The notes below the pieces were generated by a model. The model was not told the origin of the DNA. It saw nothing but the letters and a program-made list of their open reading frames with translations, and made no database searches. DNA of 39,684 nt from a virus, in the IMG/VR virus record IMGVR_UViG_3300031758_000189, positions 1 through 39,684 of that record; one strand, written 5' to 3'. The translations under genes and the position numbers were made by a program. Numbering within the stretch: position 1 is the stretch's first letter; each line of letters opens with the position of its first letter. This document shows positions 1 to 39,684 of this stretch, one piece after another.

Positions 1-82
1 TGTTTTCTACAGGCTCGATTGCTGCCGTGGCTTCGAGTTCTGGCGCGGAGGCATCCGCTTCAATAGGAACATTATCGTCCAT
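1..82 (-). CDS. Scaffolding protein, N-terminal fragment (second copy of the 5' end)
   Basis: The leftward reading frame starts at ATG 82 and runs off the left edge after 27 codons. It is base-for-base identical to the first 82 bases of the complete scaffold gene at 36496-37287, and the identity continues upstream to base 127. It is not a separate gene. It is the point where the contig wraps onto itself, so in the real genome this fragment continues into the scaffold sequence ending at 36496. Confidence 0.85.
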   Translation of the reverse strand, partial: MDDNVPIEADASAPELEATAAIEPVEN

Positions 83-127
83 GTTTAACCCTTAAAGAGT
101 TCCTGATGAGCCGCATCAGTACGGTTG
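1..127. repeat. 127-bp exact repeat of 37206-37332 (contig wrap point)
   Basis: Bases 1-127 match 37206-37332 without a mismatch (constant offset 37205). Similarity continues imperfectly through the following hairpin (to about 160) and then breaks down. The repeat covers the scaffold start codon, its ribosome binding site and part of the leader. The right copy lies about 2.3 kb inside the right edge, so this is not a simple terminal repeat of the contig. Confidence 0.9.
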
Positions 128-130
128 GTG

Positions 131-160
131 GCTAGACTACATCATTTGATGCAGCATAGC
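131..160 (-). other. Hairpin in scaffold leader, version A
   Basis: Two 14-base arms (131-144 and 147-160) around a TT loop can pair at 11 of 14 positions on either strand. The equivalent element at 37336-37365 pairs at 13 of 14 positions. One pair differs in a compensating way (T-A here, C-G there), which supports a conserved RNA structure in the leader of the scaffold transcript. No T-tract follows on the minus strand, so it does not look like a classic terminator. Function is not known. Confidence 0.5.
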
Positions 161-171
161 AATCATGTTAG

Positions 172-516
172 TTAAGCCCACACGCGGTAAGGCACTGTAG
201 GTTCAACGCTCAAGGGTGTTAGCAATGCCAACTGTTCCTCATTAAAGCTGCCGCGAAGGTTGGTGTGCCAATCGGGATAATTTTCCAAAATGGGTTCGCC
301 TGCTTCGTCGTAACCGATGACCTTCGAGAACGGGCCAATCTGATCGACGTAGAAGCCTTCTGTTGGAACAAGAGCCATCACATCTTGCAGGATTGCGTCG
401 CCGTCCTCAGTCGCACCGACTTCGGTAGCAATGGTCTGCTCAGTGACAATGCCAGCCGCAATCAACGCAGCTTTCATGTCAGCTTCAGCAGGGGTTTTTA
501 GGTATAAATCTTTCAT
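172..516 (-). CDS. Conserved phage hypothetical protein next to tail spikes (114 aa, cassette A)
   Basis: A 114-aa acidic soluble protein with no signal peptide or membrane segment. It begins MKDLYLKTPAEADMKAAL and ends with a WHTNLRG stretch at about 83-89 and PYRVWA at the C-terminus. Small proteins of this style are common beside tail fibre genes in proteobacterial phages; a chaperone or minor virion role is possible but unproven. It is the last gene of the tail-spike cluster before scaffold. In the alternative cassette at the right end its place is taken by an unrelated 90-aa protein. The ribosome binding site is weak. Confidence 0.7.
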   Translation of the reverse strand: MKDLYLKTPAEADMKAALIAAGIVTEQTIATEVGATEDGDAILQDVMALVPTEGFYVDQIGPFSKVIGYDEAGEPILENYPDWHTNLRGSFNEEQLALLTPLSVEPTVPYRVWA

Positions 517-584
517 ACTATCAAAGCCTGTAGTTTGGTGCTGTTTTTAACATGGTCTTTGTCCTTTACTCTTTGCGCGCGCGG

Positions 585-782
585 TCAAATATTTAACGCG
601 CCGAGCAAAGGTTTTTTGTCGTACCCATCAAACTCGTAAGCAGCTAAAAGGGTGGATATATGCGCCTGATTGCGCTTAACAATCCGCTGCCAATCGGCTT
701 CAGACATGGTTTGGGGTTTTTCTTTTTTTATCCACGATACAACCATCAAGGCTTCGTCGTACAGTTCTTCTGAGATGTTCAT
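585..782 (-). CDS. Small hypothetical protein (65 aa)
   Basis: The chosen start is ATG 782 (MNISEELYDEAL) because AAAGGA lies 7 bases upstream. A longer frame from 833 would overlap the preceding tail-spike gene and has no such site. The 65-aa product is charged and predicted soluble, with WIKKEKP near residue 17 and LLAAYEFDGYDKKPLLGAL near the C-terminus. It sits between the 443-aa spike and the 114-aa protein in cassette A, with 10 bases separating it from the spike stop codon. No function recognised. No counterpart is seen in the right-end cassette. Confidence 0.7.
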   Translation of the reverse strand: MNISEELYDEALMVVSWIKKEKPQTMSEADWQRIVKRNQAHISTLLAAYEFDGYDKKPLLGALNI

Positions 783-792
783 ATACAATCCT

Positions 793-2124
793 TTAGATCG
801 GCCACCATTTGTCAGTCGATTCTTCATATACAAATCGAATAATTTGACCCGCTGTCATTGACGCAGGGAACAATGATACGTCTGACGCCGCAGACCATGT
901 TATTGATGTGATAGCCTCTTTGGTGTAAATCGACAGTGTCTGGCCTTGGCGGTATACATTTCCTACATACCCAAGCGTGACGTTGATGAGCGTCATTGTT
1001 CCCGTAGGCGCAAAGATCATCGCATCCGTGGAATTTAAAACACGATAGTTTATGCTTGTTCCGCCGGTAGGCGCTAAATATTGAACCGCTTTTCCGCCAT
1101 ATGTGCCAGAAGAAGCAGTCATAAAGCTGCTTACGTTGCCTATGACATCAACGCGCCGTAAATCTTTATCGGCGTCGGTTCCGGTATAGATCGCTTCCAT
1201 TTTATTGACGCAACCATTTTGCCCTGGCCCTTGTAGCGACCAATTATTATTGGCGGCTGCAAACGGGTGCAGCGTGCCGGTCACAAGAAAACGGGGGTTA
1301 ATAATCAAACTGTTTTCAAATGGCTGGAGGCAATATGTAATTTTGGTTGAGTTTGTGGGGTTCAAAATTACCGTCGGGGTAATAAGAACTTGGTTAAACC
1401 CTTGAAGCACAATCCCGTAAGGCGTCGGAGGCGTGACTGGTAATTCTTCAAGTGACAGGTTTAAGTAGGTGATATTCTGCCCAGTGCAGACAATTTGCCC
1501 GTCTGTAATCAACCTTGTAAATGTGTTGTTAAACCCGCCATGTTCTATGACGCGCCCAGTGGCCGACGTAACAATAAAGAAGTCGTATATATTGTAGACG
1601 CCACCATTCAATACGACAGAGGTGGTCTGCGTTCCCACGATGTCCATGCGGAAAGTGCAATAAAACACGTTGCTTGCAGTATAGGCCTGCATATTCAACG
1701 CTTGGTATGATTGCGAAATAATCATGTCGAAATGCGAACGGTAAATTGCAAAGATGCCAAGGGCTTCAATCTTGACAGCCGCAACAGTTGCAGACGCATG
1801 GCCTACGACACCGAAATTCTCTAGACGCAACGACAACAGTTGTCCGACAGTTGCGTCCGACAAGCAGTTAATTGCAGGCTGGTTTGGATCGCGCTGCAAA
1901 AACCGTGTGTTTTCGTAGCCGCCGCCGAACAGATTGACCTGATCGTATATGCGAAGGCCAGCAATAGAGTAGTCACCGGGAGGGCAATACACATATTTTG
2001 ACGCCTGCTGCGCCGCTTGAATAGCTGCCGTACTGTCAGCAACACCTGTCGGGTCTGCGCCGAAGTCCAAAATGTTGGCGGCAGCGCCTTCGATCATTGA
2101 GTATGTTGCTTTAGTAAGGCTCAT
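793..2124 (-). CDS. Tail spike with pectate-lyase-like beta-helix (443 aa, cassette A)
   Basis: The N-terminus MSLTKATYSMIEGAA is followed by LDFGADPTGVADSTAAIQAA (about 19-38), the signature start of the Pectate_lyase_3 / glycosyl hydrolase 28-like right-handed beta-helix fold used by phage tail spikes and depolymerases. The body is rich in short beta-strand-like repeats with many Asn, Val, Ile and Thr, as expected of a parallel beta-helix. The C-terminal 100 residues form a separate beta-rich region ending STDKWWPI. It probably binds or cleaves a surface polysaccharide; catalytic residues cannot be assigned by eye. The N-terminal 40 residues match the 414-aa spike at 37712-38956, then the two diverge completely, so the shared part is probably the virion anchor. 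RBS AGGA lies 9 bases upstream, over the stop of the previous gene. Confidence 0.85.
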   Translation of the reverse strand: MSLTKATYSMIEGAAANILDFGADPTGVADSTAAIQAAQQASKYVYCPPGDYSIAGLRIYDQVNLFGGGYENTRFLQRDPNQPAINCLSDATVGQLLSLRLENFGVVGHASATVAAVKIEALGIFAIYRSHFDMIISQSYQALNMQAYTASNVFYCTFRMDIVGTQTTSVVLNGGVYNIYDFFIVTSATGRVIEHGGFNNTFTRLITDGQIVCTGQNITYLNLSLEELPVTPPTPYGIVLQGFNQVLITPTVILNPTNSTKITYCLQPFENSLIINPRFLVTGTLHPFAAANNNWSLQGPGQNGCVNKMEAIYTGTDADKDLRRVDVIGNVSSFMTASSGTYGGKAVQYLAPTGGTSINYRVLNSTDAMIFAPTGTMTLINVTLGYVGNVYRQGQTLSIYTKEAITSITWSAASDVSLFPASMTAGQIIRFVYEESTDKWWPI

Positions 2125-2133
2125 GTCGCGATC

Positions 2134-3300
2134 CTATTTTGAAAATGCTTGCACTTCGGCATTTGTTAGCCGCTGCGGATAGAAAGACAATTTTGATATA
2201 TGCTTATTTAAGAAAAACGTACCGTTCAAACTACCAAGTATAAGGCTTGTTGGCGTAGTGGGGACGGCAGAAGTCGCGGATACTGCGCTGGCGCTTACTG
2301 CAAAGGCGCAGTTATTAAGTTTGTAAGCTATTGCGCTTGTGTAGGCTGCCCCAGACGATATGGTAACGGACGATGAGCCTGTTCCATTTATGACTGATGA
2401 CACGGCTGTGGCCGATGTTTGCCGCACATAAAGTTCATTCCCGGGGCCTACTGCGTCAAATGGAACGGCCCATTGACCTGTGCTTGGGTTACCGCCGGTT
2501 GTAGCGCACACAAACGTCCCTTCACTGGCATTAAACCAACTGCTGAAGTTCGTCCCAGTCATACTCACAGCGTCAGGATTGCGTGTTATAGATGTGCCAG
2601 TGTTAGGTATAACGGAAGTAGGAAAAGCGCCTTGCTCCGCCTGCATCAATATAAAATACACAACGCTGCCGCCAGTTACGCTGACGCGGTATTGGTTCGA
2701 CGAGACGCTTGACGCGCCGATAGAGACAAGACGTTGATATACCGACGTTACCGCAGGTGAAGTTCCGCCCGGTGTCCAAGTTCCTGCGTTTACGTCAAAA
2801 GAAAACGATCCTGATCCGCGTGCGTATGTGGAGAAAGCCCATGTGTTTGCGCCTAAAGTGATTGAGTTATTTACTCGCGCATAGAAAGGAGTTGTTCCGG
2901 CGCTGTTGTCGAGCTTGAACACTTTACCCGTGCTGCAAAGGCCGCTCAATCCGGCTGCTGCGAGAGCGGCGTCATCCGAAACAACGCTGAGAGAACCAGC
3001 CGCGTCTCCGAAAGTTGTCCACCCAGTTATGCCGGTTGGGTTTACGGAGTCTACGCCGCTTAGTGCGTTAGTCCGTTGCTCCTCAATCAGTAAGCCTTTA
3101 GGCGCAAGCGTGGTAGGATTGTAGTCAAAACGTGGGCCGTTAATCGCAGCCGTCTGAATAGAGCCGTTGCTACCAACAAATGTCCCTGTCGATGCGCGTG
3201 TAAATGTAACACGGGGGTCAAGAACACCAGTTGTAAAATCCAACGCCATGCGCGGGAGGACACGCTCAGTAGCAGTAGGGCTATAGGCAGGAGTAATCAT
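2134..3300 (-). CDS. Tail fibre/appendage protein with LamG-like domain (388 aa)
   Basis: The N-terminal half contains the phage pattern VTFTRASTGTFVGSNG, then PRFDYNPTTLAPKGLLIEEQ and RTN (about 31-80), recognised from many phage and prophage tail proteins. The remainder is Gly, Ser, Thr and Val rich and resembles two concanavalin-type beta-sandwich modules; LamG-like carbohydrate binding is inferred. Its ATG (3298-3300) directly abuts the TAA of the 731-aa spike (3301-3303), implying translational coupling. It ends 9 bases before the 443-aa spike. Likely an adhesin in the tail fibre cluster. No catalytic signature seen. Confidence 0.75.
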   Translation of the reverse strand: MITPAYSPTATERVLPRMALDFTTGVLDPRVTFTRASTGTFVGSNGSIQTAAINGPRFDYNPTTLAPKGLLIEEQRTNALSGVDSVNPTGITGWTTFGDAAGSLSVVSDDAALAAAGLSGLCSTGKVFKLDNSAGTTPFYARVNNSITLGANTWAFSTYARGSGSFSFDVNAGTWTPGGTSPAVTSVYQRLVSIGASSVSSNQYRVSVTGGSVVYFILMQAEQGAFPTSVIPNTGTSITRNPDAVSMTGTNFSSWFNASEGTFVCATTGGNPSTGQWAVPFDAVGPGNELYVRQTSATAVSSVINGTGSSSVTISSGAAYTSAIAYKLNNCAFAVSASAVSATSAVPTTPTSLILGSLNGTFFLNKHISKLSFYPQRLTNAEVQAFSK

Positions 3301-5496
3301 TTATACCCCCGTCACACGGAACCAAGCCGCCCATGTGGTAGCGTCAATGGCTTTACGGAAATAAATGTCATCTAGATCAGTTGCGCTATAGTCAGGATAA
3401 AAGAACTGGATTGTAGCTGTTTCGGTATTGCTAGATGGTCGGCGCGTTTCGACCATACCGTTATCATTTGCGGTTACGATAGCCACGTTTTGATACCGCG
3501 CCTGAGAAACGCCGTAAGGGTACGTATTAGCCGCGTCAGAAATAGTTTTAAGGTTGAAAGTAGACCCTGCGAAGTTGTTTTGGAGCGCGCGAAAATTATG
3601 TGTTTCAGTGTTGGGGTGGTAGTTGTTGTCCCATATGTTAGTCGCAACAACCTGTGTGCCTGCGACCACAACAATCTCATTCGTGATAGAACCTAAAAAC
3701 TGATTTCCTACGATGGATATTTCTTGGATAGTGTTGCCCACCAAGCCAAGTGACATATGGGACTGAGTAGCCCCGCGTAGAGTATTGTTGCGGAAATTAA
3801 GCGTTGTAATGTTGTTGCTTACCACCACAGGAACCGACACGTTGGAGACCAACATATTGCCGACAATGTCAATTTCTTTGGATGTTCTGCCAGATGTAGT
3901 GTTGTCCCCGATCAAAATACGACCGTAACCTGATGTAGATGCAAACGTAGAGTTGTCCACAATGGACAACCCATAAACAGAACCGAAAGGGTGGAACAAA
4001 ATATGTTCACAGTCTGTGATGGTGTTGTCCGCTATGATGACTGCGTTAGGGACAGTGCCTAGCGTGTTACTGCAATACAGACTGACAGCATTGTTGGTGG
4101 CAAATGTGTTTCCAATAACAATGATGTTTGCCCAATTTGCGTTGGCGATATTGTCAACAGAGATGGCAATGTGACCGCGATTTCCGCCGCAGTTGCTGAA
4201 CTTGTTGCCGCTGATGGTGACGTTTTTGATAATACCAAACGCGTCATCTGGCTCCAAACAAATGCAACCGGGCATATCGTTACGCGACCAGTTGCGGAAC
4301 ACGTTACCTTCGATGGTGGCGCGGTCAACGTCGATGAAGCTGATCGCATTGCGGCCACCAGTTGCGCCGTAAAGAACGCCATCGAATACGCAGTCGCGGA
4401 TCACAACATCAAAATTGTGCCGCTCTGTCCCACCGCCTGCGCCGGAACCAATCAAAATTGCATCAGAGCGAGGCCCTTCAAAAAAGCATTTTTCGATAAC
4501 AACACGACGCACACCGTTCATGCGTAGCAAGTGCCCATAGGTTTCGTTGTGACCAAGTGTAGCAACATCACCGAGGAACTTGAGGTTGCTAAACTTTACG
4601 TCGTTAATAAACGCTGAAGATGATCCGCTGTCAAAGTTAATGCAGCTACTTGCGGGGTTATATGAGAACCGCTTGATGATACTTTTTTCACCGTCGCCAT
4701 AGACATTATAGCCAGTTCCGCTCGTAATAAGACAGCCGGAACTGTTGCCAGCATCCACACAATAAGTGCCTTCTGGCACATATATATTTGGCGCAGCCGT
4801 CATAGCCGCAAGAAACGCCGCAGAGTCATCCGTTACGCCATCGCCAACAGCACCGAAGTCCTTGACCGAAACATATTGGGCCAGTTTGGCCTCTACGTTT
4901 GTAGCAACGCTGCCAGTAAACGGTGGCTCATAACTAACAATTGACGCGTCTACAGCGCCGGTAGTTGTCTGAACTGCGGTTGTAAACTTGACTTCGCCGC
5001 CGACGTGTACGCCAGACGTAAACGTCACGGTGTCGCTGTCCGTTTCCAGATAGCTGTCACCAACATATTGGTTCACACCGTCGATGTATACCGACAGCGA
5101 ATTTGTACCGGGCGTGTAGTTGATCGTCGATAGGTTAAACACAGTCTGGCCGGCGGTGGCCGTGATGACTTCTTCCTGCACCGTGTAGTTGACGAAGTTG
5201 GAGTTGACGCCTGTAATGTTGTCGTAAGTGCCAATCAGGATGCTTGCGGCAGTCTCAATGACAAACTTGTACACCAGACCGTCAGTCAGCCAAATCTCGC
5301 CGCCCGGTACGCGTCCTGCGCTGTCCAATATGATAGGGTTGGCGTGTGGCGTAACGCCAGTCGCGCTGGTGTAAGACGTCTGCGGTGTGGTCGTGCCGGC
5401 TGCATAGGTGTAAATCTTGCCGCCTGACAAGATAACACCGTTGTTGTCAAAAAACTGAGCCGCGAACCCGCCAATGGGGGAAGGAGTTACTGACAT
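3301..5496 (-). CDS. Large tail spike: head-binding domain, beta-helix and C-terminal knob (731 aa)
   Basis: Residues 1-110 carry FFDNNGVILSGGKIYTYAAG and a GGEIWLTDGLVYKFVI segment, an N-terminal domain common to podovirus tail spikes that attaches to the tail hub. Residues about 205-250 contain VSVKDFGAVGDGVTDDSAAF, the entry of a pectate-lyase-type right-handed beta-helix. Coil repeats then run to about 620 (VVIRDCVFDGV, ATIEGNVFRNW, VTISGNKFSNCGGN, VIIADNTITDC). The last 90 residues (YPYGVSQARYQN to ATTWAAWFRVTGV) resemble a knob-like trimerisation/receptor domain of the pyocin-knob style. It is the longest fibre gene in the cluster and probably the main receptor-binding or depolymerase spike. 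Catalytic Asp/Glu residues cannot be assigned without a structure. Confidence 0.85.
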   Translation of the reverse strand: MSVTPSPIGGFAAQFFDNNGVILSGGKIYTYAAGTTTPQTSYTSATGVTPHANPIILDSAGRVPGGEIWLTDGLVYKFVIETAASILIGTYDNITGVNSNFVNYTVQEEVITATAGQTVFNLSTINYTPGTNSLSVYIDGVNQYVGDSYLETDSDTVTFTSGVHVGGEVKFTTAVQTTTGAVDASIVSYEPPFTGSVATNVEAKLAQYVSVKDFGAVGDGVTDDSAAFLAAMTAAPNIYVPEGTYCVDAGNSSGCLITSGTGYNVYGDGEKSIIKRFSYNPASSCINFDSGSSSAFINDVKFSNLKFLGDVATLGHNETYGHLLRMNGVRRVVIEKCFFEGPRSDAILIGSGAGGGTERHNFDVVIRDCVFDGVLYGATGGRNAISFIDVDRATIEGNVFRNWSRNDMPGCICLEPDDAFGIIKNVTISGNKFSNCGGNRGHIAISVDNIANANWANIIVIGNTFATNNAVSLYCSNTLGTVPNAVIIADNTITDCEHILFHPFGSVYGLSIVDNSTFASTSGYGRILIGDNTTSGRTSKEIDIVGNMLVSNVSVPVVVSNNITTLNFRNNTLRGATQSHMSLGLVGNTIQEISIVGNQFLGSITNEIVVVAGTQVVATNIWDNNYHPNTETHNFRALQNNFAGSTFNLKTISDAANTYPYGVSQARYQNVAIVTANDNGMVETRRPSSNTETATIQFFYPDYSATDLDDIYFRKAIDATTWAAWFRVTGV

Positions 5497-5499
5497 TTA

Positions 5500-5913
5500 T
5501 TACACACCTAAATTGCCGGCAGCCACAAATGTGTTAGCGACCGGGCAGATAAGAGAAATAACCGCATATTGGCCCATCGTGCTGAACAGCGACGAATATG
5601 ACACGAGTGTCTGCCCACCAGCCGCAACAGTGACTTTACCTGCGCCGCCTTGAATAATTGTGACGTTAAAGCCGGCGCCAAGTCCTGCCGCGCAAGTGAT
5701 TGTCGTTGCCGAGCCGCTAGTGCAGTAAATAATTTTGCCGTTGTCCGTTGCCGACAGCGTCCGTGCGGTTGTGGCTTCTGTCACAATTACGCCGGTAAGC
5801 ATCTGTTGTACGGTAACTTTTTTGGTCGTGGCGCTCTGCACCGCCGGCAATTCTTCCGTAAGCGCCAGCGGAGTTGTGACCGCGGTAAGTTGCGAGATTT
5901 TCTTGTCGGCCAT
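5500..5913 (-). CDS. Small structural/fibre-like protein (137 aa)
   Basis: Begins MADKKISQLTAVTTPLALTE, a start seen in many phage fibre-base or head-fibre proteins. Continues with a beta-rich, Gly/Thr/Val/Ala-rich body with no membrane helix. Probably a minor virion component or the adaptor for the spike whose gene begins 3 bases downstream; the exact role is unknown. It lies 4 bases after the stop of a 53-aa gene in the same transcript. Confidence 0.7.
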   Translation of the reverse strand: MADKKISQLTAVTTPLALTEELPAVQSATTKKVTVQQMLTGVIVTEATTARTLSATDNGKIIYCTSGSATTITCAAGLGAGFNVTIIQGGAGKVTVAAGGQTLVSYSSLFSTMGQYAVISLICPVANTFVAAGNLGV

Positions 5914-5917
5914 TTAT

Positions 5918-6079
5918 CTACTCCAGCAGCAACAACCCGCCGTCTTCTTGGACGAGGTTGTCTCCAATTTCAGTTAACAAGTTGCCTTGCACGGTCGCGT
6001 CAGCGTAGCCAGACAGAAAGCTAATAATGCTTCCTAAGCCTAAAGCGATACCATTACGAAGAGCGCCGCCAAAGCCCAT
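5918..6079 (-). CDS. Tiny phage protein with LLTE/LLLLE tail (53 aa)
   Basis: ATG 6077-6079 opens a 53-codon frame ending at TAG 5918-5920. The product starts MGFGGALRNGIALGLGSIIS, a Gly-rich hydrophobic segment that could be a short membrane or virion-binding helix. It ends LLTEIGDNLVQEDGGLLLLE, a two-fold repeat of the type LLxExGDxLVxEDG known from very small podovirus structural-region proteins. It fills the otherwise empty gap between the 101-aa and 137-aa genes. Function unknown. Confidence 0.65.
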   Translation of the reverse strand: MGFGGALRNGIALGLGSIISFLSGYADATVQGNLLTEIGDNLVQEDGGLLLLE

Positions 6080-6082
6080 CTA

Positions 6083-6388
6083 TCAGTTCCGGTTAATCGG
6101 CTTAGCGTAAACGGTGCCGCCTGTTGACACTTGGATCGCGCTCACGCGCCAAGGCGCACCAGTGGTGTTGGTTGGCAACACGAAAGGGATCGGCGTGAAC
6201 GGCGGGATCGGCGTGCTGGCCGTCGTAGCAACAGCGCCGACGCCGACTTCGACGTAGCAGGCTTGGTCAGACCAAACGACTACGCCTTGCGCGCCGGGCG
6301 CCCATGCGGACGTGTTACCAGCGGTGCCAGTGTAGGCTACGCTGTACGCAGGGTAGTCAGCTTTGCTTAGTGGGTTTAAAAGTTCCAT
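6083..6388 (-). CDS. Hypothetical small virion-region protein (101 aa)
   Basis: A 101-aa protein beginning MELLNPLSKADYPAYSVAYTG with a Thr/Gly/Pro/Val-rich body and short predicted beta-strands (VVVWSDQACYVEVGVG; WRVSAIQVSTGGTVYAKP). No catalytic motif or membrane segment. Proteins of this size and composition are often encoded between portal and tail genes and may be decoration or neck components; that is inference from position. Nine bases separate it from the 120-aa gene upstream. Confidence 0.65.
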   Translation of the reverse strand: MELLNPLSKADYPAYSVAYTGTAGNTSAWAPGAQGVVVWSDQACYVEVGVGAVATTASTPIPPFTPIPFVLPTNTTGAPWRVSAIQVSTGGTVYAKPINRN

Positions 6389-6397
6389 AACGCGTCC

Positions 6398-6760
6398 TTA
6401 TGCGAGAAATTTCAGTTTATACAGCGTGCTGTAATACAGGCCAAAAATCTCGTCGATAATGTTTTGGATTGGGGTGCAATCCTTATCGACGACTTTATAC
6501 CGCATTTCCATCAGTTCGTCTACTTGACCTTCAAGAAACTCGACAATGTTGTTGGTTTTCTTAGCCGACATGAGCGAAATAGGGCCAATTAGGCCATATT
6601 TGCCCTGATAGGCTTCCGCGTATTTGTCCGCCAAGTCGATGATTTCGCTGTAAAACTTCCGCAACGCCTTATGCTTTGCGTAGCTGCGTGTGTTCAGGTG
6701 CGTCGAGTGAGCCACATCACGCGCCAAAAACAGTGTTCCTACAAAATCAGCGCAACTCAT
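6398..6760 (-). CDS. Dps/ferritin-like helical phage protein (120 aa, resembles DUF5856)
   Basis: An almost all-helical protein starting MSCADFVGTLFLARDVAHST and continuing with SYAKHKALRKFYSEIIDLADKYAEA style helices. The spacing of His and Glu/Asp (DVAHSTHL; FYSEIIDLAD; FLEGQVDELME) recalls the Dps/ferritin-like fold, and I believe it belongs to the family catalogued as DUF5856. Metal binding or DNA protection is possible but not shown. Its ATG overlaps the portal stop codon by one base (TAATG), so it is probably translated by coupling with portal. Confidence 0.6.
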   Translation of the reverse strand: MSCADFVGTLFLARDVAHSTHLNTRSYAKHKALRKFYSEIIDLADKYAEAYQGKYGLIGPISLMSAKKTNNIVEFLEGQVDELMEMRYKVVDKDCTPIQNIIDEIFGLYYSTLYKLKFLA

Positions 6761-9057
6761 TACATCATTCCTTCAGGCGATTGGCCGGGTTCTTCTGGCG
6801 GTGCCATTGCTTCTTCCATACCCATTTCTGGCATTTGCTGCATCTCTGGCGCCTCTTCCATGCCCATCTCAGGCATTGGTGGCTGCTGGGGCTGCATCAT
6901 CTCTTCGTCCATCTGAGGCTGCTCACGCATCTCAGGTGCGCCGCCAATCAGGTCGCCTGTGTCCATCGCCGCTGCGATTGTGCCCATGACGATGTCTTGG
7001 ATTTGCTCAGGTGACATACTGTTCTGGACAGCCGAAATGCGCTTCGTTTCGGCGTCGTAGGCGTCTACCTGCGCCTTGTACTCCTTGATGTCCACTTCGC
7101 GCTGCGCGACACTGTCCTGAACATTCTGGATGATGTCTGTCATCCGGTTCAGTTCTTGCGTCATGGCTTCCATCTGCTGCTGTGCGGCCATCATCTCAGG
7201 CGACTGATCGCCTTCCGACAATACCTTTGGATCGAGGATTTTCTTGAAGCGGGCTGCCATTTCCTGCGCGCCGGGCCAATCCATGTTCTTGATGAACAAA
7301 TCGCCAGCAACCGACCAAAGTGCCGGGTTGGATTGCAAAATCTGGCTCATGGCGTCGAGGGCTTCTTGACGCTTCGTCATATAGCCGGGGCCAGTTGTGA
7401 CCATGACGTCGTATGTACCAACGCCGGGGTTGTAGACCTTTTCGATCAGCGCGCCCATTTCGTCGCGGATTTCCTTTACAGGCTCTTTCTGCGTCGGGTT
7501 GAACTTGACCATGTCAACGTCACCGTCAACGCCGATGATGCGTGCGATGCGCTGCGTGTCGTAAATCTTCGGTATCAGGTCTACGATCTGGCGTGTGATG
7601 TGCCGGATGGCACGCGCAAGGTTGTCTACGTAGTGGTACGTACCGACATCGCCCTGCTTTTCACGCGCTACGATGGCCTTAGCCGACCGTTCGTTGCCCT
7701 GTTGACCCAGCGAGGCGTCATACTGGCCTGTGGTGGCCTTAATATCCTCACCAGCGCCCATTTTAGCCTGTATCAGACCTGTTTGGGGTAGCGGGGGTGC
7801 TGCACGCTGGGGCAGCGGCAAAACAGCTCCAGCGCCGTCTGTGACGTCTGGGTTGACTTCCAGATACGGCCAGTTGGTCGTATTGGCAGTCTTCCACTGC
7901 ATTTCGTAGCCCTCGAACTGGCCGCCGTAACCGATAAACGGTGCTTTTGGCGCCAGCGCCAGCATTTCTGCTTCTTGGCTGGTCCAGTAGTTGTACATAC
8001 GCTGGGCGTCCTTGGCGTTACGCACAAGACCAGAGATGTACAGCTTGCCTTCGACTTCCCATTCGTTACCGACGACGCGCACGACAGGTATCCACTTGCC
8101 GGGCCATTCACGCTCGTCGAGGATGTCGAACCCGTTGGTCTTCATCCACATGACCTTCTGGCGGTCTACTTCGCGTGAGCGAATAGGCTTACCAAACATC
8201 ATCTGCAAATTGGCGTCTTGCGGCGTGCCTTTAAAAGCTGTCTGATTGTCTGGATACAGGTTCAGCGTAGCTTTTTCATACGACTTGTAAAAGTATTCCG
8301 CGATGCGGATGGTGTCTTCAGCCAGCCACTGCGCCATGCTTTCGTTGCCAACGCCCTGCGACATGATGGTCGAGACAGGTGATGCGTCGGGGAACATACG
8401 CTCATAGTCGGAAATCAGAATGTCTTCGGTGACAAAGCACCATTCAGCGTCTGCGCCGCATGGGTCTTGGATCGTTGGGTCCATGTAGACGCTGAACGCG
8501 TTGCGGACACGGCCAATCTTGATGTCTTGGTCGAAACTTTCTTCGTTGCAATACTCAGTCAGCAGGCGGATATAGCCTTCGCCGTAGGTGACTTGGTTGT
8601 CGCAGGCGGTGTCATAGGCAACGTCAGCGTCTGACATATACTCGATGTGGCGCACCACACCGTTGAAAATCTCTGCTACCTGCACGTCAGCGTTGTCATC
8701 AGCAGGGATGACCTTACCGCTAGGGCGGTTTTGACGCTGTTCGTTGGTGACTTGACGGACGTGCTGCGGCAATTTGTTAATTGTCAGGCAGGGACGTGCG
8801 TTAATTGTCTGCCCTTGGACGCTTCCGCGGGTCGCCAGCACGTCAGCAGGCCACTGCCACTGGTTGTCAGGGCTGCCGGCCATAAACCGCAGGTCGTCCA
8901 GTTCGTCTTCACGGCTGTCAGAGTACGCAGCCTGCGCCATTTGCAGGCGCGACCGCATGGTTGCCATCTTGTCATGGTCGTCGCCGGTCGTTTTTGGCGC
9001 GTTAGAGCCTACGTTGGCGACTTTGCCTGCTGTGTTGATGCCTGTAGGGTCGGCCAT
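6760..9057 (-). CDS. Portal protein, P22-like (765 aa)
   Basis: Forms the dodecameric DNA entry/exit vertex. Size (P22 gp1 is 725 aa), position after terminase, and the DELDDLRFMAGSPDNQWQWP region at about 50-70 fit the P22-type portal family, as do RPCLTINKLPQHVRQVTNEQ at about 88-107 and the GNERSAKAIVAREKQGD segment. The N-terminal 35 residues are Gly/Thr/Lys rich. Residues about 620-680 form a coiled coil (QQQMEAMTQELNRMTDIIQN), corresponding to the barrel region of long portals. The last 60 residues are an unusual Met/Pro/Glu/Gln-rich tail with two MPEMGMEEA repeats. Long antisense frames opposite this gene are shadows. Confidence 0.92.
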   Translation of the reverse strand: MADPTGINTAGKVANVGSNAPKTTGDDHDKMATMRSRLQMAQAAYSDSREDELDDLRFMAGSPDNQWQWPADVLATRGSVQGQTINARPCLTINKLPQHVRQVTNEQRQNRPSGKVIPADDNADVQVAEIFNGVVRHIEYMSDADVAYDTACDNQVTYGEGYIRLLTEYCNEESFDQDIKIGRVRNAFSVYMDPTIQDPCGADAEWCFVTEDILISDYERMFPDASPVSTIMSQGVGNESMAQWLAEDTIRIAEYFYKSYEKATLNLYPDNQTAFKGTPQDANLQMMFGKPIRSREVDRQKVMWMKTNGFDILDEREWPGKWIPVVRVVGNEWEVEGKLYISGLVRNAKDAQRMYNYWTSQEAEMLALAPKAPFIGYGGQFEGYEMQWKTANTTNWPYLEVNPDVTDGAGAVLPLPQRAAPPLPQTGLIQAKMGAGEDIKATTGQYDASLGQQGNERSAKAIVAREKQGDVGTYHYVDNLARAIRHITRQIVDLIPKIYDTQRIARIIGVDGDVDMVKFNPTQKEPVKEIRDEMGALIEKVYNPGVGTYDVMVTTGPGYMTKRQEALDAMSQILQSNPALWSVAGDLFIKNMDWPGAQEMAARFKKILDPKVLSEGDQSPEMMAAQQQMEAMTQELNRMTDIIQNVQDSVAQREVDIKEYKAQVDAYDAETKRISAVQNSMSPEQIQDIVMGTIAAAMDTGDLIGGAPEMREQPQMDEEMMQPQQPPMPEMGMEEAPEMQQMPEMGMEEAMAPPEEPGQSPEGMM

Positions 9058-9060
9058 GTG

Positions 9061-9201
9061 CTATTTCTTGCCCTTCTTGGCGGCTTCCCGCTTAACGCTG
9101 TAGGCAATAGCTACAGCTTGCTTGACAGGCTTGCCAGCATTTACTTCCGCCTTGATGTTCTTACGAAACGCGGCTTTACCTGTCGATTTGACGAGCGGCA
9201 T
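9061..9201 (-). CDS. Tiny Lys-rich conserved phage protein (46 aa)
   Basis: ATG 9199-9201 to TAG 9061-9063 encodes 46 residues beginning MPLVKSTGKAAFRKNIKAE, then GKPVKQAVAIAYSVKREAA and a Lys-rich C-terminus. This short family (GKPxKQAVAIAYSVKREA) is familiar from environmental podoviruses and other phages and has no assigned function. It is strongly basic, so nucleic-acid or virion association is plausible. It is the last of three basic mini-genes between terminase large and portal and stops 3 bases before the portal start. Confidence 0.75.
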   Translation of the reverse strand: MPLVKSTGKAAFRKNIKAEVNAGKPVKQAVAIAYSVKREAAKKGKK

Positions 9202-9203
9202 GA

Positions 9204-9425
9204 TTATTTCTTCTTCGTTGGCGTTGGCTTCATCATCGTCGTTGTACGGATGACTTGCACTGGCTTGGCAGCTTTTACCATTTCTGGACCGCGTGTCGTG
9301 CCTTCGCGGGCTACAGCTTTCATAGCTGCACGCGCACGGGCTGGATCGCGGTTAGCCATAGCGGCTTTTTCAGCCTTAATAGTACCAGACTTGTACAATG
9401 CTTTGGTGTATTTGTTGGCTGGCAT
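9204..9425 (-). CDS. Small basic hypothetical protein (73 aa)
   Basis: The chosen start is ATG 9425 (MPANKYTKALYKSGTIKAEK), which lies just after the stop of the 56-aa gene (TAA 9427-9429). A longer frame upstream would overlap that gene out of frame. The product is Lys/Ala/Thr rich, with RDPARARAAMKAVAREG near residue 27 and PTPTKKK at the C-terminus. Strongly basic and low in hydrophobic residues. Middle member of the three basic mini-genes. Function unknown. Confidence 0.65.
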   Translation of the reverse strand: MPANKYTKALYKSGTIKAEKAAMANRDPARARAAMKAVAREGTTRGPEMVKAAKPVQVIRTTTMMKPTPTKKK

Positions 9426-9426
9426 A

Positions 9427-9597
9427 TTACTTACCCTTCTTAGCTGGTTTTTTAGCTGTTTTGGCGCTCTCTTTGAACGCTTTGGCTGTTGGTGCGCCTT
9501 TAGCGCCGGGTTTACGCATTTTTTCACCTGATCCGGCAGCAATTCGCGCCTTTTTGGCGTGAATGTTTGCGTACAGACCTTTTTTAGCGTCCGCCAT
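9427..9597 (-). CDS. Small Lys/Ala-rich conserved phage protein (56 aa)
   Basis: ATG 9597 gives MADAKKGLYANIHAKKARIA followed by AGSGEKMRKPGAKGAPTAKA and a Lys-rich tail. The upstream extension to 9615 would overlap terminase large. The GLYANIHAKxxRIxAGSGEKMRKPGxKGAPT pattern is a widespread tiny phage protein found next to terminase or portal genes, with no known function. Its start lies 2 bases after the terminase stop (TGA 9600-9602), so it is part of the late operon. Confidence 0.75.
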   Translation of the reverse strand: MADAKKGLYANIHAKKARIAAGSGEKMRKPGAKGAPTAKAFKESAKTAKKPAKKGK

Positions 9598-9599
9598 GC

Positions 9600-11126
9600 T
9601 CAAGAACCCATCCATGATGTAGATATTCCCTGTGGAGAATAACTGCTCGTGCGTCGCTTGTCAACGCGTGCTTCGCGGTGTGCGATAGGAAATGCAAACG
9701 TGACCGCGATGGCGTCCGCAGCGTCTGGTGAGGCCAGCCCGCGCGACTTCATGTCCTTCTTGCTTTCGAGGAATATCGTCCCCTTGCTGTCAGGCTTTAT
9801 CTTCGGGCTTATCAGGTCCGTTTTCAGGAACCGATCTGCTGGTATGTGTGCCGTTTTTAGCCATTCTCGCATGGCGCCCCACATCTCAGCGCGCTTGTTG
9901 CCGTACATCATCTGCTTCATGGCCTTATTGCCGAAGTTTACGCCGCGTATCTTGTACCGCTGCTCTTTCAGCCGGTCTACGATGCCTGCGCCTAGCCCGC
10001 CTTCGTCGATGACGACCAGCGCCGGCTTATATTCCTCTATCGCTTCGATGACATGGCCGACCACTTCCATCGTGTCAGCGCCTTTCAGCCGCTTGATGGC
10101 GATGAGATCGCGGCCCTGCCGCACAGCGATGACGGTAGCGTCAGCGCCGAAGCGCGCAGGGTCAACACCGATAGCGATGGGTGCCGTTTCATCCTTATGC
10201 TTGGGCCGTGCCATCGCGTCGTCCACCAAATTGACGCCGATAAACTGATCATCGCCTTCCGACGGGAACTTTCCGAACACTTCGACGTGCGCTTGGTAGC
10301 TGTCAGGCCCATATTCGTCGATAATGCGCTGGTACAGGTTTTTGTCTGTACCCTCGACTTCGCGCGCGTCGATGTTGCGCGTTTGCCAGAACGCCCGCTT
10401 GCTGTGGAATGTCTCGTAAAAATAGCCAGTGTTCCGCCGCGGGTTGGAAAAGGCAACATGAAAGCGGTGCGGCGTGTTTTCTGTGAAGAAACCATCAGAC
10501 ACAGACCATATTGAGTCTGGAATACCGCTGGCTTCGTCGAAGATCAGCAGCACACCGTCGAAGTTATGGACACCCGCGTAAGCGTCAGGGTTCTCTTCCG
10601 ACCACAGCCGGCCTTCGACGGACCAGTAGCGCGTGCCTTTCTTGAGGTCGCGCTCGACCAGTTCCGTTAACCATTTGGCGGGCATGATGCGTGTGGCGGC
10701 TATCTCGAACCAGTGACTGTTGAGCGACATCGCCAGCCACTTGGTAATCTCTGCCCATGTGACGGAGCGTAACTGCGCCTCAGAGTTTGCCGACACGATG
10801 GTCGTCGAGCCGATGCGTGTGGATAGCATCCATATTGTCAGCCAGCTTACTAAGGCTGACTTGCCGATCCCGCGGCCTGACGCAATCGCCAGCCGCATGG
10901 TGTCATAATCTATCTTGCCGTTGTTCTGCTTGATGTGGTCGCGTAGCGTGCCTAGCACTTCGCGTTGCCATTTACGCGGTCCTTGAAAATGCTCCAGCGG
11001 CGTACCCTTTTCGCCCCACGGGAATGTCAGCAATACAAAAGCTAGTGGATCATCCTTGATCGTCGGCGACCATAGCCGCGACATCAATTCCATCTCTTCC
11101 GATGCGCTGTAAATCGGCTGCTGCAT
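9600..11126 (-). CDS. terL: Terminase large subunit (508 aa)
   Basis: ATP-driven DNA packaging motor and headful/site nuclease. The Walker A-like SGRGIGKSA is at residues 83-91, Walker B LLIFDEAS at 193-200, followed by a SNPRRNTGYFYE coupling segment at about 227-238. The C-terminal RNase H-fold nuclease shows IGVDPARFGADATVIAV (Asp322), VVIDEGGLGAGIVDRL (Asp374) and DAADAIAVTF near 475. Length is normal. The start at 11126 overlaps the small-subunit gene by 77 bases in another frame. Its class by signature (P22-like headful or other) cannot be fixed by eye; absence of true terminal repeats agrees with headful packaging. Confidence 0.95.
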   Translation of the reverse strand: MQQPIYSASEEMELMSRLWSPTIKDDPLAFVLLTFPWGEKGTPLEHFQGPRKWQREVLGTLRDHIKQNNGKIDYDTMRLAIASGRGIGKSALVSWLTIWMLSTRIGSTTIVSANSEAQLRSVTWAEITKWLAMSLNSHWFEIAATRIMPAKWLTELVERDLKKGTRYWSVEGRLWSEENPDAYAGVHNFDGVLLIFDEASGIPDSIWSVSDGFFTENTPHRFHVAFSNPRRNTGYFYETFHSKRAFWQTRNIDAREVEGTDKNLYQRIIDEYGPDSYQAHVEVFGKFPSEGDDQFIGVNLVDDAMARPKHKDETAPIAIGVDPARFGADATVIAVRQGRDLIAIKRLKGADTMEVVGHVIEAIEEYKPALVVIDEGGLGAGIVDRLKEQRYKIRGVNFGNKAMKQMMYGNKRAEMWGAMREWLKTAHIPADRFLKTDLISPKIKPDSKGTIFLESKKDMKSRGLASPDAADAIAVTFAFPIAHREARVDKRRTSSYSPQGISTSWMGS

Positions 11127-11550
11127 TTGGTGTGTTATCCTCTAGCTGGGGTATCTCAAGATACGTCCCTTCGATGACGCGCTGCTGTGCCTTTTCGAGC
11201 GCGCCTGTAATGCTGATCTGCTGGTCAATGTTCACGTCGATCTGCTGCTTGGCTACCCAGCCGTGCTGATGCTTGAGTATCTCCAGCGCAGCCTTGCTGT
11301 CGCCATCGCGCGCCGCTTCGTACATCGTCTTTGCCGCTGTGTATTCGCCGTCGCTGCGACCTTTGATCTCAGCCATCTCCACCAGCGGGTCAGCGTCGGC
11401 CAGCACGCGGAACTGCCGCGGGGTTAATCCAGCCGCCATAGCAAGGCTGTCACCTTTCAGGCCGTAGCGGGCAGCTTCATAGATTGCCTCTAGCCGCGCC
11501 TCGGTGGCTTGCGTCCGTTCTGGTGTGAATGGCAGTGAGTAAAAAGTCAT
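11050..11550 (-). CDS. terS: Terminase small subunit (166 aa)
   Basis: DNA-recognition partner of the packaging motor. The start chosen is ATG 11550 (MTFYSLPFTPERTQ); a TTG at 11586 would lengthen it by 12 residues but lies inside the candidate promoter. Residues about 20-60 (YEAARYGLKGDSLAMAAGLT, PRQFRVLADADP) form a helix-turn-helix like that of terminase small subunits. A helical central part (AKTMYEAARDGDSKAALEIL) and an acidic C-terminus follow. It overlaps the large subunit by 77 bases. No ribosome binding site is visible. A TATAGT -10 ends 7 bases before the ATG, which suggests leaderless initiation. Confidence 0.85.
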   Translation of the reverse strand: MTFYSLPFTPERTQATEARLEAIYEAARYGLKGDSLAMAAGLTPRQFRVLADADPLVEMAEIKGRSDGEYTAAKTMYEAARDGDSKAALEILKHQHGWVAKQQIDVNIDQQISITGALEKAQQRVIEGTYLEIPQLEDNTPNAAADLQRIGRDGIDVAAMVADDQG

Positions 11551-11557
11551 TGGGCGT

Positions 11558-11586
11558 ACTATAGTGTGTTGCAAACCGGATTGCAA
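11558..11586 (-). promoter_or_regulatory. Candidate late promoter for terminase operon with overlapping palindrome
   Basis: Read on the minus strand: TTGCAA (11581-11586), a 17-base spacer, then TATAGT (11558-11563), with the ATG of terS 7 bases further on. The segment 11569-11586 is a near-perfect palindrome (TTGCAA, CCGG core, TTGCAA) covering the -35 box and half the spacer, a typical operator position. The -10 matches the sigma70 consensus at 5 of 6 bases and the -35 at 4 of 6. Confidence 0.5.
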
Positions 11587-12131
11587 AAAAATAAAAATTG
11601 TTTGCGATAGGTGCCCGTGACAGTCACGCGGCCCAAGGCCCTACCCCTACCCCCTCCAGCCAGCCGGCGTTCTGGTTCTGTTCTGTCGCGTAGATTTTCG
11701 GTTGGCCTTTTGGCTTTACGTTTACGTCAACGTAAAGAAAAACACATCGGCTGCTATGCTGCACTGCAACATGGGCGTTCTGGGTCATGGCTGCGCGGGT
11801 CATGACTGCGTGGCCAATTTGCGTGGGCGAGTGGTGACTAGCCAAACTAGCCAGTTTACAATTGTTAACAAAACTAGGCGTTCTGGGTCATCGGATTACA
11901 AGTCATCCTTAGAAAGTATACATTCTAACCATATAGGTTAATTATATACTTTTTTGTTACTGACTTAACAATCCATTACCCAGAACGCCCAGTTTCCGCG
12001 CTGACACGCAGAAATCCGTGACTTTTCGCTAGGCAATTTAGGCCGAAATCATAGCCCAACAAATGACTATTTCGCCCATGTCGATTGCCCAACAATTACC
12101 CAACATTTCACCCGCGCAAAAACTAGGCAAC

Positions 12132-12179
12132 TTTCTGGGTCATTTGTTGGGCTATTTTTCACGCCAAATGACCCAGAAA
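12132..12179. repeat. 15-bp perfect inverted repeat around an 18-base loop
   Basis: The arm TTTCTGGGTCATTTG at 12132-12146 is exactly complementary to CAAATGACCCAGAAA at 12165-12179. The left arm overlaps the right arm of a second, longer-range 16-bp inverted repeat (12051-12066 with 12140-12155), so two alternative pairings compete. It lies about 16 bases from the DnaA box and 50 bases upstream of the early promoter. Confidence 0.75.
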
Positions 12180-12194
12180 TTGCCCAGAAATATC

Positions 12195-12203
12195 TGTGGA
12201 TAA
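12195..12203 (-). promoter_or_regulatory. DnaA box (TTATCCACA)
   Basis: The minus strand reads TTATCCACA, a perfect match to the classical DnaA box TTATNCACA. It is flanked by a run of T residues and by the inverted repeats of the control region. A single box by chance is possible, but its position in the repeat-rich divergent gap favours a role in replication initiation by the host. Confidence 0.55.
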
Positions 12204-12229
12204 CTTTTTTAGTGCAACACATTTTGTTG

Positions 12230-12258
12230 TTGACACTATGACAAAGAGGGTAGATAAG
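12230..12258 (+). promoter_or_regulatory. Candidate early promoter
   Basis: TTGACA at 12230-12235 is a perfect -35. A 17-base spacer leads to GATAAG (12253-12258), a 4-of-6 -10 match; TAGATA at 12251 is an alternative. The first early gene starts at 12285 after GAGGAA. This is the only strong sigma70-like -35 in the divergent gap facing the early cluster. Confidence 0.5.
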
Positions 12259-12284
12259 AGGGCATCAACAGTGAGGAAATTGAT

Positions 12285-12491
12285 ATGACATACAACATTA
12301 TCGAAACTAGCGGACTTTATCCTAATACACGCAAAAACGTATTGGCTAACGCTGACAGCTTGGCTGACGCAATCGCACTGGCGCACAAGCTGTTCACGAT
12401 CATCGACCTTGAACGTGATCCGCTCAATCAACATTGCGCTGACTTCTTCACATCATGCGGACGCGTGATGCAAATTGAGCCACGCGCTTAA
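12285..12491 (+). CDS. Early small hypothetical protein (68 aa)
   Basis: First gene of the rightward early cluster, with GAGGA 8 bases before the ATG. The product (MTYNIIETSGLYPNTRKNVL, then ANADSLADAIALAHKLFTII) looks like a short beta-hairpin followed by a helix and ends QIEPRA. The N-terminal part resembles the small strand-helix folds common in phage early proteins that bind host factors. No function recognised. Confidence 0.65.
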   Translation: MTYNIIETSGLYPNTRKNVLANADSLADAIALAHKLFTIIDLERDPLNQHCADFFTSCGRVMQIEPRA

Positions 12492-12516
12492 CATCAATCA
12501 ATAGGATCAACACAAC

Positions 12517-12711
12517 ATGATTGACTATATCGACATCGCAGACCGCCGTTGGACTATCCGCCGCACTTGCATAGACACACCGGGCCGCGCGTATGCTGCC
12601 CGCCTTGTGGACGAATACGACGTTAACGTGCTGCCGAAGTTAGGCATAGGTTTTTATGCCGAAACTATCGACGACATCCGCCACCAGTTAAGCGGAGGGC
12701 AAATGGCATGA
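12517..12711 (+). CDS. Early small hypothetical protein (64 aa)
   Basis: Encodes MIDYIDIADRRWTIRRTCID followed by TPGRAYAARLVDEYDVNVLP and a helix TIDDIRHQLSGGQMA. A mixed strand-helix layout, neutral, no membrane segment. The upstream AGGATCAACACAAC contains an AGGA site. Its TGA overlaps the ATG of the next gene (ATGA), so the two are coupled. Function unknown. Confidence 0.65.
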   Translation: MIDYIDIADRRWTIRRTCIDTPGRAYAARLVDEYDVNVLPKLGIGFYAETIDDIRHQLSGGQMA

Positions 12712-12905
12712 CATACACAATGGACATCGAAACAGCGGAGGGCGTCAAGCCACATGGCTTTCATCTTGGCACGGACATCAAGATTGCGCGTCAATTCGCA
12801 ATCGAGGCGCTTAATCGCGCCGGCACGTTAAGTGTCGCCATCCGTGGCGATAAAGGCAAGCTGGTTGAGATACTCGATTACCGCTGCATGGACATTGAGG
12901 AGTGA
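12708..12905 (+). CDS. Early small hypothetical protein (65 aa)
   Basis: Starts MTYTMDIETAEGVKPHGFHL, continues TDIKIARQFAIEALNRAGTL and ends LDYRCMDIEE. The arrangement (strand, helix with conserved-looking ARQFAIEAL, strands SVAIRGDKGKLVEILDY) resembles small phage proteins of the same design as its neighbour at 12285. Start codon overlaps the previous stop by four bases. Function unknown. Confidence 0.65.
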   Translation: MTYTMDIETAEGVKPHGFHLGTDIKIARQFAIEALNRAGTLSVAIRGDKGKLVEILDYRCMDIEE

Positions 12906-12910
12906 GCGAC

Positions 12911-13138
12911 ATGACACAGACAGTTTCACAATATTACATCGAAGGCATTAGCGAGGGCGTCTCCATGTGGAAGGCATGGAAGGCGCAAGGCATGGCCGAT
13001 GCCGAATTGCCAGCCCTTGCACAAGCGCATCTCGACAACATCAAGCGCACAGCGCGGACATTCGACGCACAATCACCAGTCGGTCAGATGTTGCGTGGAG
13101 AGCGCGACTTTTGGCGCAACAAACTAAAGAAAACCTAA
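12911..13138 (+). CDS. Early small helical hypothetical protein (75 aa)
   Basis: ATG 12911 is preferred over GTG 12902 because GGAG (12898-12901) is 9 bases upstream of the ATG. The product starts MTQTVSQYYIEGISEGVSMW and is Trp/Lys/Arg rich, with GMADAELPALAQAHLDNIKR as a long helix and ERDFWRNKLKKT at the end. Probably a small helical bundle. No function recognised. Confidence 0.6.
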   Translation: MTQTVSQYYIEGISEGVSMWKAWKAQGMADAELPALAQAHLDNIKRTARTFDAQSPVGQMLRGERDFWRNKLKKT

Positions 13139-13144
13139 CACCAT

Positions 13145-13162
13145 GTTAGCCGCGCAGCTAAC
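13145..13162 (+). other. Hairpin in early intergenic leader
   Basis: GTTAGC and GCTAAC form a perfect 6-bp stem around CGCGCA in the 73-base gap before the 87-aa gene. No T-tract follows, so it may influence translation or mRNA stability of the downstream gene rather than terminate. Confidence 0.35.
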
Positions 13163-13211
13163 GGTCGCGCGGCGTTCATGGCGCTAGTGCCAATTATAGG
13201 AGTGAGAAACT

Positions 13212-13475
13212 ATGACAGACAATACTTGCAACGGATGGCGTAACGCAGCGACGTGGACAGTTGGGCTTTGGTTCAATGACGGATGGGCTGAAATGGCAGA
13301 AGAGGGCGACGATATCACAGCCGACTATTGCCGCGATATGGTCGAAGAGTATGTTTACGATCTGATCGGACGCGATAGCACCACAGCCGGTTTCATCTGG
13401 GATATGCTCGACCTTAACGCTGTCGATTGGGACGCATTGGCAGAACATCACACACCCGTAGGTGAGGACGCATGA
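13212..13475 (+). CDS. Early protein with NGWxNxATWxVxLW motif (87 aa)
   Basis: The N-terminal CNGWRNAATWTVGLWFNDGW matches a motif seen in many small phage and plasmid proteins (NGWxNxxTWxVxLW), a family without a confirmed function. The rest is very acidic (EMAEEGDDITADYCRDMVEE) with helical character, so the protein may mimic DNA or bind a host protein; that is speculation from charge. RBS GGAG lies about 9 bases upstream. Its TGA overlaps the ATG of a 29-aa membrane peptide. Confidence 0.7.
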   Translation: MTDNTCNGWRNAATWTVGLWFNDGWAEMAEEGDDITADYCRDMVEEYVYDLIGRDSTTAGFIWDMLDLNAVDWDALAEHHTPVGEDA

Positions 13476-13561
13476 TCGCCCATATCGCCGCCCTATCCCT
13501 ATTCGCTGGCGCTGGCGCGCTGGCGATATGGTCAATCATTCACACATTGAAAGGAAACTGA
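13472..13561 (+). CDS. Tiny single-pass membrane peptide (29 aa)
   Basis: The ATG overlaps the previous stop (ATGA). The 29 codons encode one hydrophobic helix, LSLFAGAGALAIWSIIH, with a short Lys-containing end. The last codons double as the start of the repeated leader of the next gene. Translation is plausible by coupling, but a frame this short could also be a coupling device without a functional product. Confidence 0.4.
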   Translation: MIAHIAALSLFAGAGALAIWSIIHTLKGN

Positions 13562-13568
13562 ACCATGA
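13549..13568 (+). repeat. 20-base translation leader, copy 1
   Basis: GAAAGGAAACTGAACCATGA, containing a strong AAAGGA site and the ATG of the 50-aa gene, is identical to 13897-13916. A third, diverged copy is at 14930-14947. The exact repetition of spacer as well as Shine-Dalgarno suggests recent duplication or selection on this leader. Confidence 0.7.
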
Positions 13569-13717
13569 CATTCTATTATGAGGCCGACAGCAAAACGGGG
13601 AGCGGTGTGACCGCATGGGATGATTGCTATCTAAACGCAACATCTGAGGCTGACGCACTGGCGCAGCTTGAGAGCCGAGGCGTTAATGTAACGCATATTG
13701 AACAAGTGCAAGATTAG
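13565..13717 (+). CDS. Early tiny hypothetical protein (50 aa)
   Basis: Starts at ATG 13565 behind AAAGGA and ends at TAG 13715-13717. The product begins MTFYYEADSKTGSGVTAWDD and contains EADALAQLESRGVNVTHIEQ. This strand-helix-strand outline resembles the 68-aa product at 12285, hinting at a common small fold. Function unknown. Confidence 0.6.
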   Translation: MTFYYEADSKTGSGVTAWDDCYLNATSEADALAQLESRGVNVTHIEQVQD

Positions 13718-13729
13718 GAGCGCATAACC

Positions 13730-13894
13730 ATGACCGAAGCAAACCAAACAACATTGCAAGAAATCTTTTTCGACCTGTGCGACCTAATCGACAGCGGCGA
13801 AGCGGACAACATTGCATTGACCGACTTTGCAGAGTTTTCGACCTTGTCCGAATTTCTGATTGAGCAGCGCGACAAAATCGCTCGCTTCACATAA
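13730..13894 (+). CDS. Early tiny acidic hypothetical protein (54 aa)
   Basis: ATG 13730, preceded by AGGAGCG about 8 bases upstream, to TAA 13892-13894. The acidic helical product begins MTEANQTTLQEIFFDLCDLI and ends SEFLIEQRDKIARFT. It has no recognisable domain. It lies 18 bases before the next gene, whose leader is the second copy of the 20-base repeat. Confidence 0.6.
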   Translation: MTEANQTTLQEIFFDLCDLIDSGEADNIALTDFAEFSTLSEFLIEQRDKIARFT

Positions 13895-13896
13895 AC

Positions 13897-13916
13897 GAAA
13901 GGAAACTGAACCATGA
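13897..13916 (+). repeat. 20-base translation leader, copy 2
   Basis: Identical to 13549-13568, here entirely non-coding up to the ATG at 13913. Confidence 0.7.
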
Positions 13917-14137
13917 ACGATATTTTTAGAACTGTCCGCGAGTTACTCCAAAGCAACAAATGCGTCCTAATGGGTAACGCCGTGAACAATGAAGGCGAAC
14001 TATACGATGACAGCGTTGAGAACCTAACGGCAATCTTGGCGATGAAAGGGATGCTGGAAAGCGCCGAGGTTATGCAAGAGTTTGACGATTGCGTCTGGAT
14101 AAAGGTTGACCGCGAAGACTGGGAGAAAATGGCATGA
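13913..14137 (+). CDS. Early small hypothetical protein (74 aa)
   Basis: Begins MNDIFRTVRELLQSNKCVLM and is acidic in the second half (DDSVENLTAILAMKGMLESA; FDDCVWIKVDREDWEKMA). Predicted helical and soluble. Behind a strong AAAGGA site in the repeated leader. Its stop overlaps the start of the 68-aa gene (ATGA). Function unknown. Confidence 0.65.
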   Translation: MNDIFRTVRELLQSNKCVLMGNAVNNEGELYDDSVENLTAILAMKGMLESAEVMQEFDDCVWIKVDREDWEKMA

Positions 14138-14340
14138 CACACGACCGAACCTATTTCAGAATGCTATCCGATACCGCACTGGCTGACGCTGCGCGCTATT
14201 GCGACAATGACTTGGCCCTAGTGCTAGGCGAACGTCTGGAGACGCTCACAGACGCACAGGAAGAGCTAGAAGCGTTACAGATATTATATGACCGCCTAGT
14301 GGCCGAAAATAACGCCCTGCTGGACGATATGGCCGAATGA
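14134..14340 (+). CDS. Early coiled-coil hypothetical protein (68 aa)
   Basis: After MTHDRTYFRMLSDTALADAA, residues about 30-66 form an uninterrupted amphipathic helix (LGERLETLTDAQEELEALQI then LYDRLVAENNALL) that predicts a coiled coil, so the product probably oligomerises or binds a helical partner. Coupled to both neighbours by ATGA overlaps. Function unknown. Confidence 0.65.
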   Translation: MTHDRTYFRMLSDTALADAARYCDNDLALVLGERLETLTDAQEELEALQILYDRLVAENNALLDDMAE

Positions 14341-14396
14341 CAGCGTTACTCGCTGGAGCCGCCCTGTTCCTACTCACATTACTATTGGAGGATTAA
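14337..14396 (+). CDS. Possible 19-aa hydrophobic peptide
   Basis: ATG overlaps the previous stop, and the 19 codons encode a nearly all-hydrophobic helix (MTALLAGAALFLLTLLLED). The final codons contain the GGAGG site of the next gene. This could be a genuine membrane micro-peptide or simply a translated leader that couples the two neighbours. Evidence is only the overlap and composition. Confidence 0.3.
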   Translation: MTALLAGAALFLLTLLLED

Positions 14397-14399
14397 CCA

Positions 14400-14606
14400 A
14401 TGAACCAATACCAACTAGCCATCCTTGGCCTTCTACTGGCGCAACTTTCCGCTTTATATGCCCTCCATAAGACGCGCAAAGACCGCGACCAATGGAAAGC
14501 CATGTGGACAATGACAGCCGAAGAACTGCTTTACTGGAAACGCAACGCAATCTTGCGCGATCCATTGACGGGCCGCTATGTCAAAAAGGTCAAGCGCAAT
14601 GGATAG
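14400..14606 (+). CDS. Early small membrane-anchored protein (68 aa)
   Basis: Residues about 4-22 (YQLAILGLLLAQLSALYAL) form one N-terminal membrane helix. It is followed by a basic cytoplasmic helix (HKTRKDRDQWKAMWTMTAEE) and a Lys/Arg-rich end. GGAGG is 7 bases upstream of the ATG. The layout (N-out anchor with a positive tail) fits an inner-membrane early protein. Function unknown. Confidence 0.65.
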   Translation: MNQYQLAILGLLLAQLSALYALHKTRKDRDQWKAMWTMTAEELLYWKRNAILRDPLTGRYVKKVKRNG

Positions 14607-14931
14607 GAACCTACGCGCCAAAATACGGCAACTGTGCAGCTACATCACCGACAAGTCGGCGGTTATGCAATACATCAACAGGGAACGGAACCTCAACCTG
14701 ACGCTGCGCGACATAGAGACCGCCTGCATAGGGCAACGCGACTATCGGCCCAACCTCAAGCCAATGGCCCCGTCTCCGCTGATCGTGACGCACAAGCAAC
14801 AGGGATATGACGACCTAGCTAGGGCGTTGTTCAAATATCATGCCAAGCGCACACACGGCCCTGAGCAAGCCTATTGGCTGGCACGACTGAACGACCGCCG
14901 GCCTAAGCCCACCACAACCATAGAAATGTAA
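14599..14931 (+). CDS. Early basic hypothetical protein (110 aa)
   Basis: The start is placed at ATG 14599 (MDRNLRAKIRQLCSYITDKS), which overlaps the previous stop and has AAAAGG about 9 bases upstream; an ATG at 14578 is in frame but less likely. The N-terminal 50 residues look like a helix-turn-helix (ITDKSAVMQYINRERNLNLT; LRDIETACIGQRD). A basic region with DDLARALFKYHAKR follows. DNA binding is a reasonable inference; possibly a small transcription regulator. Confidence 0.55.
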   Translation: MDRNLRAKIRQLCSYITDKSAVMQYINRERNLNLTLRDIETACIGQRDYRPNLKPMAPSPLIVTHKQQGYDDLARALFKYHAKRTHGPEQAYWLARLNDRRPKPTTTIEM

Positions 14932-14944
14932 AGGACACCGAACC

Positions 14945-15190
14945 ATGTTTGAAATTAAAGTTATCGACCCATCCGCCGATGATGACGAAAAAGGCATTGA
15001 CGCCCAGCTTGACCTGCTACGAGTAGCCGCCCGCGCATTTAAGAAGCACGAACGGCTCAAGGCTGAAATGCAGGCCCATGAGCGGCATATGTCGCTAATC
15101 TGCCAGACCTACGGCAACGTCTATAAGGTCTGGGGGTTTAGGCCGGAGCATCTGCGTCAAGCCTGCGTAGCACGGGGGCTGCTGAAATGA
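14945..15190 (+). CDS. Early small helical hypothetical protein (81 aa)
   Basis: Begins MFEIKVIDPSADDDEKGIDA, then long helices (QLDLLRVAARAFKKHERLKA; EMQAHERHMSLICQTYGNVY) and ends LRQACVARGLLK. The third diverged copy of the AAAGGA leader precedes it (14930-14947). Probably a helical bundle. Its TGA overlaps the next start. Function unknown. Confidence 0.65.
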   Translation: MFEIKVIDPSADDDEKGIDAQLDLLRVAARAFKKHERLKAEMQAHERHMSLICQTYGNVYKVWGFRPEHLRQACVARGLLK

Positions 15191-15372
15191 GCCGCCCGAT
15201 GTTTTACCCAATGGGAACGCTAGATGTCGGCGAAGTTGGCACTATGCCAGCCGCCAAGCGCGGCGATGCCAAGCGCACCAGCCGCAACGTCTCGCAATAC
15301 GGCATCAGGAACGGCAAGACGTTCAAGTGCCGCACTGTTGAGGGTGTCACCTTCATAACGAGGTTAGGTTAA
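15187..15372 (+). CDS. Early small protein, possible DNA-binding (61 aa)
   Basis: The C-terminal half (RTSRNVSQYGIRNGKTFKCR, then TVEGVTFITRLG) follows a pattern seen in small phage proteins where an Arg/Gly-rich helix is followed by KFxxRTxxGVxxxxR. This layout resembles minimal winged-helix/HTH DNA-binding proteins. The product is basic. It overlaps both neighbours (ATGA and TAATG). The assignment is by resemblance only. Confidence 0.5.
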   Translation: MSRPMFYPMGTLDVGEVGTMPAAKRGDAKRTSRNVSQYGIRNGKTFKCRTVEGVTFITRLG

Positions 15373-15728
15373 TGACAACCAAGAAAGACATTATGCGGTG
15401 GTATACCACATCCATATTGCCGCCCGACGGCACGGAAGAACTTAACAAGTTTATGCTTGATACCGCCATCAGTTTTGATGCTTTCTGGTATATGCCTGAT
15501 GGTTCGCCGGTCGGCATGATTTACAAGGATTTGTCTAAAGCACTTAAAGCTTATGCAAAGTATGATTTCACATCAGACGACATCTTGAAGATGCACCCGA
15601 CGCATGATGAACTTGTAGCCAATACGCTGCGGGTTAAAGATACGCCAGAAGACTATACTTTCGAAGCGTGGCGACACCCAATACCAAAGCGCACAACGCG
15701 AATAATTACGGAGGTGTTAAGCCAATGA
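15372..15728 (+). CDS. Early hypothetical protein (118 aa)
   Basis: A 118-aa protein starting MTTKKDIMRWYTTSILPPDG with two acidic and aromatic helices (LDTAISFDAFWYMPDGSPVG; LSKALKAYAKYDFTSDDILK). Soluble, no clear catalytic motif. It shares a base with the previous stop (TAATG) and its own stop overlaps the next start. Function unknown. Confidence 0.6.
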   Translation: MTTKKDIMRWYTTSILPPDGTEELNKFMLDTAISFDAFWYMPDGSPVGMIYKDLSKALKAYAKYDFTSDDILKMHPTHDELVANTLRVKDTPEDYTFEAWRHPIPKRTTRIITEVLSQ

Positions 15729-16141
15729 CCAGCATAAGCGAATGGGGCGCAGTCATGCGCCTAGCTAGACGCGCTGCGCTGTTGGCTGGCGAAGAACAAC
15801 GCCGCTTAGGGCGTGTGACGGAACAGGAAGATAGCAGCATCATGCTGTATACCGACGACCCGACCACGGCGGGGCTGTTTACCCGCAATTCCGACATGGC
15901 TGCAATGTGCAAGACCAGCGGCATTGAAGGCGTGTGCATCGTCATGGGCGACAAGTTTCCGCCCGCAGCGCATGAGGCCGAACGGGACGATCCGGAACTG
16001 CCACGCGTTGCTGCGATGTGGTTCCCCGCCACAGGCGACAAATGCCCGCGCTGCCGCCTGTTTAGGCGGACGGAAGGCGAAATCTGCAAAACGTGTGAAA
16101 GGACACTGACAAATGACCCTGCGCCAGTTCCTGTTCGATAA
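15725..16141 (+). CDS. Early zinc-ribbon protein (138 aa)
   Basis: ATG 15725 is chosen because GGAGGTG lies 9 bases upstream. A longer frame from 15668 would overlap the previous gene. Near residue 110 the sequence DKCPRCRLFRRTEGEICKTC has four cysteines spaced CxxC...CxxC, forming a zinc ribbon of the type seen at the C-terminus of isoleucyl-tRNA synthetase and in Fpg-like glycosylases. Upstream, DDPTTAGLFTRNSDMAAMCK and GDKFPPAAHEAERDDPELPR suggest a soluble domain also recalling the IleRS tail. Role unknown; nucleic-acid binding is likely for such a ribbon. Confidence 0.6.
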   Translation: MTSISEWGAVMRLARRAALLAGEEQRRLGRVTEQEDSSIMLYTDDPTTAGLFTRNSDMAAMCKTSGIEGVCIVMGDKFPPAAHEAERDDPELPRVAAMWFPATGDKCPRCRLFRRTEGEICKTCERTLTNDPAPVPVR

Positions 16142-16190
16142 CTTCGGGTGGGACATTTACGATTGGAATATTGATGACATTCGGTTCTGA
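16113..16190 (+). CDS. Possible 25-aa aromatic micro-protein
   Basis: ATG 16113 has AAAGGA about 9 bases upstream. The 25 codons encode a highly aromatic, acidic peptide (MTLRQFLFDNFGWDIYDW then NIDDIRF). It overlaps the end of the zinc-ribbon gene and the start of the 66-aa gene. The strong ribosome binding site is the only support. Confidence 0.4.
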   Translation: MTLRQFLFDNFGWDIYDWNIDDIRF

Positions 16191-16374
16191 CACACGCAAA
16201 TCTAAGCACGGCATAAACGTAATGGCTGTTGGCGAGGTTCGCGTGTTCGACACACCAACCGAACGCGACAAAGACATCCTGCGCCGTTCAGCGCACAATC
16301 AAAACGAGCGAACGGATCGCTTCTATATGACGCGATCCAAGGGTAAGACGCTGACAGTGACACGGCTGCGGTGA
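16174..16374 (+). CDS. Early small basic hypothetical protein (66 aa)
   Basis: The last gene of the early cluster. ATG 16174 gives MTFGSDTRKSKHGINVMAVG, then EVRVFDTPTERDKDILRRSA and a basic end TRSKGKTLTVTRLR. The C-terminal TxSKGKxLxVTRLR resembles the KFxxRTxxGVxxxxR ending of the 61-aa protein at 15187, so the two may share a small nucleic-acid-binding fold. Twelve bases after it the terminator stem begins. Confidence 0.6.
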   Translation: MTFGSDTRKSKHGINVMAVGEVRVFDTPTERDKDILRRSAHNQNERTDRFYMTRSKGKTLTVTRLR

Positions 16375-16385
16375 CGCACAATAAA

Positions 16386-16418
16386 AAACCCCCGGCGGAG
16401 TGAGGACGCCGGGGGTTT
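16386..16418. terminator. Bidirectional rho-independent terminator
   Basis: AAACCCCCGGCG (16386-16397) pairs perfectly with CGCCGGGGGTTT (16407-16418) around a 9-base loop, with A/T runs on both outer sides. It lies between the convergent early cluster (ending 16374) and the primase-helicase gene (ending 16477) and should stop transcription from both sides. Confidence 0.92.
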
Positions 16419-16476
16419 AATCAGGTCAGCGGAGCATAGCCGACCCTAAACATATACCATTGCAACCAAATGGTTG

Positions 16477-18822
16477 TCAATTCTTGCCTATGTTTGGCAT
16501 GATGCTGGATTTAGGCAAGTCTTCCGCCAAGCGGCGCAAGTCGGACTTGTTCCGTTTCTTCACGTCAGGCGCGGCAAAGATGTGTTTCTTAGTTGGGTGG
16601 TCAACGCAAGCGATGCGCCCCATGTCAACCCAGCCAGCCTCTTTTAATGCGTGTAGGAGCGCCGCCTGTGGTATCTTCACGCCAGCCGGCACGTTGACCG
16701 CCAGAGCGTCACAAATGCGGTGGAAAGGCCCACCGATGACGCCATTGGCAAACACGCCCGCCTTCTCGCGCATCATGTCCACAAGGTAGCTCTCGGCTAC
16801 ACTCATGCCATGCTCGACCATGTTGAGCTTCCATTCGGTGACAGGCGGCGCAGCGGCAGGATTGAACCGCGACACGTCGCGCTGCCACAGCCATGCGGCG
16901 CACTTCTCATAGCCGCCGTTCTTATACCACGCCCATAGCTTGTTCGCTGCGGTGGCTGACATACGCGGCGCGTGCGTCCACACGCAGAACCAACGCCTGT
17001 CCTGTGTCGGCAGCGTGATCGGCAGCGGATCGTTCGTGTAAGCAATCACCATCAGGCGGTTGACCAACTCATAGGGGTGCATACCCTTGCGGTTGACTGT
17101 CAGCGTTTCAGGTGGTGCAGCGATGAGCGGTTTCAGCTTGTTAGCCATAGCCCTGCGCTCCCGCGCCTCTGGTTCTTTTAATTCGTTTAGGATGACAACT
17201 TCAGCTTCAAGCGCGTAGCCCCACTGGCTGTCCAAGCCGCCCGCCTCAATGACTGACCTGTTGCGCCAGTGTTGACCGCCCAGCGCCCACAGGAACGGCT
17301 GGAACATACTGTCCTTGCCGACGCCTTCATCGCCGCCAATCAGGATGGCATGGTTTATCTTGACGTTAGGATGCTGTATCTTAAACGCCATAGCGTCAAG
17401 GATGTGGTCTAACTCCTCGTCATCCGCCACCAGATCGCGGCAATGCTGGAGCCACGGCTCAACGTCATGGTCTGCAATCTTGTCGCTGTCCGACACGTCA
17501 GGGCGTCCGTCAACCCAGCGGTTGCCGTAGACTAAGCCGTCACGCGTCACCAAGGTGTCATCGCCAGCGGCGAACGTCACGGCTGTTAGCGCAGGCGCGC
17601 CGCGATCCTGACGGCGCTCATCATAATAATAAGACGCCGAAATGCGCGGTTTCTTGCCGTGCAGGGATTTGCAGTCAACGTGACGGAACAGGGCGTTGAA
17701 GACGTTGCGGGCTATCTCTTGGCGCGTCACCATGTCAAAATAGCAGTCATCGGACTGTATATAGGCGAAACGCTCGAACCACTCGCTTTGTTCCAGCCGT
17801 CCTGCTTCTTTCTTTTCGACTTCACGCACACGCGCTGCGGCTTCATCAGGAAAAGCGTCGTTCGGTGCGATTTTCTCATACATCGACGCCAGACGCTCTG
17901 CGATTAGTTCGTCACGCAATCCGGGCGTTACCTTCGGGCCGCCTTCATTGGCTACCCAATCAAGAAAGGTGCGGCTGTCTAGGTCTTGGCAGTGCCCATG
18001 ATAGCAGCAGAACGAACGATCCAGCGGCTTATAGCGCGCCTCAATCATGCCGTCGCTGTGCTGGTCATGGTTAGGGCAGACGATGCCGCACCAGCCGTCA
18101 TTGTTGGGCGTGCTTAGGACTAAGTTCTTTTCGGCAAGCCATGTCAGGACGTTGTCAAGGCCAGTGTCGCGCAACTGCACCGCTTTATATTCGGCTGTGT
18201 CGCCTTCCTCTGGCGTAACGTCCAGCGCGGTGCAAATCTGCTCTAGCGTATACTCGCGGTCAGGGTCGAACGATACCAGCCGCGCGGGAAAGTTGTTGCG
18301 GCCCTGCTTCAGGTTGACGCTGCCGGGGATACGGCAGTTGCGAACAGCGTTAGTCGCGCCGGGATCAGTGTAGCCCGCATCCGCAATCGCCTTGATGGCC
18401 GCGCAGAAGTCGCCCTTGCGTGGCTGTTCGCTGAACGCGTAGCCCCACTGAAACGACCCTTCGCTGGTCTCCAGCACCCATGTCGGCGCAAGCGGCGGCT
18501 CTTTCGACTTCGTGCCAACGTCGTCCAGCATCATGAACAGCACATACTCGACGTTGCTGGACTTGGCGGCTGGCTTGCCGTCTACAAAGCGGTCAACAAT
18601 GAACGAGCCTGTGTTGACATACCATGCCTCGCCTTCTTTCATGCGGGTCTTTTCTGGCAGGAACGCAGGGAAGGTCGCCTTCGGCGCGCCGTCTGCGTGG
18701 AATATCATATTGCCGTCGCTGTCGTGCTGCGGCTTCTGACGCACAACAAGGGCAGTCTCGCCCACATTGTCCGTCGCCAATCCCGTTATATACTCTATGA
18801 ATTTCGTGCGATCCTCACTCAT
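16477..18822 (-). CDS. Primase-helicase (prim-pol plus SF3/VapE-like helicase, 781 aa)
   Basis: Residues about 90-200 look like a RepB/AEP-type primase: VLFMMLDDVG (Asp100/Asp101 as metal ligands) and RNCRIPGSVNLKQG at about 161-174. A zinc-binding patch follows (CPNHDQHSDG at about 249-258, CCYHGHC at 272-278). The C-terminal half is a superfamily 3/DUF5906-type helicase with Walker A GGDEGVGKDS (496-505), a Walker B-like EAEVVILNELKEPEA and an Asn sensor region AYTNDPLPI. It likely unwinds and primes phage DNA. AAAGGA of its ribosome binding site overlaps the polymerase stop region, so it is co-transcribed with polymerase. Confidence 0.88.
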   Translation of the reverse strand: MSEDRTKFIEYITGLATDNVGETALVVRQKPQHDSDGNMIFHADGAPKATFPAFLPEKTRMKEGEAWYVNTGSFIVDRFVDGKPAAKSSNVEYVLFMMLDDVGTKSKEPPLAPTWVLETSEGSFQWGYAFSEQPRKGDFCAAIKAIADAGYTDPGATNAVRNCRIPGSVNLKQGRNNFPARLVSFDPDREYTLEQICTALDVTPEEGDTAEYKAVQLRDTGLDNVLTWLAEKNLVLSTPNNDGWCGIVCPNHDQHSDGMIEARYKPLDRSFCCYHGHCQDLDSRTFLDWVANEGGPKVTPGLRDELIAERLASMYEKIAPNDAFPDEAAARVREVEKKEAGRLEQSEWFERFAYIQSDDCYFDMVTRQEIARNVFNALFRHVDCKSLHGKKPRISASYYYDERRQDRGAPALTAVTFAAGDDTLVTRDGLVYGNRWVDGRPDVSDSDKIADHDVEPWLQHCRDLVADDEELDHILDAMAFKIQHPNVKINHAILIGGDEGVGKDSMFQPFLWALGGQHWRNRSVIEAGGLDSQWGYALEAEVVILNELKEPEARERRAMANKLKPLIAAPPETLTVNRKGMHPYELVNRLMVIAYTNDPLPITLPTQDRRWFCVWTHAPRMSATAANKLWAWYKNGGYEKCAAWLWQRDVSRFNPAAAPPVTEWKLNMVEHGMSVAESYLVDMMREKAGVFANGVIGGPFHRICDALAVNVPAGVKIPQAALLHALKEAGWVDMGRIACVDHPTKKHIFAAPDVKKRNKSDLRRLAEDLPKSSIMPNIGKN

Positions 18823-18833
18823 CGCTTGATCCT

Positions 18834-20789
18834 TTACTTGCCATACCTACTCATAATTGCCACTTCTGCATTCAGGGGTAAACCCGACGCCCAAGGTGGC
18901 GGCTCACACATAATCTGCACCAGCCGCGCGGCGGCGGCTTCGGCTTCATCTTCTGGCACTTCCAAGACGATTTCATCGTGGATGTGCAGCACTACATCGT
19001 CCAACTGCCGTAAGGCGTAGCGCAGCAAGTCGTTAGCCACAGCCTGCGTGATGTTCTCACACGCCAGACCGCGCCACAGCCGCGCTCTAGGCCATTCCTT
19101 AGCGTCTGCGGCTGGCTTCCATGAAGCCTTAGCATAGGTTAGATTGCCTTCCTCGTCGAAGCGGGCGAAAGGATAACATAACACACGGCCAGACGGAAGA
19201 GCATACCAAAGATGCAGTCCGTCAAATAAATATGTGACGCGCCCGATGGTAAACTCGCGGCCCTTGTTCCGCATGGCGCGCATATAGGTTTCCTCAAGGC
19301 CCGACCAGTAAGGCACGGCCCACTTGTTAGCCCTGCGCCATGCGTCCACCATGCGCTTCGCGTCGCTCTCTGACATCATCAGGCCGTAGATGCGGCCCAT
19401 GCTGGCGAACGCACCGACACCGCCGGCGAAACCGCACGCCAACTCTTGCACCTTACCGATCTGGCGCTGGTCTTTATCAACGTCGTCATAGCCGACATGA
19501 AAGGTCGCCATAGCGTTGTGCTTGTAGACATCCTCACCCTTGGCAAAGATGTCCAGCTTGTTCGCGCCGAAGATGCTGTTGGACGCCCACGGCGTCACCC
19601 GCGCTTCGATGGCGGCCCAATCGGCGACGACCAGCCGCTTGCCTGTGTCGGCCATCAGCGCAGGGCGTAGCATCCCTTTCAGCACGTCCGTCACGCGGCG
19701 GCCATACTCAGGAACAATCTGATGCCCGCGCACCATAGCCTGCCGCACTAATGCAGGGTCGGCGGCGCACTTGCGGGGGAAATTGTGGACCTGAAGCCCA
19801 AACGATGAAGCGCGTCCAGTAGCACTGCCTCCAGCAAATACGAACGCTCCTCTAACGCGAAAATCCTCCTCGTCAGCAAGCGCCGCCGCACGTTGGAACT
19901 TTGCAACGGACGATGCCCACAGATCGTCCGCGCACTGGATGACTTCCGCGACTTCCGATGGCACTTCATCTGGGTTCTCCTCTGCCAGCACGAGTAAGTT
20001 GGCGCGCACGTTCTTGTCAATGGACAGCTTCTCGACGCCGTCCTTCATCACGGTCGCCACGGCTACGGCCTGCGGCCCTACACGGTCCAGCACCCACTTC
20101 TTCATCTTGGGGCTGCGGACGGATGTTATCTCGCCCTGCGTCACCTCTGCGACGATGGATTGTATCTCTGCCAGTTCAGTTTCAGCGTAGCGCACAGCCG
20201 CCAGCGCCAGCGGCCTGTCGAGCAGCACGCCGCGGTCGTTGATGCGCTCGTTGGTGTGATAATCAGCCAACTCATCAGCCGACAGCGGACGCTGCGCCTG
20301 CGCGATAGCGCGCATGGCCCGCACGTCCTGTTCGCAATAATCGACCATCTCCTGCATCAGCGTCGCGTCTTCACGAAATGCGCCGTCTGACTGCGGGATG
20401 GACAACAGGCGGATCAGTTGACCGCCGCGGTGGTCTTTCTTCATGGTGGCGCCAGCGAAGCGGCCCACATCCTCAAGGCTGCCCGGCGCACAGTTGGCGC
20501 GGGCCTGCGCTGCGGTGCAGTAGAACTGCTCCAGCTTGAAATCGACCTGAAGGACATACCAGAATATCAGGCGCTCGAACGCTGCGTTGTGCGCGTACAC
20601 TAGCCCCTTGTGGTCTTTGACGGCTTGCGGGAAAGGCTCACTGGGGAGCCACGTCCGCACGTCTTCGTCATCAAATGCGTATGACATACATAGCACGTCG
20701 GTGCTGGCGTCCTGCGCGTAATTGTACACGCCGCGGCTGCGAAGGTCGCAACGGCTCCGTGTTTCGAAATCGCACCATAATTTAGACAT
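18834..20789 (-). CDS. Family A DNA polymerase with 3'-5' exonuclease (651 aa)
   Basis: ATG 20789 is preferred (GGAAGAG upstream) over an in-frame GTG at 20801. The N-terminal DnaQ-like exonuclease shows WCDFETRS (Asp7, Glu9), AHNAAFER (about 66-73) and YCEQDV (Asp155). The polymerase has motif A VVADWAAIEAR (Asp390), motif B RQIGKVQELACGFAGG (about 442-457) and motif C VVLHIHDEIVLEV (602-606 core). In motif B the residue equivalent to E. coli Phe762 is Leu450, and the usual Tyr766 is Phe454. Replicates the phage genome together with the primase-helicase downstream and nucleases upstream. No fusion to a helicase. Confidence 0.93.
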   Translation of the reverse strand: MSKLWCDFETRSRCDLRSRGVYNYAQDASTDVLCMSYAFDDEDVRTWLPSEPFPQAVKDHKGLVYAHNAAFERLIFWYVLQVDFKLEQFYCTAAQARANCAPGSLEDVGRFAGATMKKDHRGGQLIRLLSIPQSDGAFREDATLMQEMVDYCEQDVRAMRAIAQAQRPLSADELADYHTNERINDRGVLLDRPLALAAVRYAETELAEIQSIVAEVTQGEITSVRSPKMKKWVLDRVGPQAVAVATVMKDGVEKLSIDKNVRANLLVLAEENPDEVPSEVAEVIQCADDLWASSVAKFQRAAALADEEDFRVRGAFVFAGGSATGRASSFGLQVHNFPRKCAADPALVRQAMVRGHQIVPEYGRRVTDVLKGMLRPALMADTGKRLVVADWAAIEARVTPWASNSIFGANKLDIFAKGEDVYKHNAMATFHVGYDDVDKDQRQIGKVQELACGFAGGVGAFASMGRIYGLMMSESDAKRMVDAWRRANKWAVPYWSGLEETYMRAMRNKGREFTIGRVTYLFDGLHLWYALPSGRVLCYPFARFDEEGNLTYAKASWKPAADAKEWPRARLWRGLACENITQAVANDLLRYALRQLDDVVLHIHDEIVLEVPEDEAEAAAARLVQIMCEPPPWASGLPLNAEVAIMSRYGK

Positions 20790-20815
20790 AGAAGTTCTCA
20801 CTCTTCCGCTACTTG

Positions 20816-20839
20816 CCGGAGCGCGGTGGCGCGCCCCGG
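20816..20839 (-). other. GC-rich hairpin between the 220-aa gene and DNA polymerase
   Basis: CCGG and GCGCG arms pair with CGCGC and CCGG around a GTGG loop, with one G-U pair, giving a 10-bp stem. No T-tract follows on the minus strand, so complete termination is unlikely. It may attenuate or process the transcript before the polymerase ribosome binding site. Confidence 0.5.
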
Positions 20840-20852
20840 CTTTCGCACCCTG

Positions 20853-21515
20853 TTATACTACGCGACGACGACGACGCGCACCATCAGCGGCTTCAGCTTC
20901 AGCGGCGACTTCCAACTCCGCGTCATCTGCTTCTTTAGCCGATGCGGTGTCCATCGACACCCAATCGGTAATATTAAAGATAGGCGTATAAATGCGCCCA
21001 TAGGTCTTGTGCTGGTAATGCTCAGACGTCAGTGTGAGCAATGGCACAGGCTTAGTCTGGTCCTTGTCCACCTGATCGGCGATGGCAACGGCCAACGCCT
21101 GCACTGCACGCTTGCCGCCGACTGATGTAGCCGTGAAGCGCGCCTGCATATCCTTGTCTTCACCGTTCGTGCAAACCAGCATCATGCCGACCTGCATTTC
21201 CCATCCGCGCGTTGCGCCTGATGGCGCTGGTTCTAACTCTGGCAGCGGCTCTGACACCGGAACCAGCTTCTCAGCCAGCACTTCGCCGTTACCCCACGCA
21301 ATATAGCCGTGAACGAACGAGAACGGATTGGCTGCCCACAGGCTGCCTTCTTCTACTTCGGTCTGGTCAGCACCGAAAACCCAATGGCCTGTCTTGTCCA
21401 TCTTCAAGATGACTGTGCCGCCCGGCCCGACTTCGGACTGGATGGAGCGCAGCGCACCAGAGAGAGATTGGACGGATGGCAAACCAGCGCCACCAAAAGT
21501 TGTGATATTCGACAT
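20853..21515 (-). CDS. Conserved replication-region protein, possible ssDNA-binding (220 aa)
   Basis: Contains GHWVFGADQTEVEEGSLWAA (about 46-65), NPFSFVHGYIAWGNGEVLAE and QVGMMLVCTNGEDKDMQARF. EHYQHKTYGRIYTPIFNITD lies at about 174-193. The last 30 residues are acidic (ADDAELEVAAEAEAAD) followed by five arginines. This family is recurrent beside PolA and the Cas4-like nuclease in phage genomes but has no experimentally known function that I can name. Beta-rich predicted fold, neighbours and acidic tail make an SSB-type role plausible. RBS AAAGG precedes ATG 21515. Confidence 0.6.
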   Translation of the reverse strand: MSNITTFGGAGLPSVQSLSGALRSIQSEVGPGGTVILKMDKTGHWVFGADQTEVEEGSLWAANPFSFVHGYIAWGNGEVLAEKLVPVSEPLPELEPAPSGATRGWEMQVGMMLVCTNGEDKDMQARFTATSVGGKRAVQALAVAIADQVDKDQTKPVPLLTLTSEHYQHKTYGRIYTPIFNITDWVSMDTASAKEADDAELEVAAEAEAADGARRRRRVV

Positions 21516-21533
21516 TGTATTGTACCTTTTCTG

Positions 21534-22655
21534 TTACTGGATTTTAGACATAGCTTTGGTAAGCGTTTGCCCGATTTGCAAAACCGCTGGCCGGGGATCA
21601 TTTTCCGGCGCAAGGGTAGAGCCTGTGGAGACAGCGACAACTAAGTCCGCTGGCAATTCTATTTTGGCTTTCTTCAAAGCCTTTTCCGCTTGGGCTGGCG
21701 ACAGCGGCTTGGGGTCGCCCCATGCTTCTACACCAACACCTGTTAGGAAGGCTACAGCCTTATCCTCATTTGTCCACTGTCTTGTGGCGCGTTTATTGAC
21801 CAGCTTCCAGCCGGGGACTTTATGGCCTTCTTCCAGAAGCCCGTGCGCCATCTGCTGCAAGTCTTTGATGAACCCTTCAATCAGCGGCGCCTGCTCCAGA
21901 TAGTGTGCAATCTGGTCAATCGGCAGTGCGTCAATCTTGGCTTTCAGTGCGCGGTCTACAGCGCCTGTCATGACAGGACAGATAGGCTTGGCCGCGCACC
22001 ACTTGCAATGGTCGCCTGACGCCAACGGCGCGTCTGGCCGCGCAGCAATCTTAACGGCAGCGGCAAGTTCTTTCTCGAACGCATCAACGCGGGCAAGGTC
22101 TGTCACCCAACGCTTGACGTAGGGCGGCTGCACAATAATCAGTTCGACTTCTTTTGCGCCTTTGAAAGCCCAAGCCGTATCCGCCGTGCGTTTAGCCGCC
22201 GCAGCGTAGAAGAGTAGCTGGCTGTTCTCCTCGACTTCGACAGCCACGCCATCGCCAAACTTCCAATCCAGAACGACCGCTCTATCACCAATGCGACCAA
22301 GAAGATCGGTAGAACCAAAAACGTCAGGCAGAAAATCACCAAAACCAACCCGGCTTTCAACCGCATATTCCATCTCCCCCTTGGGGTCTATCTCGTCCAG
22401 CGCACGCAGCGCAGGTATCAGCTTGTCATCGACCAGTGCTTCAGTCAGCACGGTCTTCTCGTAAGTCGTGCCGACCATGCTGTACGGGTCAAGGTCACGC
22501 TCTAATATAGATGCTATAGTGTCGTGCAGGAGCGTGCCTTCGTCGGCGTAGCTGCTGCTGGGCTTTGGCGGAACGCTATCCACCAGCGCAACGCTGCCGG
22601 GGCAGGCGATGACGCGTTTGGCGGTCGAACCGCCGACTATCTTACTATGCTGCAT
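21534..22655 (-). CDS. Cas4/RecB-like PD-(D/E)XK nuclease with Fe-S cysteines (373 aa, DUF2800 type)
   Basis: The start is ATG 22655 with AAGGAAGG upstream; a longer frame to 22970 would run over the divergent VRR-NUC gene. The nuclease core shows LLHDTI (His44), GSTDLL (Asp117), VVLDWKFG (Asp130, Lys132) and QLLFY (Gln146, Tyr150). Cysteines at 18, 217, 220 and 226 (ACPGS; CKWCAAKPICP) are placed as in Cas4/AddB-type iron-sulfur nucleases. Probably a 5'-3' end-processing exonuclease used in phage recombination. First gene of the leftward replication operon. Confidence 0.88.
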   Translation of the reverse strand: MQHSKIVGGSTAKRVIACPGSVALVDSVPPKPSSSYADEGTLLHDTIASILERDLDPYSMVGTTYEKTVLTEALVDDKLIPALRALDEIDPKGEMEYAVESRVGFGDFLPDVFGSTDLLGRIGDRAVVLDWKFGDGVAVEVEENSQLLFYAAAAKRTADTAWAFKGAKEVELIIVQPPYVKRWVTDLARVDAFEKELAAAVKIAARPDAPLASGDHCKWCAAKPICPVMTGAVDRALKAKIDALPIDQIAHYLEQAPLIEGFIKDLQQMAHGLLEEGHKVPGWKLVNKRATRQWTNEDKAVAFLTGVGVEAWGDPKPLSPAQAEKALKKAKIELPADLVVAVSTGSTLAPENDPRPAVLQIGQTLTKAMSKIQ

Positions 22656-22685
22656 ACTGAACCTTCCTTTACTGTTTGAGCGGCC

Positions 22686-22713
22686 ATAATACATACAACA
22701 AAATTTGATGCAA
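22686..22713 (-). promoter_or_regulatory. Candidate promoter of leftward replication operon
   Basis: On the minus strand: TTGCAT (22708-22713), 16-base spacer, TATTAT (22686-22691), with the nuclease ATG 31 bases downstream. The -10 is a 5-of-6 match and the -35 is weak. Its spacer contains the left arm of the inverted repeat described separately. Confidence 0.45.
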
Positions 22714-22737
22714 CCCTTGAAATGCAAAAAATTTTGT
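22698..22737. promoter_or_regulatory. Inverted repeat, candidate operator between divergent replication operons
   Basis: ACAAAATTT (22698-22706) is perfectly complementary to AAATTTTGT (22729-22737) with a 22-base centre. It sits inside the 96-base divergent gap between the Cas4-like nuclease and VRR-NUC genes and overlaps the leftward promoter. One regulator could control both operons from here. Confidence 0.45.
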
Positions 22738-22751
22738 AGTAGCCTTTTTGC

Positions 22752-23027
22752 ATGACTGAGAAAGAAATAGAGCGGTATTTCTGTAAACGTGTGCGGGCAG
22801 CGGGCGGTTTTGCCTATAAGTTCCGCAGCATTACGCAGATCGGCGTCGCCGACCGCATCGCCTGTATGCCTAACGGTGAGGCTTGGTTCGTAGAACTGAA
22901 GCAGCCTAACGGCAGGCTGTCTGCGTTGCAGCGTATCTTTTCTGATGAGATGACGCACACCAAGCAGCACTACGCGTGCTTGTGGTCTAAAGAGGATGTG
23001 GACGCATGGCTCAAACGCTTCAGCTAA
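22752..23027 (+). CDS. VRR-NUC domain nuclease (91 aa)
   Basis: Starts MTEKEIERYFCKRVRAAGGF and contains ITQIGVADRIACMP (Asp34) and AWFVELKQPNGRLSALQ (Glu48, Lys50), the PD-(D/E)XK core of stand-alone VRR-NUC proteins. Such nucleases usually accompany a SNF2-like helicase in phage genomes, as here (the helicase overlaps by 22 bases). Predicted to act as a structure-specific or Holliday-junction-type nuclease in phage recombination. No clear ribosome binding site upstream. Confidence 0.9.
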   Translation: MTEKEIERYFCKRVRAAGGFAYKFRSITQIGVADRIACMPNGEAWFVELKQPNGRLSALQRIFSDEMTHTKQHYACLWSKEDVDAWLKRFS

Positions 23028-24319
23028 GGCCGTACCAGCAAGAGGCTGCGTCGTTTCTGTACGAGCGTGACCGCGCCATGATCCTTGCGCCTGTCGGCGC
23101 GGGCAAGACGGCCATTACCCTGACGGCGATGGATGAAATGCTGCGCGACGGCCATGTCAAACGCTGGCTGGTGGTAGCGCCGAAGCGCGTCTGTACGGAT
23201 GTGTGGCCGGTGGAAGCACCGAAGTGGTCTGGCATCACTCCGGCGCTGGCTGTCGGCACACCAGCGCAAAGGGTGGATGCGTTACGAAGTGATGCCAGTG
23301 TTGTCGTTATTAACTACGACAATCTGGATAAGCTAGAGGATTTATCCAGCTTTGACGGAATTGTGTTCGACGAACTGACGCGACTGAAGAACCCTAGCGG
23401 CAAACGCTTCAAGGCGCTGGACAAGCTGTTGGCTAACGTCAAGGTGCGCTGGGGTTTGACCGGATCGTTCACGTCGAACGGGCTGGAGGATGTCTTCGGC
23501 CAGTGCAAGATCATTGACCAGACGCTGCTGGGCCGTGCCAAGGGTGCGTTCATGCAGCAGTATTTCATATGCACCAACCGCGACTTCGGCCAGTGGGTTC
23601 CCGCAGCCGGCGCGCTAGAGCAAGTCATGCAGCGCATCCGCCCTGCGACGTTCGTGCTGGAGCCGGGCGAGTATAAGGACAAGCTGCCGCCCTGTCATGT
23701 TAACGAAGTGCGGGTTCCGTTAACAGATCGTAAGCCATATGATGAAATGAAGCGTCATTATGTAACACGTTTTGGCGACGACCAGATCGTAGCGCAGAAC
23801 GCCGCGTCGGTGACAACCAAGCTGCAACAGATGGCGTCAGGCTTTGTCTACAACCGCGACGCTGGCACGCCGTCTATCTGGTTCAGCAGCCACAAGTTTG
23901 ATCGGCTGGAAGAACTGCTGGCGGAGAACCAGCGTGCGAATACCATCGTCGCCTACACCTATCAGGAAGAGTTGGCGGAACTGAAGCGCCGCTTCCCGCA
24001 CGCAAAGACAATGGACGACGACAACGTCATCGAACACTGGAACGCAGGGCAGGTCGAATTGCTGTTGGCCCACCCTAAGTCGGCAGGCCACGGCCTGAAC
24101 CTACAGCATGGCGGATGCCACATGGTGTTCCTGTCGCTGCCTTGGTCGCTGGAACTGTACGAGCAGACGGTCGGGCGCCTGCACCGCAGCGGCCAGACGA
24201 AGGACGTGTGGGTCTATGTGATGCTGACTGAAAAAAGTATTGACGAACGTATATGGGCGGCGCTGCACGACAAGCGTGCGGTGTCCGACATAGCCTTAGA
24301 GGAATTGAAAAATGAGTAA
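23006..24319 (+). CDS. SNF2-type DEAD/DEAH helicase (437 aa)
   Basis: Begins MAQTLQLRPYQQEAASFLYE (Q-motif region), with Walker A APVGAGKTA at 28-36, VVAPKRVCTDVWPVE (motif Ia), the DEAD-box variant FDELTRLKN at 121-129 and GLTGSFTSN (motif III). The C-terminal lobe has GHGLNLQHGG and the motif VI sequence QTVGRLHRSGQTKDVWVYV, typical of SNF2 ATPases. Probably a DNA translocase or annealing helicase working with the VRR-NUC nuclease. It overlaps the VRR-NUC gene by 22 bases and the next gene by 8. Confidence 0.92.
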   Translation: MAQTLQLRPYQQEAASFLYERDRAMILAPVGAGKTAITLTAMDEMLRDGHVKRWLVVAPKRVCTDVWPVEAPKWSGITPALAVGTPAQRVDALRSDASVVVINYDNLDKLEDLSSFDGIVFDELTRLKNPSGKRFKALDKLLANVKVRWGLTGSFTSNGLEDVFGQCKIIDQTLLGRAKGAFMQQYFICTNRDFGQWVPAAGALEQVMQRIRPATFVLEPGEYKDKLPPCHVNEVRVPLTDRKPYDEMKRHYVTRFGDDQIVAQNAASVTTKLQQMASGFVYNRDAGTPSIWFSSHKFDRLEELLAENQRANTIVAYTYQEELAELKRRFPHAKTMDDDNVIEHWNAGQVELLLAHPKSAGHGLNLQHGGCHMVFLSLPWSLELYEQTVGRLHRSGQTKDVWVYVMLTEKSIDERIWAALHDKRAVSDIALEELKNE

Positions 24320-24503
24320 ACTAAACTGGCGGTCGATGATCGCGGTGCTGTCCGACCTTACGGAAGAGCAGCTAAAGGACGCGCTGGACGCGGAACTGAA
24401 GACGCACAAACGACCGGCCATCGCCCGGCGGCTGCACCAGCGTTACTCTGCGATGCGGACGGCGCGGGAGCGCGTCGAACTTTTGAAAGGGCTGAAGAAA
24501 TGA
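24312..24503 (+). CDS. Small helical hypothetical protein (63 aa)
   Basis: MSKLNWRSMIAVLSDLTEEQ followed by a long basic helical region (LKDALDAELKTHKRPAIARR; MRTARERVELLKGLKK). Proteins of this kind commonly lie between the SNF2 helicase and the DUF3310 gene in phages and may bind DNA or the helicase. Starts within the last codons of the helicase and overlaps the next start (ATGA). No named function. Confidence 0.65.
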   Translation: MSKLNWRSMIAVLSDLTEEQLKDALDAELKTHKRPAIARRLHQRYSAMRTARERVELLKGLKK

Positions 24504-24772
24504 TAGATGACAAGAGCGATGCTGGGTCGTGGGCAGAAGCGATGGCGTTCAAGGACGCGGTCAACCCTGACCATTACAAGGCGGGCGGGATAGAAGCTAT
24601 CGATTACATTCAAGCCAAGCTATCGCCAGAAGAGTTTGCCGGTTACTGCCGCGGCAACGCCCTGAAATATGTCAGTCGTGCTGGACGCAAGGACGCGGTC
24701 GGTCAAGAGGTACGCAAAGCTATTTGGTATCTGGAGCGGTGGCGGGACAGTCTTGTTCGCACAGACAAATAA
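24500..24772 (+). CDS. DUF3310 protein (90 aa)
   Basis: Residues about 20-85 carry NPDHYKAGGIEAIDYIQAKL, FAGYCRGNALKYVSRAGRKD and VRKAIWYLERW, the hallmark of DUF3310 (a SaV-like, nucleotide-metabolism-associated phage family often annotated as nucleotide kinase, without biochemical proof that I know). The last gene of the rightward replication operon. Its 3' 53 bases overlap, on the opposite strand, the end of the outer spanin gene. Confidence 0.88.
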   Translation: MIDDKSDAGSWAEAMAFKDAVNPDHYKAGGIEAIDYIQAKLSPEEFAGYCRGNALKYVSRAGRKDAVGQEVRKAIWYLERWRDSLVRTDK

Positions 24773-24965
24773 AGCGGCTGTTGTGTGCTTCGACTTCAGC
24801 TACCGTTTCAGGCGTGTCTTGCGTAGCGTCGTAGGTAATGGGTTTGGCGATAGCGCAATAGCTATTTACGGGAACGGTCGAAACGGTCGCGCAGCCGCTC
24901 GTCACGCTCAGGATCAGGAATAGCAACGGCAGCTTCGCCCAGTTCGATTTGCCTGTTAATTGCAT
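24720..24965 (-). CDS. Outer-membrane spanin lipoprotein, Rz1-like (81 aa)
   Basis: ATG 24965 gives MQLTGKSNWAKLPLLFLILS followed by VTSGCATVS: a signal peptide with lipobox (cleavage before Cys22), so the mature protein is an outer-membrane lipoprotein. The C-terminal half is soluble and Cys-containing (FICLCEQDCPAT). It overlaps the last third of the i-spanin gene in another frame, the classic Rz/Rz1 arrangement. The upstream extension to 25028 lies in the i-spanin gene and has no support. Needed for the last step of Gram-negative lysis. Confidence 0.75.
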   Translation of the reverse strand: MQLTGKSNWAKLPLLFLILSVTSGCATVSTVPVNSYCAIAKPITYDATQDTPETVAEVEAHNSRFICLCEQDCPATAPDTK

Positions 24966-25074
24966 CGTTCGCTTCCTTGATGGCTTCTTGACGCCCTTGC
25001 TGTTTCCAGCGGCGTTCTGCCCAAGCACCCAACAGCTTGTCTAGAACACCCAGCAAGAGCGTCAGAAACTTCAT
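24862..25074 (-). CDS. Inner-membrane spanin, Rz-like (70 aa)
   Basis: MKFLTLLLGVLDKLLGAWAE is an N-terminal membrane anchor. The remaining 50 residues form a charged coiled coil (RRWKQQGRQEAIKEANDAIN, then RQIELGEAAVAI) ending DRFDRSRK. Short for Rz (lambda Rz is 153 aa) but with the correct topology. Its ATG overlaps the holin stop by one base, and the Rz1-like gene begins inside it in another frame. It pairs with the outer spanin to fuse inner and outer membranes. Confidence 0.65.
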   Translation of the reverse strand: MKFLTLLLGVLDKLLGAWAERRWKQQGRQEAIKEANDAINRQIELGEAAVAIPDPERDERLRDRFDRSRK

Positions 25075-25256
25075 TATTCTGCGGGCTTAACTACAGATTT
25101 TTTGCTTACAACAGACCACACAGCAACGCCGATGGTCGCTATAGCCCCAGCCAATGCTTCAGCCGTTGCACCGTCGATGAGACCTTTTCCTGCCAGATAG
25201 CCAAAGCCAGCCGCAGCAACTGTACGAACGATCCCAAATAATTGATCCTTATTCAT
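25074..25256 (-). CDS. Holin, Pam3-gp28-like (60 aa)
   Basis: ATG 25256 gives MNKDQLFGIVRTVAAAGFGY, then LAGKGLIDGATAEALAGAIA and TIGVAVWSVVSKKSV: two hydrophobic helices separated by a short polar turn with a Lys-rich C-terminus. This matches the small two-helix holins annotated as Pam3-gp28-like. The longer frame to 25307 overlaps the endolysin and is not used. The gene starts 2 bases beyond the endolysin stop and overlaps the i-spanin start. Confidence 0.78.
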   Translation of the reverse strand: MNKDQLFGIVRTVAAAGFGYLAGKGLIDGATAEALAGAIATIGVAVWSVVSKKSVVKPAE

Positions 25257-25257
25257 G

Positions 25258-25650
25258 TCATTTTCCTTTCGGATAGGACTTCCAAGGCAGTTCCCAATGC
25301 GGGCCATCCTTGAACGTCCGCCAATCGCCGCCCCACTGGAGCGGCACTTTTTCAGCCGCCGCAGCGGCCTTCACAATCTTGGCTAGCCGATGATAGAGCG
25401 GCCAGTCCCAAGATACTTTACCGTCGATCAGCGGTGCTAAATCGACAGCGTGTCCTGTAATGTGACGTGAGTTCATCGTCTTCGACGCGCCCTGCTTGAC
25501 TAACTGCGTCTGGCGCGCGACGGTACGCAAGCCTTCTAGCACCGTGAAGTCAAGGTCCGACATTGCAGCGGCTTTCTTGACAACGCGGACAAGGTCTGGA
25601 TGCACGCCCTCAAGCCGCGACAGTGACCGCGTGCCAAGGACGATGCTCAT
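25258..25650 (-). CDS. Endolysin, M15-family L,D-type peptidase (130 aa)
   Basis: Zinc-peptidase motifs are present: NSRHITGHAVDLAP with ligands His63 and Asp70, and WGGDWRTFKDGPHWELP with catalytic Asp115 and ligand His118. This is the D-Ala/L-Ala-D-Glu endopeptidase (M15C) fold of T5-like endolysins, cleaving the peptide side chains of peptidoglycan. No signal peptide, so release requires the neighbouring holin. Its ATG overlaps the preceding stop (ATGA). Confidence 0.92.
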   Translation of the reverse strand: MSIVLGTRSLSRLEGVHPDLVRVVKKAAAMSDLDFTVLEGLRTVARQTQLVKQGASKTMNSRHITGHAVDLAPLIDGKVSWDWPLYHRLAKIVKAAAAAEKVPLQWGGDWRTFKDGPHWELPWKSYPKGK

Positions 25651-25817
25651 GCACCAGCCTTTATCAGTATGCCGATTAGCAGCAGAATGATCGTACCGGC
25701 CACAGACATACCTATGGTTTCAAGACGCTTCAACCGCGCGCAGATACTCTCATACCGGAACGCGCAGACCTGTTCGTGCGTGTTGAGTTGTGCTTGGGTC
25801 TGGTCGATAGAAGACAT
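25647..25817 (-). CDS. Small membrane protein preceding endolysin (56 aa)
   Basis: ATG 25815-25817 to TGA 25647-25649 encodes MSSIDQTQAQLNTHEQVCAF followed by RYESICARLKRLE, then a C-terminal membrane helix SVAGTIILLLIGILIKAGA. The layout (short amphipathic N-terminal coil, one C-terminal helix) resembles small XhlA-type lysis accessory proteins and holin partners. It overlaps the endolysin start by four bases, so it is a lysis-cassette member. Exact role (holin, antiholin or helper) is uncertain. Confidence 0.65.
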   Translation of the reverse strand: MSSIDQTQAQLNTHEQVCAFRYESICARLKRLETIGMSVAGTIILLLIGILIKAGA

Positions 25818-25820
25818 GGA

Positions 25821-28133
25821 TTAGCGCCTCATCATGTTATTGTTTTGAGGTTCACGGCCTGTCTGCACACCGATCATCTGTAGTATACGCAGCGCCTCTG
25901 GCGACATATTCTCAAGAATATTGATGCTGCGCTGGCCTGCGGGTACGTAACCCAGCAGCGCGCTTGCACCTTCAGGCGTGGCGAAACCGCGCTCCAACGC
26001 TTGAACACTACGCGGGCCGAAAAACTTTTGCTCTGCCAATATTGCAGGGCGCTCTACAAAACTGCCAAGCCCAAACGGTACACTACGGCCAAACTCAGCC
26101 ATAATGTTTACAGGCGGTTCCATTATGTTGGCCGCGCGCGCTTGCGCTCCGGAAGTCATACGGTTTTTAATGAACGTCGCTGTGCCTAAGTCGCTGGCGA
26201 CATCTTGCAACGCCGGCATCCGTGAAGGGCCTTCGGGGATAGCAGTAGGGCGCGGCTGCCCTAGCCGGACAGGACCGGGCATTTCAAGCGCCTTTGGTCC
26301 TAACGCATCTGCAATACTGTCGCGGCCCTTACCAAAAAACCGCTCAACAATATCTGTGCGGTCGCCGCGCATTAGCCGCTGGTACTGTTCCGGCTGGTCT
26401 ACCGCCAATTTGCGGGCAAAATCTGACAGTTCAATACGCCGCGCTTCGTCCATGCCTGTCGAAAACGTATTAAAATATTCTTGCCACCGCTTCCCGCCGG
26501 CTGTTTTTATTGCGTCATCTACCAGCGGGCGGAAGGCGCCTACAACTTCAGCGGTGCGTTTGCGAATAGCATCTGGCGTGCGGCCTGACAGTAGCCGCTC
26601 AACAATGCCGCCAGCGTCTTTACGCAGTTCGTACAGATCAAAGGCATCTAAGATGCCGTTGTTTTGCTGCGCGAGGCTGTCAACTTGGTCCGCGAAGCCG
26701 GTCAATATGCCTGCTTTTTCAGGGTTAGCGCGCTCCACCGCCGCCATCTGACGCAAACGGCCCGAAAGAACATTTGGGTCTAATGGTTGAACACCTGCGG
26801 CGCTCATGTCAGCTAAACGCTGTTCCGCGGAACGGGCTACTGCACCAGCTTCAAGGCTACGTTCAGCAGCTTCGCCACCGAAGCGTTCCAAACCGGCGAC
26901 AATCTCACGCTGCCGTTTTATATCGGCAGGTAAACGCAAACCACTTTCACGGATAAGATTTGCACTTCTGGCGTTCGCCGCGAGAAGACGCCGCGCGTCG
27001 TCCGTTTCAGCCGACGCAAGTTGACGGGCTGCTGCCGCTTCTTGCTGCGCGGCCATTGCGTTACGCGTGTTGACGTTGACGCCTTCTAGCGTTTCACGCA
27101 TAATCGGCACTGCTTGCTCAGATGTAACTGCCCGCTGGGTGCTTGCGGCCCGCTTGCTGGCTTCGCGTGAACCGCCGCCAGCAGCAGCGTCCAGCGTAGC
27201 TTGCATAGCCGCTTCTTGCCCGCGTGCGATGTCATCCAGCACGCCTGTCCCGCTACCTGATTTAGCTACAAGTTCGCCTGTGGCAAAAAAAGTATCTGCG
27301 TCGATGCCGATGCGCGCAAGAATTTGTGCTGGCGTACCTTTACCACCTTTACGAAACGCCTCGCGGGCGGCTTCAACATTAGAGCCTAACGCCTGACGGA
27401 AAATACGAGCCGCGCGCGTTTCTCCTACGCGGCCTTTAAGCATATCCCATACAGGGCCGGCGCCGTAACGTCCGACTAGCGGGATCATAGCGACCGCCGC
27501 GCCCACAGCGCCGCCTTCGTCAAGTTGCTGGTCTAAGACGGCGGATGTCGCAACGCCCGCAGTAGCCCCACCAGCTATACGCAATGCTGCGTCCACAGCA
27601 CGGGCTAAGGGTTTTGTAGTTTGGACACCTGTTGCAAAACCGCTAGTCGTCAAGGCGGTTGTGACCGGCGCTATTTTTGGTATCACTTTACCAGCTAACT
27701 GCAAAGGTTTGGCAGCCGCGGTAGCCGGCGCCACTAGACCTATGATCTGCCCGCCGACGCGCCCCGTCTCTGCCGTTTTCGGATTAGTGCGTACAAACGG
27801 CTGGTACGTAGACAGACTTTTATTTAGCTCGCGTTCAGATGCGCGGCGCAGGCGGCCACCTAAATCGGTCGCGCCAGCATATTCAAGTCCTTCGCCGATT
27901 AAACGTCCGGTGCCAAAGATAGCTTCGTCTATCCCCCGCGTCAGACCCATACCAAAGGTTTCAACTTTACCTAGCGCGCCTTCTTTTGGCTTGCGCGATG
28001 AACCGCGGGCTTCAGGATATGCCTTTATCACCGCCGCTTCGACTTGCGCCTGCGTAGACCCTACGGGTGCCTTAACCCTATACTTTTTACCGTTTGGGGC
28101 TTCGACTAAAAAAGTTTTTTGTGTGGGTGCCAT
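25821..28133 (-). CDS. DNA-ejection / internal virion protein, P22 gp16 position (770 aa)
   Basis: The N-terminal FLVEAPNGKKYRVKAPVGST and QAQVEAAVIKAYPEA (about 9-43) form a small domain common to phage ejection proteins. Residues about 130-240 are Ala/Gly-rich hydrophobic helices that could insert in membranes, followed by long helical regions (AAMQATLDAAAGGGSREASK; RQLASAETDDARRLLAANAR). P22 gp16 (609 aa) is the last of three ejected proteins and sits at this place. Sequence similarity to gp16 cannot be shown by eye; position and composition are the evidence. The overlap with the previous gene is one base. Confidence 0.7.
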   Translation of the reverse strand: MAPTQKTFLVEAPNGKKYRVKAPVGSTQAQVEAAVIKAYPEARGSSRKPKEGALGKVETFGMGLTRGIDEAIFGTGRLIGEGLEYAGATDLGGRLRRASERELNKSLSTYQPFVRTNPKTAETGRVGGQIIGLVAPATAAAKPLQLAGKVIPKIAPVTTALTTSGFATGVQTTKPLARAVDAALRIAGGATAGVATSAVLDQQLDEGGAVGAAVAMIPLVGRYGAGPVWDMLKGRVGETRAARIFRQALGSNVEAAREAFRKGGKGTPAQILARIGIDADTFFATGELVAKSGSGTGVLDDIARGQEAAMQATLDAAAGGGSREASKRAASTQRAVTSEQAVPIMRETLEGVNVNTRNAMAAQQEAAAARQLASAETDDARRLLAANARSANLIRESGLRLPADIKRQREIVAGLERFGGEAAERSLEAGAVARSAEQRLADMSAAGVQPLDPNVLSGRLRQMAAVERANPEKAGILTGFADQVDSLAQQNNGILDAFDLYELRKDAGGIVERLLSGRTPDAIRKRTAEVVGAFRPLVDDAIKTAGGKRWQEYFNTFSTGMDEARRIELSDFARKLAVDQPEQYQRLMRGDRTDIVERFFGKGRDSIADALGPKALEMPGPVRLGQPRPTAIPEGPSRMPALQDVASDLGTATFIKNRMTSGAQARAANIMEPPVNIMAEFGRSVPFGLGSFVERPAILAEQKFFGPRSVQALERGFATPEGASALLGYVPAGQRSINILENMSPEALRILQMIGVQTGREPQNNNMMRR

Positions 28134-29854
28134 TATTCGTCCACTTCCGTCACGGTAAATCCGCCTGCTTTGCGCCCGCCTTTAGTAGGTGTGCGCGGCT
28201 GCGAACTGGTTACAGGTGGTTTCCAATCTTTCCCTAAGCGATACCCGTAGCTTTGGCGGTAACGGTTTACTAATCGGTCGCGCACTTGCTTTAGTCGCTC
28301 TTCGTATATGCGTAGGCTTTCAAAAAAGTCTTCTTCATTTTGTGCTTGGCCTAAAGCACCTATGCTTTCCTTAAGCAAACGGATGTCTGCGTCAGAGACG
28401 TTGCCTAACGCGCCGCCCGTAGGTGAGTTGATCCGCATTTCTTGAAGGGCATCAAAAGTAGCTGACGCAACCAAAGTATCATATATCTGTTGCGCGCCGC
28501 GCGCGCGACCAAAATTAGGTGTGAACGCGTCTAGCGGGCCTATGACGCGTCTCGCCGCTGGGTGCGCTATAAAGCGTTTAATATCCGATAGGCGGTTATT
28601 GACTGTCGTATACGCGGCGTCGAATTGCGATTGCGCGTCGGAGAACGACGCGTCTTTTTCGGCCCGAAGTTGAGCGGTTTTGGTTTTGCCAGCAATTACT
28701 GGTTCAGCCCCAACGCGAACGTCTTGTTTGCCGCCTTCTTCCGCTGCCGCCTGACCACGTATAATGTTTGGTGAAACCTGCGCCGATCCGGGGTACGGTG
28801 CCATATTTGGGTTGCGGCCTTTAACTTGCTGACCAACCTGATATTGCGCCAGCGTCTGTTCCATAGGCGGCGCGCCACGCAGGCCAGCGGTCTGTGACTG
28901 CGGCGCTGGTCCACGCAGATCAGCAAACTGCGATTGGGGGCGCTGACCCATTCCGTCGGGTTGCAGCGTAATGTTATTGGCCCGGATCATATCCATGAAC
29001 GGCTGCTTGTTCTGCTCTGGCGCCAACGCCATAAGCTGATCAAAGTCCGCCTGCGCCATCATGCCCGTCTTAACCGCAGTGTCAACAATCTGCTGCGCCA
29101 CTTCAGGTGTCATCTGCACGGCGCCTGCGCCGGCCATACCGCCGCGCGTAAAGGACGCCGGCGACGTAGGCATACCAGAAGGAATGTTACGTGGGTCCAT
29201 TCCTTGGTCCATCAGGTCTTGCGGTGTTGTGTTAGCGCCGCGCGTCGCGCGCATTGATGTGCCTGCTGCGGCGGTCGGCGTTGCAGGCGGAACCGATTGT
29301 GGGCGTGCCATGTCAGGTTGGTCAGTGATGACGCCAGCGCGTATCTTGGCAGGGTCAAAACCGCCTTGGTCTATAATGATTAAGTTACCGTTCGCATCAA
29401 ACTCGCTCTTCGATGTACGCTGCGGGATGTTCTTGTCGATATACTTGTCAGCTTCAGTGATGAGGTAGTTCATGATGTCGGGGTTAAACGTAGGCGCGAC
29501 TTGGCGGATGGTAGCGCCAAGCTGCGGGTCCGTGGCTTCCACCATATCCACCCAGCTTTGATAGCCTTCTTCGGAACGGGAGCCTAAAACAGCCACACCG
29601 ATATTGCGAAGACGTTTCATGTCGTTGACCATAAACGACTGGTCTTTTTCGCGCATAGACGCCTGTTGCGTCTGTATCGCGCGGTCTTCGCCGGCGCGCG
29701 CAAAATCCATCTCCTGACGTATGCGCTGGCCTTGAAGTTGCGCCGCCTCCGCCTGCCGCGCCATGTTCATCATGTTCGCAAACTGCGCGGTTTGACGCGA
29801 AGGATCAGCAATCTGTGGGTTACGCGCTTGAAGGGCTATCATTTGGTTTGGCAT
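28133..29854 (-). CDS. Ejection / internal virion protein, P22 gp20 position (573 aa)
   Basis: Gln/Met/Ala/Pro-rich with several disordered linkers, as in ejected proteins. The N-terminal ~90 residues form coiled-coil-like helices (MARQAEAAQLQGQRIRQEMD). A Gly/Pro-rich centre contains two repeats of the type PQSQxADLRGPxP (about 308-325). The C-terminal 150 residues are helical (SDADIRLLKESIGALGQAQN; LRIYEERLKQVRDRLVNRYR). No catalytic motif seen. It lies between gp7-like and gp16-like genes as P22 gp20 does (471 aa). Confidence 0.65.
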   Translation of the reverse strand: MPNQMIALQARNPQIADPSRQTAQFANMMNMARQAEAAQLQGQRIRQEMDFARAGEDRAIQTQQASMREKDQSFMVNDMKRLRNIGVAVLGSRSEEGYQSWVDMVEATDPQLGATIRQVAPTFNPDIMNYLITEADKYIDKNIPQRTSKSEFDANGNLIIIDQGGFDPAKIRAGVITDQPDMARPQSVPPATPTAAAGTSMRATRGANTTPQDLMDQGMDPRNIPSGMPTSPASFTRGGMAGAGAVQMTPEVAQQIVDTAVKTGMMAQADFDQLMALAPEQNKQPFMDMIRANNITLQPDGMGQRPQSQFADLRGPAPQSQTAGLRGAPPMEQTLAQYQVGQQVKGRNPNMAPYPGSAQVSPNIIRGQAAAEEGGKQDVRVGAEPVIAGKTKTAQLRAEKDASFSDAQSQFDAAYTTVNNRLSDIKRFIAHPAARRVIGPLDAFTPNFGRARGAQQIYDTLVASATFDALQEMRINSPTGGALGNVSDADIRLLKESIGALGQAQNEEDFFESLRIYEERLKQVRDRLVNRYRQSYGYRLGKDWKPPVTSSQPRTPTKGGRKAGGFTVTEVDE

Positions 29855-29858
29855 ATCA

Positions 29859-30656
29859 TTAACCTCTTGGAATACCCGGCAGATAGTTGCCGGTACTGGA
29901 GCCGAAAGCGTTCCCCGGAGAAACGCTGCCGCCGCCCGGCGAACCGCCGCCGTAATAGTTTATCATAGCGTTCTGCATTGGTATCTGCGACGCAATAGAA
30001 CCAATCTGGCCCAGCGCGCCTGACAGCGCGTTAGCCTGACCGATGTAACCTGACGCGCGGGCTTGCCCTGCGTTGTACAGGTTCGACGCTTCGTTCTGGC
30101 CCATCTGTCCAGCCGCACCCGTAAGCACGTTAGCCGCCGATTGGCCCGAACCCATCAGCGATTGCAGCGGGTTAAGGCGCGCCGACCGCTCGACTTGGAA
30201 ACGATTAAATGCGTTCTGGTACTCTTGGCTTGCCAAGTCCTGACCGAAACGCTGGATACCCTTCATGGTGCTGCCCGACATGAGATTGCCGCGTGCTGCT
30301 GCCGACCGTTCAAGCGCCTTCATGCCTTCCGATTGACGGAAGGCGTAGCCGGGGTCTTGTTGGAATTGATCGGTGCCAAAGGCTTTCGCCATGCTGCCGT
30401 AGCCGGCAGCGGTCTTGTCGCCGCCGATACCCAACAACTGCATAATCTCTTGCTGCGCGGTCATCCCGCCTTGGCGAAATGGCTCTTGCAGTTCGATCTG
30501 CTTCTGGAACATCCGCTCTTGGGCGGCGTTAGCATCTGCCGCCGCTTGCGCTTGGGTCTTAGCGGCGCTTTTAGCGCCCTTGGCGGCCATCGCGCCGCCG
30601 GCTACCGCCGCGGTCCCTGCGATCAATGCTGCTCCGACTACAGGTGCGATTGGCAT
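29859..30656 (-). CDS. DNA transfer protein, P22 gp7-like (265 aa)
   Basis: The N-terminal 30 residues are Ala/Gly-rich and hydrophobic (VVGAALIAGTAAVAGGAMAA), followed by a coiled-coil segment. The core has FQQDPGYAFRQSEGMKALER, SAAARGNLMSGSTMKGIQRF and GQDLASQEYQNAFNRFQVER (about 98-155), the conserved pattern of P22-like DNA transfer proteins. A Gly/Ser-rich C-terminus follows (YYGGGSPGGGS). Ejected with DNA into the host. It starts on the last base of the gp14-like stop. Confidence 0.85.
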   Translation of the reverse strand: MPIAPVVGAALIAGTAAVAGGAMAAKGAKSAAKTQAQAAADANAAQERMFQKQIELQEPFRQGGMTAQQEIMQLLGIGGDKTAAGYGSMAKAFGTDQFQQDPGYAFRQSEGMKALERSAAARGNLMSGSTMKGIQRFGQDLASQEYQNAFNRFQVERSARLNPLQSLMGSGQSAANVLTGAAGQMGQNEASNLYNAGQARASGYIGQANALSGALGQIGSIASQIPMQNAMINYYGGGSPGGGSVSPGNAFGSSTGNYLPGIPRG

Positions 30657-31075
30657 TATCTTAACTCCATCCGGTAAATTCGGTAAAGTGTACCGAATGT
30701 CTCTATCATTTCATCGGTCTTTTGCATACCCCCTTGACGGGCGTAACGTATGACGTGTTTACTATCTGGCTCAATTTTAGTCCACAGCTTTTCCGTGCCG
30801 TGACTGCGCGCGTAATCTAGCATAGCCGTCCGCGCATCGTTCGCCCATTTACCCCTGCCTTCAGGCAGGATAAACGTATGTACTTCGCGGACGCCGGGTG
30901 ACGTTTCATCCAATAGAAACCCGCCGTGTTCGCCCATCAAGAACCAGTTGCCCGGCATATCCACGAGTATCCGCGTGTCTATATCGCCGTCAACGCCGCC
31001 GCCGACATAGGGGCGCACTGAAGGATCGTTTACGACCTTGTTAATAAACGCAGTGTCGTAACTACGCTCCAGCAT
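30656..31075 (-). CDS. P22 gp14-like protein with GNAT-like fold (139 aa)
   Basis: MLERSYDTAFINKVVNDPSV leads to FLMGEHGGFLLDETSPGVRE, VHTFILPEGRGKWANDARTA and MLDYARSHGTEKLWTKIEPD, which follow the strand-helix pattern of a GNAT-like acetyltransferase. The P-loop-like GRGKW near residue 93 could bind acetyl-CoA, but the normal RxxGxG/A is incomplete. P22 gp14 (DUF2824) occupies this place between gp26 and gp7 and is needed for efficient virion assembly or injection. Activity unproven. Its ATG overlaps the stop upstream by one base. Confidence 0.7.
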   Translation of the reverse strand: MLERSYDTAFINKVVNDPSVRPYVGGGVDGDIDTRILVDMPGNWFLMGEHGGFLLDETSPGVREVHTFILPEGRGKWANDARTAMLDYARSHGTEKLWTKIEPDSKHVIRYARQGGMQKTDEMIETFGTLYRIYRMELR

Positions 31076-31410
31076 TAGCTAACCAGACGGCCTGACGCGC
31101 GGATGTTGATGGCCGACGCCGTGCCAGCGATTGTGCTGATGAAGCCATTGTTAGGTAGCACATGGCCGACCAGTTCAGGAAAGGTGTAAGTCTCAGACGG
31201 CTGGAGCGTTTTGGTCTTGACAATCAAGTTATCGTTGCCGGCGCTGCCCGCAGCCGAAATCAAGTTGACGCTGATCGTCGCAGCCGAGACGCTGTAGTTC
31301 GTCGCGGTAAACTTGTCGATGATCGTCTGCACGCCGTTCGACGTGTACTGCGTCGTCTGGCTGTTTTCCGCTGTCTTGGCGGGAATGATATTACTAATTG
31401 ATACGGCCAT
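31075..31410 (-). CDS. Small structural hypothetical protein (111 aa)
   Basis: Begins MAVSISNIIPAKTAENSQTT and is Thr/Ser/Ala rich with beta-strand patterns (NYSVSAATISVNLISAAGSA, NDNLIVKTKTLQPSETYTFP). It looks like a single beta-sandwich, a fold typical of minor virion, neck or decoration proteins. It has no P22 counterpart in this position. Encoded one base after the start of the gp14-like gene and directly after the tail-needle-like gene. Role unknown. Confidence 0.65.
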   Translation of the reverse strand: MAVSISNIIPAKTAENSQTTQYTSNGVQTIIDKFTATNYSVSAATISVNLISAAGSAGNDNLIVKTKTLQPSETYTFPELVGHVLPNNGFISTIAGTASAINIRASGRLVS

Positions 31411-32259
31411 TTATACCTCCAAGGAACTCACGTTGTCAGTCACGGTCAAAATAATTGATGGGACGGCTGGGTGAACAGCCGTGGCAGGGTCTGCGTGCAG
31501 CGACACGCCGGTGTTGTCTACTTCCCACATCAACTCAAAATAATCGCCTGCGTTCATCTGTAGCAGAAAGTTCCACGCTGCGACATCCTCAGTGTTGTTT
31601 CCTTGAATACGAACGACGGTCGCGCTGTTGGTTACGTCGGTGCCATTCTTGCGTAGCCACACCCAAACGCGGTGAGCGCCGCCGCCAGTGTTAATAAACT
31701 GCGCGGAAAATTGTATGTTGTAGATGTTAGAGCGGTCAACATAAATGCGCGACGTTGGTGTGCCGCGTGTGACGCCGTAAGTTATATCGGTGGCGTTAAA
31801 CGTCATGGCATAGGCCGTGTTAATGACAGCGGCGGTCTGATCGGTCGTGTCGTAGAACGAGCCATAGCGCGGCGAGATAAATTCTTTTGGTGGCGGCGCT
31901 AATGCCAGCGCCTGAAGCTGCGTCTGAATGACCGCGATTTCGCTTTCCGACGCGGCAGGCGGTGCGCTGGCGGTAGCTTGCGCGAGGCTGTTTACCTTAG
32001 CGTCTACATCTGCCGTCGCGCTGCAACAGTCAGGCGCGCTCTCTGTGGTCTGCGCCAGCGACTCCAGCATAGCGTCGTAGGACGCTATCAGCGATGTAGC
32101 GTCAGGCGCTAACTCGATTTCATCTTGGTTGGTCTGCGTCGCAGTCAACAGCGATAGAAAGAACCGATACCATTCACGGCTGATAGCGCCTGACCGCGGG
32201 TCGATCAGATCGACGCGCGGCGGCGTTAACTGTGTAGGGTTAATCGGTGAAAGCGCCAT
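31411..32259 (-). CDS. Tail-needle-like protein, P22 gp26 position, with C1q/TNF-like C-terminal domain (282 aa)
   Basis: The N-terminal PPRVDLIDPRSGAISREWYR and FFLSLL (about 13-38) is a recurrent phage virion-attachment motif. Residues 45-120 are helical and coiled-coil-like (LIASYDAMLESLAQTTESAP), as in a trimeric needle shaft. The C-terminal 150 residues are a beta-sandwich with FDIT-like strands (VDRSNIYNIQFSAQFINTGG; LLQMNAGDYFELMWEVDNTG) that resemble C1q/TNF-like knobs. P22 gp26 and its Sf6 relative plug the tail and lie at this gene position. Homology is inferred by position and architecture. Confidence 0.6.
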   Translation of the reverse strand: MALSPINPTQLTPPRVDLIDPRSGAISREWYRFFLSLLTATQTNQDEIELAPDATSLIASYDAMLESLAQTTESAPDCCSATADVDAKVNSLAQATASAPPAASESEIAVIQTQLQALALAPPPKEFISPRYGSFYDTTDQTAAVINTAYAMTFNATDITYGVTRGTPTSRIYVDRSNIYNIQFSAQFINTGGGAHRVWVWLRKNGTDVTNSATVVRIQGNNTEDVAAWNFLLQMNAGDYFELMWEVDNTGVSLHADPATAVHPAVPSIILTVTDNVSSLEV

Positions 32260-33689
32260 TAGGCCCGCGTCCCTGACAGCAGCAGTTCAGCACCCATGAT
32301 GTAGATGCGTACAGGATCAGTCCCTGACGCCTCGTAGACGCGGTCGCGTATCTTCAGTGTCGCACCAAGGCGGCGCCAGATCGTGCGGTAGCCAGACCGG
32401 CCAATCTGCCCCATCGACTTCCAGTGTTCGTTCGACCATGTGTGACCGCCATCGTCGGACCAACGCAGCATCACTTGCGGATTGCTGCCTTGGCCGTTGT
32501 TCAGACCAACGCCTGTCTCGCAGTCAAGCTGCATGGAGTGCTGGATAGTACGGGCGAGGTTGTTAGCGCCTGTCGGCAGCGCCCGCCACGACCGCAGCCA
32601 TTTCTGCGGTTGACCGTCGTCAGCGTACACGTTCAGGTCAAACTCGTAAATCTTGCCGTTCTGGTAGTCGCCGACAACGGTAGTGCTGTTGAAGAACATT
32701 TGGCTGCTGGCGCGGTGACGGTTAAACTCGCCGTTAACAAACGACGCACGCTCATGCCATGCGCCAGTAGCGACGTCGTACACCCATGTCGTGTCGGCGC
32801 TAGGGAAGTTCAGCACGTAGAAGCTGTGGCCGTCCTGCTGGTATGTGTAGCCTGTAGCGTCCGAGATGTCGGCGTACTCTTGCATCTGCCATTCGATAGC
32901 GTGCGTTGACACGCGCTGACCGATGTAGCCAGCAGCGCGGTAGACGATGCCTTGACCGCGGGCGTCCTTGCCCAGCCAGTAGACTTGGTTGTCCATCTTG
33001 GCGACGCTGTACGGCGCCGCGCAGCCCAGTTCGTTAAACGCGCCTTGGATACGCGTCAGCGGGAAGTCGAGCAGCCCTGCGTCGTACCAAACTTCGGTCG
33101 AGTTGGTACCAAACACCCAGACTTCGCGGTGGTCCACAAAGATAGCAACCACATTGTCAGGATTGCCTTCGGCGCTGGCAAACTCCAGCGGGTCAACGCT
33201 GGTGCCGTCAAGCAGCGACGTCACCCAAATCTTCTGGCTATTCGGTTCGTTGAACACAAAATAGCCGTCGATGTATCCAACCGTACCCGCGCCGGGGAAG
33301 TCAGGGTCGGTGATCTGCTGGAACACGTCAGTGTTGGCGTTGTAGATGTAGCCCTGCGGGTTGGCGGCTATGAATAGCTGCGTGCCGTTGTCGGCCATGC
33401 TGACAGGGCCAGTGCCGCCTACAGTGCCTTTGGCGACCGCGTTCCAGTTGCTGTCGATCTGAAACAGCGTTGGGCCAGACACGGCGTAGCCGTAGTCGCC
33501 ATACGTCCACAGCCCGCGGATAGGTCCGATGCCGACCGTAGCCAGACGGGTTAGCCCCGGCGCGCGCTGAAGAAAGGCAGGCTCTTTGCCGCCTTCCGGC
33601 ACGATCTCTGGAAAGAGGTTGACCATACGGTTGTCTGCGGCGTTGACGCTTCTTGCGACATACGCCGACCCAAGGATCGGCGTCTTCAT
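32259..33689 (-). CDS. Tail hub / DNA stabilization protein, P22 gp10-like (476 aa)
   Basis: Length (P22 gp10 is 472 aa) and position after gp4 match. The N-terminal YVARSVNAADNRMVNLFPEI is the family signature, and the protein is predicted to be a beta-propeller with repeats such as PIRGLWTYGDYGYAVSGPTL and VVAIFVDHREVWVFGTNSTE. The C-terminal part contains MLRWSDDGGHTWSNEHWKSM. It seals the portal channel and forms the platform to which tail needle and spikes attach. Overlaps both neighbours by one base. Confidence 0.88.
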   Translation of the reverse strand: MKTPILGSAYVARSVNAADNRMVNLFPEIVPEGGKEPAFLQRAPGLTRLATVGIGPIRGLWTYGDYGYAVSGPTLFQIDSNWNAVAKGTVGGTGPVSMADNGTQLFIAANPQGYIYNANTDVFQQITDPDFPGAGTVGYIDGYFVFNEPNSQKIWVTSLLDGTSVDPLEFASAEGNPDNVVAIFVDHREVWVFGTNSTEVWYDAGLLDFPLTRIQGAFNELGCAAPYSVAKMDNQVYWLGKDARGQGIVYRAAGYIGQRVSTHAIEWQMQEYADISDATGYTYQQDGHSFYVLNFPSADTTWVYDVATGAWHERASFVNGEFNRHRASSQMFFNSTTVVGDYQNGKIYEFDLNVYADDGQPQKWLRSWRALPTGANNLARTIQHSMQLDCETGVGLNNGQGSNPQVMLRWSDDGGHTWSNEHWKSMGQIGRSGYRTIWRRLGATLKIRDRVYEASGTDPVRIYIMGAELLLSGTRA

Positions 33690-34399
33690 CAGTAGTTGCC
33701 CGCGAAGATGTTAAACCGCTGACGCGTCGCCACGATGCTGTATGGCATCGACATGATGTCGTCAGGGTTGTTGATGCGCTTCAGGTTGCGCTTCGATGCC
33801 ATAGCCAGACGCGATACCTGCGGTGACGGCTCTACGCCAAACTCAGGTGCCATCTCGCACGCCAAGTTGTAACGGAACGCACGCAGATAGCCGGGCGGGA
33901 AATGCAGTGTGGTCGCCAGCGTTGCAGGCTGGGTCAGTTCTTCGACCGAAATGAAGTGCCATTCCAGTTCGCGCGTAGGGCGCGGATAGATGTACATTTC
34001 GATGTCGGGGAACGTCATGTTGACGAAAATAACCTGCGGGTAGGTAGACGTCACGGTCTTGACCGCGATACCGTTATACTGCTGCTGGTTAATAAATTTG
34101 ATGCCGTAGCTGACGCCAGTGCCGGGGTCGCGGAAGTACGTCGAGTCCTCAAGCAGCACAGGGCGGTTGCCGATGAAGTCGCCAGAAGGGCCAAGCGTGC
34201 GCGACAACTGACCGGCAGGCCACATGAATACTTGGTCTTGCGTTGCGTAGACCGCGAGGCGCTCAGTGTTCCAGCTATCAATCATCTGGTTCATGGCGCG
34301 CAGTGCGTCTTGCGACGTTTCAGCCGATGGAACTTCACCTTCTGCCAGAACGCCTAGAAGCCTAAGCGAACCGTTAATTATGTCCCCAGCCGTTTCCAT
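33689..34399 (-). CDS. Tail accessory factor / head-tail connector, P22 gp4-like (236 aa)
   Basis: The N-terminal METAGDIINGSLRLLGVLAE with TSQDALRAMNQMIDSWNTER (about 28-47) is the typical helical start of gp4-type and T7 tubular-A-type connectors. It continues to a beta-rich C-terminus with FPPGYLRAFRYNLACEMAPE. P22 gp4 is 166 aa, so this version is longer by an insertion in the middle (about 60-150). It binds the bottom of the portal. Reads directly into the gp10-like gene with a one-base overlap. Confidence 0.85.
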   Translation of the reverse strand: METAGDIINGSLRLLGVLAEGEVPSAETSQDALRAMNQMIDSWNTERLAVYATQDQVFMWPAGQLSRTLGPSGDFIGNRPVLLEDSTYFRDPGTGVSYGIKFINQQQYNGIAVKTVTSTYPQVIFVNMTFPDIEMYIYPRPTRELEWHFISVEELTQPATLATTLHFPPGYLRAFRYNLACEMAPEFGVEPSPQVSRLAMASKRNLKRINNPDDIMSMPYSIVATRQRFNIFAGNY

Positions 34400-34402
34400 T
34401 GG

Positions 34403-34582
34403 TTAGTCTTCCTGCGTTGCGCGGCGGCGTTTGCTGCCCGCCGACATTTCGTTAACGGGCGCCACTACAGGGGCGTCAGGGTAAAAGCGTTCCCAACCAT
34501 ACTCTTCATCGCAGCGCGCTTCTTCTTCAGAGATGGCAACTTTTGCGCCGTGGACGTCGTGAACAAGGTAGATAACAGCCAT
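34403..34582 (-). CDS. Small hypothetical protein (59 aa)
   Basis: ATG 34580-34582 to TAA 34403-34405 encodes MAVIYLVHDVHGAKVAISEE followed by EARCDEEYGWERFYPDAPVV and a basic tail SKRRRATQED. RBS ACGGAG precedes it. Small virion-region proteins that start AVIYLVHDxHGxKVAxxExEA are frequent in podovirus genomes next to the connector. Function unknown. Situated between the second paralogous structural protein and the gp4-like gene. Confidence 0.65.
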   Translation of the reverse strand: MAVIYLVHDVHGAKVAISEEEARCDEEYGWERFYPDAPVVAPVNEMSAGSKRRRATQED

Positions 34583-34598
34583 AAAAACTCCGTAAAAT

Positions 34599-34618
34599 GG
34601 ACGGCCCGAAAGCCGCCC
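34599..34618 (-). other. GC-rich hairpin with UUCG-type loop, copy 3
   Basis: On the minus strand GGGCGGCU and GGCCGUCC flank UUCG, with one G-U inside the stem and a U-G closing pair, followed by ATTTTACGGAG. It lies between the 98-aa and 59-aa genes. It may act as a partial terminator, attenuator or mRNA stabiliser. Confidence 0.55.
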
Positions 34619-34625
34619 AGATTAA

Positions 34626-34922
34626 TTAACTGATCGCCATGAACTGCCACTTGGTGCCGTCTGCATAGAACAGCTTGCCACGGCCAGTTGCATTGGTTGT
34701 GATACCAAGCGAACCAACAGGGGCAGAAGTGGTTGTCGTGTTAGCGGTGATTGCAGTGCTAAGGATATAGACGCCAGCATTAAGGTTGGCAGCGGCAATA
34801 TCGCCAGTAGTCTGGATGGTAGAAGCGATAACGCCACCGTTTGCAACAATCGCGCCGCTGACAGTTACGCTTTCAAATGAAGGATCGGCGTAAGCAACGC
34901 CTACTGCTTTAGTATTAGGCAT
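34626..34922 (-). CDS. Small structural protein, tandem paralogue 2 (98 aa)
   Basis: MPNTKAVGVAYADPSFESVT is followed by a Thr/Ala/Gly-rich middle. The C-terminal NLNAGVYILSTAITANTTTT and GRGKLFYADGTKWQFMAIS matches the 83-aa neighbour residue for residue at about 60% of positions. Probably a virion decoration, head-fibre or connector-associated protein since it lies directly after coat. Preceded by CAGGAGATC and by the copy 2 hairpin. Exact role unproven. Confidence 0.7.
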   Translation of the reverse strand: MPNTKAVGVAYADPSFESVTVSGAIVANGGVIASTIQTTGDIAAANLNAGVYILSTAITANTTTTSAPVGSLGITTNATGRGKLFYADGTKWQFMAIS

Positions 34923-34940
34923 GATTGATCTCCTGAAAAT

Positions 34941-34960
34941 GGGCGGCCCGAAGACCGCCC
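34941..34960 (-). other. GC-rich hairpin with UUCG tetraloop, copy 2
   Basis: Minus strand GGGCGGUC, loop UUCG, GGCCGCCC: an 8-bp stem (one U-G pair) closed by the extra-stable C(UUCG)G tetraloop. It is followed by ATTTTCAGGAG, the leader and ribosome binding site of the 98-aa gene. The T-run is short, so termination is likely partial. Confidence 0.65.
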
Positions 34961-34967
34961 AAATTGG

Positions 34968-35219
34968 TTAAGCAACTACAGCGAACTGCCACTTAGTGCC
35001 GTCGGAAATGAACATCTTGCCAAGTCCTGTTGCGTTCGTGGTCACGCCAATCGAACCCGCAGGGGCGTCGGTCGTCGTGCTGTTTGCAGTGATTGCAGTC
35101 GTAAGGAAGTAGATGCCTGCGCCCGATGAAGCAGTAAGGATCGAGCCGCCGAGCAGCTTGGCTGCATCAACGTTGCCATCTGAAACCTGATAGGCGGAAC
35201 CGCCATTTGGTAATGCCAT
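34968..35219 (-). CDS. Small structural protein, tandem paralogue 1 (83 aa)
   Basis: Starts MALPNGGSAYQVSDGNVDAA with SSGAGIYFLTTAITANSTTT and GLGKMFISDGTKWQFAVVA. The ITANxTTTxAPxGSxGxTTN block and the GKxFxxDGTKWQF ending are shared with the 98-aa gene downstream, so the two arose by duplication. Encoded immediately after the major coat gene, where decoration or head-fibre proteins are usual. Preceded by CAGGAG, itself following the copy 1 hairpin. Confidence 0.7.
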   Translation of the reverse strand: MALPNGGSAYQVSDGNVDAAKLLGGSILTASSGAGIYFLTTAITANSTTTDAPAGSIGVTTNATGLGKMFISDGTKWQFAVVA

Positions 35220-35239
35220 GATAATTCTCCTGAAAAGTT

Positions 35240-35265
35240 ATGGCCCCCGGCGAACCGGAGGCCAT
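35240..35265 (-). other. GC-rich hairpin with UUCG loop, copy 1
   Basis: On the minus strand ATGGCC and CCGG arms pair with GGCC(AT) and CCGG around TTCG, with one A-C mismatch. It lies just after the coat stop codon (35273) and is followed by AACTTTTCAGGAG. First of three similar hairpins after coat. Confidence 0.6.
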
Positions 35266-35272
35266 GATTAAA

Positions 35273-36481
35273 TTAGCCCCACATCCGGACGGCCATTTGC
35301 GGACGGATCGTGCTGTAGCCATACAGAACGTCAATACGGCAAGGCATACGGTCGTTGTTGATGTCGTACTGACGAACAACGCGGAGCGAGATGCCGTTGT
35401 GTACCTGACGCGATGCCATGTCTACGCCCTGTGGGAGCAGAAGGTCGGCGGTTGCGAAGGTGATGGCATCCTTGTGGTATACGAGGTTCTGCGCGTACTG
35501 CGACGATGCTGCACCGACGAACACAACAGCTTTGCTGTTGCCGGGCAGTGTGTTGACAGTGGCAAGCGCATGGCTGGCTGAGTAGACAGGTGCAACAGTG
35601 ATGTTGCCTGCGCCAGAGCCGTTGAGCGTGACATCAGCCAACGCAACGAACTGGAACAACGAACCTGTGCTTTCACGCGTCTGTGGGTTAACTGCAAAGC
35701 AGTCAGCTACAGTGAACACGTCGCCAGCTTTGACGGTGTCGCCGTTACCAGCGCCAGTGATGGCGATGGTGGTTGCACCTTCAGTGGTGACAGCAGCCGA
35801 AGTCGTGCCGCCGGTTGCGTCGCGCGAACCAGTGGTGAACTGCTTGATGGACTGCGACATATTGATTTCTTCGAAACCAAGTACGCCAGTACCCATCATG
35901 CCGTTCTTGAACTGCTTGCTGACAGTGTCGGTTGGGTTGAACAAGCCCTTCATGCCTTCGACCAAGCCAGCGTTTGCGGCTGGGTTGACGGTGGCATAAC
36001 GTGGCGACATCACAGCAGCGTTTTCGTTCAGCTTCTGCTGTGCAGCAAGAAGAACAGCCGAAGTAGCTGGCGTAGTGCCGGGCGTGCCGACCGAGTTACC
36101 GATGGTTGCAAACGCGTTTGCAACGTCAGCGTCGATGCTGGAAGCAAGCTGCGAGATACGTGGCTTGAGAACGCGCTCTGCGAAATCATCCAACTGCATG
36201 GTCAATTCAGCAGTCGTGAAGTTGACGCCGATGTGCTTCTGGTTGGCAACGGTCAGCGTTGTGAACTGCTCGTTGTCGTCCTGTACCTGAAGGGCTGCAC
36301 CGTCGGTAACAAGCGCACGGTCTGGAAGACGGATACGCAGAGTTGAGCCGATCTTGGCGCCTTCAACAGCAAAGCTGTCGTCGTACTGGCGGTTTACGTT
36401 ACGTGTAAGCACGAGGTTGTTCTCAAGGATTTCGAGAGCCTTCCGCGTGATCATATCAATGGTTAAAATGCTATTGGACAT
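35273..36481 (-). CDS. Major capsid protein, P22 coat-like (402 aa)
   Basis: MSNSILTIDMITRKALEILE, NNLVLTRNVNRQYDDSF and IGSTLRIRLPDR (about 1-55) match the P22 gp5-type coat start. The middle (GDTVKAGDVFTVADCFAVNP, followed by QTRESTGSLFQFVALAD) contains the hallmark of this HK97-fold family. P22 coat is 430 aa, so this is slightly shorter. It assembles on the scaffold gene encoded 14 bases upstream. Probably the most expressed gene; the hairpins downstream may tune expression of the smaller proteins. Confidence 0.93.
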   Translation of the reverse strand: MSNSILTIDMITRKALEILENNLVLTRNVNRQYDDSFAVEGAKIGSTLRIRLPDRALVTDGAALQVQDDNEQFTTLTVANQKHIGVNFTTAELTMQLDDFAERVLKPRISQLASSIDADVANAFATIGNSVGTPGTTPATSAVLLAAQQKLNENAAVMSPRYATVNPAANAGLVEGMKGLFNPTDTVSKQFKNGMMGTGVLGFEEINMSQSIKQFTTGSRDATGGTTSAAVTTEGATTIAITGAGNGDTVKAGDVFTVADCFAVNPQTRESTGSLFQFVALADVTLNGSGAGNITVAPVYSASHALATVNTLPGNSKAVVFVGAASSQYAQNLVYHKDAITFATADLLLPQGVDMASRQVHNGISLRVVRQYDINNDRMPCRIDVLYGYSTIRPQMAVRMWG

Positions 36482-36495
36482 GGGGTATTCCCTAT

Positions 36496-37287
36496 TTAAC
36501 GGTTACGTTGTGCCTCGTACTTCTTGATCTGCCGTAGCCGTTCTGCTTCGATCCATTCCGACGTACTCATCGTTTTAGTCGAACGAGGGTCGGTCGTATC
36601 GTACTGGCTGGTGCCAGTAGAACGTGCAGTGACAGGAGCAATCGGTGCCGGGGCGGTTGAAGTTTTCTTAACCGGCGGATTAGAAGCCAATCCGGCCTCA
36701 ATTTTTCCGATTTCCTTTGCTTGCAAGATCGGGTTCAAGCGAGAAATGCGATCAGCTTCTTTGGGGTTGGTGCCTAACCAATAAAGCAGGTCAGGGCCAA
36801 CGTCCGAAGACTGTATGCTTTGTGCCATGTAATCCGTGACAGGCAGGTTAGGATTGTAGGCGACTTGGTCGAAGTCGTCATATCTATCCCGCGCCGTTTC
36901 TTCACGGTCATGGTACTGCTCAAGCATAGCCTGCTGTTCTCTGGCGGTTGCCCGCCGTTCCAGCAACACTTCCGCTTTATGCTCTGCCAAGGCATCGGCA
37001 TAATCTTCGTAAGTGTCAAACTGCTCAGGGACCAAATCGGCTGGGGCTTGCGCCGGTTGCCGAGACTGGGCTTCAGCTAGTTTCTGTGCTTGCTCTCGTT
37101 CCCACTTGCGTTGTTCTCTCGCAAGTCGCTTGCCAACAATCGCGTCCAATTCTTCTTGTGAGAAGGTCTTAGATGCTTCCTGTTCAGCAGGCGTTTCCGG
37201 CGTCGTGTTTTCTACAGGCTCGATTGCTGCCGTGGCTTCGAGTTCTGGCGCGGAGGCATCCGCTTCAATAGGAACATTATCGTCCAT
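36496..37287 (-). CDS. Scaffolding protein (263 aa)
   Basis: Very acidic N-terminus (MDDNVPIEADASAPELEATA) and long coiled-coil helices (VGKRLAREQRKWEREQAQKL; ADALAEHKAEVLLERRATAR). A basic C-terminal helix-turn-helix-like end (STSEWIEAERLRQIKKYEAQ) is as in P22 gp8, whose C-terminus binds coat. Located right before coat as in P22 (303 aa). The first 82 bases are repeated at the left edge. RBS AAGG precedes the ATG. Confidence 0.85.
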   Translation of the reverse strand: MDDNVPIEADASAPELEATAAIEPVENTTPETPAEQEASKTFSQEELDAIVGKRLAREQRKWEREQAQKLAEAQSRQPAQAPADLVPEQFDTYEDYADALAEHKAEVLLERRATAREQQAMLEQYHDREETARDRYDDFDQVAYNPNLPVTDYMAQSIQSSDVGPDLLYWLGTNPKEADRISRLNPILQAKEIGKIEAGLASNPPVKKTSTAPAPIAPVTARSTGTSQYDTTDPRSTKTMSTSEWIEAERLRQIKKYEAQRNR

Positions 37288-37332
37288 GTTTAACCCTTAA
37301 AGAGTTCCTGATGAGCCGCATCAGTACGGTTG
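37206..37332. repeat. 127-bp exact repeat of 1-127
   Basis: Second copy of the scaffold 5' end and leader. Beyond 37332 the sequence diverges, and the genes upstream of scaffold are different from those at the left edge. Confidence 0.9.
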
Positions 37333-37335
37333 TAG

Positions 37336-37365
37336 GCCAGACTACATCATTTGATGCAGTCTGGC
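37336..37365 (-). other. Long hairpin in scaffold leader, version B
   Basis: GCCAGACTACATCA pairs with TGATGCAGTCTGGC at 13 of 14 positions around a TT loop. The counterpart at 131-160 has a compensatory pair change. No T-run follows on the minus strand. It overlaps the 21-base repeat at 37355-37375. Confidence 0.6.
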
Positions 37366-37375
37366 AATATCGTTA
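37355..37375 (-). repeat. 21-base direct repeat, copy 1 (begins at a stop codon)
   Basis: Reads on the minus strand TAACGATATTGCCAGACTGC plus A. It starts with the TAA of the 90-aa gene and matches 37694-37714 with one mismatch. Confidence 0.7.
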
Positions 37376-37645
37376 AACTTCTGCTTCTGGCAGTGCTACC
37401 GGCGCTAGTTTAGCTTGCTCTGCGGCATACGCAGCTACCACTTCGGCAGTGTGCGTTGCGGCGCAGACAGCCTGCACGCGTGCATCTTCGGCGCTGTAGT
37501 CATCGCCGGGCGCGACAACGTGACGGTGGAATGTGCCGCTGATCTGTTCGCCGTCTTCGAGGATGGCGGTCTTTGTGCGTACTTGCACATTGCCATTCTC
37601 AAGGACTTCAATCTTATCGACCACTACGTTTTTCTCTAAAGCCAT
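37373..37645 (-). CDS. Small conserved phage protein (90 aa, cassette B)
   Basis: MALEKNVVVDKIEVLENGNV with VRTKTAILEDGEQISGTFHR and HVVAPGDDYSAEDARVQAVC. This EKxVVVDxIEVLENGxVQVR family is widespread as a small protein next to tail fibres in environmental and proteobacterial phages and has no known function. RBS AGGAG precedes the ATG. It takes the place of the 114-aa and 65-aa genes of cassette A, and is flanked by 21-base direct repeats that begin at its own stop codon and at that of the spike. Confidence 0.75.
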   Translation of the reverse strand: MALEKNVVVDKIEVLENGNVQVRTKTAILEDGEQISGTFHRHVVAPGDDYSAEDARVQAVCAATHTAEVVAAYAAEQAKLAPVALPEAEV

Positions 37646-37693
37646 TTTTTTCTCCTGTTTCCAGACCAGCTATCCCGCTGGACATTAGGTTAT

Positions 37694-37714
37694 TGCAGTC
37701 CGGCAATATCGTTA
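37694..37714 (-). repeat. 21-base direct repeat, copy 2 (begins at a stop codon)
   Basis: Minus strand TAACGATATTGCCGGACTGC plus A, beginning with the TAA of the 414-aa spike. One mismatch to 37355-37375. Confidence 0.7.
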
Positions 37715-38956
37715 CGTGTCAACAACGATAGTCTTGACAGTACCATCGCCAAATACGATTTTTAAATCACCATCGGCCACATCAACAAAAATTTGCGCCC
37801 AACCTAATTCGGTGTTGGGCTGAGTAACACCGTCTACCAAACTCAATTCTGTCATGCGCCTTTTATATTGCGTTTGATCTTGAATGACCGTGCCCGTCCC
37901 TTGGAAAAGGTCTATTCGGTTATTAAGCTGTGTTTTTCTTGCGTATCCGATTGACGCATTTGAAAGCTGCACAGGAATGTCAATTACGCATCCCGAAGGG
38001 GCATCTGAAGTGTCGGCAGCATGAAAACGAACGGGGTCGTGACCAAGCGTTCCCCATTCACCATCCCATGTTCCACCTGTAATACGCACGTTGTATACGT
38101 TGCGAGTTCTGTCTGCGCCTGCGTTTGTAGCGTCGTCGTAGTCGATAACGCGGCCAATCCGAAAACCGTCATACGTTACAGCTTCAAGATACGGGTCAAT
38201 CACGTTAATGTCCCAAACGCCGGCGCTGGCCCCGTTCAACGGGTCAATAACCATGGCTACGTCATTACCTTCTAGCAAAGGCCGAATGAATGTTTGGCCG
38301 TAAATGGCTTTGGATACATCCTTCGGTTGAATTACAACGCCAAATCGGCCCTCTTTAAAGCTGCAACCTACCCAAGATGAGCAAGTCACATCGCCAACTA
38401 GTTGTAAGCCAACGTAGCAGTTGTCTGACAGCACAGCCTCTGCAACAATCGGAAAGCAGAAGTCTACTTTGTAACCAACATAAAAGTTGAACGCCGTGAT
38501 ATTACGCAACGTGATGTTGATTGCGTAGTTAAAGAAGATGCCGACCAGCGTATGTGGTGGAACACCACTTGGGTTGATTGTACCAAGTGAAGGGCCGATA
38601 AGACTTAGCCCCTCCATGAAGAACCGCGACTTTTCCTCAAACAAGCCGAGGCCAGAGCCAAAGGTTATCATGTTGCCAGTTGTCAACGCCGTATTGGAAA
38701 AGTCTATCGTGGCGCAATCGCCGACTACAGCGTGGAAATGATTTTGCGAGGAATAGGCGACTGTAAAATCTAAAGCGCCGTCACAGCGGTAAGTCCCGGC
38801 AGGAAAAAACAGCGTGCCGTTTGACGTTTTTACGCTATTCCAAGCGGCTTGGATTGCAGCCGTTGAGTTTGTTGCACCTGTCGGATCAGCCCCATAATCT
38901 AAAACGCTAACAGGCGCTCCAGAAATCATTGAGAAACTTGCTTTTGTTAGCGACAT
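37712..38956 (-). CDS. Tail spike with pectate-lyase-like beta-helix (414 aa, cassette B)
   Basis: MSLTKASFSMISGAPVSVLD and YGADPTGATNSTAAIQAAWN begin the same Pectate_lyase_3-type entry as the 443-aa spike at 793-2124, about 60% identical over 40 residues. The body (LFFPAGTYRCDGALDFTVAY, NITLRNITAFNFYVGYK, VRITGGTWDGEWGTLGHDPV) is then unrelated. Likely a beta-helix receptor-binding or polysaccharide-degrading spike with a swapped specificity domain. A C-terminal 60 residues (LSLVDGVTQPNTELGWAQIF) forms a separate beta-rich end domain. The start overlaps the Shine-Dalgarno region at the previous stop (TAAGG). Confidence 0.85.
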   Translation of the reverse strand: MSLTKASFSMISGAPVSVLDYGADPTGATNSTAAIQAAWNSVKTSNGTLFFPAGTYRCDGALDFTVAYSSQNHFHAVVGDCATIDFSNTALTTGNMITFGSGLGLFEEKSRFFMEGLSLIGPSLGTINPSGVPPHTLVGIFFNYAINITLRNITAFNFYVGYKVDFCFPIVAEAVLSDNCYVGLQLVGDVTCSSWVGCSFKEGRFGVVIQPKDVSKAIYGQTFIRPLLEGNDVAMVIDPLNGASAGVWDINVIDPYLEAVTYDGFRIGRVIDYDDATNAGADRTRNVYNVRITGGTWDGEWGTLGHDPVRFHAADTSDAPSGCVIDIPVQLSNASIGYARKTQLNNRIDLFQGTGTVIQDQTQYKRRMTELSLVDGVTQPNTELGWAQIFVDVADGDLKIVFGDGTVKTIVVDT

Positions 38957-38965
38957 GATAATACC

Positions 38966-39684
38966 TTAAACAAAATAGAACCCGTTGAACAATATTTCAG
39001 TATCATTGTTGAAGTTTGCATCCGTCAAATTGACAGTCGCTCCAGCGCCGGGGACTTTTAAAACGGCAGTCGTTGCGCTATTTTCAATGATAGCCCACGG
39101 TTGCGTTGTTACTAAAGAAAGTCCGTAGTAGAAATAAAGTTGGATTCCACCGTTGTATGTGCTGTCTTTTGCAAACGGCAATCCAGTAATTCGAGCAACA
39201 CCAGTCGCGCTGCCTTTGCTGGTCAACTCAATGCGGCCATTAAAATAAACAGTGCGGCCAATTTTTGTATATTTTCCGTTCCTGCGGCCTGACGCATAAG
39301 TTATGCCCGTAGACAAATTATCAAATGAAATTCCGTAATCGGTAATTTCACCTTCCTCATAGTCATTCAGCAATTCGCTGGTCATGCCTGCCGCGTGCGT
39401 GTTCGCGCTGAAGTCGATGCCTTTGCCAGCAGTGCCGATTGCAAGGTTATCTCGTGAAACAGTAACTTTACCGTTTTTATCTATTACTACCGACTCAGAG
39501 CCAGCAAGGTTTCCGTCGGCAGTCAACAATCGAATAGTGCTTCCGCCGCCAGAATTTGACGATCCAGCATTAATGTCAAGCACGCGGCCATATATAAATG
39601 CACTTGGGTAGTTTGTAGCTTGATAAAAAGCTACGTTAGCTACATCAGAGTTTGCCCAAGTTATTGTGGAGCCTTCAACACTTT
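38966..39684 (-). CDS. Tail fibre C-terminal region, partial at the right edge (cassette B)
   Basis: The frame is open to the window edge, so the N-terminus is missing; a GTG at 39583 is only an internal codon. About 238 residues are visible. They include GSTITWANSDVANVAFYQAT (edge), DKNGKVTVSRDNLAIGTAGK and the block YTKIGRTVYFNGRIELTSKG, typical of C-terminal beta-sandwich domains of phage tail fibres. It ends DTEILFNGFYFV, 9 bases before the spike start. In cassette A the corresponding upstream gene is an unrelated 388-aa LamG-like protein. Probably a second receptor-binding fibre of the alternative cassette. Confidence 0.8.
   Translation of the reverse strand, partial: SVEGSTITWANSDVANVAFYQATNYPSAFIYGRVLDINAGSSNSGGGSTIRLLTADGNLAGSESVVIDKNGKVTVSRDNLAIGTAGKGIDFSANTHAAGMTSELLNDYEEGEITDYGISFDNLSTGITYASGRRNGKYTKIGRTVYFNGRIELTSKGSATGVARITGLPFAKDSTYNGGIQLYFYYGLSLVTTQPWAIIENSATTAVLKVPGAGATVNLTDANFNNDTEILFNGFYFV

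Follow-up and report, generated by a model that had tools for sequence, protein, structure and literature searches.

A predicted iteron-type replication origin in a freshwater phage, with repeats that covary with the wing of its primase-helicase

Genomic context of the gap

The window, the whole stretch of DNA analysed here, comprises the 39,684 bases of a virus record with P22-like head genes (Table 1). Upstream of the gene for the large terminase subunit, a minus-strand gene occupies the position of the small subunit, and the gap under study separates this gene from the plus-strand early operon. The terminase-small ORF starts at 11586 (TTG) or, more likely, at 11550 (ATG), in which case the gap would begin at 11551. 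No credible gene was found inside it. The primase-helicase gene is followed by a family-A DNA polymerase and other replication genes. Rfam and tRNA searches gave no matches, and a scan for promoters and terminators returned chance-level hits only. Matches to genome contigs were short contigs in metagenome bins, and no host was inferred.

An array of one degenerate word

An expectation-maximisation motif search on the gap yielded a single degenerate word, roughly TKYTGGGYNAT, which covers the TTCTGGGTCAT words, the CCCAACA words and some of the CTAGGCAAT sites; TTCTGGGTCAT and TTGTTGGGCTAT are variants of this one word. The gap holds approximately 11 strong copies, a density at least 100-fold that of the rest of the window, and 10 sites of at least 11 bits compared with 2 in the remaining 39 kb. 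The search score was 104, against a mean of 58 and a maximum of 68 in shuffles, and the array is not due to chance. No second cluster of the word was present in the window outside the gap. Tandem copies are spaced 11–12 bp apart here versus 9 bp in most relatives.

An earlier note, made from the sequence alone, had called the gap a likely replication origin, and every item it named is present. The perfect DnaA box is the only one in the window, the AT-rich tract is confirmed, and the gap is indeed without a credible gene. The five TTCTGGGT(C/A)AT words lie in both orientations (plus strand at 11778, 11881 and 12133; minus strand at 11975 and 12168). The CCCAACA words number four (plus strand at 12055, 12088 and 12099; minus strand at 12145) and belong to the same motif as the TTCTGGGTCAT words rather than to a separate one. 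Of the two perfect inverted repeats, said to be 15 and 16 bp and to share an arm, the first is 15 bp (12132-12146/12165-12179) and the second is 17 bp (12051-12067/12139-12155), with the shared arm around 12132-12155.

The same note had proposed that mutually exclusive hairpins form a structural switch. The DNA hairpin z-score of −4.5 for 12030-12210 is in favour of this reading. However, long perfect inverted repeats arise automatically when one word occurs in opposite orientations, Rfam gave no match, and the switch has no independent support, which makes it very improbable.

Table 1. Predicted origin elements and associated genes in the window
Feature	Position	Strand	Remarks
Large terminase subunit	9600-11126	-	
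Predicted replication origin region	11551..12284	.	Iterons, AT-rich tract and DnaA box; same place in ~100 relatives
Iteron TCTGGGTCAT	11777..11788	+	17.0 bits; left arm, directed at AT tract
Iteron TCTGGGTCAT	11880..11891	+	17.0 bits; left arm, directed at AT tract
AT-rich tract, candidate DNA unwinding element	11892..11974	.	Between convergent iterons; richest 11909-11953, 80% A+T
Iteron TCTGGGTAAT	11975..11986	-	16.7 bits; right arm, directed at AT tract
Weaker iteron CTAGGCAAT	12026..12037	+	10.3 bits
Iteron TTGTTGGGCTAT	12051..12062	-	14.1 bits
Tandem iteron pair TTGTTGGGCAAT / TGTTGGGTAAT	12084..12106	-	Spacing 11 bp; 15.3, 13.1 bits
Tandem iteron triplet CTAGGCAAC / TTTCTGGGTCAT / TTGTTGGGCTAT	12123..12155	+	Spacing 12 bp; motif search
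Tandem iteron pair TTTCTGGGTCAT / TTTCTGGGCAAT	12168..12190	-	Spacing 11 bp; 17.7, 17.0 bits
Perfect DnaA box TGTGGATAA	12195..12203	+	Sole perfect one in window
Small early genes	12285-16141	+	
Primase-helicase, predicted origin-binding initiator	16477..18822	-	781 aa; DUF5906; NrS-1 match; residues 737-744 covary with word
Codons of wing residues 738-744 (ACVDHPT in this phage), predicted specificity segment	16591..16611	-	Covariation; predicted winged helix
Family-A DNA polymerase	18834-20801		

Conserved position and changing word in related phages

Viral contigs were scanned for the primase-helicase and the terminase, giving about 140 usable relatives, and the equivalent gap could be extracted from about 106 of them. 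Phage-specific word arrays sit in this gap in about 100 relatives, and the iteron array is nearly universal. Most relatives carry an array of their own, built from a 10-bp word that terminates in AT; these words include TCTGGGTCAT, GGGACGTCAT, TCTAGGCTAT or TTTAGGCTAT, TGTGGGTCAT, TTTGGGTCAT, TGTGAGTCAT, TGTGGACAAT, GGTAGGTCAT, TGTTAGTCAT and others, and several loci have no significant word. The position is conserved but the word differs, even where the terminases are 97–99% identical. The layout is conserved as well: the words nearest the AT-rich tract are convergent on both sides in 93 of 111 loci and divergent in five. A perfect DnaA box in a conserved context occurs in 35 of 99 gaps, compared with 0.8 in shuffles. 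The array and its conserved place and layout are direct results of these computations.

Several gaps show further peculiarities. Two relatives (L150 and L151) carry a TTCGGCAGT word that falls outside the usual pattern of ending in AT, and their wing could not be read since the primase lies beyond the fetched stretch. In two others (L139 and L141), extra short repeats, AGTTATGCACAGG, with DnaA boxes are found near the terminase end, beside TGTGGACAAT words; the TGTGGACAAT words are themselves close to a DnaA box. The distant relative L159 (MW202483.1) encodes a stand-alone DnaA domain-IV protein in its early region (26261-26557; Bac_DnaA_C, E 1e-17).

Covariation of the word with the primase-helicase wing

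The word class was called from each gap before the protein columns were examined. No protein followed the word class in whole-protein similarity, and this holds for the products of the intervening genes between the gap and the primase as well; because the signal is confined to a few residues, whole-protein similarity is blind to it. Column-wise mutual information, calculated over all proteins, was highest at residues 738 (z 21.6), 740 (z 17.2) and 744 (z 14.6) of the primase-helicase, with weaker columns at 743, 737 and 686 of the same protein. No column of any other protein, including the products of genes between the gap and the primase, reached z 5. The terminase small subunit showed no meaningful covariation (best z 4.1). 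Linkage or shared ancestry does not explain the signal, since the neighbouring proteins would then rise too, and they do not. The z-scores ignore relatedness, which the independent-pair tests described below take into account, and the latter are the safer figures.

In the aligned C-termini, HSVEYPT accompanies TCTGGGTCAT, NSKDYxN accompanies GGGACGTCAT and GSTELPT accompanies TCTAGGCTAT. The GSKEYSS wing, found with GGTAGGTCAT, mixes features of the NSKDYxN and GSTELPT pairs. A near-minimal pair (L046 and L044) has primase cores that are 98.7% identical, one with NSKDYMN and GGGACGTCAT, the other with GSTELPT and TCTAGGCTAT.

Once the wing had been identified, two further sets of loci were retrieved. 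The first comprised 78 new loci of a different clade, with a usable gap in 71; LKSREFD wings were found with TGTGGACAAT and VASGDFQS wings with TTTGGGTCATTTG, almost without exception. The second, more distant set agrees and contributes new wings, among them MSRDYPS, found with TGTTAGTCAT. The register of the motif was set by hand, as a 10-mer with AT at its end, and a few words in the second set are probably misregistered.

When the word at each locus was predicted from loci with other wings sharing residues 738 and 740, the exact 10-bp word was obtained at 100 of 116 loci and a word with at most one mismatch at 107 of 116, against an average of 3.5 mismatches to the words of other wings. Counted per unique wing, 22 of 31 predictions were exact, whereas 2000 shuffles averaged 2.2 and never exceeded 11. 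For the independent-pair tests, the tree was built from the primase core without the C-terminus, and residue 738 changed at least 23 times on it. G at 738 went with TAGG in 12 of 12 independent pairs (p 0.0005), and K or R at 740 went with G at word position 2 in 10.5 of 12 (p 0.001); no pair was opposite in either test. Across 51 unique wings, the association of K/R740 with G at position 2 had a Fisher p of 2e-7.

Exceptions exist. The identical wing NSKEYQN occurs with GGGACGTCAT or AAGTTGTCAT, and ACVDHPT, the wing of the phage studied here, occurs with TCTGGGTCAT, GTTAGGCTAT or TCTAGGCTAT. As identical wings can carry different words, residues 738 and 740 are not the whole rule, and either further residues or delayed co-evolution play a part. 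Among the proteins tested, only the primase-helicase covaries strongly with the word, at residues 738 and 740, together with 743-744, and this coupling of wing and word is shown by the computation.

A further candidate for the word-binding partner, the early protein encoded at 14578-14931, was rejected for lack of meaningful covariation. This protein of 117 aa has a basic, helix-turn-helix-like N-terminus, is found in about 51 relatives and has no Pfam match.

Domains and predicted structure of the primase-helicase

The protein contains a replicative helicase domain (DUF5906; 38.5 bits against a cut-off of 27.6), and its residues 470-619 match the NrS-1 primase (6K9C/6K9E, E 4e-10). The RepB_primase match, with 23.9 bits, falls just under the Pfam cut-off of 24.3. 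The PHROG families that match the helicase part of the protein are named DNA primase.

An AlphaFold2 run on residues 640-781, in which 41 relatives were included, predicted a winged helix with a pLDDT of 74 overall and about 83 in the wing region. The model has, at a pLDDT mostly of 73–85, helices at 700-708 and 719-729 and a strand-loop-strand wing at 732-750, in which residues 738-745 form the loop joining strands 732-737 and 746-750. The full-length model was unusable (pLDDT 58, wing below 50). Helix 719-729 (AALLHALKEAG), which precedes the wing, is nearly invariant, and we therefore place the variable specificity in the wing rather than in this helix, the contacts themselves being inferred. 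Foldseek and VIA-align searches with the C-terminal domain returned generic winged helices with weak PDB matches (Z up to 5.9), and a PDB sequence search with the winged helix found no match. The corresponding domain of P4 was not among the fold-search rows shown, which tells nothing either way. Iteron recognition by the C-terminal domain is an inference from sequence, supported by covariation only and without binding data.

A phage-specific replication origin

We consider it very likely (approximately 0.88) that the gap is the replication origin of this freshwater phage and that its iterons are bound by the phage's own primase-helicase, although no binding or replication assay is available. 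The gap is read as an origin because its words covary with the primase-helicase wing and converge on an AT-rich tract. This supports the origin call of the earlier note on a basis, the covariation with the wing, that was invisible to its reader. In the proposed mechanism, asymmetric iterons of about 10 bp form two arrays converging on the AT-rich tract, and the primase-helicase would grip them through its C-terminal winged helix. Contact with the constant part of the word (its terminal AT) would fall to conserved residues of the fold, and reading of the variable part to the wing at 738-744, mainly to residues 738 and 740. Two opposed helicase assemblies would then load on the melted AT tract, and bidirectional replication would start with the phage family-A polymerase. 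The convergent words would fit two helicase rings loading face to face. Physical binding, melting, the loading of two rings and origin activity are all inferred.

The earlier note had named a skew inflection elsewhere, or absence of the words from close relatives, as what would refute an origin; both proved misleading. The cumulative GC skew has its maximum at 4228 and its minimum at 31084, with no turn in the gap, but the skew is weak, confounded by gene orientation and uninformative as origin evidence. The word is absent from many close relatives, and this absence misleads as a refutation because word and initiator change together.

Another possibility, also left standing by the earlier note, is that the words are operators of a transcription regulator for the divergent early and late operons and that no origin is present. 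The site between divergent operons, the repetition of the words in both orientations and a repressor-like protein annotated in the distant relative DSL-LC05 would fit. However, no early-gene product covaries with the word, the strong residues lie only in the primase-helicase wing, and convergent arrays on either side of a conserved AT-rich tract resemble the layout of an origin. We regard the operator reading as very unlikely; binding of the repeats by a protein is accepted, without binding data, and the protein would be the replication initiator rather than a separate regulator.

It is also conceivable that the primase-helicase binds the words mainly for early repression or for marking the genome, for example for packaging, and that replication starts elsewhere. 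The array does adjoin both the terminase genes and the point where the early operon begins. Against this, the binder would be a replicative primase-helicase, and in the best-known proteins analogous to it iteron binding serves to initiate replication (PMC4234260, PMC7581432). Moreover, the terminase small subunit does not covary with the word, and the window has no other word cluster. This alternative is unlikely, if less so than the operator reading.

Finally, host DnaA might initiate replication, with the DnaA box as the key element. A perfect box in a conserved context in this phage and in about a third of the gaps, and the DnaA domain-IV protein encoded by MW202483, would favour such an origin. 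However, there is a single box and no cluster, most relatives lack a perfect box, whereas nearly all carry the iteron array, which is coupled to the phage initiator. A DnaA-dependent origin is accordingly most improbable. The box, proposed earlier as an origin element, holds up in part, as one accessory element; given its frequency and conserved context, host DnaA may assist in some relatives. Both the box and the hairpins are likely to be secondary in the iteron-based origin that we favour.

Under this origin reading, specificity would have been switched many times in the phage group, wing and word together. A bolder version, towards which we lean by a small margin, holds that the wing carries a compact, largely modular code and that repeated origin switching has led to mutually incompatible replicons. 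In this putative code, the base at word position 2 would depend on residue 740: K or R would call for G, G or S for T, and T or V in most cases for C. Residue 738 would specify the middle of the word, where G accompanies TAG, N usually accompanies GAC, and A, H or K usually accompany TGG. The code would extend to new combinations, as for G738 and K740 with GGTAGGTCAT. If this version is true, origin switching perhaps allows escape from satellites or rival phages that exploit or attack origins.

Comparison with known initiators

In the P4 alpha protein, primase and helicase share one polypeptide with a winged helix at the C-terminus, which binds origin repeats (PMC4234260). By analogy, the phage studied here has a primase-helicase with a predicted C-terminal winged helix together with origin repeats. 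In contrast, P4 alpha has a TOPRIM-type primase, whereas here the N-terminus is weakly RepB_primase-like and the helicase NrS-1-like (DUF5906). For P4, no switching family of iteron words with a wing code was found in the literature searched. In the initiator helicases SaPI Rep and SCCmec Cch2, the C-terminal domain recognises the iterons (PMC7581432), as it appears to do here by covariation. Their origins lie directly downstream of the gene, whereas here the origin (at or before 12284) is 4.2 kb from the gene end at 16477, with an oppositely oriented early operon in between, and the genome has P22-like structural genes; the adjacent-origin criterion of the SaPI type is therefore not met in the window. 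By analogy, the origin in the gap may work like those of P4 alpha, SaPI Rep and Cch2. No membership in the P4 alpha or SaPI Rep families is claimed, because homology of the winged helices is unshown and the SaPI adjacent-origin rule is unmet.

The pRN1 protein ORF904 also joins primase, helicase and C-terminal winged helix (PMC4234260), but the pRN1 origin is a stem-loop without iterons, unlike the array described here. In PLE RepA of the ICP1 satellites, the DNA-binding domain covaries with the origin iterons and has been swapped repeatedly (PMC8263062). RepA belongs to the RepA_N family, has no helicase or primase and changes by whole-domain swaps, whereas the changes here are mostly within the short wing. 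In geminiviruses, closely related viruses differ in their iterons, which match the cognate Rep (PMC12548392), but this Rep is a rolling-circle protein of plant single-stranded DNA viruses, unrelated to the primase-helicase.

Covariation of initiator and iterons is thus already known from PLE RepA and geminiviruses. What is new is that it occurs in this phage group, together with the compact wing code proposed above and the number of switches. No earlier report of such a wing-word system in such phages was found in the open-access literature searched. Origins of uncultured phages are seldom identified, and the rules by which initiators read origins have been worked out in only a few cases. In the present group, the sequence shows both partners in more than 100 related phages, among which switches have occurred independently many times, and this makes the recognition rule directly testable. 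The pairing of wing and word locates putative origins in other metagenomic phages and offers a natural set of initiator-origin pairs, possibly mutually specific. A further question that it poses is why origin specificity should turn over so fast.

Other features of the window

Adjoining the replication genes, a gene at 21534-22970 encodes a DUF2800 / PD-(D/E)XK nuclease-like protein, and its start faces that of a SNF2-type helicase gene (23006-24319). A 170-bp direct repeat with 95% identity is present at the start and near the end of the window (1-170 and 37206-37375). Two tail-spike-like paralogues with a common N-terminus (793-2124 and 37712-38956) adjoin these repeats, and repeats and paralogues together are likely to represent a duplicated fibre-gene cassette.

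Follow-up and report, generated by a model that had tools for sequence, protein, structure and literature searches.

The locus and its genes

The window analyzed here is the whole of IMG/VR record IMGVR_UViG_3300031758_000189, 39,684 nt in length, and its features are collected in Table 1. The phage belongs to the P22-coat podovirus group, outside the genus Lederbergvirus; its major coat protein matches PF11651 over residues 1–402 (E 2.4e-36), and the neighboring gene, labeled scaffold in an initial annotation made from the letters alone, is recognized as such by phrog_8865. A repeat search of the whole record confirmed that its first 127 nt recur at 37206–37332 with exact identity over exactly this length. 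Besides this pair, no 31-mer is repeated in direct orientation anywhere in the record; past the 127 nt the two copies stay alike, at 96%, as far as about base 163. The open reading frames (ORFs) and the repeat together bear out the claim that two different spike cassettes, here called A (left) and B (right), abut the same scaffold gene, and both have the same orientation.

Table 1. Genes and noncoding elements of the window, by position
Feature	Position	Strand	Basis or remark
Overlap copy of scaffold start and leader (end of A branch)	1..127	-	Identical to 37206-37332
Structured scaffold leader, second copy	71-133	-	Covariance-model match
Hairpin I, A version, 33 nt	131..163	-	Directly after 114-aa gene; 4 mismatches to B version
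114-aa gene, annotation without function	172..516	-	phrog_18574, weak match
82-aa ORF, TTG start	585-833	-	ORF reading
443-aa spike, MSLTK anchor, pectate-lyase-like start	793..2124	-	PF12708; 100% copies in L088 and L089
388-aa tail protein, predicted concanavalin-A/LamG-like fold	2134..3300	-	phrog_5939, E 6e-54; model and fold comparison
731-aa spike	3301..5496	-	Residues 1 to ~245 common with 849-aa spike of B allele; rest much less alike
137-aa short fibre	5500..5913	-	N-terminus aligns with that of 291-aa fibre of B allele
Major coat protein, P22 coat family	35273..36481	-	PF11651, E 2e-36
Scaffold gene	36496..37287	-	phrog_8865, E 2e-34
Structured scaffold leader	37276..37338	-	Covariance-model match
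Leader stem 2	37292-37306	-	Overlaps ribosome-binding site, by eye
Leader stem 1	37308-37324	-	Within structured leader
Hairpin I, B version	37336..37368	-	Recurring 22-nt 3' flank motif, formed by left arm and loop
90-aa gene, predicted beta3-alpha2 fold	37373..37645	-	phrog_6228, E 5e-24; pLDDT 91
Partial hairpin-I motif copy behind B spike	37694..37714	-	Sequence likeness
414-aa spike	37712..38956	-	PF12708, E 8.5e-13; 100% copy in L084
Fibre, C-terminal 238 aa	38966..39682	-	phrog_17970; 291 aa in L084

The genes of both cassettes read largely as first described. On the left, the ORFs of 114, 443 and 388 aa stand, while the reported 65-aa ORF is present only as the internal-ATG form of the 82-aa ORF; on the right, those of 90 and 414 aa and the open 238-aa fibre end stand. 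Homologues of the 114-aa protein precede the scaffold gene in other contigs as well. The LamG-like character suggested for the 388-aa protein is supported by a structural model (pLDDT 63), whose predicted fold aligns with concanavalin-A-like domains with Z up to 16.9. A fold search of the PDB with the 90-aa protein gave no match at E <= 0.001. The fibre that is cut at the end of the record is complete, at 291 aa, on the related contig L084 (3256–4131).

Two alleles on a common core

Over their first 40 residues the 443- and 414-aa spikes agree at 27 positions (67%; about 60% had been estimated). They then diverge, as had also been noted, and past residue 75 their alignment score is at shuffle level (40, against a shuffle mean of 38 and maximum of 66). 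The same holds in weaker form for the second pair, the 731-aa spike and its 849-aa partner in L084: within residues 1–250, 221 of 245 aligned residues are identical, followed by 102 of 371. These pairs have the makeup of receptor-binding modules, a kept N-terminal anchor followed by an unrelated or much less alike C-terminal part, and spikes A and B may bind different hosts. The earlier idea of module exchange at a fixed scaffold boundary is supported, with amendments: the shared anchors and the fixed edge stand, whereas the differing block is larger than first described, reaching into the 731-aa spike, and the 127-nt repeat is probably not the boundary.

The repeat is most likely an assembly-graph overlap. 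In PMC7171226 a metaSPAdes recipe is given whose k values reach 127, although the assembler of this record may differ, and sample 3300039018 contains two contigs with a mutual overlap of 127 nt at this leader. Since the 127-nt run fits such an overlap, the record is read as a 37,205-bp sequence carrying cassette A, which would be circular, plus a 2,352-bp branch carrying cassette B. Related contigs have similar lengths (37,223, 37,879 and 37,912 bp, which may be incomplete), and two circular records measure 37,569 and 38,801 bp. A general piling up of contig ends at the leader was not seen: of 81 stretches, 48 are whole contigs that bear the leader, and among these 2 ends were observed near it and 2.44 expected; the argument therefore uses individual overlap cases only.

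Each cassette is also found alone. Cassette A is joined to the scaffold gene on three contigs (L088, L089 and L090), and cassette B to the scaffold-coat core on L084. L084 is 100% identical to the record over 8,294 bp; both may derive from one site or project, in which case L084 would not count as independent. Starting at the leader, L088 and L084 match without a difference over 5,401 nt, and on the cassette side over only 8 nt, a comparison of this stretch rather than of whole genomes; we therefore regard A and B as natural alleles. Counted from the leader pattern, the biological boundary is 8 nt upstream.

The site is an exchange hotspot used by many relatives. At 107 distinct loci, the cassette sides fall into 84 clusters and the capsid sides into 13; among 248 pairs whose cores are 95–99% identical, 193 show no similarity on the cassette side.

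The scaffold leader and the 3' flank

The leader in front of the scaffold gene covaries, but two of five covariation measures do not exceed shuffles. An automatic consensus fold found stem 1 and not stem 2. Taken alone, the leader is no more stable thermodynamically than its shuffles (z -0.16), so the case for it is built on covariation. There is no Rfam match at gathering score in the record; one sub-threshold match occurs elsewhere, in three relatives. P22 could not serve as a positive control for the leader, since the gap of 13 bases from its portal to its scaffold gene leaves nothing to compare. The scaffold protein of P22 regulates its own synthesis. The leader described here may control scaffold expression.

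Next to the leader lies hairpin I, an inverted repeat that gives z -4.7 when folded together with the leader. It has no T-run behind it, which discards a terminator reading, and a promoter scan placed no consensus sigma-70 promoter at the hairpin of this record. By eye, TTGACA-like and TATAAT-like hexamers can be seen before the leader in several relatives.

In loci fetched with the protein of the A spike, 7 of 22 MSLTK spikes are followed by the 22-nt motif, with up to 4 mismatches allowed, against 4 of 423 other genes (Fisher 8e-8), and all four of the latter are the last gene before the leader. Loci fetched with other proteins have it behind 1/4 and 0/1 spikes, counts too small for a test. 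The flank recurs at a different genomic position in a second P22-coat lineage, where the right arm of the hairpin is missing, that is, the structure is lost and the sequence kept. At the sensitivity used, L202 and L243 have in common only 106 nt where the spike begins (86%) and 30 nt where it ends (97%). The covarying leader, lacking an Rfam match, and the 22-nt flank look new, while the exchange of spike modules as such is already known.

Origin of the two cassettes

Taken together, the record very probably represents a circular P22-coat podovirus with cassette A, to which 2,352 bp of a co-assembled, closely related strain with cassette B are attached; the spikes would have been swapped by recombination at short ends. 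On the scaffold-coat side the two strains would be alike, with their differences confined to the host-recognition genes that lie between portal and scaffold. The assembler would have attached the B stretch where their graph paths meet, a join that coincides with the conserved hairpin element ahead of the scaffold gene. During mixed infection, spike genes may be swapped by crossing over within short conserved ends, namely the anchor-coding 5' end of the spike and the hairpin behind the last cassette gene, and the leader downstream would be kept in place by the capsid genes' dependence on it. A more far-reaching version is put forward tentatively, as one that may well prove wrong: spike exchange would be portable between two lineages and two genomic positions by means of the common anchor-coding 5' end and the 22-nt 3' flank. 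Adjacent to it, a new cis-acting RNA leader would keep scaffold and coat expression constant regardless of the upstream cassette, possibly as the operator of scaffold autoregulation.

A reading in which selection on the leader by itself fixes the boundary is a serious contender, though not the one we favor. Recombination could then occur anywhere, with only those recombinants surviving that retain the leader, and the short ends would be functional remnants instead of crossover sites. The covariation of the leader agrees with this, as do a similar element before the scaffold of Thalassomonas phage BA3, where the portal directly precedes the scaffold, and the 15 of 22 MSLTK spikes, that of the A allele included, that lack the motif; the second lineage, whose motif keeps its sequence though the hairpin structure is gone, argues against it.

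It is very unlikely that the join is pure misassembly and that B never adjoins this scaffold in nature. Mixed contigs do seem to occur; for example, in the 58,385-bp record G016 the leader occurs twice, at a distance of 38,190 bases, and the 20 kb at its start correspond piecewise, at 81–91%, to the 20 kb at its end. Against this, L084 holds cassette B, scaffold and coat on a contig that continues past the end of the window, and the order fibre, MSLTK spike, 90-aa type, scaffold is also found in L053, L063 and L076.

A real duplication, with both cassettes and two scaffold leaders in one genome, is highly improbable. One relative (L221) does carry tandem spikes of 817 and 547 aa, with alike anchors, hairpin I after each and one scaffold. 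However, there are contigs with A only and B only, L088 runs from cassette A directly into the scaffold-coat genes, and the A-type 114-aa and B-type 90-aa genes occur together in 0 of 217 scaffold-bearing loci (13 of A type, 40 of B type and 164 of neither; not deduplicated, and many ending early upstream). The same evidence agrees with the initial annotation, which had preferred alleles or co-assembled relatives and ranked a single phage that carries both and switches as less likely.

A switch, by which one phage alternates its cassettes through inversion or a diversity-generating retroelement, is hardly credible: two cassettes at one boundary and the inverted repeat of hairpin I would suit it, but the cassettes share one orientation, PHROGs matches of 30 record proteins (small ORFs left out, a few larger proteins matching nothing) include no integrase, invertase, recombinase or reverse transcriptase, and repeats of at least 20 nt are limited in the record to two families of direct and three pairs of inverted repeats, with no repeat pair fitting a retroelement.

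Significance and relation to known systems

With the co-assembly of two allelic strains as the preferred reading, an odd contig end becomes a caught case of receptor-module exchange, in which 5.4 kb of identity is followed, only a few dozen bases on, by different genes. Host-recognition genes, as the hotspot shows, turn over fast against a nearly constant capsid, and the leader and the 22-nt flank are specific, testable candidates for elements that join modules without breaking capsid gene expression.

Modular exchange of receptor-binding proteins, as described in PMC10408124, keeps the N-terminal anchor and swaps the C-terminal domain. The spikes here likewise keep their anchors, with the remainder unrelated or much less alike; unlike the exchange described there, the unit exchanged here comprises several genes, located between portal and scaffold, and a shared noncoding 3' flank stands behind some spikes. 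Variable host-recognition genes in phages that are nearly identical apart from them are also a trait of the metaviromic islands outlined in PMC3909814, which are defined by read recruitment, with reads of the same habitat under-recruited. The promoter-early stem-loop (PeSL) cassettes of T4-type phages (Arbiol 2010 and Comeau 2014, as cited in PMC4503421) also have intergenic stem-loops at module joints, but the present joints concern podovirus structural genes, and the scan gave no consensus promoter at the hairpin of the record. Short boundary sequences for homologous recombination, in the form presented in PMC3029335, resemble the short shared ends around different middles seen here; the ends are defined differently, as an anchor-coding end together with a 22-nt 3' flank that is seen in two different genomic places.

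Salmonella phage P22 (NC_002371) has the same coat family and the order portal, scaffold, coat. Its portal and scaffold are 13 bases apart and its spike gene lies elsewhere, whereas here a kilobase-scale spike cassette intervenes, about 5.6–6.3 kb between the small gene behind the portal and the scaffold in L084, L088 and L089. Only 342–356 bp separate these two genes in 13 of 103 loci.

Two natural alleles beside one scaffold gene

Cassettes A (left set: 114-aa gene, 443-aa spike, 388-aa protein, 731-aa spike) and B (right set: 90-aa gene, 414-aa spike, fibre end) are natural alleles, one of the readings that the initial annotation had proposed. They are found on separate contigs, each joined to scaffold (A on the related viral locus L088, B on L084). 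In scans, four loci matched the B spike (L084 at 100%, three at 73%) and 43 the A spike, with L088 and L089 at 100%, L090 at 93% and the remaining 40 matching mostly at the anchor end. L084 is identical (100%) to window positions 39684-31391 over 8,294 bp, and past the window end it goes on to an entire 291-aa fibre, a spike of 849 aa and small genes behind the portal; these small genes differ by ~10% from those of the window, so the strains differ beyond the cassette too. In L088, cassette A runs directly into scaffold and coat.

The boundary lies at the leader, a structured element before the scaffold gene. Downstream from the leader pattern, 5,401 nt are identical in L088 and L084, and L089 and L090 follow L084 for 2,318 and 1,016 nt, respectively, before the first difference. 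Upstream of it, each of the three A contigs agrees with L084 over 8 nt only, past which come 6 differences in 36 nt and then different genes. The 114-aa and 90-aa types never occur together in the 217 scaffold-bearing loci. When aligned with window positions 1-11000 and 30000-37205, the A contigs also show several clean internal gaps with near-perfect flanks; the gaps measure tens to a few hundred bases, some lie inside spike genes, and they are probably assembly effects but may be real deletions.

The open reading frames found here agree with those called initially, and the reported likeness of the spike starts followed by divergence holds as well: the 443-aa and 414-aa spikes are identical at 27 of the 40 N-terminal residues, and past residue 75 no similarity above shuffles is found. 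The 388-aa protein, described as LamG-like, is predicted with modest confidence to adopt a concanavalin-A-like fold (pLDDT 63, Z up to 16.9), but this fold is widespread and therefore not informative on specific function. The model of the 90-aa protein gave no significant match among solved folds. Genes of this family lie behind a motif-bearing site in two lineages.

Features of the window at the scaffold boundary
Feature	Position	Strand	Basis
Two-stem leader before scaffold gene	37276-37338 and 71-133	minus	covariation, alignment
90-aa protein family	37373-37645	minus	confident beta3-alpha2 model

Make-up of the record

The repeat noted between 1-127 and 37206-37332 is exact, no further 31-mer is repeated within the window, and beyond the 127 nt the likeness of both copies continues to base 163 (96%). 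An exact run of this length is expected at a branch in a de Bruijn graph when k = 127. Similar overlaps occur elsewhere: in sample 3300039018 the same 127 nt over the leader form the end of contig L207 and the start of contig L002, and the virus record G002, which has a terminal overlap of 446 nt, ends with the same 127-nt interval as the window start (96% identical). Because of the exact run and these like overlaps, we read the window, listed in IMG/VR as a whole record of 39,684 bp with linear topology class, as two pieces: a circle of 37,205 bp that carries cassette A, and a branch of 2,352 bp that carries cassette B. PMC7171226 gives a metaSPAdes recipe in which k goes up to 127; this record may have been assembled otherwise. 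Related contigs measure 37,223, 37,879 and 37,912 bp (they may be incomplete), and circular related records 37,569 and 38,801 bp. Against this reading, contig ends are not generally enriched at the leader (2 observed vs 2.44 expected in 48 whole contigs). In the phage collection, Phage DSL-LC05 (OR003940, a lake metagenome assembly) and MW202483 (from a spring) come closest.

Record G016 (IMGVR_UViG_3300034104_000851; 58,385 bp) has two copies of the leader, separated by 38,190 bases; its first and last 20 kb match piecewise at 81-91%, and it is probably another mixed virus record.

The cassette site as a hotspot

The cassette site is a hotspot. Enough flank was present in 128 scaffold loci, 107 of them distinct, and one clustering rule for both sides (1,000 of 1,500 nt at ≥80%) gave 84 clusters on the cassette side vs 13 on the scaffold-coat side. 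Cassette similarity was lacking in 193 of 248 pairs whose cores (scaffold-coat side) are 95-99% identical and in 4 of 14 with cores at ≥99%, including L084-L089 and L084-L090. As the loci came from several queries, some cassette-based, and pairs are not independent, these figures are descriptive. Between the 120-aa gene behind the portal and the scaffold gene lie 342-356 bp in 13 of 103 loci, and 1.6-7.4 kb in the remaining 90; one contig can enter this count twice.

Locus L009 (8845-9195, 16338-16631) has a near-empty site of 350 bp and a 97% identical scaffold; an anchor like that of the 731-aa spike is found at another place in this locus, and spikes thus seem to change position. Locus L221 (record G008), at 1-8000, carries tandem spikes of 817 and 547 aa with like anchors before one scaffold gene, and hairpin I, whose place in the window is between the final cassette gene and the leader, stands behind each of them.

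PMC10408124 describes receptor domains that are exchanged behind conserved anchors, as well as motifs that may help recombination. Three further papers deal with host-recognition islands in near-identical phages (PMC3909814), stem-loop module joints in T4-type phages (PMC4503421) and boundary sequences (PMC3029335). Literature searches on related topics brought up no account of the leader or the flank, and Rfam scans no matching family.

The scaffold leader

The leader is a candidate new cis-regulatory RNA, as judged from sequence comparison. Across an alignment of 65 of 79 distinct sequences, every cell of stem 1 is paired and 4 of its 5 pairs show changes on both sides; in stem 2, 83% of cells are paired. 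Covariation reaches a score of 0.585 vs a shuffle mean of 0.277 (0 of 500 shuffles reach it) and at most 0.244 for slid structures, for a structure drawn by eye from the sequences scored and shuffles that ignore kinship. Neither pairs with both-sided change (8 vs 7.7 in shuffles) nor further pair types (17 vs 18.8) are in excess, the automatic consensus fold contains stem 1 only, the stability of the leader alone is not unusual (z -0.16), and an Rfam scan of it gave no match.

A covariance model gave 33 strong matches (E below 1e-4) at scaffold starts in 32 of 55 sources, many of them in or near the training set; none of the 14 sources without a scaffold match had a strong one. Among the 39 sources with a scaffold start, L224, L259, L260, L261 and L262 had no match and L131 a weak one only (E 0.54); the sole match away from a scaffold start, in L053, is also weak (E 0.73). 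Thalassomonas phage BA3 has a match at the right place (E 0.0099), and there the portal directly precedes scaffold; the leader may thus predate the cassette site. By eye, stem 2 overlaps the ribosome-binding site. The P22 scaffold is autoregulated, and by analogy our guess is that the leader might be a translational operator.

Hairpin I and the shared 3' flank

Together with the leader, hairpin I reaches z -4.7 in the window. Its left arm and loop form a 22-nt motif, for which the viral collection gave 96 stretches. Of 105 motif places in the loci fetched, 22 fail the test for a leader behind. L237 among them does precede a variant leader and scaffold, L176 lies inside the cassette of a leader phage, L258 may do likewise, and the remaining 19 have other genes downstream (some contigs are counted twice). 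The 22 places are preceded by 14 spikes whose N-terminal anchor is MSLTK or MTLTK, 3 90-aa-type genes, 1 spike with the other anchor type and 4 frames truncated at the locus end. A P22-type coat protein was found in 7 of 7 leaderless records searched and in two leader records alongside. Behind the spike, L121 has genes that match phrog_937, which is of holin type, and families of lysozyme or endolysin, and other leaderless loci were judged by eye to be similar.

Since motif-fetched loci are biased by the query, the fair test used protein-fetched loci and counted a motif if it had at most 4 mismatches and lay no more than 70 nt from the stop. In the A-spike set, the motif stands behind 7 of 22 MSLTK spikes vs 4 of 423 other genes (Fisher 8e-8), each of the four being the last gene before the leader. 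One further set gave 1/4 spikes vs 3/1,033 other genes, the B-spike set 0/1 vs 1/45, and another, with no such spike, 0/150 other genes; behind spikes with the other anchor type the motif was found in 0 of 5. The 58 distinct proteins ending at the motif form 39 clusters.

Loci L244 and L253, one from each lineage (leader phages and P22-coat phages without the leader), share a 511-aa spike (90%), and their DNA is alike from ~400 nt before the spike through the last motif base; L202 and L243 are alike, at the sensitivity used, only in two short stretches, 106 nt where the spike begins and 30 nt where it ends. We read the motif and spike-end pattern, from sequence, as suggesting exchange through short shared ends; the main rival is that selection on the leader alone explains it.

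Other observations in the window

Two identical 20-nt repeats, at 13549-13568 and 13897-13916, have an ATG near their ends; they lie among small ORFs, and two weaker copies follow at 14929 and 16097. On the minus strand, 21534-22970 encodes a PD-(D/E)XK nuclease of the DUF2800 family, possibly a recombination nuclease, and a SNF2-type helicase gene (23006-24319) adjoins it.
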